Positions 1 through 64,000 of a DNA stretch of 64,000 bases are shown here, in pieces. Each line of letters begins with the position of its first letter. Position 1 is the stretch's first letter. Source of the stretch: Hydractinia symbiolongicarpus (Eukaryota > Cnidaria > Hydrozoa > Anthoathecata > Hydractiniidae); the NCBI RefSeq assembly GCF_029227915.1, contig NC_079886.1, positions 16,964,501-17,028,500 of the forward strand. The letters are read 5' to 3'. The notes under the pieces are model-generated. The model ran no database searches, was not told the DNA's origin, and was given only the letters and a program-made list of their open reading frames with translations. Both the position numbers and the translations under genes were made by a program.

Positions 1-42
1 TAAACTCCGTTTTTTATTATGTTTTGAAATATTTGTGTCTAG

Positions 43-6223
<6,181 letters not shown>

Positions 6224-6447
6224 TCTGAGTGCTTCTTGTCTTTAAGTATCTTTTCCAGCAAGATTCCTGCTAATTTACACAAAAACTAGCGCGTGTTTAT
6301 AATTCTGCGCTTGTAATAAGAAGATTGTCTAGATTGGACATTCGCAATTCGTCTACTGAAAATTTGCAGTTATAGAAATGTGTTAAAATTCTTTAGAAAA
6401 TATGTACACAACGCTTTTAAGTTAAGCAAACATTGACTAAGCAATCG

Positions 6448-6453
6448 TTTTAT
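6448..6453 (-). promoter_or_regulatory. Polyadenylation signal of the Thr-rich cysteine-domain gene
   Basis: AATAAA on the minus strand, 22 nt after the stop codon. Confidence 0.6.
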
Positions 6454-6474
6454 TAGGTCCTTAAAGTATAGTAG

Positions 6475-9400
6475 TTATTTTTTAGTTAGTATATCAAATC
6501 CTCTGCAGCACATAGCTGGGCAAACTAAACCACATTGTGTTTTGCATATTGTTGGGCATACTGGCTGCGTGGGGACGTATTTAGGAACATACTTGACCAA
6601 GTTACCCCATGAATCAATTGGAGAGCCGTCAAACCTTCGTGTACAGCATTCTGTGTTGCAGGAAGGTGAACAGTTCATTGCACACGCCCGTCTGCAATTG
6701 GAAATACCCACGTTTGATGCTGAGTTCGTGTCTGTGCTTGTAGTTGGATACATTTCAGTTGATGTTTCAGGTATTCCGTCTTCTATTTCTTGTTTAATAT
6801 CTGTTTTCCTGCCTACACTTCTTTGGTTGGCATTTTGTTGTAAAATGGTGTCAAGAGTGCCTCCCATGTCTTCACTTACGTTATGCTCCATTGGAACATT
6901 CAAATTTTGCCGTATGTGCTCATGGGGATAAGTTGGGACAGAATTGCCTGTGTTTGGAAAAGCTTCGTGAAAGTGATTGTCAATTTGTCCTACTATGCTG
7001 CTGTCGTGTAAATCGTTTAAATGCGCCAGTATGGCATCGGGCATTTGCTCTATGGTGTAACCCTTCATTACGCTATCTGTATTCGTGTTGATATGGTGAA
7101 TTTGTTCCATTTGTGGTACTATACTTTCATGCTCGTAATTGTTAGTGGATTGTGGAAGATGAGGTTTTATTGGAGGAAACAAATTATGATCAATATGTAT
7201 TACTGGTTTACTTGGGTAAACATTCACAGCACCGGGAACATGTTCTGATGAGGGTTTATGAATAAAATTCTGAACGTGGCCCTGTGGTTGTCCACCAATC
7301 GGTCCAGGAACATGCTGCTGTGTAGCGGAGTGGTAATAGTTATGTGAACTACTCACAAGTGGTTTTTTAAAGTGTTGGTTTAAAAAGTCACTGTCGTGTA
7401 TATAGTTATCTGTGTTTTCTTGCATTTGAGCCTGTAGACTAAGCAAACATTCTGGAGAATTGCAAGTGATTGTGGGATTGTCATCGACTAGCTTAGGCGG
7501 AATTATTCGGTATTCGCAGCAGTCCATCGAACACCCATGAAAAGCGCATTCTTGTGGACATGGTGGGCGACATGCTGTTGATGATGAAGCTGCGGGAGCA
7601 TTAAAATTATTATGTGGTAGTTGTTGATTGTAGTTCTCGTTCAAGCCTGGATTTTTAAAGTTTTCGTTCGGCGATCCAGAGTTGGCACCAGAGTTTTGAG
7701 ATTCCGGATTTTCATTTGAAGAAGACTCATTCACCTTTTTATTATCTGTCTGTATAAAGCCATCTGTTGTTTTCGTATTTATTGGAGTAGAACCAGGTGA
7801 AGTCGTAGTAGTTGCTTGTATTGTTGTTTTGCTTGCCGCAATTGTGCTAAAGGTTGTAACTGTTGTGCCAGGTTCCGCATTTCCATTTGCTTTTCCAGCG
7901 TTAACTCCTGAAGCTGTTGTCAATGCCACTTCGGTTTTAGCAGTTGGGGTGGGGGGTGCAACTGTTGTTGCCAGTTTCGCACTTCCATCTGTTTCGCCAA
8001 CGTTTTTTTCGGAGTCTTTTGGTGTTACGGCTTTGGTATTGGCAGGTGAGCTGGTGGGTGCAACTGTTGTTGCTGGCTCTGCACTTCCAGTTTTTTTCCC
8101 AGTGTTTCCTCCTGAACCTGTTGGCGTTACACTTTCAGTATTAGCAGATGAGGCGGTGGGTGCAACTTTTGTTGCAGGCTCCGTACTTCCATTTGCTTTT
8201 CCAGTGTTTCCTTCAGAACCTGTTGGCGTTACACCTTTGGTGTAAGAAGATGAGGTGGTAGGTTCAACTGTTGTTGCTAGATCCGCACTTCCAGTTGTTT
8301 TTACAGTGTTTCCTCCTGAACCTGTTGGTGTTACACCTTCAATATCAGCAGATGATGTGGTGGGTGCAACTGTTGTTGTTGGCTCTGCACTTCCAGTTGT
8401 TTTTCCAGTGTTTCCTTCAGAACCTGTTGGCGTTACACCTTCGGTGTCAGAAGATGTGGTGGGTGCAACTGTTGTTGCTAGCTCCGCACTTCCAGTTGTC
8501 TCTCCAGTTGCTTGACCTGTGGTTGTTGGTGTTGTTACATGCCCTGATACAAAAGATTTATTTTGACTGGTTTTATGTTTTCTTTTTGAGTAGATGAAAA
8601 ATAAAAAATACAATAAAAATTGAAGATTTTTTTTCTTTCGTAATACTTTGCGGATGATGGGAAAAGAATCTCTTGAAACATCGCCTACTAAACATGCTCA
8701 AGAAGTGATAAACCTTCAATACTTATGCATTAAAAGTTGTATTCTTACCAGACGTTGGAGATACCGTAGCCTCTACTTCGGTCACAACTATACAAGATAT
8801 ATAAACATGATCAAATAACTATTATCACGGAAGATAAGGGAACGCTTTACACGTTTTTTATAAGGAACCGAGTTGCCTAAGGTCCCAGCATCAATTTTGG
8901 CCTAAAAATTTGTGACAGAAAAGACGTACTAAGCAACTCACTGGTAACAGAAAGAATATACAAACGAACGTAATTAAGAATAAAACAATGAACTCAATAT
9001 GGTCCTTAACATATGAAAAAAAATCGAAATTTCCAGCAGTCCCTACTATTTCCCCTTCAAGTTGCATGCACAGCAACTGTCCTAAAGTTCCCCTGTTAGC
9101 AACTACTTTGAGGCTCCGAATCCCATTTTTTTCTTAGCAACTCCCCCTTGAAATGAAGATTTAAGTTGCTTATAAAGAAGTAAACGTGTATATCAAAAGT
9201 ATCTAAATGAAGCATTTGCCTGTTATAATACCAAGGGTTTAGTTTTACCACTTTTCGTTTAAAAACTTATTTATAAGCATGGGTTATGCATCGGCAAAGT
9301 TTTCCAATAATTTAGCGAAAATTTATCCCCGTTAATGTGTCGCAACACTCGTATTCGCTAAATTAGCTAAAGATTTTTTTCCCGGAATTTTGAATTTTTT

Positions 9401-9483
9401 ATGTTTCTTTTCTTCTGACTCACCTAGCATCTTTAATAAATCAGCCAAGCTTTCTTCAAAAGTCAATTTTTTTATTTTTTTCC
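6475..9483 (-). CDS. Secreted Thr/Ser-rich protein with three minicollagen-type cysteine domains (5' exon unresolved)
   Basis: Three exons join in phase 1: 9424-9483, 8750-8788 and the large exon 6475-8543 (688 codons plus stop). The first encodes a Lys-rich piece (GKKIKKLTFEESLADLLKML). The large exon begins with at least six degenerate ~35-residue repeats rich in Thr, Ser, Gly and Pro (GSAEPATTVAPTTSS-type), likely heavily O-glycosylated. An Asn/Gln/His-rich region follows. It carries three cysteine domains: a variant one (CRPPCPQECAFHGCSMDCC, near 7520-7575) and two canonical C-x3-C-x3-C-x3-C-x3-CC domains at the C-terminus (CRRACAMNCSPSCNTECC; CPTICKTQCGLVCPAMCC). In cnidarians such domains form disulfide networks in nematocyst capsule walls. 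There is no Gly-X-Y collagen stretch. AATAAA lies just downstream on the minus strand at 6448-6453. The signal-peptide exon was not firmly found. One weak candidate starts with ATG near 9655 and would need a GC donor. Confidence 0.8.
8260..8543 (-). repeat. Start of the Thr/Ser-rich coding repeats (continuing to about 7860)
   Basis: In-frame imperfect repeats of about 105 bp encode units of the type GSAEPATTVAPTTSS followed by GVTPTGSGGNTGK. The repeat decays towards the C-terminal side. Antisense frames across this stretch stay open only because of the repeat composition. Confidence 0.75.
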
Positions 9484-10645
9484 CTGAGCTTGCATATAAA
9501 GAAGGATTTTAAATGACACAAAAGTGCAAGCAGAAAACGTTTTTTGCTTAATGAATACTAAAAAATTTTAGGTATTTTATTGCCTGGTGCGATAATAGTG
9601 AGAGATGGATTGATGAAAAACACATTCACAGTGGAAAATAGCGTGATTTTTGCCATTGGACAGCATTGACAGCTATCTGTCGTTGACTTGACGTGGTCAT
9701 TAAATGTTTCTTGTGATTGTTGACGTTTATGCCCAATAGAGTGAAAAATTGAAATTATTTTCCATTATTCTTTCTGACTGAAAAAATATATCCATAAGCA
9801 ATTTCAAACGGTTTTTGGATGTTAAAATTTACAACCATCTAAATTTATTGATTAGAATTGTTCTTATAGTAACTAAAGAAAGTGGAAAAAAATTGAAGGG
9901 AAGTCCATGATAAGGGTGTCTCAAGTTTATATGAAATTAATTTTCTATAGCATTTTCCCGCAAGGTAAGTGCGCGAATTGAGCTTAATTCACGCGATTTT
10001 TTTATGTAAACTGTATAGTTATGTTTTTCCTCGCGTAAAGTCTCGCGAAAAAACGCTTTGCGCGTAAGTTTCATACTAAATTTTACGCAAGAACAAACTT
10101 ATTTGCGCAAATGCGAAAAAATTTGTATTAGCGAAAATTTGTATGAATAAGGTTAACCGAAATTGCAAAAATAAAATTGATCCAACAATCTACAACAATA
10201 GCGAAACTTCCACGCTTTAAAACAACCTTAGAAATTCACCTCTAAAATATATTTTAATCTTTTAGACGCGTATTTGAAATGCGCAAAAAAAACTACCAAC
10301 TTTAAATAATAAATAAATGGGTCCTAAATTTTAGCAAAATTCACTAAACTATCCTAAAGCATTCATTCGGGAATGGATATGATCGCGAAAAAAATTTCAG
10401 CAAATAATGCTCTATCTTAGTTTCTACTTATTTTTATGATAAACTATGTAAAATGCGTTTTGAGATTGCCTCCTTGAAATCTTTAGGGTTAATTTTCGAT
10501 GCAGTGGTAATTGAAAGTTCAAAAAAGTTGATATGCATAAAATCTATTATTTTGCCTCACTCGGGAAGTTATGTTTCATAATGATCCTGATCTTTTTCAT
10601 TCGCCAAAGTAAAGTACTTCAAGTAATTTGTCTACAAAACGTTTC
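9484..10645. other. Intergenic or 5' intron region, no firm gene
   Basis: AT-rich. It should hold the missing first exon of the Thr-rich gene. From about 9960 to 10140 it is unusually rich in CGCGAA / GCGCAA words, resembling the termini of the transposon at 42-49 kb and suggesting a decayed element. No convincing exon was found. Confidence 0.4.
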
Positions 10646-10651
10646 TTTATT
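10646..10651 (-). promoter_or_regulatory. Polyadenylation signal overlapping the stop codon
   Basis: The minus strand reads TGAATAAAG: the last base of the TGA stop is the first A of AATAAA. If used, the 3' UTR would be only a few tens of bases. Confidence 0.55.
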
Positions 10652-11165
10652 CAAAAAAAATAGGGACGATATGTCGTACCTTTTTCAAGATATATTTCTG
10701 GACCGCGTATAATTTGAATTTTTGGCTTTGCTTTCGGACTTCTCTTGGAAGCCATGGTTATGGCAGATAAAGATGGATCAATTGCGTAAGGCATTTCGGT
10801 GGCATAATCTTGCTGTTTTGTGTTATCTTTTGGATCTTCTGAACTAGTTTGATCTTTGGAACACCATCCAACATTAACATAGGCAGATATCTTTAATTTT
10901 TGTAGCGCGGCGTTGCTCAGGTCTTGGTCTTTCGGGAGCTTGAGCAAATACTCGATTCTAGCGTCTTTCATCGGGTTGTCGATAACTTGTTTCGTTACGA
11001 ACTTTGACGGTTTGCTGGACGTGTCAAAAACATTGATAACCATGCAAGAACCATCCGGTATTTGGTCTGGGAATACTTGAGGATAATTAATTCTACCTTC
11101 TATTTGAGCTGGGCGCGAGGAATCCTGTGAAGTGTCACCTGCTGCCCCACTTCCGTTTGGATTAT
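10651..11165 (-). CDS. Array unit 14: terminal domain exon with stop
   Basis: Same domain (ITMASK, private Gln in KIQIIRG), but after YLEKG it does not splice. The frame continues TTYRPYFF and stops with TGA at 10651-10653. Array homology ends exactly where the other copies have their donor. Closing the gene here needs no further exon. Confidence 0.8.
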
Positions 11166-14100
11166 CTGATGATACGAAAAGGAAGGTTATGTTTAAGTTT
11201 TAGAGGTTGAGAGTTGCGGGTGCTATCGGCAAGGATGTTGTTAATAACGTTTTATGAAGGTGCGTTTTATAAAAATAGCACCAAAAATTAAAAAACTTAA
11301 AGGAAAACGTAAAGAGAGGATCGAAACAAATTTATCTGTTTTCAGAGCTTCCCAATATGTGCTACTGAACAGGAGTAATCAAGGCGTTAGATACACAAAA
11401 TATTTCAAATGGGCTTAGGAACTTCTTCCACGGGTAATATTTTGATCGCAAAAATTCTGCTAAAGCGGAATTTTAGTAAAAAAATTTCAAAATAAAATTC
11501 TGCAAAAAAAGAGCTCGCTTTTTCACAAATCAAAACAAAAAATCAAATTTCGATACGTGACAACAAGTTATCTATTTTCAAATCTATCTCATCGTTAACA
11601 GATTTAACGAAGAAGTTTGCAAGACTATAGATACAGTTGTCTATTGTTTACTGTTCTCTATTTTCTTCGACTTGCGTACGAGAAATTAACAAATTGGTAT
11701 TCTATCTTTCCGTTTAAATGAAATAAACAATAAAATTTTGTGACAAAACGGGCAATAAAATGTCGCGATTTATTCTGTTTCTTAACCATTTGTTTATCAG
11801 TCTATTTTCTCGAAGCTATTACACTTTACAAGGTTTCTGCAGGAGACGTGTTGCAGTATAGGGTGGACACCATCGCTTAAGATTTTTTCATACGCTATGG
11901 CTCTATTATCAATTTATGTGGCAATTGATTGGACAGGAACCTGTTCTCTTTTCGATTTCAAAGACAAGTTGAAATATCTCTAATCGGCAGACGATAATAC
12001 ATTTACAAGTTTTAGCTGGGTATAAAAGTATCGTTTTCTTACCTGTCTGCGTTGAAGAAGTTGGAGAAACGCTACCAGAATTAAGATTTGTTGGAGACAA
12101 GGTGGCCTTCATATCTTTTGTAACTATAGTAAAACATAAACGCGTGTTATCTCATGTGCCCTTGGATCGTCTAGTCGCAGAAAGTTAAAAGAAAGGCACA
12201 TTCTTTGGCGGCTTTACCGCTTTTCAGTCGGCTTTTGTTTAGATTGCAAGAGCGTTGAATTGAATTACCTTTTTCAAGATATATTTCTGGACCGCGTATA
12301 ATTCGAATTTTTGGCTTTGCTTTCGGACTTCTCTTGGAAGCCATGGTTATGGCAGATAAAGATGGATCAATTGCGTAAGGCATTTCGGTGGCATAATCTT
12401 GCTGTTTTGTGTTATCTTTTGGATCTTCTGAACTAGTTTGATCTTTGGAACACCATCCAACATTAACATAGGCAGATATCTTTAATTTTTGTAGCGCGGC
12501 GTTGCTCAGGTCTTGGTCTTTCGGGAGCTTGAGCAAATACTCGATTCTAGCGTCTTTCATCGGGTTGTCGATAACTTGTTTCGTTACGAACTTTAACGGT
12601 TTGCTGGACGTGTCAAAAACATTGATAACCATGCAAGAACCATCCGGTATTTGGTCTGGGAATACTTGAGGATAATTAATTCTACCTTCTATTTGAGCTG
12701 GGCGCGAGGAATCCTGTGAAGTGTCACCTGCTGCCCCACTTCCGTTTGGATTATCTGATGATACGAAAAGGAAGGTTATGTTTAAGTTTTAGAGGTTGAG
12801 AGTTGCGGGTGCTATCGGCAAGGATGTTGTTAATAACGTTTTATGAAGGTGCGTTTTATAAAAATAGCACCAAAAATTAAAAAACTTAAAGGAAAACGTA
12901 AAGAGAGGATCGAAACAAATTTATCTGTTTTCAGAGCTTCCCAATATGTGCTACTGAACAGGAGTAATCAAGGCGTTAGATACACAAAATATTTCAAATG
13001 GGCTTAGGAACTTCTTCCACGGGTAATATTTTGATCGCAAAAATTCTGCTAAAGCGGAATTTTAGTAAAAAAATTTCAAAATAAAATTCTGCAAAAAAAG
13101 AGCTCGCTTTTTCACAAATCAAAACAAAAAATCAAATTTCGATACGTGACAACAAGTTATCTATTTTCAAATCTATCTCATCGTTAACAGATTTAACGAA
13201 GAAGTTTGCAAGACTATAGATACAGTTGTCTATTGTTTACTGTTCTCTATTTTCTTCGACTTGCGTACGAGAAATTAACAAATTGGTATTCTATCTTTCC
13301 GTTTAAATGAAATAAACAATAAAATTTTGTGACAAAACGGGCAATAAAATGTCGCGATTTATTCTGTTTCTTAACCATTTGTTTATCAGTCTATTTTCTC
13401 GAAGCTATTACACTTTACAAGGTTTCTGCAGGAGACGTGTTGCAGTATAGGGTGGACACTATCGCTTAAGATTTTTTCATACGCTATGGCTCTATTATCA
13501 ATTTATGTGGCAATTGATTGGACAGGAACCTGTTCTCTTTTCGATTTCAAAGACAAGTTGAAATATCTCTAATCGGCAGACGATAATACATTTACAAGTT
13601 TTAGCTGGGTATAAAAGTATCGTTTTCTTACCTGTCTGCGTTGAAGAAGTTGGAGAAACGCTACCAGAATTAAGATTTGTTGGAGACAAGGTGGCCTTCA
13701 TATCTTTTGTAACTATAGTAAAACATAAACGCGTGTTATCTCATGTGCCCTTGGATCGTCTAGTCGCAGAAAGTTAAAAGAAAGGCACATTCTTTGGCGG
13801 TTTTACCGCTTTTCAGTCGGCTTTTGTTTAGATTGCAAGAGCGTTGAATTGAATTACCTTTTTCAAGATATATTTCTGGACCGCGTATAATTCGAATTTT
13901 TGGCTTTGCTTTCGGACTTCTCTTGGAAGCCATGGTTATGGCAGATAAAGATGGATCAATTGCGTAAGGCATTTCGGTGGCATAATCTTGCTGTTTTGTG
14001 TTATCTTTTGGATCTTCTGAACTAGTTTGATCTTTGGAACACCATCCAACATTAACATAGGCAGATATCTTTAATTTTTGTAGCGCGGCGTTGCTCAGGT

Positions 14101-17100
14101 CTTGGTCTTTCGGGAGCTTGAGCAAATACTCGATTCTAGCGTCTTTCATCGGGTTGTCGATAACTTGTTTCGTTACGAACTTTGACGGTTTGCTGGACGT
14201 GTCAAAAACATTGATAACCATGCAAGAACCATCCGGTATTTGGTCTGGGAATACTTGAGGATAATTAATTCTACCTTCTATTTGAGCTGGGCGCGAGGAA
14301 TCCTGTGAAGTGTCACCTGCTGCCCCACTTCCGTTTGGATTATCTGATGATACGAAAAGGAAGGTTATGTTTTAGTTTTAGAGGTTGAGAGTTGCGGGTG
14401 CTATCGGCAAGGATGTTGTTAATAACGTTTTATGAAGGTGCGTTTTATAAAAATAGCACCAAAAATTAAAAAACTTAAAGGAAAACGTAAAGAGAGGATC
14501 GAAACAAATTTATCTGTTTTCAGAGCTTCCCAATATGTGCTACTGAACAGGAGTAATCAAGGCGTTAGATACACAAAATATTTCAAATGAGCTTAGGAAC
14601 TTCTTCCACGGGTAATATTTTGATCGCAAAAATTCTGCTAAAGCGGAATTTTAGTAAAAAAATTTCAAAATAAAATTCTGCAAAAAAAGAGCTCGCTTTT
14701 TCACAAATCAAAACAAAAAATCAAATTTCGATACGTGACAACAAGTTATCTATTTTCAAATCTATCTCATCGTTAACAGATTTAACGAAGAAGTTTGCAA
14801 GACTATAGATACAGTTGTCTATTGTTTACTGTTCTCTATTTTCTTCGACTTGCGTACGAGAAATTAACAAATTGGTATTCTATCTTTCCGTTTAAATGAA
14901 ATAAACAATAAAATTTTGTGACAAAACGGGCAATAAAATGTCGCGATTTATTCTGTTTCTTAACCATTTGTTTATCAGTCTCTTTTCTCGAAGTTATTAC
15001 GCTTTACAAAGTTCCTGCAGGAGACGTGTTGCAGTATAAGGCGGACACCATCGTTTAAGATTTTTTCATACGCTATGGCTCTATTATCAATTTATGTGGC
15101 AATTGATTGGACAGGAACCTGTTCTCTTTTCGATTTCAAAGACCAGTTGAAATATCTCTAATCGGCAGACGATAATTCATTTACAAGTTTTAGCTGGGTA
15201 TAAAAGTATCGTTTTCTTACCTGTCTGCGTTGAAGAAGTTGGAGAAACGCTACCAGAATTAAGATTTGTTGGAGACAAGGTGGCCTTCATATCTTTTGTA
15301 ACTATAGTAAAACATAAATGCGTGTTATCTCATGTGCCCTTGGATCGTTTAGTCGCAGAAAGTTAAAAGAAAGGCACATTCTTTGGCGGTTTTACCGCTT
15401 TTCAGTCGGCTTTGGTTTAGATTGCAAGAGCGTTGAATTGAATTACCTTTTTCAAGATATATTTCTGGACCGCGTATAATTCGAATTTTTGGCTTTGCTT
15501 TCGGACTTCTCTTGGAAGTCATGGTTATGGCAGATAAAGATGGATCAATTGCGTAAGGCATTTCGGTGGCATAATCTTGCTGTTTTGTGTTATCTTTTGG
15601 ATCTTCTGAACTAGTTTGATCTTTGGAACACCATCCAACATTAACATAGGCAGATATCTTTAATTTTTGTAGCGCGGCGTTGCTCAGGTCTTGGTCTTTC
15701 GGGAGCTTGAGCAAATACTCGATTCTAGCGTCTTTCATCGGGTTGTCGATAACTTGTTTCGTTACGTACTTTGACGGTTTGCTGGACGTGTCAAAAACAT
15801 TGATAACCATGCAAGAACCATCCGGTATTTGGTCTGGGAATACTTGAGGATAATTAATTCTACCTTCTATTTGAGCTGGGCGCGAGGAATCCTGTGAAGT
15901 GTCACCTGCTGCCCCACTTCCGTTTGGATTATCTGATGATACGAAAAGGAAGGTTATGTTTTAGTTTTAGAGGTTGAGAGTTGCGGGTGCTATCGGCAAG
16001 GATGTTGTTAATAACGTTTTATGAAGGTGCGTTTTATAAAAATAGCACCAAAAATTAAAAAACTTAAAGGAAAACGTAAAGAGAGGATCGAAACAAATTT
16101 ATCTGTTTTCAGAGCTTCCCAATATGTGCTACTGAACAGGAGTAATCAAGGCGTTAGATACACAAAATATTTCAAATGAGCTTAGGAACTTCTTCCACGG
16201 GTAATATTTTGATCGCAAAAATTCTGCTAAAGCGGAATTTTAGTAAAAAAATTTCAAAATAAAATTCTGCAAAAAAAGAGCTCGCTTTTTCACAAATCAA
16301 AACAAAAAATCAAATTTCGATACGTGACAACAAGTTATCTATTTTCAAATCTATCTCATCGTTAACAGATTTAACGAAGAAGTTTGCAAGACTATAGATA
16401 CAGTTGTCTATTGTTTACTGTTCTCTATTTTCTTCGACTTGCGTACGAGAAATTAACAAATTGGTATTCTATCTTTCCGTTTAAATGAAATAAACAATAA
16501 AATTTTGTGACAAAACGGGCAATAAAATGTCGCGATTTATTCTGTTTCTTAACCATTTGTTTATCAGTCTCTTTTCTCGAAGTTATTACGCTTTACAAAG
16601 TTCCTGCAGGAGACGTGTTGCAGTATAAGGCGGACACCATCGTTTAAGATTTTTTCATACGCTATGGCTCTATTATCAATTTATGTGGCAATTGATTGGA
16701 CAGGAACCTGTTCTCTTTTCGATTTCAAAGACCAGTTGAAATATCTCTAATCGGCAGACGATAATTCATTTACAAGTTTTAGCTGGGTATAAAAGTATCG
16801 TTTTCTTACCTGTCTGCGTTGAAGAAGTTGGAGAAACGCTACCAGAATTAAGATTTGTTGGAGACAAGGTGGCCTTCATATCTTTTGTAACTATAGTAAA
16901 ACATAAACGCGTGTTATCTCATGTGCCCTTGGATCGTTTAGTCGCAGAAAGTTAAAAGAAAGGCACATTCTTTGGCGGTTTTACCGCTTTTCAGTCGGCT
17001 TTGGTTTAGATTGCAAGAGCGTTGAATTGAATTACCTTTTTCAAGATATATTTCTGGACCGCGTATAATTCGAATTTTTGGCTTTGCTTTCGGACTTCTC

Positions 17101-20100
17101 TTGGAAGTCATGGTTATGGCAGATAAAGATGGATCAATTGCGTAAGGCATTTCGGTGGCATAATCTTGCTGTTTTGTGTTATCTTTTGGATCTTCTGAAC
17201 TAGTTTGATCTTTGGAACACCATCCAACATTAACATAGGCAGATATCTTTAATTTTTGTAGCGCGGCGTTGCTCAGGTCTTGGTCTTTCGGGAGCTTGAG
17301 CAAATACTCGATTCTAGCGTCTTTCATCGGGTTGTCGATAACTTGTTTCGTTACGAACTTTGACGGTTTGCTGGACGTGTCAAAAACATTGATAACCATG
17401 CAAGAACCATCCGGTATTTGGTCTGGGAATACTTGAGGATAATTAATTCTACCTTCTATTTGAGCTGGGCGCGAGGAATCCTGTGAAGTGTCACCTGCTG
17501 CCCCACTTCCGTTTGGATTATCTGATGATACGAAAAGGAAGGTTATGTTATAGTTTTAGAGGTTGAGAGTTGCGGGTGCTATCGGCAAGGATGTTGTTAA
17601 TAACGTTTTATGAAGGTGCGTTTTATAAAAATAGCACCAAAAATTAAAAAACTTAAAGGAAAACGTAAAGAGAGGATCGAAACAAATTTATCTGTTTTCA
17701 GAGCTTCCCAATATGTGCTACTGAACAGGAGTAATCAAGGCGTTAGATACACAAAATATTTCAAATGAGCTTAGGAACTTCTTCCACGGGTAATATTTTG
17801 ATCGCAAAAATTCTGCTAAAGCGGAATTTTAGTAAAAAAATTTCAAAATAAAATTCTGCAAAAAAAGAGCTCGCTTTTTCACAAATCAAAACAAAAAATC
17901 AAATTTCGATACGTGACAACAAGTTATCTATTTTCAAATCTATCTCATCGTTAACAGATTTAACGAAGAAGTTTGCAAGACTATAGATACAGTTGTCTAT
18001 TGTTTACTGTTCTCTATTTTCTTCGACTTGCGTACGAGAAATTAACAAATTGGTATTCTATCTTTCCGTTTAAATGAAATAAACAATAAAATTTTGTGAC
18101 AAAACGGGCAATAAAATGTCGCGATTTATTCTGTTTCTTAACCATTTGTTTATCAGTCTCTTTTCTCGAAGTTATTACGCTTTACAAAGTTCCTGCAGGA
18201 GACGTGTTGCAGTATAAGGCGGACACCATCGTTTAAGATTTTTTCATACGCTATGGCTCTATTATCAATTTATGTGGCAATTGATTGGACAGGAACCTGT
18301 TCTCTTTTCGATTTCAAAGACCAGTTGAAATATCTCTAATCGGCAGACGATAATTCATTTACAAGTTTTAGCTGGGTATAAAAGTATCGTTTTCTTACCT
18401 GTCTGCGTTGAAGAAGTTGGAGAAACGCTACCAGAATTAAGATTTGTTGGAGACAAGGTGGCCTTCATATCTTTTGTAACTATAGTAAAACATAAACGCG
18501 TGTTATCTCATGTGCCCTTGGATCGTTTAGTCGCAGAAAGTTAAAAGAAAGGCACATTCTTTGGCGGTTTTACCGCTTTTCAGTCGGCTTTGGTTTAGAT
18601 TGCAAGAGCGTTGAATTGAATTACCTTTTTCAAGATATATTTCTGGACCGCGTATAATTCGAATTTTTGGCTTTGCTTTCGGACTTCTCTTGGAAGTCAT
18701 GGTTATGGCAGATAAAGATGGATCAATTGCGTAAGGCATTTCGGTGGCATAATCTTGCTGTTTTGTGTTATCTTTTGGATCTTCTGAACTAGTTTGATCT
18801 TTGGAACACCATCCAACATTAACATAGGCAGATATCTTTAATTTTTGTAGCGCGGCGTTGCTCAGGTCTTGGTCTTTCGGGAGCTTGAGCAAATACTCGA
18901 TTCTAGCGTCTTTCATCGGGTTGTCGATAACTTGTTTCGTTACGAACTTTGACGGTTTGCTGGACGTGTCAAAAACATTGATAACCATGCAAGAACCATC
19001 CGGTATTTGGTCTGGGAATACTTGAGGATAATTAATTCTACCTTCTATTTGAGCTGGGCGCGAGGAATCCTGTGAAGTGTCACCTGCTGCCCCACTTCCG
19101 TTTGGATTATCTGATGATACGAAAAGGAAGGTTATGTTTTAGTTTTAGAGGTTGAGAGTTGCGGGTGCTATCGGCAAGGATGTTGTTAATAACGTTTTAT
19201 GAAGGTGCGTTTTATAAAAATAGCACCAAAAATTAAAAAACTTAAAGGAAAACGTAAAGAGAGGATCGAAACAAATTTATCTGTTTTCAGAGCTTCCCAA
19301 TATGTGCTACTGAACAGGAGTAATCAAGGCGTTAGATACACAAAATATTTCAAATGAGCTTAGGAACTTCTTCCACGGGTAATATTTTGATCGCAAAAAT
19401 TCTGCTAAAGCGGAATTTTAGTAAAAAAATTTCAAAATAAAATTCTGCAAAAAAAGAGCTCGCTTTTTCACAAATCAAAACAAAAAATCAAATTTCGATA
19501 CGTGACAACAAGTTATCTATTTTCAAATCTATCTCATCGTTAACAGATTTAACGAAGAAGTTTGCAAGACTATAGATACAGTTGTCTATTGTTTACTGTT
19601 CTCTATTTTCTTCGACTTGCGTACGAGAAATTAACAAATTGGTATTCTATCTTTCCGTTTAAATGAAATAAACAATAAAATTTTGTGACAAAACGGGCAA
19701 TAAAATGTCGCGATTTATTCTGTTTCTTAACCATTTGTTTATCAGTCTCTTTTCTCGAAGTTATTACGCTTTACAAAGTTCCTGCAGGAGACGTGTTGCA
19801 GTATAAGGCGGACACCATCGTTTAAGATTTTTTCATACGCTATGGCTCTATTATCAATTTATGTGGCAATTGATTGGACAGGAACCTGTTCTCTTTTCGA
19901 TTTCAAAGACCAGTTGAAATATCTCTAATCGGCAGACGATAATTCATTTACAAGTTTTAGCTGGGTATAAAAGTATCGTTTTCTTACCTGTCTGCGTTGA
20001 AGAAGTTGGAGAAACGCTACCAGAATTAAGATTTGTTGGAGACAAGGTGGCCTTCATATCTTTTGTAACTATAGTAAAACATAAACGCGTGTTATCTCAT

Positions 20101-23100
20101 GTGCCCTTGGATCGTTTAGTCGCAGAAAGTTAAAAGAAAGGCACATTCTTTGGCGGTTTTACCGCTTTTCAGTCGGCTTTGGTTTAGATTGCAAGAGCGT
20201 TGAATTGAATTACCTTTTTCAAGATATATTTCTGGACCGCGTATAATTCGAATTTTTGGCTTTGCTTTCGGACTTCTCTTGGAAGTCATGGTTATGGCAG
20301 ATAAAGATGGATCAATTGCGTAAGGCATTTCGGTGGCATAATCTTGCTGTTTTGTGTTATCTTTTGGATCTTCTGAACTAGTTTGATCTTTGGAACACCA
20401 TCCAACATTAACATAGGCAGATATCTTTAATTTTTGTAGCGCGGCGTTGCTCAGGTCTTGGTCTTTCGGGAGCTTGAGCAAATACTCGATTCTAGCGTCT
20501 TTCATCGGGTTGTCGATAACTTGTTTCGTTACGAACTTTGACGGTTTGCTGGACGTGTCAAAAACATTGATAACCATGCAAGAACCATCCGGTATTTGGT
20601 CTGGGAATACTTGAGGATAATTAATTCTACCTTCTATTTGAGCTGGGCGCGAGGAATCCTTTGAAGTGTCACCTGCTGCCCCACTTCCGTTTGGATTATC
20701 TGATGATACGAAAAGGAAGGTTATGTTTTAGTTTTAGAGGTTGAGAGTTGCGGGTGCTATCGGCAAGGATGTTGTTAATAACGTTTTATGAAGGTGCGTT
20801 TTATAAAAATAGCACCAAAAATTAAAAAACTTAAAGGAAAACGTAAAGAGAGGATCGAAACAAATTTATCTGTTTTCAGAGCTTCCCAATATGTGCTACT
20901 GAACAGGAGTAATCAAGGCGTTAGATACACAAAATATTTCAAATGAGCTTAGGAACTTCTTCCACGGGTAATATTTTGATCGCAAAAATTCTGCTAAAGC
21001 GGAATTTTAGTAAAAAAATTTCAAAATAAAATTCTGCAAAAAAAGAGCTCGCTTTTTCACAAATCAAAACAAAAAATCAAATTTCGATACGTGACAACAA
21101 GTTATCTATTTTCAAATCTATCTCATCGTTAACAGATTTAACGAAGAAGTTTGCAAGACTATAGATACAGTTGTCTATTGTTTACTGTTCTCTATTTTCT
21201 TCGACTTGCGTACGAGAAATTAACAAATTGGTATTCTATCTTTCCGTTTAAATGAAATAAACAATAAAATTTTGTGACAAAACGGGCAATAAAATGTCGC
21301 GATTTATTCTGTTTCTTAACCATTTGTTTATCAGTCTCTTTTCTCGAAGTTATTACGCTTTACAAAGTTCCTGCAGGAGACGTGTTGCAGTATAAGGCGG
21401 ACACCATCGTTTAAGATTTTTTCATACGCTATGGCTCTATTATCAATTTATGTGGCAATTGATTGGACAGGAACCTGTTCTCTTTTCGATTTCAAAGACC
21501 AGTTGAAATATCTCTAATCGGCAGACGATAATTCATTTACAAGTTTTAGCTGGGTATAAAAGTATCGTTTTCTTACCTGTCTGCGTTGAAGAAGTTGGAG
21601 AAACGCTACCAGAATTAAGATTTGTTGGAGACAAGGTGGCCTTCATATCTTTTGTAACTATAGTAAAACATAAACGCGTGTTATCTCATGTGCCCTTGGA
21701 TCGTTTAGTCGCAGAAAGTTAAAAGAAAGGCACATTCTTTGGCGGTTTTACCGCTTTTCAGTCGGCTTTGGTTTAGATTGCAAGAGCGTTGAATTGAATT
21801 ACCTTTTTCAAGATATATTTCTGGACCGCGTATAATTCGAATTTTTGGCTTTGCTTTCGGACTTCTCTTGGAAGTCATGGTTATGGCAGATAAAGATGGA
21901 TCAATTGCGTAAGGCATTTCGGTGGCATAATCTTGCTGTTTTGTGTTATCTTTTGGATCTTCTGAACTAGTTTGATCTTTGGAACACCATCCAACATTAA
22001 CATAGGCAGATATCTTTAATTTTTGTAGCGCGGCGTTGCTCAGGTCTTGGTCTTTCGGGAGCTTGAGCAAATACTCGATTCTAGCGTCTTTCATCGGGTT
22101 GTCGATAACTTGTTTCGTTACGAACTTTGACGGTTTGCTGGACGTGTCAAAAACATTGATAACCATGCAAGAACCATCCGGTATTTGGTCTGGGAATACT
22201 TGAGGATAATTAATTCTACCTTCTATTTGAGCTGGGCGCGAGGAATCCTGTGAAGTGTCACCTGCTGCCCCACTTCCGTTTGGATTATCTGATGATACGA
22301 AAAGGAAGGTTATGTTTTAGTTTTAGAGGTTGAGAGTTGCGGGTGCTATCGGCAAGGATGTTGTTAATAACGTTTTATGAAGGTGCGTTTTATAAAAATA
22401 GCACCAAAAATTAAAAAACTTAAAGGAAAACGTAAAGAGAGGATCGAAACAAATTTATCTGTTTTCAGAGCTTCCCAATATGTGCTACTGAACAGGAGTA
22501 ATCAAGGCGTTAGATACACAAAATATTTCAAATGAGCTTAGGAACTTCTTCCACGGGTAATATTTTGATCGCAAAAATTCTGCTAAAGCGGAATTTTAGT
22601 AAAAAAATTTCAAAATAAAATTCTGCAAAAAAAGAGCTCGCTTTTTCACAAATCAAAACAAAAAATCAAATTTCGATACGTGACAACAAGTTATCTATTT
22701 TCAAATCTATCTCATCGTTAACAGATTTAACGAAGAAGTTTGCAAGACTATAGATACAGTTGTCTATTGTTTACTGTTCTCTATTTTCTTCGACTTGCGT
22801 ACGAGAAATTAACAAATTGGTATTCTATCTTTCCGTTTAAATGAAATAAACAATAAAATTTTGTGACAAAACGGGCAATAAAATGTCGCGATTTATTCTG
22901 TTTCTTAACCATTTGTTTATCAGTCTCTTTTCTCGAAGTTATTACGCTTTACAAAGTTCCTGCAGGAGACGTGTTGCAGTATAAGGCGGACACCATCGTT
23001 TAAGATTTTTTCATACGCTATGGCTCTATTATCAATTTATGTGGCAATTGATTGGACAGGAACCTGTTCTCTTTTCGATTTCAAAGACCAGTTGAAATAT

Positions 23101-26100
23101 CTCTAATCGGCAGACGATAATTCATTTACAAGTTTTAGCTGGGTATAAAAGTATCGTTTTCTTACCTGTCTGCGTTGAAGAAGTTGGAGAAACGCTACCA
23201 GAATTAAGATTTGTTGGAGACAAGGTGGCCTTCATATCTTTTGTAACTATAGTAAAACATAAACGCGTGTTATCTCATGTGCCCTTGGATCGTTTAGTCG
23301 CAGAAAGTTAAAAGAAAGGCACATTCTTTGGCGGTTTTACCGCTTTTCAGTCGGCTTTGGTTTAGATTGCAAGAGCGTTGAATTGAATTACCTTTTTCAA
23401 GATATATTTCTGGACCGCGTATAATTCGAATTTTTGGCTTTGCTTTCGGACTTCTCTTGGAAGTCATGGTTATGGCAGATAAAGATGGATCAATTGCGTA
23501 AGGCATTTCGGTGGCATAATCTTGCTGTTTTGTGTTATCTTTTGGATCTTCTGAACTAGTTTGATCTTTGGAACACCATCCAACATTAACATAGGCAGAT
23601 ATCTTTAATTTTTGTAGCGCGGCGTTGCTCAGGTCTTGGTCTTTCGGGAGCTTGAGCAAATACTCGATTCTAGCGTCTTTCATCGGGTTGTCGATAACTT
23701 GTTTCGTTACGAACTTTGACGGTTTGCTGGACGTGTCAAAAACATTGATAACCATGCAAGAACCATCCGGTATTTGGTCTGGGAATACTTGAGGATAATT
23801 AATTCTACCTTCTATTTGAGCTGGGCGCGAGGAATCCTTTGAAGTGTCACCTGCTGCCCCACTTCCGTTTGGATTATCTGATGATACGAAAAGGAAGGTT
23901 ATGTTTTAGTTTTAGAGGTTGAGAGTTGCGGGTGCTATCGGCAAGGATGTTGTTAATAACGTTTTATGAAGGTGCGTTTTATAAAAATAGCACCAAAAAT
24001 TAAAAAACTTAAAGGAAAACGTAAAGAGAGGATCGAAACAAATTTATCTGTTTTCAGAGCTTCCCAATATGTGCTACTGAACAGGAGTAATCAAGGCGTT
24101 AGATACACAAAATATTTCAAATGAGCTTAGGAACTTCTTCCACGGGTAATATTTTGATCGCAAAAATTCTGCTAAAGCGGAATTTTAGTAAAAAAATTTC
24201 AAAATAAAATTCTGCAAAAAAAGAGCTCGCTTTTTCACAAATCAAAACAAAAAATCAAATTTCGATACGTGACAACAAGTTATCTATTTTCAAATCTATC
24301 TCATCGTTAACAGATTTAACGAAGAAGTTTGCAAGACTATAGATACAGTTGTCTATTGTTTACTGTTCTCTATTTTCTTCGACTTGCGTACGAGAAATTA
24401 ACAAATTGGTATTCTATCTTTCCGTTTAAATGAAATAAACAATAAAATTTTGTGACAAAACGGGCAATAAAATGTCGCGATTTATTCTGTTTCTTAACCA
24501 TTTGTTTATCAGTCTCTTTTCTCGAAGTTATTACGCTTTACAAAGTTCCTGCAGGAGACGTGTTGCAGTATAAGGCGGACACCATCGTTTAAGATTTTTT
24601 CATACGCTATGGCTCTATTATCAATTTATGTGGCAATTGATTGGACAGGAACCTGTTCTCTTTTCGATTTCAAAGACCAGTTGAAATATCTCTAATCGGC
24701 AGACGATAATTCATTTACAAGTTTTAGCTGGGTATAAAAGTATCGTTTTCTTACCTGTCTGCGTTGAAGAAGTTGGAGAAACGCTACCAGAATTAAGATT
24801 TGTTGGAGACAAGGTGGCCTTCATATCTTTTGTAACTATAGTAAAACATAAACGCGTGTTATCTCATGTGCCCTTGGATCGTTTAGTCGCAGAAAGTTAA
24901 AAGAAAGGCACATTCTTTGGCGGTTTTACCGCTTTTCAGTCGGCTTTGGTTTAGATTGCAAGAGCGTTGAATTGAATTACCTTTTTCAAGATATATTTCT
25001 GGACCGCGTATAATTCGAATTTTTGGCTTTGCTTTCGGACTTCTCTTGGAAGTCATGGTTATGGCAGATAAAGATGGATCAATTGCGTAAGGCATTTCGG
25101 TGGCATAATCTTGCTGTTTTGTGTTATCTTTTGGATCTTCTGAACTAGTTTGATCTTTGGAACACCATCCAACATTAACATAGGCAGATATCTTTAATTT
25201 TTGTAGCGCGGCGTTGCTCAGGTCTTGGTCTTTCGGGAGCTTGAGCAAATACTCGATTCTAGCGTCTTTCATCGGGTTGTCGATAACTTGTTTCGTTACG
25301 AACTTTGACGGTTTGCTGGACGTGTCAAAAACATTGATAACCATGCAAGAACCATCCGGTATTTGGTCTGGGAATACTTGAGGATAATTAATTCTACCTT
25401 CTATTTGAGCTGGGCGCGAGGAATCCTGTGAAGTGTCACCTGCTGCCCCACTTCCGTTTGGATTATCTGATGATACGAAAAGGAAGGTTATGTTTTAGTT
25501 TTAGAGGTTGAGAGTTGCGGGTGCTATCGGCAAGGATGTTGTTAATAACGTTTTATGAAGGTGCGTTTTATAAAAATAGCACCAAAAATTAAAAAACTTA
25601 AAGGAAAACGTAAAGAGAGGATCGAAACAAATTTATCTGTTTTCAGAGCTTCCCAATATGTGCTACTGAACAGGAGTAATCAAGGCGTTAGATACACAAA
25701 ATATTTCAAATGGGCTTAGGAACTTCTTCCACGGGTAATATTTTGATCGCAAAAATTCTGCTAAAGCGGAATTTTAGTAAAAAAATTTTAAAATAAAATT
25801 CTGCAAAAAAAGAGCTCGCTTTTTCACAAATCAAAACAAAAAATCAAATTTCGATACGTGACAACAAGTTATCTATTTTCAAATCTATCTCATCGTTAAC
25901 AGATTTAACGAAGAAGTTTGCAAGACTATAGATACAGTTGTCTATTGTTTACTGTTCTCTATTTTCTTCGACTTGCGTACGAGAAATTAACAAATTGGTA
26001 TTCTATCTTTCCGTTTAAATGAAATAAACAATAAAATTTTGTGACAAAACGGGCAATAAAATGTCGCGATTTATTCTGTTTCTTAACCATTTGTTTATCA

Positions 26101-29100
26101 GTCTCTTTTCTCGAAGTTATTACGCTTTACAAAGTTCCTGCAGGAGACGTGTTGCAGTATAAGGCGGACACCATCGTTTAAGATTTTTTCATACGCTATG
26201 GCTCTATTATCAATTTATGTGGCAATTGATTGGACAGGAACCTGTTCTCTTTTCGATTTCAAAGACCAGTTGAAATATCTCTAATCGGCAGACGATAATT
26301 CATTTACAAGTTTTAGCTGGGTATAAAAGTATCGTTTTCTTACCTGTCTGCGTTGAAGAAGTTGGAGAAACGCTACCAGAATTAAGATTTGTTGGAGACA
26401 AGGTGGCCTTCATATCTTTTGTAACTATAGTAAAACATAAACGCGTGTTATCTCATGTGCCCTTGGATCGTTTAGTCGCAGAAAGTTAAAAGAAAGGCAC
26501 ATTCTTTGGCGGTTTTACCGCTTTTCAGTCGGCTTTGGTTTAGATTGCAAGAGCGTTGAATTGAATTACCTTTTTCAAGATATATTTCTGGACCGCGTAT
26601 AATTCGAATTTTTGGCTTTGCTTTCGGACTTCTCTTGGAAGTCATGGTTATGGCAGATAAAGATGGATCAATTGCGTAAGGCATTTCGGTGGCATAATCT
26701 TGCTGTTTTGTGTTATCTTTTGGATCTTCTGAACTAGTTTGATCTTTGGAACACCATCCAACATTAACATAGGCAGATATCTTTAATTTTTGTAGCGCGG
26801 CGTTGCTCAGGTCTTGGTCTTTCGGGAGCTTGAGCAAATACTCGATTCTAGCGTCTTTCATCGGGTTGTCGATAACTTGTTTCGTTACGAACTTTGACGG
26901 TTTGCTGGACGTGTCAAAAACATTGATAACCATGCAAGAACCATCCGGTATTTGGTCTGGGAATACTTGAGGATAATTAATTCTACCTTCTATTTGAGCT
27001 GGGCGCGAGGAATCCTGTGAAGTGTCACCTGCTGCCCCACTTCCGTTTGGATTATCTGATGATACGAAAAGGAAGGTTATGTTTTAGTTTTAGAGGTTGA
27101 GAGTTGCGGGTGCTATCGGCAAGGATGTTGTTAATAACGTTTTATGAAGGTGCGTTTTATAAAAATAGCACCAAAAATTAAAAAACTTAAAGGAAAACGT
27201 AAAGAGAGGATCGAAACAAATTTATCTGTTTTCAGAGCTTCCCAATATGTGCTACTGAACAGGAGTAATCAAGGCGTTAGATACACAAAATATTTCAAAT
27301 GAGCTTAGGAACTTCTTCCACGGGTAATATTTTGATCGCAAAAATTCTGCTAAAGCGGAATTTTAGTAAAAAAATTTCAAAATAAAATTCTGCAAAAAAA
27401 GAGCTCGCTTTTTCACAAATCAAAACAAAAAATCAAATTTCGATACGTGACAACAAGTTATCTATTTTCAAATCTATCTCATCGTTAACAGATTTAACGA
27501 AGAAGTTTGCAAGACTATAGATACAGTTGTCTATTGTTTACTGTTCTCTATTTTCTTCGACTTGCGTACGAGAAATTAACAAATTGGTATTCTATCTTTC
27601 CGTTTAAATGAAATAAACAATAAAATTTTGTGACAAAACGGGCAATAAAATGTCGCGATTTATTCTGTTTCTTAACCATTTGTTTATCAGTCTCTTTTCT
27701 CGAAGTTATTACGCTTTACAAAGTTCCTGCAGGAGACGTGTTGCAGTATAAGGCGGACACCATCGTTTAAGATTTTTTCATACGCTATGGCTCTATTATC
27801 AATTTATGTGGCAATTGATTGGACAGGAACCTGTTCTCTTTTCGATTTCAAAGACCAGTTGAAATATCTCTAATCGGCAGACGATAATTCATTTACAAGT
27901 TTTAGCTGGGTATAAAAGTATCGTTTTCTTACCTGTCTGCGTTGAAGAAGTTGGAGAAACGCTACCAGAATTAAGATTTGTTGGAGACAAGGTGGCCTTC
28001 ATATCTTTTGTAACTATAGTAAAACATAAACGCGTGTTATCTCATGTGCCCTTGGATCGTTTAGTCGCAGAAAGTTAAAAGAAAGGCACATTCTTTGGCG
28101 GTTTTACCGCTTTTCAGTCGGCTTTGGTTTAGATTGCAAGAGCGTTGAATTGAATTACCTTTTTCAAGATATATTTCTGGACCGCGTATAATTCGAATTT
28201 TTGGCTTTGCTTTCGGACTTCTCTTGGAAGTCATGGTTATGGCAGATAAAGATGGATCAATTGCGTAAGGCATTTCGGTGGCATAATCTTGCTGTTTTGT
28301 GTTATCTTTTGGATCTTCTGAACTAGTTTGATCTTTGGAACACCATCCAACATTAACATAGGCAGATATCTTTAATTTTTGTAGCGCGGCGTTGCTCAGG
28401 TCTTGGTCTTTCGGGAGCTTGAGCAAATACTCGATTCTAGCGTCTTTCATCGGGTTGTCGATAACTTGTTTCGTTACGAACTTTGACGGTTTGCTGGACG
28501 TGTCAAAAACATTGATAACCATGCAAGAACCATCCGGTATTTGGTCTGGGAATACTTGAGGATAATTAATTCTACCTTCTATTTGAGCTGGGCGCGAGGA
28601 ATCCTGTGAAGTGTCACCTGCTGCCCCACTTCCGTTTGGATTATCTGATGATACGAAAAGGAAGGTTATGTTTTAGTTTTAGAGGTTGAGAGTTGCGGGT
28701 GCTATCGGCAAGGATGTTGTTAATAACGTTTTATGAAGGTGCGTTTTATAAAAATAGCACCAAAAATTAAAAAACTTAAAGGAAAACGTAAAGAGAGGAT
28801 CGAAACAAATTTATCTGTTTTCAGAGCTTCCCAATATGTGCTACTGAACAGGAGTAATCAAGGCGTTAGATACACAAAATATTTCAAATGGGCTTAGGAA
28901 CTTCTTCCACGGGTAATATTTTGATCGCAAAAATTCTGCTAAAGCGGAATTTTAGTAAAAAAATTTCAAAATAAAATTCTGCAAAAAAAGAGCTCGCTTT
29001 TTCACAAATCAAAACAAAAAATCAAATTTCGATACGTGACAACAAGTTATCTATTTTCAAATCTATCTCATCGTTAACAGATTTAACGAAGAAGTTTGCA

Positions 29101-32100
29101 AGACTATAGATACAGTTGTCTATTGTTTACTGTTCTCTATTTTCTTCGACTTGCGTACGAGAAATTAACAAATTGGTATTCTATCTTTCCGTTTAAATGA
29201 AATAAACAATAAAATTTTGTGACAAAACGGGCAATAAAATGTCGCGATTTATTCTGTTTCTTAACCATTTGTTTATCAGTCTCTTTTCTCGAAGTTATTA
29301 CGCTTTACAAAGTTCCTGCAGGAGACGTGTTGCAGTATAAGGCGGACACCATCGTTTAAGATTTTTTCATACGCTATGGCTCTATTATTAATTTATGTCG
29401 CAATTGATTGGACAGGAACCTGTTCTCTTTTCGATTTCAAAGACCAGTTGAAATATCTCTAATCGGCAGACGATAATTCATTTACAAGTTTTAGCTGGGT
29501 ATAAAAGTATCGTTTTCTTACCTGTCTGCGTTGAAGAAGTTGGAGAAACGCTACCAGAATTAAGATTTGTTGGAGACAAGGTGGCCTTCATATCTTTTGT
29601 AACTATAGTAAAACATAAACGCGTGTTATCTCATGTGCCCTTGGATCGTTTAGTCGCAGAAAGTTAAAAGAAAGGCACATTCTTTGGCGGTTTTACCGCT
29701 TTTCTGTCGGCTTTGGTTTAGATTGCAAGAGCGTTGAATTGAATTACCTTTTTCAAGATATATTTCTGGACCGCGTATAATTCGAATTTTTGGCTTTGCT
29801 TTCGGACTTCTCTTGGAAGTCATGGTTATGGCAGATAAAGATGGATCAATTGCGTAAGGCATTTCGGTGGCATAATCTTGCTGTTTTGTGTTATCTTTTG
29901 GATCTTCTGAACTAGTTTGATCTTTGGAACACCATCCAACATTAACATAGGCAGATATCTTTAATTTTTGTAGCGCGGCGTTGCTCAGGTCTTGGTCTTT
30001 CGGGAGCTTGAGCAAATACTCGATTCTAGCGTCTTTCATCGGGTTGTCGATAACTTGTTTCGTTACGAACTTTGACGGTTTGCTGGACGTGTCAAAAACA
30101 TTGATAACCATGCAAGAACCATCCGGTATTTGGTCTGGGAATACTTGAGGATAATTAATTCTACCTTCTATTTGAGCTGGGCGCGAGGAATCCTGTGAAG
30201 TGTCACCTGCTGCCCCACTTCCGTTTGGATTATCTGATGATACGAAAAGGAAGGTTATGTTTTAGTTTTAGAGGTTGAGAGTTGCGGGTGCTATCGGCAA
30301 GGATGTTGTTAATAACGTTTTATGAAGGTGCGTTTTATAAAAATAGCACCAAAAATTAAAAAACTTAAAGGAAAACGTAAAGAGAGGATCGAAACAAATT
30401 TATCTGTTTTCAGAGCTGCCCAATATGTGCTACTGAACAGGAGTAATCAAGGCGTTAGATACACAAAATATTTCAAATGGGCTTAGGAACTTCTTCCACG
30501 GGTAATATTTTGATCGCAAAAATTCTGCTAAAGCGGAATTTTAGTAAAAAAATTTCAAAATAAAATTCTGCAAAAAAAGAGCTCGCTTTTTCACAAATCA
30601 AAACAAAAAATCAAATTTCGATACGTGACAACAAGTTATCTATTTTCAAATCTATCTCATCGTTAACAGATTTAACGAAGAAGTTTGCAAGACTATAGAT
30701 ACAGTTGTCTATTGTTTACTGTTCTCTATTTTCTTCGACTTGCTTACGAGAAATTAACAAATTGGTATTCTATCTTTCCGTTTAAATGAAATAAACAATA
30801 AAATTTTGTGACAAAACGGGCAATAAATTGTCGCGATTTATTCTGTTTCTTAACCATTTGTTTATCAGTCTATTTTCTCGAAGTTATTACAATTTACAAG
30901 GTTTCTGCAGGAGACGTGTTGCAGTATGGGGCGGACACCATCGTTTAAGATTTTTTCATACGCTATGGCTCTATTATCAATTGATGTGGCAATTGATTGG
31001 ACAGGAACCTGTTCTCTTTTCGATTTCAAAGGCAAGTTGAAATATCTCTAATCGACAGATGGTAATTTATTTACAAGTTTTAGCTGGGTATAAAAATATC
31101 GTTTTCTTACCTGTCTGCGTTGAAGAAGTTGGAGAAACGCTACCAGAATTAAGATTTGTTGGAGACAAGGTGGCCTTCATATCTTTTGTAACTATAGTAA
31201 AACATAAACGCGTGTTATCTCATGTGCCCTTGGATCGTTTAGTCGCAGAAAGTTAAAAGAAAGGCACATTCTTTGGCGGTTTTACCGCCTTTCAGTCGGC
31301 CTTTGTTTAGATTGCAAGAGTGTTGAATTGAATTACCTTTTTCAAGATATATTTCTGGACCGCGTATAATTCGAATTTTTGGCTTTGCTTTCGGACTTCT
31401 CTTGGAAGCCATGGTTATGGCAGATAAAGATGGATCAATTGCGTAAGGCATTTCGGTGGCATAATCTTGCTGTTTTGTGTTATCTTTTGGATCTTCTGAA
31501 CTAGTTTGATCTTTGGAACACCATCCAACATTAACATAGGCAGATATCTTTAATTTTTGTAGCGCGGCGTTGCTCAGGTCTTGGTCTTTCGGGAGCTTGA
31601 GCAAATACTCGATTCTAGCGTCTTTCATCGGGTTGTCGATAACTTGTTTCGTTACGAACTTTGACGGTTTGCTGGACGTGTCAAAAACATTGATAACCAT
31701 GCAAGAACCATCCGGTATTTGGTCTGGGAATACTTGAGGATAATTAATTCTACCTTCTACTTGAGCTGGGCGCGAGGAATCCTGTAAAGTGTCACCTGCT
31801 GCCCCACTTCCGTTTGGATTATCTGATGATACGAAAAGGAAGGTTATGTTTTAGTTTTAGAGGTTAAGAGTTGCGGGAGCTATCGGCAAGGATTTTGTTA
31901 ATAACATTTTATGAAGGTGCATTATATAAAAATAGCACCAAAAATTAAAAACTTAAAGGAAAACGTAAAGAGAGGATCGAAACTAATCTATCTGTTTTCA
32001 GAACTGCACAATATGTGCTACTGAACAGGAGTAATCAAGGCGTTTGATACACAAAATATTTGAAACGGGCTTAGGAACTTCTTCCACGAGTAATATTTTG

Positions 32101-35100
32101 ATCGCAAAAATTATGCTAAAGCGGATTTTTAGTAAAAAAATTTCAAATTTTATATCCTATATAATTGAAATATTTCTACTCAATTTCAAACCGGTAAAAG
32201 GTTTAGAGAAATACTAAAAGTTAACAATGCGCATGGTGAGAGCGCTTTTTCAGTGAAATTTTTTGATCATAACGTTTGGTGAAGTTAACCCTTAACATTC
32301 GCTTTTTCTGTGTGTATTTATCACTAGCATTTGGAATCTCTATCCCGTTTCGTAAGGTTGGTAATGTGATTTTGTTCGGCCCAGTGGTTTGTCCGCGTTT
32401 GCTGTTAACATGCTTTGGAAATATTGCTTCTGGCTGAAGGCACGTAATTGCGAAAAACGAGACAGTAATTCATGAACAAGTTTCGCTGTGTATAAAAAGT
32501 ATTGTTTTATTACCTGTTTGTGTTGAAGAACTCGGAGAGACGATACCACTATTATGATTTGTTTGAGACAGCGTGGATACAATTTCTTTTGTCACTATGG
32601 CAAATACAGATGGGCGGGCATTAAACTAAGAGAATGTGCGACCTGCCGTTGAACGCCCAGTGGCACACATTCAAGGTATGCGGTGTGTCGTAAATCGAGT
32701 AAAGCACACACAACGTCATAGTGTTTCAGGTGTAACATATTTTTCAAAATATAACTTCACTGTAAGTTTAGATGAAATAAAAACACTGTTTACATATCGT
32801 TATTACCTACAAAAACAATCAGTCAATATTATTTTAATTTGCGAATACGTTCCCGTGAAAGTTTAAAAATTAATCGTGACACCAGCTGAGCACATGTGTA
32901 TAGGCGTAATACCCTTTTTAAAAAAACATTATCACAACTTCAGTTTAAATAATAACACAGGAAACAGGCTATCGTTAACACCAGGCCGAGCGCTTAGTAC
33001 AGGTAAACCGTGTTGCACATGAATATAGGCGTAATAACATTTTCCAAAAAAACTTTCTCGCAACTTCGGTTTAAAAAAAATGCAGGAAACAGCCTGTCGT
33101 TAACCTATCCATTCAAAAACAACTTTATTTTGCGGAGTAAGGTCTCGTAACAGCAATAAAAGGTGTAGCTACCTAACTTTATTTAGCATAAGAATTATTA
33201 AGGATTTTGTTATAGCAAAGCTGCATTTAGCTACTTTCACTTTTTAGTCAGCTGGCAAGAGCTGACTACATAGCCACAATCTCAAGTACAAATAAATGAC
33301 AATATATCAAACTTAATAAAAAAATTCAAAAAAATAGAAATAAATAAGGCTAGCTATATCTAGAGCTAGCTAGATTAAGAAACAGGATGCTGCCTGGAAA
33401 TCTACGTTTGTAGCCAAAATCTAAAAATTAGTTTGTTTAAGATGTATACATGGCTAGAAAACGTGATGATATATTTATTTTAACATTTTAAAAAAAACAA
33501 AAAACCAATAATCCTATAGATACAAAGTATTTAAAAGAGAAAAAGATCTAAAAGAGACGTACAAACCCAAAGTGATCAATTCCAAACCAAAATGGCCTCC
33601 ATAAGTGTAGCCCAAACGTAGCATGATTCCTCCGTCGGCATGCTGAGGCCACAAAGAGCTTGGATTGGTTACAAAGTCATTAAAAAACAGGGTCTAGCGG
33701 GGTCCAAAATAAAGCTGCAGGGCAGCTGGCATTTTCCGTGAGCCTCGCTACTTGCGATACCATTTTGCATGACAGACGTATGCGTATATTATAATAGACT
33801 AGTCGTTGCCCGTGGAAAAATCCACGGGTTCGCCCGTCCTTTATATTTACCCGTCGCAACAAAGTGGATAAAAGTATATCGCATTTGATATTCGTGTTTC
33901 CGTAACATCATTTTCTAACTCAGCGGGGGGTCCGCGCAGAGACAGACAGACGGAATACGGCTATTATAATAGAGATACATAAATATTTGAAACAAAGTTT
34001 ATATCATTTTCTCACAAATTAAAGAAGTAAAATCAATCTTGAAAATTCTGGAAATTCCGCAATAAAAATCCTATTGTGTAAAATTGATAATTTGAATAAT
34101 AAAGCTTAAGTGGGCCATGTGGGTTTAACATTTCCCTTGAATGCTTAGGTATTAGGTGTTTGAAACTGGCTTTTGCGAGTCAGTGGTTTTTGCGAGTCAG
34201 TGGTCTTAAAACAGCCACCATCAGGTGGCTGTTTTAAAACCACTGACTCGCCAACCTTAATTTTGATAACTTTCTTTCCGCAAGCAATTTGTTTCTTTAA
34301 AATAATCTTATCTTTTTTTGCACAGCTATTGGCGAACAAAATCAGAATAAGTTCAATTGTTACAGCCATAAAAGCGTCATTTAGTTGCTCAGCAATCCTT
34401 AACAGCGCGGTACTTTTTGCCGACTGATTTCCAGATCAAAAATTCATTCTAGAAACTTATTTTTCTTTCAAGAAAACAACAACAAAAGGACAATGAAAAC
34501 TATATATAAATCAGTCAATTTATTCTTTTTCTTTCATTTTAGCATATTCTATATGTGAAAGTGACTAGATTATTTGCCGACTTCAACTTTTTGTAAACCT
34601 TTTCTACCGATAAAGTATAGCGTTGTAGCTTTAGAAACCAAATATTGTCATCTTATTTGGTTCTTTTAGGTCATCTCTCACGAGAAAACTTATGTTGTGT
34701 TATGATTCTGCACATAAGAGTCTGCAAAACTATGCACTTTCTTAATTGTGAGATTATCTTAGTGAGGTATTTCAGGTAGAAATGGGTTAAAGCCATTCTA
34801 TATTATTTCTTTACATCAAGTTAATCAAGGAAAGGGGCGAAGATTTACGGCACTAACTATGTGAACTAAGCACCAACCTCCCTAATCAGTGCGTAACTAC
34901 CTAATCATAACTAAAACATTCAATCGAGTTTCAAAAATTATTATGAGTGTAAAAAGTTATGGCGAGATTGATTTTATCAACAAGAACGTTTAGGTAATTG
35001 ATCAGGATAGCCCGGAGGGTAATTTATTTTGCCATAAATTTTATTTACTTGTTTTGGCGAGCTTACTTGAGAAGAATCCGCTGAGTTCATATTTTGTTTG

Positions 35101-38100
35101 GCTTCTTCGCTTTTCATGTTATTTTCTGCTTGAAGATTGTTTGTTGACGTAACTACAAAATTTCAAAGTATTAATAACAAGTGAGAAAGTAATATGTTGA
35201 TAAGACCGAATCATCAGATCTTTTAAAGAGCTTTTGATTCACCTAAACTTGATCTCTTTTAACGTTGTAGGTTTGAGATACTGTTCCTTAAAGTAGTAGT
35301 AAATTTTTCCAAGTTTTAGAAGCGTAAAAATAAATTATTACGATCCGGAAAGAATGCTACCTATGCACCGTATTGATTTTATTTTATTTCATTTATTTAA
35401 CGTTGTATACTTACCATGGCTACAAAGGGTCATGTTTAAAACACTGTTATTTCATTTCTACTGACAAAAAAATTGACTCTAAATAAAGTTAAAAGATAGA
35501 AGAAAAAAGAATGCAATTAAACAAAAGATACTGGTATGTACATGCCATTTTTATTGAGTTGATAAAACCATAATAGTTATTTACCAAAATGGCGTTATTT
35601 TCCACTTTTTGTAAAAATTTCATGAATAAGCTATTGAAATTGTTTCGCGCCTTTTTTTCAGCTGGTACTGGATTTTTGTAGATTTGCACAAAACCGCGGT
35701 AATACTTAACGTTTTATTTAAGCAGAATCTATTTCCTCTGTTAAACCTATGAACAGTTTATTACCGGAGTTTATTCTCGTGTTTTTAGGTAAAAATATAA
35801 GTAACTGTATTCTTTAAGGCATACCTTGTTTTAATTGGATATCTGGTCCACGGAAATCTTGTTCGACATTTTGGCTTGTTCCAAGCTCAACTGGAATTGA
35901 GAAATAGTCTTGTGGTTTAGCCGTTTTGGAAGGATCTTCTGAGATAGCTTGTTTTTCTGCACACCAACCGAGAGTGACAAGAGCGGAAAGTTTAAATAAT
36001 TTCAAGTTTGTTATATCTTCTGTCATGGGTAGATTTAGTTTGTATTCAGTGTTTACTGTTGGTACTGGTTCTTTTATCAGTTCTTGAGTGATCATTCTAG
36101 CTGGTTTTACATTTGTATCGAAAAGATTCACAACTAAACAAGATCCTGTTGGCAGCAATTCAGGAAAAACTTTAGGATATGTTATTCTACCAAATATTTG
36201 ATTTTTTTGTTCAGTCGTTTTTTTGTTCGCATTTTGAGCAACATGTATGGATGAGTTATCAGATGCCGCTTGTCCTTCTTCAGTAGTTCGAATTCCAGTT
36301 TTCGACTGATCTGTTTTCGTAAGAAGAAAAAATAATGTACAATGTAAAAGAACATTCTCATAGAACAGCTAATTCTTTACTTTTTGACGATAAATTCTGA
36401 TAAGAAGTGGACAAATTTCGTGACATAGTACGAACATTTTATCGGCGAACAGTACTAACCTTTCAAAATGCTAAATTGCTGCTTTTGTCACTCCCCGACA
36501 TACTTTTTTGATAAGATAAGAATCAAAGATAAGGACACTTACTTGAAATAATTGTTAAAAATAATAATTCTTTAATCAAAATTGTTAAATATAACAAACA
36601 GTTAAATAAATAAGGAAAAAGGCAAATATTCAATACAAAGCAATGTATAACATGTTTTCAAAATATAAACAATTACTTAGACAACACGTTTTTCTTAAAG
36701 AACCTACAACCCTGAAAATAATATTTGTGGAAAAAGCCGGTTTTTGGCCATTTCTCGAGATGACCAAACAGAATCACTTGGTCAGTACTCTGCGCTGGTA
36801 GGCTGCAACATTTTACTTTGGTAGAGATGTAGGCCAAGTAAACATCTTCGAAAAATGCGTTAGCTGCACTTTGAAAATGCTTGCATTTTAGAACAATGCG
36901 CTATACGACCCGGAAGATCCAAAAACCCGGGAAATAGCACATGTTGGCTTTGGCCTTGATCCGAATTCCGCTTGTGAACACTGATAATTGAACTTTTACA
37001 AATTCAGGATGCGTGTGACTTACAAAGAAACGGCTTTCTCAATTGCTTGTGGTCACGAGCTTTAAAATTCCGCCCTCGTTTTCATTAATTTGCGATTAAG
37101 TTTACGCTTGTGAATTTTATGTGGTATAAAATATGCCTGCAATTAAATGTTCCCAAAGGTTTTAATTTAAAAAACATCAAACTTTGCTCAGCTTAATTCA
37201 CAATCTTCGCCAACATTAATATTTACCAGAGAAATTCCACCGCTTAAAAAGAATGGCAAACAAGGGAGGACATAACCAACGAATCGGGATAATAGTAACA
37301 ATAATGAACCTCACTTTTATTTGATTCTTCAACTTCATCCTTCTGTGAAACTAAAAAATAGCAAGGCATGAACTTTACAATTTTTTCATACTTATTCTAC
37401 TCAACTGCTATTTTTAAAGTCTTTTTTTATTTACCTCTTTTTATGAATATATCAGGCCCCTTAAATATTCCTTTCGATCCTCCTGTAAAGTCAACAGAAC
37501 CAAGAGTATAAAAGCCGGGCGTTGAATAATCAGTTTTCTTTACCACCCCGTCTTGATTTGTTGTGTTTTCCGAACACCAGCCAACATTAAGCAAGGCAGA
37601 GATCTTGAACTCGCGAAACCTATCCAAGGATATCTCAACATCTTGGGCGATTTTTAGAGAGTATACAATGTTGGTAGTTTTCAAAGGATCGTATATAATT
37701 TCTTTTGATACCCAATTTCTTTTGTCGTCGCTTTCAAATAGCCTTATAACCATGCATGACTCTTTTGGTAGTCCATCTGGTATTTCTTGTGCATACCATA
37801 TGTTTCCTTCTATATATCTCAAGTCGTTTGTTGACATATTCGTGCCTAATGTTGCAGGTTCCGCTACTATAAGATTGTAAGCAAAAGTAAACTTAAATAC
37901 AATGTATTTCAGTCCATATTGCCAAGAATCGGAAAATGGTCAAAATTTAATCTGCTTAGAGGAAGTAACTAATACTACGGACACGTTTCAATCTGGCAAG
38001 ATGTAGTTTATGATCTATTGTTTAACACTTTTAACTTTTTTGTGGTTTTGTCAGGAAGGTCGAAAATATTTCGGATCTATAAGAAGAGTGGATAAAATCT

Positions 38101-41100
38101 TTTCTAAATTTTTAACCACGATCATTACCACACTGACTTTTACAAGGGGAGGGCAGGAAATATCATTGTATTACCAGCGCCTAATCCCTGTCTGAATCGC
38201 AGGGATAAGGCGTAAGAGACTAAAATGTCAAGTAACAGACTTTGTATTTACCAAAAAATGTACAAAAACTTAAAGTGATTATGAACCGGTTAAAATGCTC
38301 ACATTCCTTATATCCCGCGCACACTTTAAAAATCCGGCAAACGCATTTTGCGCAATGAACAGACCAGCGCACTTTGCTCGCTGGTTCAATACTTTTTTTC
38401 GAAAAGTATATTACAAAGAAATATTTCAGCAAGACTCATTCTGGATGAAAACATGACCAAGGCTGGAGAAGATAAAAATTCTAGATATATCTATATGTTC
38501 GATTCTGTAAATTACACACATACCGGAAAAATAGCCATTTTTGTTTTTCGCAAGCAAGCAATGACAGAAATACTGGTTCTAACACAAAACAAGTTTTACG
38601 TATGGATAGTTGAAAGAATAGTTAGGAAAAAATTCTACTACTGACCTTGCAATGAATTGATTAGCATTTGATCGCCGTTAAAGATTGGATCTGTCTGTTG
38701 CTTTGAACCTTCTAAAAAGAAAAGTGGCAAAAACGGCAAAAGGAAATAAATTTAACCTTTCAAATTTAATCAATTCATAGAATAGATGTGTCAGCTGCTA
38801 TTCATGGTTACAGTCTCTTTAATAATACCAATATTACGTCTGTCCGTTCAAAGGGGTTACCGATATTCCTTTGATCTTTCCGCGAATTTTTAGAAACCAG
38901 GTGGTTGTTTAATCGAAAATCTTATTATTGATAAATAAATTCTATAAATAAATTTACTTCCTTAAAAAATTTAATTACTTTATTAACCTCTAATTAGAAG
39001 AATAAATTAAGTGATTGAAATAAATGCATCATTTAATACGCGATTTTCAATAATAATTACCCCCGTGATCTCAATCGCCGATTCTGCTCAGGAGCCACAG
39101 AAAACAAATAGGACAGTTTAAACTAACTTTGTTTTGAACACACGTTGTATACCAATCAAAACGCCTGATTCTTTAAAAAAACAATCCAACATTTTCGCGG
39201 CCTGGACATGCCAACGAAGAAATATCATAAAGGCAATTTTAATTTTGAAAGTGGTTGTGGTCAGTAGTGTTAGGTTTGTTGATCTGTTTGATATTTTTGT
39301 CTCCTAAAAAAGCTTTTTATTTTTGTAATATTTGTTTTTTGTATCTTTTTACATCTTAAAATAAATATATTATCACGTTTTTTAGCCATGTATAAATCTT
39401 AAACGCACCAGTGTTAGGATTTTTGGCTAGGAACGAAGATTTTTAAGGACCATTCTACAGCCAGCTAGCTAGCTAGCTTTGTTATTACTATTTAGTTTAT
39501 TATAAAAGATTTCTGTCCTAGCCAATATTATTTATTTATGATAAAGTTGTGTCTATCTAGCTACCTCCTTAGCTACATCTGGCTAAAAAGTGAAAGTAGG
39601 CAAATGCAGTTTGGCTGCAACACAATTCTTATGCTAAATGCAGTTAGGCAGCTAGCTAACACTTTTATTACGGTTATGAAAACTTATGCTGGAAAATAAT
39701 GTTTATGTAAGTAGATTTCTTGTTTGCTGACTATTTTATTTTTGGTCTGCCCTTTGATTAAAATTCTCCAAACAATTTATAATGAAAAATTATTTATATT
39801 TACTCGAATTTATTCCTTTGTAAATTTTTATCTTTTGATCTTACAATACAACACTGAAGATGAGACTACTATTTTTTTGCTGAAATTTTTTTTATTATTG
39901 TTATTATTATTATTACTATTTTTTTTTTAAATGCGATCATTTTCCCATTTGTAAATTTTGCTAAGCTTAAAAAGTCGATTGAGACTCAGTATAGTATGTT
40001 CTCAGCCTCACAACAATTTTAATTTGCGCACAAGTACATAACACGCCGAAAATTAAAGTTGTTATACCCAAAAAAAGCGAAAAATGGACTAAGTAGACTC
40101 AAAATAATTTAAAAAAAATTATTTGTTACGAATGTAAATGAAAAATTGGTAGTTTTTATTTTCGAAGACTCTATTGTCGTTCAACTGTAGCTATGTATTA
40201 CGCCAAAATTAAACTGGCACCCATTCTATTAGGAGCGGATAGGGGCACCGGTATTTTAAAAACATTTTTTAACTAAATTAATTTTTTAACTTTAACTAAA
40301 AATGTATCTTCGGAAAAGGAACATTCATAAGTTTTAGAAGTTGTTTCAAGAAAGACGACTGAAAGTGTTGTTAACTTTTTCAAATATATCGCATGCTGTC
40401 CGTTCAACAGGAATACGTTTTATAGATTTCTAAAATTTGTTGATAAAACATCAAATCTTGCATGATTTTCATTTCACGTTCGTTCTGCATGTTGTTATTG
40501 TTAATTCTTGATGACTATTGGCGAAATTACGCCAAAAGTCACCGAATTCCCCGATGGATTACTTCAGAAAGATTCCACTTTGCTATCCAGAAACCACTTT
40601 AATTTTGAGTCATGCAGTTTGCAAAATACAGACAACAAGTCCGGAGCCAGTAAGAATACCTGGTTATTGAATTCAGCCTTGTATATATTCTTCTTTAAGC
40701 ACAGATTGCGTTAAGCATGGGTTAACATTAAATTACCATCTTACTCAATATTATTAGGGGGATGACGTCAGTAAGTATATCTAAATCTAAATCGAATATT
40801 CCCAAAGCATAAAAATAAAATTAAACATATAGCTGGATCCGTTGTGTGCATCGTTCTTGTAATGTGACCATAGCAATATGCAATGTGAACATAATTTGCG
40901 GAATATAGCTTTATCGGATGAGCGTTTCCTAAGGACTTTAATCTGAGTAACTTTATAAGCATGAATCATAGCATTTTGGCATGGAGAAAGAAAGGCTAGA
41001 TATTACCCATACACCTCAAAGTTTTCGATATGAAATATAAACAGGTATGTATTACCTGTAGTGTAAGATGAAACCATGTTTGCTTTTAATGATTCCACAA

Positions 41101-41173
41101 CATTCTCAGATTGTACTAGATTTGCTGAAAGAAATACTGCTTCCAGAAATATTATTATCCATTTAAAACACAT
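10651..41173 (-). CDS. Giant secreted modular protein with 16 YbaY-like domains, long form
   Basis: The exons below join in one frame, every junction in phase 1: 41056-41173 (signal peptide), 38646-38711, 37435-37863 (domain), 37315-37350, 35825-36310 (domain), 32514-32594 (linker), 13 units of domain plus linker, and a terminal domain exon 10651-11165. The total is 9,102 nt, about 3,033 residues. Each domain runs from G+I.YP..P..IP.GSC to a GWC motif and ends GPEIYLEKG. The pattern (LP/IP-G-S-x-hydrophobic strand-FD, then a Tyr/Leu strand, then K+SA.V) resembles the bacterial lipoprotein YbaY/YscW beta-sandwich family; this is my reading and was not searched. Two cysteines per complete domain (GSC and GWC) are conserved and probably pair outside the cell. 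Linkers are Thr/Ser/Pro-rich. The function is unknown. Confidence 0.72.
12043..12754 (-). CDS. Array unit 13 (domain 12269-12754, linker 12043-12123)
   Basis: Edge type (ITMASK) with a private Ser-to-Leu change (SKPLKF). Its linker is followed by the last long intron before the terminal copy. Confidence 0.82.
13632..14343 (-). CDS. Array unit 12 (domain 13858-14343, linker 13632-13712)
   Basis: Returns to the edge type with Ala (ITMASK). Introns downstream differ from the central type at several positions (for example GGGTGGACAC rather than AGGCGGACAC). Confidence 0.82.
15221..15932 (-). CDS. Array unit 11 (domain 15447-15932, linker 15221-15301)
   Basis: Last ITMTSK-type domain on this side. 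Has a private Phe-to-Tyr change (SKYVTKQ). Confidence 0.82.
16810..17521 (-). CDS. Array unit 10 (domain 17036-17521, linker 16810-16890)
   Basis: Consensus domain. A private intron base (GTTATGTTATAG) lies just upstream of the acceptor near 17549. Confidence 0.82.
18399..19110 (-). CDS. Array unit 9 (domain 18625-19110, linker 18399-18479)
   Basis: Consensus central unit. Confidence 0.82.
19988..20699 (-). CDS. Array unit 8 (domain 20214-20699, linker 19988-20068)
   Basis: Second copy of the GDTSKDSS variant, exactly 3178 bp (two units) from unit 6. Confidence 0.82.
21577..22288 (-). CDS. Array unit 7 (domain 21803-22288, linker 21577-21657)
   Basis: Consensus domain with GDTSQ, lying between the two GDTSK units. 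Confidence 0.82.
23166..23877 (-). CDS. Array unit 6 (domain 23392-23877, linker 23166-23246)
   Basis: Carries a Gln-to-Lys change near the domain start (GDTSKDSS), shared only with unit 8, two units away. Confidence 0.82.
24755..25466 (-). CDS. Array unit 5 (domain 24981-25466, linker 24755-24835)
   Basis: Consensus domain and linker. The upstream intron has a private T in the AAAATTTTAAAATAAA stretch near 25788. Confidence 0.82.
26344..27055 (-). CDS. Array unit 4 (domain 26570-27055, linker 26344-26424)
   Basis: Consensus central unit; exon sequence gives the same 162-codon domain as its neighbours. Confidence 0.82.
27933..28644 (-). CDS. Array unit 3 (domain 28159-28644, linker 27933-28013)
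   Basis: Consensus central unit, ITMTSK, both cysteines, linker unchanged. The upstream intron has GGGCTTAGG at 28888, a marker shared with unit 5's upstream side (27300 has GAG, 25711 has GGG). Confidence 0.82.
29522..30233 (-). CDS. Array unit 2 (domain 29748-30233, linker 29522-29602)
   Basis: Domain of the central type (ITMTSK). The downstream intron has private changes near 29390 and 29706 (not in exon). Linker unchanged. Confidence 0.82.
31111..31822 (-). CDS. Array unit 1 (domain 31337-31822, linker 31111-31191)
   Basis: The most diverged array domain by its flanks: GDTLQ instead of GDTSQ and AQVEG instead of AQIEG near the start, and Ala in ITMASK. The preceding intron carries many substitutions and small indels. 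The linker codes VTKDMKATLSPTNLNSGSVS then PTSSTQT. Confidence 0.8.
32514..32594 (-). CDS. Diverged linker exon upstream of the array
   Basis: 81 nt, phase 1 to phase 1, clearly homologous to the array linkers: VTKEIVSTLSQTNHNSGIVS then PSSSTQT, with acceptor GCCATAG and donor GTAATA. It has no domain exon of its own upstream, so the long transcript must enter it from exon 5 (35825) or from an unseen first exon. Confidence 0.65.
33120..33560 (+). repeat. Dispersed repeat, copy A (inverted relative to 39290-39680)
   Basis: Shares blocks with the reverse complement of 39290-39680, such as GTTTAAGAT.TATACATGGCTA followed by AAACGTGAT.ATATATTTA, and the AGCTACTTTCACTTTTTAG / AGCATAAGAATT blocks. 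Rich in GCTAGC words. No coding frame. Confidence 0.6.
33787..33973. mobile_element. Short (~175 bp) element with 12-bp flanking direct repeats
   Basis: TATTATAATAGA occurs at 33787-33798 and again at 33962-33973. Inside are the perfect stem CCCGTGGA-AAAA-TCCACGGG (33809-33828) and an ACAGACAGAC stretch near the right end. The direct repeats could be a target duplication or part of the element. Class unclear; no coding capacity. Confidence 0.5.
34192..34251. repeat. 28-bp inverted repeat with 4-base loop
   Basis: The left arm GCGAGTCAGTGGTCTTAAAA continues CAGCCACC and is complementary to 34224-34251, with one mismatch and loop ATCA. An extra copy of GCGAGTCAGTGG lies directly upstream (from 34175). 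It would form a very stable hairpin in RNA from either strand. Confidence 0.85.
34977..35152 (-). CDS. Alternative terminal exon or decayed domain exon with in-frame stop
   Basis: After the acceptor TTTTGTAG, frame 1 reads VTSTNNLQAENNMKSEEAKQ, then a polar linker and a domain start GKINYPPGYPDQLPKRSC, immediately followed by TGA. The domain start is homologous to the array copies (GRINYP..FPDQIPDGSC), but everything after the first cysteine is gone. Spliced after exon 5, it gives a 436-residue protein with two complete domains (1,311 nt, in frame). An AATAAA on this strand lies near 34519. It is either a short-isoform 3' end or a relic that is skipped. Confidence 0.5.
35825..36310 (-). CDS. 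Exon 5: divergent YbaY-like domain 2
   Basis: 486 nt, the same length as the array domain exons although the sequence is clearly diverged. It opens with a polar stretch (DQSKTGIRTTEEGQAASDNS), then GRITYPKVFPELLPTGSC, LVVNLFDTNVKP, KLSALVTLGWC and a shortened RGPDIQLKQG end at a GTATGC donor. Both cysteines are conserved. The donor can splice in frame either to the linker at 32594 (long form) or to the exon at 35152 (short form). Confidence 0.78.
36311..37314 (-). other. Intron between exons 4 and 5 of the modular gene
   Basis: No exon-like frame with matching phase seen. Somewhat higher G+C between 36740 and 37060, without a recognisable element. Confidence 0.4.
37315..37350 (-). CDS. Exon 4: short linker exon
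   Basis: 36 nt, phase 1 to phase 1, acceptor TATTTTTTAG, donor GTGAGG. Codes VSQKDEVEESNK and joins the following exon through an Asn codon. It occupies the position of the Thr/Ser linker in the array but is acidic and shorter. Supported only by splice sites and phase. Confidence 0.5.
37435..37863 (-). CDS. Exon 3: divergent YbaY-like domain 1
   Basis: 429 nt, phase 1 to phase 1. It keeps the domain landmarks of the array copies: an initial EGNIWY strand, LPKESCMVIRLFES, the SLDRFREFKISALLNVGWC segment and the C-terminal GPDIFIKRG, ending at a GTAAAT donor. Both cysteines are present. The sequence is strongly diverged from the array, so this domain separated long before the array expanded. 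Confidence 0.75.
38646..38711 (-). CDS. Exon 2: short spacer exon of the modular gene
   Basis: 66 nt, phase 1 to phase 1, between a CTTTTTAG acceptor and a GTCAGT donor. Codes EGSKQQTDPIFNGDQMLINS and two more residues (LQ). It connects the signal peptide to the first domain without breaking frame. No recognisable fold. Confidence 0.6.
38712..41055 (-). other. Intron between exons 1 and 2 of the modular gene
   Basis: Contains dispersed repeat copy B and a TTATTATTG microsatellite followed by poly-T (39885-39928). Nothing coding recognised on either strand. Confidence 0.5.
39290..39680 (-). repeat. Dispersed repeat, copy B
   Basis: Inverted partner of 33120-33560, inside the intron between exons 1 and 2 of the modular gene. 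The two copies differ by scattered substitutions and small indels, so the insertion is not recent. Confidence 0.6.
41056..41173 (-). CDS. Exon 1: signal peptide of the modular gene
   Basis: ATG at 41171-41173. Codes MCFKWIIIFLEAVFLSANLV followed by QSEN, a typical cleavable secretory signal with a hydrophobic core. It ends at a GTAATA donor in phase 1 (39 codons + 1 nt), matching the phase-1 acceptor of the next exon. This start was chosen because it is the only signal-like exon on this strand upstream of the domain exons. Confidence 0.75.
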
Positions 41174-42341
41174 GCTTTTTAAATCTTATTTGTTAATACA
41201 ACTCTAATGTTTTGGAAAACATGATGCAAAAATTTGTTTGTTTCACGGCTATGTGAGAGTTTCTGCTTCACTGTGTTCGTTTGACAGGCTGCGCTCACTT
41301 CGGCATTGTTAATAAGTAAACACATTATTCACACACTGGTTTGCTCGTACAATAATACTGTGTTTACACTTGAGCACTTGTACGGATTTAAAGCAAGTAT
41401 CCGAAATAAAATGAAAACGTAATAGTTTAAAAACGGAACAGCTTTCTTCACTTTCATTTAATTTCACTGATATACAAAAACACCCTTTTTTATAAACAAT
41501 TAACTTTTAGCACTTCGCCTTACACATTGTTTTAGCTACTTGGGAAAAACTCTCCAAAACCTTTTTAGTTATTGTATACCTGGGATTACACGGATTGTTT
41601 ATTTCCAAAGTTTTTTAAAATGAGTCAAAAGTGTTTTAATTCAGAACATTAAAATTTGCAAAATATCCGTTCAAAGTGCCGCTGTTTAAATCAAAGTTGC
41701 AAGGATTTTATCTCTCACAAACTATATACTTACGACTTGAATTCGCACCATGAAAATTGTTTTATATTTGACCAACTATTTGCCAAGCAAATAGTTTAAA
41801 CTTCGATTATATTATTGTCCCTTGTGAATTGTTTAGAGCAATGACATTTTTTAGGGTGATTGTTTGAAATTTGGAATTATTTATAATAAAGCTGCGTTTA
41901 CATTTGACCAAATTTATTTGAATTCTTAAGTGAAGTTTATAAAAATAGAAATTTTACTTATTGCGTTTACACTAGATTTCGCAAATTCATATGGATTCAG
42001 CGTAAAATCTCTTGAATTTCTTGAATGCGTATTAAACTGACAACTCCGATATATATTAGGAAGGAACGAAAATATTCGGACGGAAAAACTTTCGGATTTT
42101 TTTGTGTTTGAAAATTTTCCGTCCGAAATTTGTGTCTGCCGAAGGTTTTTTTGACCGAAAATTTTGTTTTTTCGAAATTTATTCAAGAAGGACCAATGCA
42201 TAGAAACTATATATATGGTATTTAGGAAGACAATAAAAAATGCAATTTTTAAACTTAATATTTTTGTTGTTTTCACATTTGGCTGAGGCTCTATCTATAA
42301 AGTTGGATCCTGAAGACCCTTTTTTACATCTTGATTAAATA
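41174..42341. other. Upstream flank of the modular gene, repeat-derived
   Basis: Presumably contains the promoter of the modular gene. It includes a palindromic core (AACTATTTGCCAAGCAAATA, near 41774) like that at 2080, and from 42055 to 42180 CGGAAAA / TTTTCCG words that recur inverted at 49370-49450. No gene. Confidence 0.45.
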
Positions 42342-44439
42342 TACTTTAAAGGAAGAAATTTTTGCGGAAGAAATTTTCGCGAGGCTAAAAAATCGCGAAA
42401 TTTTTGGAATTTATTTTCGCGAATAGCCTCTCCTAAGATTTTTCGCGGGAATATATTTTCGCGAATGAACACTTTCGAAATTTTTCGCGAGAAAAAATTT
42501 TCGCGAATGGCCTATTTTTAAAATATTTCGCGAGAATAAACTTTTGCGAACGAAGACATTTTTGATTTTTTCATACGTACCTAATTTATAAAAACGTGTT
42601 TTTTATACAAAAAGCAGTTATATAAATGACAGCTGATTTGAGAATGTAAGTTTTTCAAAACACAAAATAAACTATATATAAACAAGTTTTACAGGGAAAA
42701 CCTTTCGTATTAACGAGTAACAAAAATATTTGTTCTAACAGTGTCATTGTTCATCTTCCATGCTTTCAAAAGCGTCAAAAGCAGATCTTTCTCACACAAA
42801 ATCACAATCCTCATCTTCGTCGTCTTCACCGCTATCGTCATTTTCGTCGTCGTCGGCTCTTTCAGAGTATCCAATCTGCTTTTCTTCCAAGGTCAAACCA
42901 CAAACCGATTGAAGCTGCTGGTTCTCCACTGGACTGCTTTCACATAACGGGTCGATCTCCTGAAATGGGTCGATTGGAGGGAGATTCTTGCTACCCAGCT
43001 GAATCGCATCAGTAATTTCCGCTGCTCTCCATCCACTTTCAATGATACTTTTTCCTTTGCTGGTAGTCATCTCATCATAAAAGTCGACAACCCATTGAGC
43101 ATGTAGGGGTTTGAGAGTAGTTAAACGCAGCTTAACATCTACTTCATCAATTTTGACCACATCATTAAGCTGCTTTGAAATTTGATCAGCGTACCAGGTG
43201 CTGAATTTATTTCTCAAGAAGCGCTTTGCATGTCCATTGACAGTTAAATCTAATGGTTGATAAAACTTGGTCATATTTGCTGGTACATTGACGACACATA
43301 TGTGGTTTTCCTTGATCTTATTGAGGACTTCGCTCGTCATTTGGCCAGTAAATACATCCATGATAAGCAACCTTTTTGATCAGGAGGTAGCTTGAGTGTT
43401 GCTCGTTCTTCTTTTAGGTAGGGCGAAATGATTTCTTCAATTATTTTGATTGACTCTGTCGTGTTAGAGTAGTGAGTGGGGTTTGCACTCAAACTGAAGC
43501 CGTCTGGAAACTTGAAGCGAGGTAGACTCTGTTCCGTCTTTCCCCCGTAGATCAGCTGGATAGGCAAAAACTTATTTGTAAACGTTATTCCAAATGTTCC
43601 AGTAATCGATCGTTTGTCGCTAGCAGCTTCCATGACTACGGACGCTGAACCACGTTTGGCTAGGGTGAAATTACCAGTTGGGACATATTTTAGGGGTGTT
43701 TGGTCAATGTTGATGATCATGGAGTGTGGTATGTTATGCTTTTCAATAAGGGTGACGATCTCATGGTGAAACAAAAATTCCATTTCTTTCCTGGCACCGT
43801 CAGGAATATTAACCTTCGAAGAAGTCTTCATCCGCCGAACGAACCCCATACGCTTGAATAAGCTTTTTGCCCAACTTGATGAATCGACATCAATGTTTCC
43901 AACGGCGCCCGGATACCTTGACATAAGAGCTTTGGCTGTAGCCTTGGCCAAGCTTGAAGTTACGAGGGCTCCACGGGAGCTAACAGCCTTGATGTAAGAT
44001 TGAACCATTCCATCAATTTCTCCAAGTAGCAGTGGACGACCTACTGGCTTCGAGTATTTGGACACAGATTTCACAACTTCACGTTTTTCTTTCGAAGCGA
44101 TTTTTATCTCCTTCACGACTTTCTCTTTGAACGATCGAATTGTGCTCTCTGTGAGCCCAAAAGCTGCGACTTGAACTTCCGTAGCGCAGCACTGTTGCCA
44201 TTTTTACGTGCGTAGTCGCCCAGGGGCGGATCTAGGGTTAGGCAGCCTAGGCAATTGCCTAAGCCTAGTTTTGTGAACTAGAAAAAAAATTCTCTATAGA
44301 TAGAATAATCTATAAAAAAAACTAAATTATTTTTATCAATTTATTTTTGGCATCCGCCGATTTCGACTATGACGATGCGCGGCGTGCGTGTTTTATTTTA
44401 CTCAAATAAGCAAACCCGGGGCGATCTTAGGCAAAATGT

Positions 44440-44630
44440 CTATTCGCCTAAAACGTCCGCGGGTTTTAAAGTTCCGAATGAATGAAAATCACAGATGGAA
44501 GAAAAAACGCCTAAAACGTCCGCGGGTTTTCAAGTTCCAATGAATGAAATTCTGGAATGTGAAGAAAAAACGCCTAAAACGTCCGTGGGTTTTAAAGTTT
44601 AAACGCCTAAAACGACCACGGGTACGGTTA
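44440..44630. repeat. Minisatellite CGCCTAAAACGTCCGCGGG
   Basis: Four diverged copies of CGCCTAAAACG.CC.CGGGT separated by spacers containing AATGAATGAAA, near the left end of the nested element. Confidence 0.8.
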
Positions 44631-45880
44631 CATGGAGTGGATGTTTCTTTTTCAACATGGTTTACCTGGATCAGGTCCAATTGCAGGGAGCACTTCAAAT
44701 GTCTAGAATATTAAAGCAATTGTATGCCACCTAAGTTAAATAAAGAAGTTTTGAATTTGGAAACCTTTTCAGATATTGAAAGGATTGGAAATGCTGGAGA
44801 GAAGTATTTTGGCCACGTGTGCCGTGTTGTTGTCTCAAACCAAACCTTTATCTTCCTCTGCAAGAGACAATAAATTCAGTAATACTTGAAATATTTTAGT
44901 TTTAGCTGCTCCTGAATTTTAGGCACTTTTGTGTCAAGAACTATTCTTAAAAGTGGTAAACCACCAGATGTTCTTACAAAACGTGTAATTTAAATCTTTT
45001 TCTTATCAAAACAAAAGGTTTTAACTTGGCCTTGATCAAATGCATTGTTTATAAACATAAAAGCCCAATGCTAAACGAGATAGCTAACTGAGGCAATTTA
45101 TGTCAACACTGTCTTGGCGGTCGAGAGATGTTTTGATGTGTATGTTAAATTCGGTATAGAGTATTACTAGCTACCTGTATGTGTATTAGTTGGAATTTTG
45201 TTATTTTTTTTTCTTTAACGTCTTAAGGGTCACTGGCTTCGTGTAGGCTTTGTGTAGCCGTTTATGCAACTGTGTATCTTTGTTTCTGTTAGGGAGAGAA
45301 TACATTCTTGTAAGATAACTAAGGGACAGCTCTTTCATGAACGCAAAAGTCCAAGCTAAATGTTAATAGATCTGCAGATCCCCTTTCCCTCCCCTAAACA
45401 TCAAATCAGAAAAGGTAATCTTTGAATGTTGTCAGTCCTTGAAACCATAAGCACTCGGCCATGTGTCCCTGCTAAGCAGGTAGACACTAAAAGTTATTAA
45501 TACTTTCTGTTCTCTAAGAAATCGATGTATACAGTATGAGATATAATTAAACGGCAAAGGATTCTACCTCGTCCCACCGCCAAATTTATACGCTTAGCAT
45601 ATACTTTTTTATTGTGATTGTCCCTAAGAACTTTGACTTTGTGGGAACTTTTAAACAGTGCATTTTATATGCAACATCCCACTGCTCATTTTAAAACTTT
45701 TAAGAACACGAGAAGATCTCTTTGACTTTCCCATGTTACTTTTAATTGTAATAAAATTGCTAAAAACAAAAGAATGAAGCAATACCTAATCTAAGAATAG
45801 TCCAAGTTTGTTTTATAATATTTCTTATTCTCATCTTGCTGAGCAATACAACGTATATAATTTTGTTTTAGGATAAGATA

Positions 45881-46405
45881 TTTTGATGTCACCCTGGTAC
45901 CTAAGATGAATATTCTTCTAACAACGAAAATCACCATCAATTAAAAGAACACAGATTTGTTAATCCTTATAATATTGGAAAACTGTAAACAATGGATATA
46001 TATCTGGTATAATCCACAAAGTTGTGTTTCATAAGAGGAACTAAGAAGGTGAAAAAAATCAATCAAAATAACTTGTATTTTGATGTCACCCTGGTACCTA
46101 TGATGAATATTCAAGTAAATAACACAGAAGATTTGTTCTGAATCCTTATAATATTGGAAAACTGTAAACAATAGATATATATCTGGTATAATCCACAAAG
46201 TTGTGTTTCATAAGAGGAACTAAGAAGGTGAAAAAAATCAATCAAAATAACTTGTATTTTGATGTCACCCTGGTACCTATGATGAATATTCAAGTAAATA
46301 ACACAGAAGATTTGTTCTGAATCCTTATAATATTGGAAAACTGTAAACAATGGATATATATCTGGTATAATCCACAAAGTTGGTGAAAAAAATCAATCAA
46401 AATAA
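45881..46405. repeat. 179-bp tandem repeat, about 2.7 copies
   Basis: TTTTGATGTCACCCTGGTAC starts copies at 45881, 46078 and 46257. The first interval is 197 bp, the second 179 bp. Lies within the nested hAT-like element. Non-coding. Confidence 0.85.
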
Positions 46406-48330
46406 CTTGTGAATATTCAAGTAAATCATAGAAATGATTTTCACGTAAAACATATACAGATCGAAACAAGAATTGCATGTTAAAAAACGTTCTGTTACAG
46501 ACTGTAAACTAACAAAATGTCATGTCAACTTATGGGTATGAGTAGGATTTGTATATATGTTGCTTTTTATATGAGAATCTTCATAATTGGCTTATAGTTA
46601 CTAAAACTTTCTTAAAGATTTTACAGTATTAAAATATTTTTTAAACATAGTTGACAGGGACATGTAAGGGTAAATAATATGAGACATGTTAAATGTTTTG
46701 ATGTTATTTTTCTAATTTCTAACTCTTTTCTGGCTTAATAAACTGCCTTTCTCTTGTGGGAATTTCATAGCATTAAAATTAATGCTTAATAGAAATTGGT
46801 GCAAAACTACACCAGTAACCCTAATGCTTAACTGTATTAACTTCATGAAGAGGTGATTACTATATACTTTTTGTACACGTTTATTATATGTTGCGATCTT
46901 ACACTGTAAGTCTAACTGGAAATCTTTCATTCTTTTATATGCTGGTTTTCTTTGTGCATTTGCAGGTTCTTAACACAGACTATAATTTTCCAAACAATAT
47001 TTCTACGTTGCACTACTGTTGACTATCTATTCCTAAAATTGTCTTGTAATGTAATTTTTTGTTGTATTGTTAGTTATTAGACTTATTGCATGTTTTGAAA
47101 TGAAGCAAATCCCCAACTTATTACTTGTTCTCGTATTATGTGCGTAAAACGAAAAAAGATGCTAAGATACTTAATACCAGTATGTGATTCAAAGAAATTA
47201 TGGAAACGCTAACCCTGTTTCAAATCGAATTTGCTAACCGGACGCATTTTCCATCCTCATGTTTTAACAAGGATAAAGTGGTAAAACTACGGGGGTTACT
47301 GTTATTTGTTTGGCTATAAAGAAACTTTCGTTTCTAATCTAGAAGGATTCTTAATAACTAAAAACCTTACTTTTGGGAAAATTTTAGTTCCTTTTACAGC
47401 AAAAACACAAAACGGCCGATTTACCTCGTACAACACCACAACCCTTGACATTACTTTGCCAAAAAATCTATGAAATTTTGCCTAACCAAAAAAAATTCCT
47501 AGATCCGCCCCTGTCGCCAATCGTAAATCGGTCTTTAGGTTGCCATTTTACGTAAGTCTTTCTTTCCTTCGCCTCCTTAGCTTTTTCCGAGATTGCTTGC
47601 ACATCAACTACACCGAGGCCATCGACTTCAGGCAAGGATTTAGAGGTAGTACCTAAAAATAAAAATAAAGGATTTTGTAGAATAATTTTTTAAAATATAC
47701 CCTGCAATAATTTCATGATAATTCATTTGGTACAAGAGCTTTTTGCTGGCAACGAAAAATATAACACTAACCTGCAGAAGGTTCAGGAGGAGCAATGTTC
47801 TTTTCTGTAGTACTGTTTTCTTTAAGCTTATCTTCTAAAGCTTTTTTAAGCTTTTGACTTTTTCGAAGGAAAGACATGGTTGATCCTTCTCATCCAAAAA
47901 ACTGTTTGTTTCCTTTTTCAAATCACACAGAAACAAAACACAACAAAAAAATTATGTGAAATACTTTTTCGATTGCAAACCGGGGGTATTAATAGAGTGG
48001 AAATCTTCTTTTGAAAATATAGTTTGCATCTCTTATCTTAAAAAAAAAGAAGAAAAGCTCACAAAAACATTTCGAAACTAAATTTAAAAAAAAAACATGT
48101 ATTTTGGTAAAAAAAACGTCTTTGATGTTTATATTCTAAAGAATTAAGATTTAGAACAACATAACCCCCGGCATAAATTGACTTATCCTTGTGTGTATTC
48201 GAATACGCCTCTTCTTTTATGTTTGGATCGAATCAGTCTAGACGGTTTCGAATTTAGCAGACACCTCTTTTAGACAAAATCGAAGACAAATCATCTTTGT
48301 CATCACTTATGTGTACAACTTTCTTGCATC

Positions 48331-48945
48331 ATGTCTTCGACAGAAAAATTTTTAAAATTTTCTTCAGCTGTAAGAGGTTTCCATTATTATCAGAGATTAT
48401 GGTTCCCAAGAGAAGAAGAAACACTTAATTGCTATTATGAACAAGACAACGCATTTGATCTGTTTGCTATAAAAACCGAACAGTGCGATTCTGGAACAAC
48501 AGTGGGACACTTACCCAGAGAAATTTCTAGGATAACAAAGTTTATTCTAGACAGGGGTGCAAGGATTACGGCTACTCTAACGTCAACAAATTATCGTCGA
48601 TCTCCATTGGTTCAAGGAGGATTGGAAATCGCATGTGAAGTCACTGTGAGAATGCCAGCTACAATAAAAAACCACATGATTTTGGATCGTTATAAAGAAT
48701 TGCTGAATGATTATTATATCGAACCAAAAGATGAAGAAATTCTCGGAAATTTTCTAGCACTTTCAACTACTAATGCTTCTCCACCAGAAAAAGAAACTGC
48801 TCCGAAAAGAAAGAAGAAAAAAACCACAACAAACGTCAATGAGAATATCCCGGACATAAGGGTTATGTTCCGTCGCCAACAAAAAAATCACAATAAACAA
48901 AACAGGGACGACGCCAAAGCCGAAACAGTAATTGTAATAGATTAA
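48331..48945 (+). CDS. HIRAN-domain protein, 204 residues, inside the transposon
   Basis: Intact single-exon gene. Residues 15-110 match the HIRAN pattern: GFHYYQRLWFP, ETLNCYYEQDNAFDLFAIK, then VGHLPREISRI. In helicases such as HLTF this domain binds 3' ends of single-stranded DNA and recognises damaged or remodelled ends. The C-terminus is Lys/Arg-rich (PKRKKKK, a likely nuclear signal) and has IRVMFRR, which faintly resembles a PCNA-binding box. It is transcribed divergently from the transposase with about 450 bp between them, and AATAAA follows at 49039. Being within the terminal repeats it is part of the element. Its role in transposition is not known to me. Confidence 0.75.
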   Translation: MSSTEKFLKFSSAVRGFHYYQRLWFPREEETLNCYYEQDNAFDLFAIKTEQCDSGTTVGHLPREISRITKFILDRGARITATLTSTNYRRSPLVQGGLEIACEVTVRMPATIKNHMILDRYKELLNDYYIEPKDEEILGNFLALSTTNASPPEKETAPKRKKKKTTTNVNENIPDIRVMFRRQQKNHNKQNRDDAKAETVIVID

Positions 48946-49038
48946 ACAAAACAAAAAGAAAATTTTTAAAAGATATCGAAAAACTGTTTACGTTATTACT
49001 TCCTAATGCTTTCATTTTTTAGAGTGAGAAGTGCCATA

Positions 49039-49044
49039 AATAAA
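49039..49044 (+). promoter_or_regulatory. Polyadenylation signal of the HIRAN gene
   Basis: AATAAA 93 nt after the stop codon, in the right orientation and still inside the transposon. Confidence 0.5.
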
Positions 49045-49277
49045 ACCTTGCACATTTTTCTCAAACTTTTCCCCAATAAGGTATTTGTTATGTTGCAAAA
49101 AAATTTTTTTCGCGGGAATTTATTTTCGCGAATCAAGCATACTTGAAAATTTCGCGGGAATTTATTTTCGCGAACGACCCCTTTTGATTTTTTTCGCGGG
49201 ACTTTATTTTCGCGATTTTGGCCAAAATTCGCGAAATCGCGAAAATTTCTTCCGCGAAAATTTCTTCCTTTAAAGTA

Positions 49278-52260
49278 TGTGCATTTGTGTCATTTCCAGT
49301 AATTACTTTTGAAATTTAGTTAAAATTCCTTCAAAAGACTTACCCATGTAATTTTTGACTTCATAAATCTTGTCCGAAAATTTTTCCGCTGAAATAAAAA
49401 AAAATTTCCAAAAGTTTTTCCGCCGAAACATTTTCCGCTGAAATTTTACTTCTAAATGTTATACAAAGGTGGTAATTTGGAAATAAACACAATAATTCCC
49501 TTTAAACTGTCACTGCTATATTCATATTGAGATGAGGTTATGAATGTTTTCTCATACCTTTTCCAATCGATGCAGGCACGTTCTGTGATGATAATTTTTT
49601 TTTGGAGATGGTAGCTATATTACTACTTGTTTTTACCTTTAATATTGTATGCACACTTTATTTATTTACGTAAATATATTTTGTATAGATTTTCTTTCAA
49701 ATATAACATTTTAACAAAAAAGCACACTCTGTTCTAAAACGTTGCATTAGCACAGAGCAGACTTTCCTAATCTTTTATGACATTTTTTCGTAGCTTCTGC
49801 ACTAAGAATAAACCATAAGGGTAAGTGAAAGACGTGAACTTTTCAGGTAGCTTCTCTCGTTTAGAGAGAATTACCGTTAAGTTAAACTGGCAAATGATGT
49901 TTTTTTGCGCAAGATGATTTTGTTTAGCATAGCAAACAACATACATGGCAGATAGGTCTTAAAGGTTCTGTTTTCTATTAGATAAAACGATTTTTAAACA
50001 GGTAGTATTTAGCGGGTTTTTTGATAACCTTTTATAAGGTAAGTTTGGGGAACTTTTTGAATTAAAAACGAAACTTCCTTCCAAGCACAGGCACTTTCTT
50101 CAGCTTGTGCAAGGACTTCTAAAAACCTGCCAGCACGAAACATTTATTTTTTTATTCCTCCGTTATAATTGATGGACAATTAGAAAAATAGTTTAGTGGT
50201 TAAACTTTTATTTTTTAAACTATGGTCGAAACTTCCAAAAATGGGGATGCAGTTAATCAACAACCAATAAAAAAAAGGTTGAAATTTGGCTTTGAACAGT
50301 ACTTTTTTGCTCCATCCACCCCCTATTTTGAAATTAAATATCCCGTACTGGAATTGTAATGTAGAGTCCCAGGACAAGCTTAATTAACAGTTGCTGAGTT
50401 GTCCCTTTCATTTGTAATTTGCTAGCTTTATCAAAATAATTATTTTGTCAACATTTTTCTGTTTTCTACTGTTTGGCTAGTATTCTCTCTAAAAAACATT
50501 GTTACTGCGCTCTTTTAAAAGAGCTAAATACTTCTAATTTTCCCAAAATGGACCTGAGAAAGCGCAACCGTTGTTGAATGGCTACATTTTTTCTCGTTAC
50601 ATAACCTGTTATATTACTTTATGTCCACATAAACATGACACGGTGCGTTTTAAAAAAAACTTTTTTCACATAAACTGATCGTTAGCAGGGGTGATTGGTG
50701 CTAAAAAACTTTCCTAATTTTGACTTTTGACAGTGATGAAAATTGTGACCAGTTTCACCCAATATAACTTTCGTTCACATTGTTCGAAGAAATATTTCGC
50801 GCATATTAAATTTTTAGCGCAACCAATTGTTTGCTTTTAGCCGATCCGAGCAAAAAAAACTTTTTGTGCCAGAACTTCGTGAATTAACTTTATAAATAAA
50901 AGCCATTAAGCCATTTAACATTTTTTTTTTCATTTTAACATAATTCGCCACGAAAGACACCAAAAATAATTGTAACGAAAGTTATGATATTTTTTTGGGG
51001 TATCAGAATTTCATAGATATTTAAAGGGTAATTTCGAGTAATGGCGAATATTTAAGGCTCCGAGAGATATAGGACCTAAAAATTTGGCGTGCAGGTGGCT
51101 AATAGGTAGATGTAAAACTCATTAAATATCATAGCCATGAAACATGATAAAAAGGGTTATTAAAGAAAAACCGGCAAGGGGGGAGGTTTGAATAGGGCTA
51201 CGGTATTGAACTACTTGGTTTATTGAACTTGTTCTGAAATTAATTTTCATCAATTTTATGTGAAATTTCCAGAATTTTCATCGATTTCAACGTACTTAAC
51301 TCTCAAATTGTAGGCTTTTCAACAGGTTATCCTTCGTATGTTTTTAACAGCTACTTGAAATCTACTAAGTTTTGAAAGTATCGAGGTTATCTGAATCCCT
51401 AGGTTATTTTGCATATGGCTAAAAAACTTTACCCTTTGGTGTCTTAATGATATTGTTTTTGAAAAAAAAATCGAAGGGTTTTTAAGAGAGTGTGCCCACC
51501 CAATGTTTTACATCCAGGCTCAAATTTCTAGAAAATAAGCGTATGCTAAATATAATGGTATAGTGAGACTCAGACCTCTAGATACTTAATTTTTGGACAA
51601 CTTAAAATTCATATGACAAGATTTAGCACATAATTTTCCTACGTAGAAAAGAAGTTTGAAGTACAACATAATGACCACAAAAATTAAAATCTAAATTCAA
51701 TAAAAAAAAATTGCTTGCAGTGTGAAATTTTTCAATTATTTGGTAGCACTTTTAAAGAAATTTTTTTCTGCAAGTCTCGGATTGACAAAAATTTAACTTA
51801 TCATGATCATTTCCCAGGACGAGCCCATTGTGTCTTTAAATTCTTATTAAAAGTCCTGCATAAATTTATTTTTGCAGAATTTTCCAGTACCTTGATCAAT
51901 ATTTAAATAGAGCGCTTGCAACTTTATGGCCATATTATTTTTTAAAGATCATTATATTTTTTGTGAAATTATGTTTTTTGAAAAAATATATGTCTTAAGC
52001 ATACTCAGTTGTCTCTCTGTCACGCGGAACGATGTCGTGTTAAGAATGTATGAAATATTTTTACTGAAATAGCAAAATGCGACATATCTTAATGATTCCT
52101 CGGGATTTTCTAGGTTGTCAATCTTAAATTTAAAAATCTTGAATAGCGTTGGTGTTCCTGCGTAGTTAAACATATACACCGTCTGTTTTGATATTTTCAG
52201 ATTCAAATGATAATTCATATATCATGGACTTACGTAGCAGTCATAATCTCATGCTGAATG
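49278..52260. other. Intergenic, AT-rich, no gene seen
   Basis: 49370-49450 holds CCGCTGAAA / TTTTTCCGC words that mirror 42055-42180 on the other side of the pogo element, suggesting that it inserted into an older element. Nothing coding from 49460 to 52260. Confidence 0.45.
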
Positions 52261-52269
52261 CAAAAGGCA

Positions 52270-52555
52270 GGTTCAAATTATTTCGTTTTTTTCTGAGTAT
52301 TTACACATGATAACCACTTCAGTGTAGGAAGCAAGGTATAAATTCGGGTCTTGTGTTCTGAATGTATACGTTATGTATACATCGACATTACCAACCCAAT
52401 TTCCCTGATATGACATGGATTGACCGGTAGTTGTGATTAAGGCACTTGCTGAACATGTCCGCACTGTGGCCTGAACTACGAACCTCGTGATTGCGAACTC
52501 CATAAACACTAGGCCACGTGTCATGGCTGGGCCAAGAATGAAACGATTTTCCATG
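52270..52555 (-). mobile_element. tRNA-derived SINE-like element
   Basis: On the minus strand, TGGCCTAGTG.TTATGG (A-box-like) is followed 25-30 nt later by GGTTCGTAGTTC (B-box-like), as in RNA polymerase III promoters of tRNA-derived SINEs. The body after it is non-repetitive within the window. The 93-codon open frame across it shows no known domain. No clear target duplication was identified. Confidence 0.45.
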
Positions 52556-53015
52556 GAAAAGAATGCCTTAATGCTACGCCATCAACACCTTAAGAAGATT
52601 AATTTTTGTTAGAATTAATTATTGCGCAAAATTTGGTGGTTGCAAAATATTTGGGGAAACACTTTGACTTAAGAAGTTAAGACAACATGTGATATGAACA
52701 TATATTATGGATTCATAGACGTTCACTATACATTGTGTTGGTGAATATATGTTAAAAAAATAAAACTATGCAAATCGAAAATATTAGCAATCTAACGCGT
52801 TTTAAAATGCAATAATATATTTTCTGTTAGTTAATACTTGATCAACTAGTTTGCACTAACTGCAAATCAAACTGGTGCGTATGTGTAGGAGACTCTCAAA
52901 AAATACCGTGTTGCAGTTATTATAAAAAAAAATTAAAAATATGTCTGTTAAAGATTCGTATATTAAGTTTGCATCTAATAACAGGTGCGTTTAACGTTTA
53001 GTTGTAAGATATTGT

Positions 53016-55680
53016 TTATCTACCGCCTGGACCACAACACATTCTTGGACAAACAGGCGCACATTGTGACTGGCACAGTTGCGGGCAAGCTCCTTGCATT
53101 GGCATGGGTGCAGCAGGCATAGGTTGTGGCATCATCTGAGGTTGCATTGGCATTTGTGGTGCACAACATTGTCGTGGGCATTGTGGCGTACACTGTTGTG
53201 CACACTGTGGCTGGCATCCCATTTGTGGTGGTGGAGGAGGTTGTTGCTGTTGGGCACAACATGTTTGTGGACATCCGATTTGACATGACTGTGGCTGACA
53301 TTGTGGAGGGCATTGTTGTTGTGGCTGTTGCATTGGAACTATTTGAGGTGGTAAAAGTTGAACCTTGAATTGCATTTGAGGAGCCTGTTGTTGTGGCATG
53401 CAACTAGGTGGCATGCATGGTTGTTGCATGGGCATTTGTGGCATGCATCCAGGAGTTTGGCAAGGCATCTGCATCGGCATTGGCATTGGCATTTGCGGCA
53501 TGCAAGAAGGTGGAGTGCATGGTTGCTGTTGTTGTTGCGGCATGCAAGAAGGTGGGGTACAAGGTTGCTGCACCTGCGGCATATATAATGGTTGAGGCAT
53601 AGGCATGCTTGACATGCAACAGCTTGGTGAACATCCTGATGAAGCACATTCTTGAGAGCATGGTGCAGGACAACGTAAGGCTTTTTGAGGATTGCCAGAT
53701 GGTTTCACTAGAAAAGACGTGAAATAATTTCTTTCAAACTTTTTTGAAGTCGCACGTCGAACAAAGCCTCAGTTTGTCACACAGAATCTGTCCAGTAGTG
53801 TACGTAGCGTTGCTGAAACGTTATGTATAAACATATGCGTGCATTCACTTCACGAATTCACTGACACAATACTACGACAAGGCAGGTATATTCTACAAAT
53901 ACTTTCTGGAGATATCACAACATATCAATTCATATGCAACACAAATGGCAAGTCTTACCAAATTTTTTCGTGGCTTGATTCACGAGAGCTTGGTGCATTT
54001 GTATTTCAGCTCTAGCCAATTTCCCTACAAATTTACGTGAAAATATCTTAGGTGACGGTTATGTTGGTTTTTAGAATGTTTTTGCCTTTTGCTTTTGGTA
54101 AATGGCTTATCGTTATAAAGGTTATATTTTTTAATATCGTTAGTTAAAACTTTTTAAAAGCATCTAACTCTATACTATGTGTTGTGCGTATGCCATGTGT
54201 GATATGAAAAGATAAATGGTAATATCTCACCTAAACTATCATGTATAACTTCTCTTAGATTTCCAGCAGCAGCTATTGCTTCAGGATTCGAACTAATATC
54301 AAGTCCTTAGAAACATAAAGATAAAAAAATCACAAACAGCAATGGCAGATGGGATTAGTGATAAGGTGATGTATAGTATATATAGGACAACTGTTGAAAC
54401 TTCATGTAGAGATGCTTCTCACATGTTTAAAAAACTGCGAAGTTTGCAAGATAGTAAAAAGGAATTATACGATCTTTCGCGTATATCTTCGTCAATAATC
54501 GAGTCACAAGTACAGAGGGATGAAAAGAAAAATTTCGCCAGATAAACTTTCAAATTAAACTTCAAAAAAAACTTTGCGTGACGAACTACCGCAAAGATAG
54601 TTTACATTCCCGATAACCGCGAAAATTTCTCTGAACAAATCACGTAGAACTTATTTCGTTAGTAAGCAGGTCATTAATGTATATACCTGTTTGTGGAACA
54701 GGGCTTACTCCCCCAGATCTTGAGTGTACATCACCAGACCCATCATCGCCGTCATCGTCACCGTCATCTGCGTCAATGTCATCTGATTTTACATCACTTT
54801 TAACTTCAGCTGAAATTGCCAGAGAAAGAATATTACAAACACTGGAAGTAACCACGCGGTTTTTTGAAGTGACTTTAAAAGAAACTCAGCTTATAATATG
54901 TGCTAGGTTGCTCAATTTTCACATTAAGATTAAGCGAAAGACACCTATTTGTATATTTAAAAATTATAAAAATGTATGCAATATTTCAAAGTGGTAAATT
55001 CTTAGTTTGAAATTTTTTTGTTGCAGTTTGGAGAGTCTTGTGCTAACACAAGACCCAAAAGTTAAAAATAAACCCTTTATTTCAAAGAAGTAGGTAAAAA
55101 AACATTTTTGTGGCCACTGGTATTGGTGTGTAACGAAAAATACTAATTTGCAACGTTACAGGATTGATAAATGGTGACACAATAAAAGCAAAGAGGAACA
55201 AGAAAAAAACTTACGAGTTTTCGTATCTTTTTTATCGTGCGTTGCATGCGCTACTGCTGTTTTCTTTAGTTTCTCAACTTTTCTAGATTTATGACCTAAA
55301 ACAAAAAAATCAACAACCCGTGGTAGCTGATCAACAAAATTAGAGCGTGCGAAGCAAGCAAACGAACCAACATAACTATGAGCAATTTAATAGTTACATA
55401 GTGACCTCGAACATATCTATCTAAACTAACGGCAACAACTTTCTACGTGCGTGAGTGAGTTATATGGCTTTGAGTAAACAATTAGTTATATATAAAAGTT
55501 TAGTACACAAAGACACAAACAAAACACAACAGAAAACGATTTCTTGTACAGTTAGGTGTCAGTTTGTAAGTGTAAATCAAAATAAGCATGATTGAAGTTC
55601 GTACCTTTGATTGCTTTTGCATCGATGTATAAAGTATAACACAAGAGACAGCATAGTAAGACTATCAGAAGACGAGACAT
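53016..55680 (-). CDS. Secreted Pro/Gln/Met-rich protein with four minicollagen-type cysteine domains
   Basis: Complete six-exon model, all introns in phase 1: 55605-55680, 55215-55295, 54687-54809, 54231-54305, 53959-54024, 53016-53707; 1,113 nt, 370 residues. Exon 1 is a signal peptide (MSRLLIVLLCCLLCYTLYID). Exon 2 is Lys-rich, exon 3 very acidic (runs of Asp/Gly), exons 4 and 5 are helical-looking (together a probable propeptide). From residue ~152 comes a variant cysteine domain (CPAPCSQECASSGCSPSCC), then a Pro/Gln/Met-rich region with repeated PPSCMPQ, and three further domains (CPPQCQPQSCQIGCPQTCC; CQPQCAQQCTPQCPRQCC; CPQLCQSQCAPVCPRMCC). There is no collagen triplet region. Such domains crosslink the nematocyst wall, so a capsule or tubule protein is likely. 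The first domain is almost the same design as in the gene at 6475-9483. Confidence 0.87.
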
Positions 55681-55699
55681 GACGAATCAACTGAAAAAG

Positions 55700-57540
55700 A
55701 AATTCATAGACCACGGTCAATGTTTTGTGCAGCTGCAAGATGGCAATAACCAGCTTGGATGAACGTCTATAAGCGTTCAGTAAACTTTGACTAACCGCTT
55801 AACAGACGCTCACCGTAACTGAAGATGGACACATTTGTCTCATTTAAAACATAACAAACTTACCCCTAATCATAAACGTGCGTTTATGTATAAAACAATT
55901 TTCTTCTTTGATGAAGGTGTAAAACTGGAATCACTTAGCTGCGGTCATTAAGAAAAGAACATTGAGCATAATACAATTTGATCGACAGCGGGTGAACTCA
56001 TTGAAAATCATTGAAGCGCTGCTCACATGCTATGCGCTTCAATTGTTTTTGACAAGAGGAACAAACTTTATAGCGCATAGTGTGCATTTGAAGCAGATTA
56101 TCAGAAGTATACTGCAAATTTGCAAGTCTGCACCTTAATTGGAGTGTTAATGTCCATTCTCCTTCTACATACAGGTGGAATGCACTAGACGTAGCTGGTA
56201 AAATTTGCCTAATCCATATCGACATTTAAAAGATATCCTATGTTTGCAAGATTTCACCTCAATTTGAATGTTAAGTCCCATTCTTTAAGGAGGTGGAATG
56301 CACTGGAAATAGCTGATGTATATTTAACTAATTTTCTAAAAGATTCTGAAAATATTTCGAAACAGAATATGCACTGATCTAACAGATATACCTTGCCAAT
56401 AGACGGTCAACTTTTTGCAAGAAGAAACCTGAAAATACCAGAAAATACCACACACTTGATGAATATAGAACAATCTTTTTCTCAGTTTCTGCAAACTAGT
56501 GTAGTCGCTGCAGTTAACTATATTAGTAGCTTTTTCACTAAGATCGTCGGTTGGATCAAACCACAAAGTTCTAACAAATGCTACAAAAAACAATTAAATT
56601 CTAGAAAACGTAAGTGACGATCCGAAACGTTCCAAAAATTGCCAGGAAATAAAAACACCAGTTACGTTATTCGCAACAACAAATTCTTAGCAATTCTTAT
56701 TTCCGGCGTGATAGTTTCTAACTAATAAACCTTGTGCTTGCTCAAGTGAAATGTTTTCTCCCGTTAGAACGGGTAATACAAATACCTCACAGAAAACTTA
56801 CATGATGACGCAGCAACAGGCTTTCAGGAAAAGTTATGGAAAACGCCGTAGCTTGTAGAAAACGCAGTCTTGTACTCACATCTAAAATTTAAAATATACC
56901 TGCTCTTTTAAAAACACGGAAATTTAAAAATTTGTAAGCGTCAACTGCACATCTGTTAAAGACCTTCAAACCAAATATTGCTAAATGTGTACTACAAATA
57001 AAGATACTTGTTGATTTTGCATAGAGATTGTTATCAGAATGTAACTGAAGGTTTCTTTGCCGACAATTAACATCTATTCTTATCTTATATATTAATTCCC
57101 TTGCGTGAGTAAAACTGTGAGTCCACGACACGGAAATCACGGGTCACTTTTTTATGACGTGGCTGTACGCTAAAATTTAACTAAAAAGATTAGGTATGTA
57201 CTTCATAGAAATCGCACATAAGGTGTAAATATATAACCCGCTGCTAATAACGATATAAATATATATACCCTTATGCCAAAAAACTCTATGTTAGCATATA
57301 TATATAGGTATCGCTACATATGAAACGGTATTAGATATTCACAAAGCATACGGACTGTTAAATGAAGTTCCTAGCATAAAACGGAAATTGTGTTTACGAA
57401 AAAGATGGCTGTTCTTTTTGAGTATTCTCTACTCTTTCATTCAAAATAAATCTTTAAAAAAACATTTGAAGAAGAGCATGGTTTTATAAACTAATCATAG
57501 CAAGGTTCTGTAAGGTTTTTTCATGTTTTATTTTCAGTTT
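55700..57540. other. Intergenic, no gene
   Basis: Includes the presumed promoter of the cysteine-domain gene and an imperfect two-copy tandem repeat at about 56115-56345 (GGTGGAATGCACT with ATAGCTG / GTAGCTGG). No exon-like sequence. Confidence 0.5.
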
Positions 57541-57799
57541 TGATTATATTATTGTTGCCAGACATGTTTTATAGCTAGCATCATAAAAGCCAACCACCAC
57601 CAACAACTAGCTAGCTAGCTAGGAATATATATATATGTAGCCATGTTCTTTATACCTAGCTAAGTCTCCAGTTTATATTTAAGTGACTAGCTATTAGCTG
57701 CTGTAGCTAGCTAATGCTAGCTTTAAACTAAAGATTCCCAGTATATATATTCCCACAAAACCCATCAAACGTTATTAACCCTGAAGATTTTAAACATTT

Positions 57800-59430
57800 T
57801 CCTGGTTTTTTTTGGTTTGCGAAGTTCTTTTCCTCCAAATATTCTGAAAATAAAGTTCAGAAATTACTTATTCTTAAAATGTAAATTTAATTTCTTTCAA
57901 ATTGTGGTTTTGACATTTTCATGTAAGAATTTGTGGGCAAACCCCTTAATCAGCATGCTAAAAGAACTGACTTTTCTTAATTTAGAATTACTAAACACAA
58001 CCATTTTCTTACATTTAGTGTAAACTTTTGTGCGTATGGCTTATATTTAATACACCAAAAGAGCTACTTTGTTGATTTCAATTTTATACTCTTTGTAAGC
58101 TATTTTTTTCTTCTTTTTGACATTTTGAATTAACTTATTGTTGTAGAAGGCATATAATATACATGCATATAAAAAAATAGAATTTTGCAAATTTCTGTTT
58201 TACCACTCAATTTTTACATTTTATAAGTTATTTGGAACAGAATGGTATGAAATAGACCAAAATACCTGATCTTAGTTGTTTTTAATTTACAGGCTGTGTC
58301 TGTGAAACTTTAAGGGGAACATTTGGTTGAAGACAATGGCATGACATATACTGATAGAACTGATTTTTGTTGTGTTGGATGTTATATCTGAACCTTTTTG
58401 ACATTTTATGTTAATTTTGCGAGGAAGGACCATATATATATACACAGAAGAAGAATTCAATTTTACACCTTGCAAGCTTTGTTTTTCTATATTTCGTATA
58501 AATTCTTACTGGGGAGGACTCCGTGCAATATATCGAAATGACTGATCCTTCTCGATTTAAATTTGATGTGTTCTAAATCGTATATAGTTTTGGAAATTTT
58601 GTGTAAGATTTAATGGGTAAGGGCTAGATGCAATGTGTCAAAAAAACTTTTTTTGTTGAATCAGAAGCACTCCCTACAACCATTCTTTTTTTTACAGTTT
58701 GTGAAGCTTTTGTGAGGAAAGAGTGTATGCAATATTATCGAAATAACTGATTTTTGTTGCAAACTGTTTTTCTTTGGCATTTTGGATTAAAATATTGTTT
58801 TAGAGGGCATATGCAGTAGATATATGTACTGAAATAGTGAAATTTTGCAAACTTTGATTTTGTCGTTACCTCTCATTTTTTACATTTTGATTAAACTTTT
58901 GTGGGAGACCGTCGGTATGCGAAGGACCAAAATAAGAGATTTTAGTATTATTTAGAATTTGTATTTTGTGTTGCAAAATTGGTGCAAAAATTGACATAAA
59001 ATGAACTTATATACAGATTGATTGCTGTTGTTTAACATGACTCATTATGACTTATATATATATTTTATGAAAATTTGTGACAGAATACTATGTGAGATTT
59101 GAAATTTTGTTTACTTTATTGATGGTAAAACAGCATGCAAATTGCTAAAAGGACTTTATTAATTTTAGGTTTAAACACCGTTATTTTGTTGGCATTTTGT
59201 CTAAAGTTTGGTGAGGAGGGACTGTATGCAATATATCAAATAATGTTTTATTGCATTATAATTTGTCCTTGCAAATCCCTTTTTTTACACCTTAGATAAA
59301 AAATTCTGTCAGAGGCACAATTTATTGTTTATTTTTCACATTGTGTGTCAACCTTTGGCAGGGTTTGCAATAAACTAACTGATTTTAACATATACAATGA
59401 GAGATTTGTGTTTGACATTGATCAGCTTTT
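57800..59430. repeat. Degenerate tandem repeats, about 115-bp subunits in a ~655-bp larger period
   Basis: Recurring loose phrases: CTGATTTTTGTTG, TTTGACATTTTG.ATTAA, CTTTTGTG.GG, and GTATGCAATATATCGAAA. A longer block (AGGCATAT.ATA..ATAT followed by AATTTTGCAAA and TTTTTACATTTT) occurs at about 58150 and 58805. Strongly decayed, no coding potential. Confidence 0.6.
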
Positions 59431-61857
59431 TTGTATATATGTGGCGTTTTAAGTGATTTAAATTTTATGGGTGAGATGTATGTTGAAATGCTTTTGGAAA
59501 CTTCTTTCCGAATAATTTTCGCATTTGTCAGATGGTCAGAGCAAGTAATTTTAGTAGATTTAGATTTTAAATGTCACATAAATACTGCAGTTGTTGAAAA
59601 CCTTTAATTTTTTTGGTCATTTATATAAAAATGCAGATGTAAGATGTGCACTGCTGTATTGTTTGTTTTTTGATGGACATATATCTGCTACATAAATTAA
59701 ATGGAATACAGTGGATTCTTCCACGGGAAACAGCTAGTTTTTTCTTTATTTGTTAAAGCTTACACCTTGCACCAGATGTTAGATCATCTCAGATAACTAA
59801 CTAATGCAAATCCATTAATTCTTTAGTGAAATTAACATTTAAGTTTCAATTAATAACATAATTTTACTCTGTTGTGTAAAACACACAAAATATGTAATAA
59901 GGATAGTGTTTAACAGGTCACTCGTTGATAACAGTGCAGATATATTATATCATACTGAAGATGTAAACCTGTATAAATATGATTAATAATAATAATAATT
60001 TAATATAAGTTTCATTTGCTGAAAACCAAAAATTCACGAATCCCATGGAAATCCCATAAAAGAAGATAAAATATTCCAAAGGTTGAATAAGCAAACAAAA
60101 CAGGTACATGCTTCTTTGTGGACCCAAAAAGCAACCTTCATGAACAATTTCTTGCACTTTGAAAAAGGCATGATATAAATTTTTCTTTAGGAATTTTTGC
60201 AGAAAGCAAAGATTGCGAATTAAGATTTCCGAATAGAAAAATTATGCAAAAATAGGAATAAAAAATTGCCCTTCCTTGATTAAAAATGTCAAATTTATTC
60301 CTCACTCCCCTCTGTGGCAATCATCTTTTTTGCATTCATTTCTTTCCTACAGATAGTATAAACATTGCCATAACATGCTGACGTAGGTTAATTCAATCAG
60401 ACACAAAAACTATTATATCAATTACATTGCTTCTCATATTAAAAAAACTTTAAGAGAAGAAATGTTAACGTTAATATGATTTAGTGGGTGGGGTGATCCG
60501 AAATGTACCTTGCGATAAAACTATTATTTGCGAAAGACATTTTCTTTGCGGAACATAAATGGCCTAAATTCGCAAAAATAAATTCCGAAATTTTTCAATA
60601 TATATTGTTTATCCGCAAAATTTTCTTCTGCAGCACATTGCATTTCGTGTATTCGCAACATCTTCTTTCAAACATTTTTTCACTTTGTACTTCGATTTTA
60701 TGTGGGACCTGAGTCATTGAATTGTCTGTTGTTCATTTAAAATTACCCTGTTCTCTGAAAGCTATGTTAAGCAGTATATTGAATTTTTGGCACCTGCAAA
60801 AAATAATTTTGCAAGCTTCGGGCAAATGTAATTATACACACAAAAAAAAAAAATCCGCAAAATGAAGCATTTTGGGGCTATTTATGCGAAAAAATAAGTT
60901 ACGATTGCCTTAAGGGAACTAATTTATTTGAGAAGTCCTAATATTTGACGAAAAATTAAAATTTGATGGCATCTCATTTTTTAATTTATCCCTATTTTCA
61001 AGGAATTTTTTATGTAAGAGACATAAAATGAAGACTGCTAAAGTTATATCTATATATGTATTATTTATAAATGTTCCTGGTAAATCAAAACAAAAAAAAA
61101 TATGGTAATCTTTTTTCAAAACATAAAAAATCTAAATTTCGCAGGAATTATTAATTTTCGCAGGAACTATTTAATCGCAAAATTGACAAAAACTCGCGAA
61201 ATTCGGGAAATTAATCCCTTGAGGTATACTGTAAAGTATTGTAATTAAAGTCCACTTGATCGAAATAGTTTTCAATTTCTAAAAAAAAAAAAATGAAAGA
61301 ACTTTGTTTCTAATTAAATTGGACTAATGAAAATATTTAGCGTGGACTTAAATTGGCGTATTTTAGCGACGAAAAGTTGATGACAAGATAATTGTACTAA
61401 AGAATCTAATAATTATGAAATAATTGTACCTATATACAAAATATCTTCAAGATACAGCAGGACCCCGTTAAGTGTGATAACCAAAGAAAAGCTTCATTCA
61501 GCGCGGGACGAGTGAGTGCTTAGTGAGATAAGAAGCATCAAATTTTGTTTGGAACAACATATGGTAGCAAGAACACGTATTACTTGACTGCGCCTTAAAA
61601 CTTAACGGTCAAAGTTAAGCATTTCTAGTAATCCAGGGGTAGAGCGCCATAGGTCCTCACTAAACGGAATCTTGCTGTTTAAACATGTTTCAACCTTTAC
61701 AAGGTCAATAAACTGCATAGAAATGTTCAAATCAAATATAGTATCTAAAAATTTATAAAAACAATTTATTTCTACTTTTTTAAAAAAATACCTCTCAAAA
61801 GTATGCATGTGATTTCTTTATAAACTAGTAATTTATCCATGGGGGTACCTCCATGAT
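59430..61857. other. Intergenic, with a MITE-like piece at about 60505-61220
   Basis: Within 60505-61220 GCGAAA / TTTCGC words cluster at both ends in opposite orientation (TTTGCGAAAGAC at the left; AATTTCGCAGGAA and CTCGCGAAATTCG at the right), as in the pogo element. Probably a decayed, deleted relative. No gene found. Confidence 0.4.
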
Positions 61858-63629
61858 TTATCTGACATCGGGTAGGTTGGTCACGTGTTTTCTTATGTCA
61901 CGTGTCGTATCAACCATTACTCCTGCCAATGACTGCTCCACCAGCCTCTTCGGTAGCCAGCCCTGTTAGAAAAGTTCGGTTAGTTAAATAGGGTTATTAA
62001 ATAAATTTTACACAATCTAAACACCTGATAACCTGGATTTTCAATTAACGAGCCCCGCTAATTATACTTTCGTATAAAAATTAAACAAAAGTAATTTAAG
62101 CCTCTGATAACTCGAACATCCTCGATTCAATTTTGTCTTAGACTCAAAGGAAACTAAACTAACTTGGACATTTTCCCATGCTCTTTTAAGGGACGAGTTA
62201 CCAGAAGTTAATCACACAATCAAAAGAGTTTTTTAAAAAAGACACGTCCTCATTATTTTAAAAAACATCACAGTTATTTTTCTGTGAATGTTTCTGCTCA
62301 TTAAGATAACATACTTAGGATTTATTCAGGGTATAAACTTTTATACTAATATATAATATATATTAGTATAAAATAATAAACTTTACATATGATAACTAGC
62401 GTGCAGGCTTGAATTAACGTACAATACACTAAAATACTCTCTTTACACATGTTAACTAGCGTGCAGGCTGGAATTAGCGTACAGCACACTCTCTAATTGA
62501 TCGACATTTCAAAAAGCGGACTAGAAGTGATGAAACCGGCAAAACCACTGTCAAATCCTTATAGAAGGATCTCTAAACAACGGACAGCAATTAGCGAAAA
62601 GCTTTTTGTTGCACAAAATAAACTTTTCTATACAGGAAATATTTATTTATTTATTTTTACTCTTAAAAAGCGTCTCAGAGATATCATATTAGTAATATCA
62701 TATTAGGATTTTTAGGCAAATGTAAAAAGCTTGTAAACATTTCTCCCACGTAACACGTGAGTGATAATCTCAGAAGCTACATACCCCAAGTGTGGTGTTT
62801 AACAGCCAAATAAATTCTGTTTTTGCTGGTTCTCCTGGAATATCTCGAAGAATCCAACCTCCAGGTCCGTTTTGTCCCCTGATAAGAAAAGAAGTATTTC
62901 ATTATCTCCATTACACTGCGTTTACAAGTATTCTTTAGACTTTTATAGTTACAATTTTACAGATAACGCTGTGCTATGATCAAAACTACATAATAAAAAA
63001 TGAAAATGTTTTGCAAATATTTATAAGTACTGCAAACATGATTTAGCTGTGGATAAGAAGGAAATCTCATACCTTACGACAGATTGCTTTACTGGCACAA
63101 GGTCTGTTTCAATACTAACACAAGTTAGTAATGTAAGAGGTCCCTTTCTTTTGCGACGGCGTAGAACAACAAAATCCCTGCAAACGTACACAAATGAAAT
63201 TAAAAGTAAAGACGGAGCATGCGATTTCGTGCTATTGACACCAACGACTTTGTATTGTACAAAACATAAACCGTTCAGCATCCGGTTTATCACCTATATG
63301 AATTGAAATTAAAAAATTGTTTCAGGTGAGCGACTCACATACTTTGTTTGTTTATGTTTCTATGGTGTTTAATAATGGCTTCGTAATACGCCGTAATCCA
63401 ATCAAATCATTTAATTTGTTCCCGTAAATTGGAAAACTTTGAAGGTTCCGTACCTTGAAGCGATAACACCAGAGCCAGTTTCAGCAGTAACTGAGTAGAG
63501 TATATCCGTCTTGCTGTTTATTCTGGTCACGATTTGAGTCTCCTTCACAGATGCATTCCAAGAAGGCTGACTATCAACATCTTCCCAGAATAACTGATTC
63601 AAAACTCTGCTTTGCACATCGATCAGAGA
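61858..63629 (-). CDS. START-domain lipid-transfer protein, 3' part (STARD1/STARD3 type)
   Basis: Exons 63454-63629, 63073-63177, 62785-62878, 61858-61962; splice sites and phases agree (2, 2, 0), stop TAA at 61858. The START domain binds a lipid, in this subgroup usually cholesterol, in a hydrophobic pocket. Visible landmarks: SLIDVQSRVLNQLFWED, ...VIASRDFVVLRRRKRKG, then GQNGPGGW followed by FIWLLNTTLGGWLPKRLVEQ and the C-terminal helix. These match the end of STARD1/STARD3 START domains. The N-terminal half of the domain and anything before it (in STARD3 a membrane MENTAL domain) lie upstream of the window's right end, so I cannot say which member it is. Confidence 0.85.
62341..62371. repeat. 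AT-rich palindrome
   Basis: TTATACTAATATATA and its complement meet head to head. Lies in the last intron of the START gene. Confidence 0.8.
62381..62495. repeat. Two-copy direct repeat
   Basis: TAACTAGCGTGCAGGCT.GAA followed by TTA.CGTACA.CACAC occurs twice, about 65 bp apart, in an intron of the START gene. Confidence 0.8.
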
Positions 63630-64000
63630 CTGAAATACACCCAATTTATATGTGTAGTGTTCTGTTAGAGTTGATTTATAGTTTATGTCACTTAAGAAAG
63701 TTCCCGTTTTCTGGCCAAAAAAAAGGTATTTGTCCAAATGCGACAATTTGAAACACGCTACTTTTTATAAGACCCAGAAATCCCAGCCTGATATTCTTAT
63801 AAACCATATTGTTATAAAAAAAAGCGTGTATTGACAGTGTAATATTTTAAAATTAGTGCTAAATTGAAAAAATAAGTTATCGCTGCACAAAATGTCTTTG
63901 AAGTTTACAGGTCTTACTAATTAGGAAAATATTTTTTTCCAAGAAAAATGAAATAAAATTATTTTTGGTTTTATGTAACTTATTTACATAAAAAGGTGTG
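63630..64000 (-). other. Intron of the START gene up to the window end
   Basis: Ends at the acceptor TGTATTTCAG before 63629. No further START exon recognised, although open frames occur by chance. Confidence 0.5.

Follow-up and report, generated by a model that had tools for sequence, protein, structure and literature searches.

The window analysed here is a 64,000-nucleotide stretch of the Hydractinia symbiolongicarpus genome (contig C12, 16,964,501-17,028,500), and on its reverse strand lies a gene model that runs from 41173 to 6475 and carries within it a tandem array of coding units. The model was built outward from the array through AG/GT borders in matching phase on both flanks; as predicted from the DNA sequence, it comprises 34 exons encoding 3,715 residues, with every intron GT-AG and phase 1 and the sole stop codon at its end. 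Its features are as follows, MCRD denoting a minicollagen-type cysteine-rich domain.

41056..41173 (-), 118 nt: exon 1, with start codon and hydrophobic, signal-like N-terminus, ending in phase 1
38646..38711 (-), 66 nt: exon 2, short, phase 1
37435..37866 (-): older, diverged domain exon D1, 31-35% against both D2 and the array copies
35825..36310 (-): older domain exon D2, matching the array copies at about 40-43%
34980..35153 (-): decayed domain exon, cut short and broken by an in-frame stop; it sits within an intron and is excluded from the model
32514..32594 (-): older linker exon L0, matching those of the array at 70%
10680..32146 (-): array of tandem units at a step of 1589, holding 14 domain exons (486 nt each) and 13 linker exons (81 nt each)
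31822-31337 (first) to 11165-10680 (last), (-): array domain exons, n=14
31191-31111 (first) to 12123-12043 (last), (-): array linker exons, n=13
8749..8787 (-): 39-nt exon, by eye like the first half of a linker
6475..8543 (-), 2,069 nt: last exon, with Thr/Ser-rich 34-residue repeats, then a Cys-rich C-terminus and the stop
7858..8508 (-): mucin-like tandem repeat with a unit of 102 bp (34 residues), present in 6.4 copies at 78% matches
7516..7572 (-), last exon: MCRD 1, variant spacing CX3CX3CX4CX3CC
6643..6696 (-), last exon: MCRD 2, exact CX3CX3CX3CX3CC
6505..6558 (-), last exon: MCRD 3, exact CX3CX3CX3CX3CC

The array dominates the window's repeat structure: across its whole length, 20-mer recurrences peak at a lag of 1589 (18,562 recurrences), the second-best lag being 210. 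Domain-exon starts (31822, 30233 and so on to 11165) are separated by exactly 1589 bp in 13 of 13 intervals, and all 27 array exons have AG/GT borders, phase 1 and a length divisible by three. An earlier sequence-only reading had described a module of two symmetric phase-1 exons (486 and 81 nt) repeated 14 times at this exact period, and in this assembly that description holds; the two junctions it named, 31337->31191 and 31111->30233, coincide with exon borders in the sequence, and its contention that the frame is kept at any number of units follows from the same lengths and phases. Its end for the array, 10651, has to be moved, since it is the stop reached on reading the last domain exon past its splice donor, an open frame that occupies 10654-11199. 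At the 5' side, the edge of the homologous block lies near 32146.

The units are very alike. All 13 linkers are identical at the protein level, and the 14 domains have seven variable residues in total. Units 2-11 differ pairwise by 0-7 bases per 1589, with units 4, 7 and 9 identical to one another and 6 identical to 8; units 12 and 13 differ from these ten by 14-20 bases and from each other by 5. The first copy has diverged further and shows a one-base shift within its leading intron. Variable sites are rarer in the array exons than in the two introns compared (7/567 versus 32/698; Fisher p 0.0005), and the difference persists when unit 1 is removed and all introns are included (5/567 exonic versus 23/1022 intronic, p 0.048). 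Every one of the seven exonic changes alters the protein (76% expected, P 0.14). Constraint on the array exons is suggested, not proved.

The claim that one gene encodes 16 domains behind a signal-like start is borne out by the model: D1, D2 and the 14 array domains stand in one modelled open frame, and, of all 15-mers in the product, the eight with the highest hydrophobicity fall within residues 1-22. The length first proposed, about 3,033 residues, proves too short; splicing at the last domain's donor carries the model on to 6475 and brings it to 3,715 residues, adding the 3' end that had been missed, in which a linker-like exon is followed by one of 689 residues bearing the MCRDs. We infer that the array exons belong to one transcript and are spliced accordingly.

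The public annotation suggests something else, namely that the array is a row of short genes in which every unit is a gene of its own. NCBI's LOC130621316 is a 240-residue product that joins two exons derived from introns to a single domain exon and a single linker, and stops in the next intron. Exact matches to its pieces recur along the array: 10 for the first piece, 13 for the second, 12 for the linker plus read-through and, for the domain, 7 of 14 copies. We nevertheless consider this arrangement improbable. No unit has an MCRD or mucin tail of its own, the open frames around all 14 domain exons contain no Met ahead of the domain, the stop of LOC130621316 requires reading into an intron, and its first exon falls in a variable stretch (offsets 1205-1246) in which the units differ at 6 of 42 bases, whereas the phase-1 borders of the array match exons on both flanks. 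Automatic gene models may well break in arrays of this kind. Because LOC130621316 begins and ends in introns of the 34-exon model, either the annotation, as appears to be the case, splits a single gene or the model is wrong.

In predicted structure the repeated domain resembles the bacterial YscW/pilotin fold: two structure models match it to AspS and ExsB, and a profile match also leads to AspS. A Pfam scan of the window's own domains returned no match, YscW included, and the gathering cut-off of Pfam YscW (PF09619) was reached by 5 of 12 related Hydractinia domains (5/10 and 0/2), these 12 being drawn from the 17 relatives in our alignment A3. A PDB search with a five-row profile found no match, and a search of genome contigs for bacterial relatives gave 34 pattern matches, none of which was confirmed. 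When D1, D2 and an array unit are compared, third codon positions differ at 0.62-0.71 and the others at 0.33-0.49, an excess at third positions such as coding sequence displays. D2 also has a 98% identical relative, P0001, which reads into flanking intron sequence.

The C-terminus points to where such a protein might be used. CX3CX3CX3CX3CC is the published pattern of minicollagen cysteine-rich domains (PMC4863159), the crosslinking modules of nematocyst capsule proteins (PMC4863159, PMC6910907); minicollagens, Cnidoin and CPP-1 are joined by disulfides through such modules in capsules (PMC4321713, PMC6910907). Shuffling the window's bases 100 times never produced the exact pattern. A looser one had no match in 49,505 bases from five control loci, but in the window a loose pattern has a single opposite-strand match, inside a Cys-rich neighbour gene. 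The MCRDs in the last exon make a role in the stinging capsule likely, a role that the sequence-only reading missed. The last exon found no match among 1549 candidates in a protein database search and no family in a Pfam scan; against the genome it matched itself and, weakly, one place on C15 (E 0.02), and the MCRD stretch drew two weak matches from PDB sequences (E 0.62 and 1.8). The cell atlas paper yielded no passage on minicollagen or on the array locus. Minicollagen identity was considered and rejected: minicollagens have a short central Gly-X-Y stretch of 12-16 triplets (PMC4863159), and since the 3,715-residue model contains no Gly-X-Y run of four or more, its product is not a minicollagen.

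The neighbour just mentioned is itself an MCRD gene.

53016..55680 (-): neighbour gene, 6 exons, 370 residues, four MCRDs (two exact, two variant)

Its product has a start that is hydrophobic by eye and is rich in Met, Pro, Gln and Cys. The C-termini of the two genes align; with cysteines held fixed, the score for modules 2-3 was reached in 0 of 1000 shuffles and that for module 1 in 4 of 1000. The neighbour also has a basic and an acidic stretch ahead of its Cys-rich part, a make-up broadly like that of Cnidoin and CPP-1. Elsewhere in the window, two open frames at 42795-44203 (-), 288 and 195 residues long, look like a pogo/Tigger-type transposase, and 45962-46382 holds 2.4 tandem copies of a 179-bp unit (99% matches).

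Relatives of the domain are clustered on the same contig. A search of the genome with D2 found 38 places at E up to 1, of which 35 are on C12; 29 have E <=0.001, and the 13 of these outside the window are all on C12. An MCRD-like motif lies on the domain's strand in 7 of the 10 loci fetched from outside the window (two pairs of which overlap), so domain and MCRD repeatedly occur together, and within this family the array gene seems to be an extreme case. The three loci with no such motif are L023, L027 (C3) and L028 (C9). L027 carries three domain relatives in a row (4036-6138), two of which reach the Pfam YscW cut-off, and L028 has domain relatives at 5261-5560, both loci with no recognised MCRD; perhaps, and this is a guess, these represent an older form of the family.

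One group of relatives is informative about how such genes change.

C12:21478500-21547900 (L019, L029-L033, L026): near-identical tandem genes, each running from domain exon to MCRD

Each consists of a start, a YscW-like domain, n copies of a module pairing an acidic part with an F5/8C-like part (27.6 bits, the Pfam cut-off being 28.2), and an MCRD. Among genes contained entirely in the fetched stretch, the four whose domain exons are near-identical (98.8-100%) have n of 2, 2, 4 and 1; a fifth gene, which runs off the edge, is left out of the count. The four-copy paralog has a module period of 2858 bp, and in the one-copy paralog the two parts of the module stand further apart than in the others; a paralog with a diverged domain has one module copy, which adjoins 99 unfetched bases. 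One of the genes in this stretch contains an LDLa stretch. The possibility that C12:21.48-21.54 Mb holds a single giant gene in which MCRD exons alternate with domain exons was rejected on inspection of three copies: a Met and hydrophobic stretch before the domain and an in-frame stop after the MCRD make whole tandem genes more likely. The counts of 1, 2, 2 and 4 indicate that internal coding modules have been gained or lost within the family, between paralogs. By analogy, the protein encoded by the array gene could change in length by whole blocks with its frame intact.

Taken together, we suspect, with a probability of roughly 0.7, that the locus is one gene, that its product is a giant, secreted protein with a structural role in the nematocyst, composed of YscW/pilotin-type domains, linkers, a mucin-like stretch and MCRDs, and that its array arose by unequal exchange. 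From the N-terminus, the product would present a signal-like start, 16 beta-rich domains on Ser/Thr-rich linkers, the mucin-like stretch and the C-terminal MCRDs, the last of which would form disulfide crosslinks to the capsule or tubule wall. The outcome would be a very long, disulfide-anchored wall or tubule protein in which folded domains are spaced by Ser/Thr-rich linkers, and whose reach or stiffness may be set by the number of domains. Unequal exchange between units would have carried a domain-linker exon pair to 14 copies, and the same process would homogenise them; expansion would leave the frame undisturbed, the introns being phase 1.

The alternative of a secreted repeat protein belonging to cuticle, adhesive or mucus, with MCRDs also employed outside the nematocyst, seems to us about as improbable as the row of short genes. 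Mucin-like repeats and sheer size would suit an extracellular coat, but the exact minicollagen pattern, the MCRD gene next door and the repeated pairing of paralogs with MCRDs argue for the capsule. Slightly less probable again is that the copy number is an artefact of assembly, the animal having fewer or more units: the 21.5-kb array exceeds the read N50 of 13.2 kb of the published HiFi chromosome assembly (PMC10411563), and the identical units (4, 7 and 9; 6 and 8) favour such a view, yet units 1, 2, 12 and 13 are distinct and the longest exact internal repeat, 4,984 bp, is shorter than that N50, so that 13-kb reads would hold the differences that order the units and the array should be resolvable in principle, if, as we infer, the window derives from the HiFi assembly.

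If a capsule protein is indeed encoded here, a broader proposal can be framed, and we offer it as speculation that is rather unlikely as a whole: that hydrozoans employ a bacterial-type YscW/pilotin fold in their stinging capsules together with MCRDs, as a clustered family, and that the number of 189-residue units is a heritable length setting that differs among individuals or nematocyst types. The pressure in a nematocyst capsule is about 150 bar, and its discharge takes place within nanoseconds (PMC4321713). A ladder of domains that can be counted and altered safely with respect to frame would, if real, allow a laboratory model to be used to ask whether capsule mechanics are tuned by protein length.

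Among known capsule proteins, Cnidoin and CPP-1 of Hydra come closest, having, as here, a non-collagen centre and MCRDs for crosslinking into the wall; their mass is about 26-42 kDa, their centres are silk-like or polyproline, and they have cysteine-rich domains at both ends (PMC4321713, PMC6910907), whereas the array gene would encode about 3,700 residues with 16 predicted folded domains, and MCRDs are seen only C-terminally. Minicollagens and NOWA have CX3CX3CX3CX3CC modules in common with the array gene (PMC4863159). The array gene is set apart from them by a model with no Gly-X-Y run of at least four triplets, and by its other domains. The domain make-up of NOWA is unlike that of the array gene.

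The pilotins AspS and ExsB, and Pfam YscW (PF09619), share the predicted fold of the array domain. They are bacterial lipoproteins that escort secretins, whereas the array domain is part of a predicted secreted, multidomain animal protein, and no secretin-escort role in Hydractinia is implied by the likeness. In the open-access literature searched, no paper pairs YscW with cnidarians (those containing both YscW and Cnidaria are, by their titles, on sea-anemone heat stress and zooplankton) and none contains the locus name LOC130621316; within that literature the pairing of a YscW-type domain ladder with MCRDs is apparently new, and the family would tie a bacterial-type fold to an animal-specific organelle.

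MCRD-crosslinked capsule proteins are already known, and so are intragenic coding arrays. The kringle IV-2 (KIV-2) unit of human LPA consists of two exons. Like the array unit, it is a kilobase-scale coding unit repeated in tandem in one gene for a secreted protein, so that the sequence-only reading went too far in finding no described counterpart; the domain is unrelated, the unit is about 5.5 kb against 1.6 kb, and the copy number of KIV-2 is highly variable (PMC12123407). The array would thus stand beside LPA as another well-resolved case of the expansion and homogenisation of a coding array.
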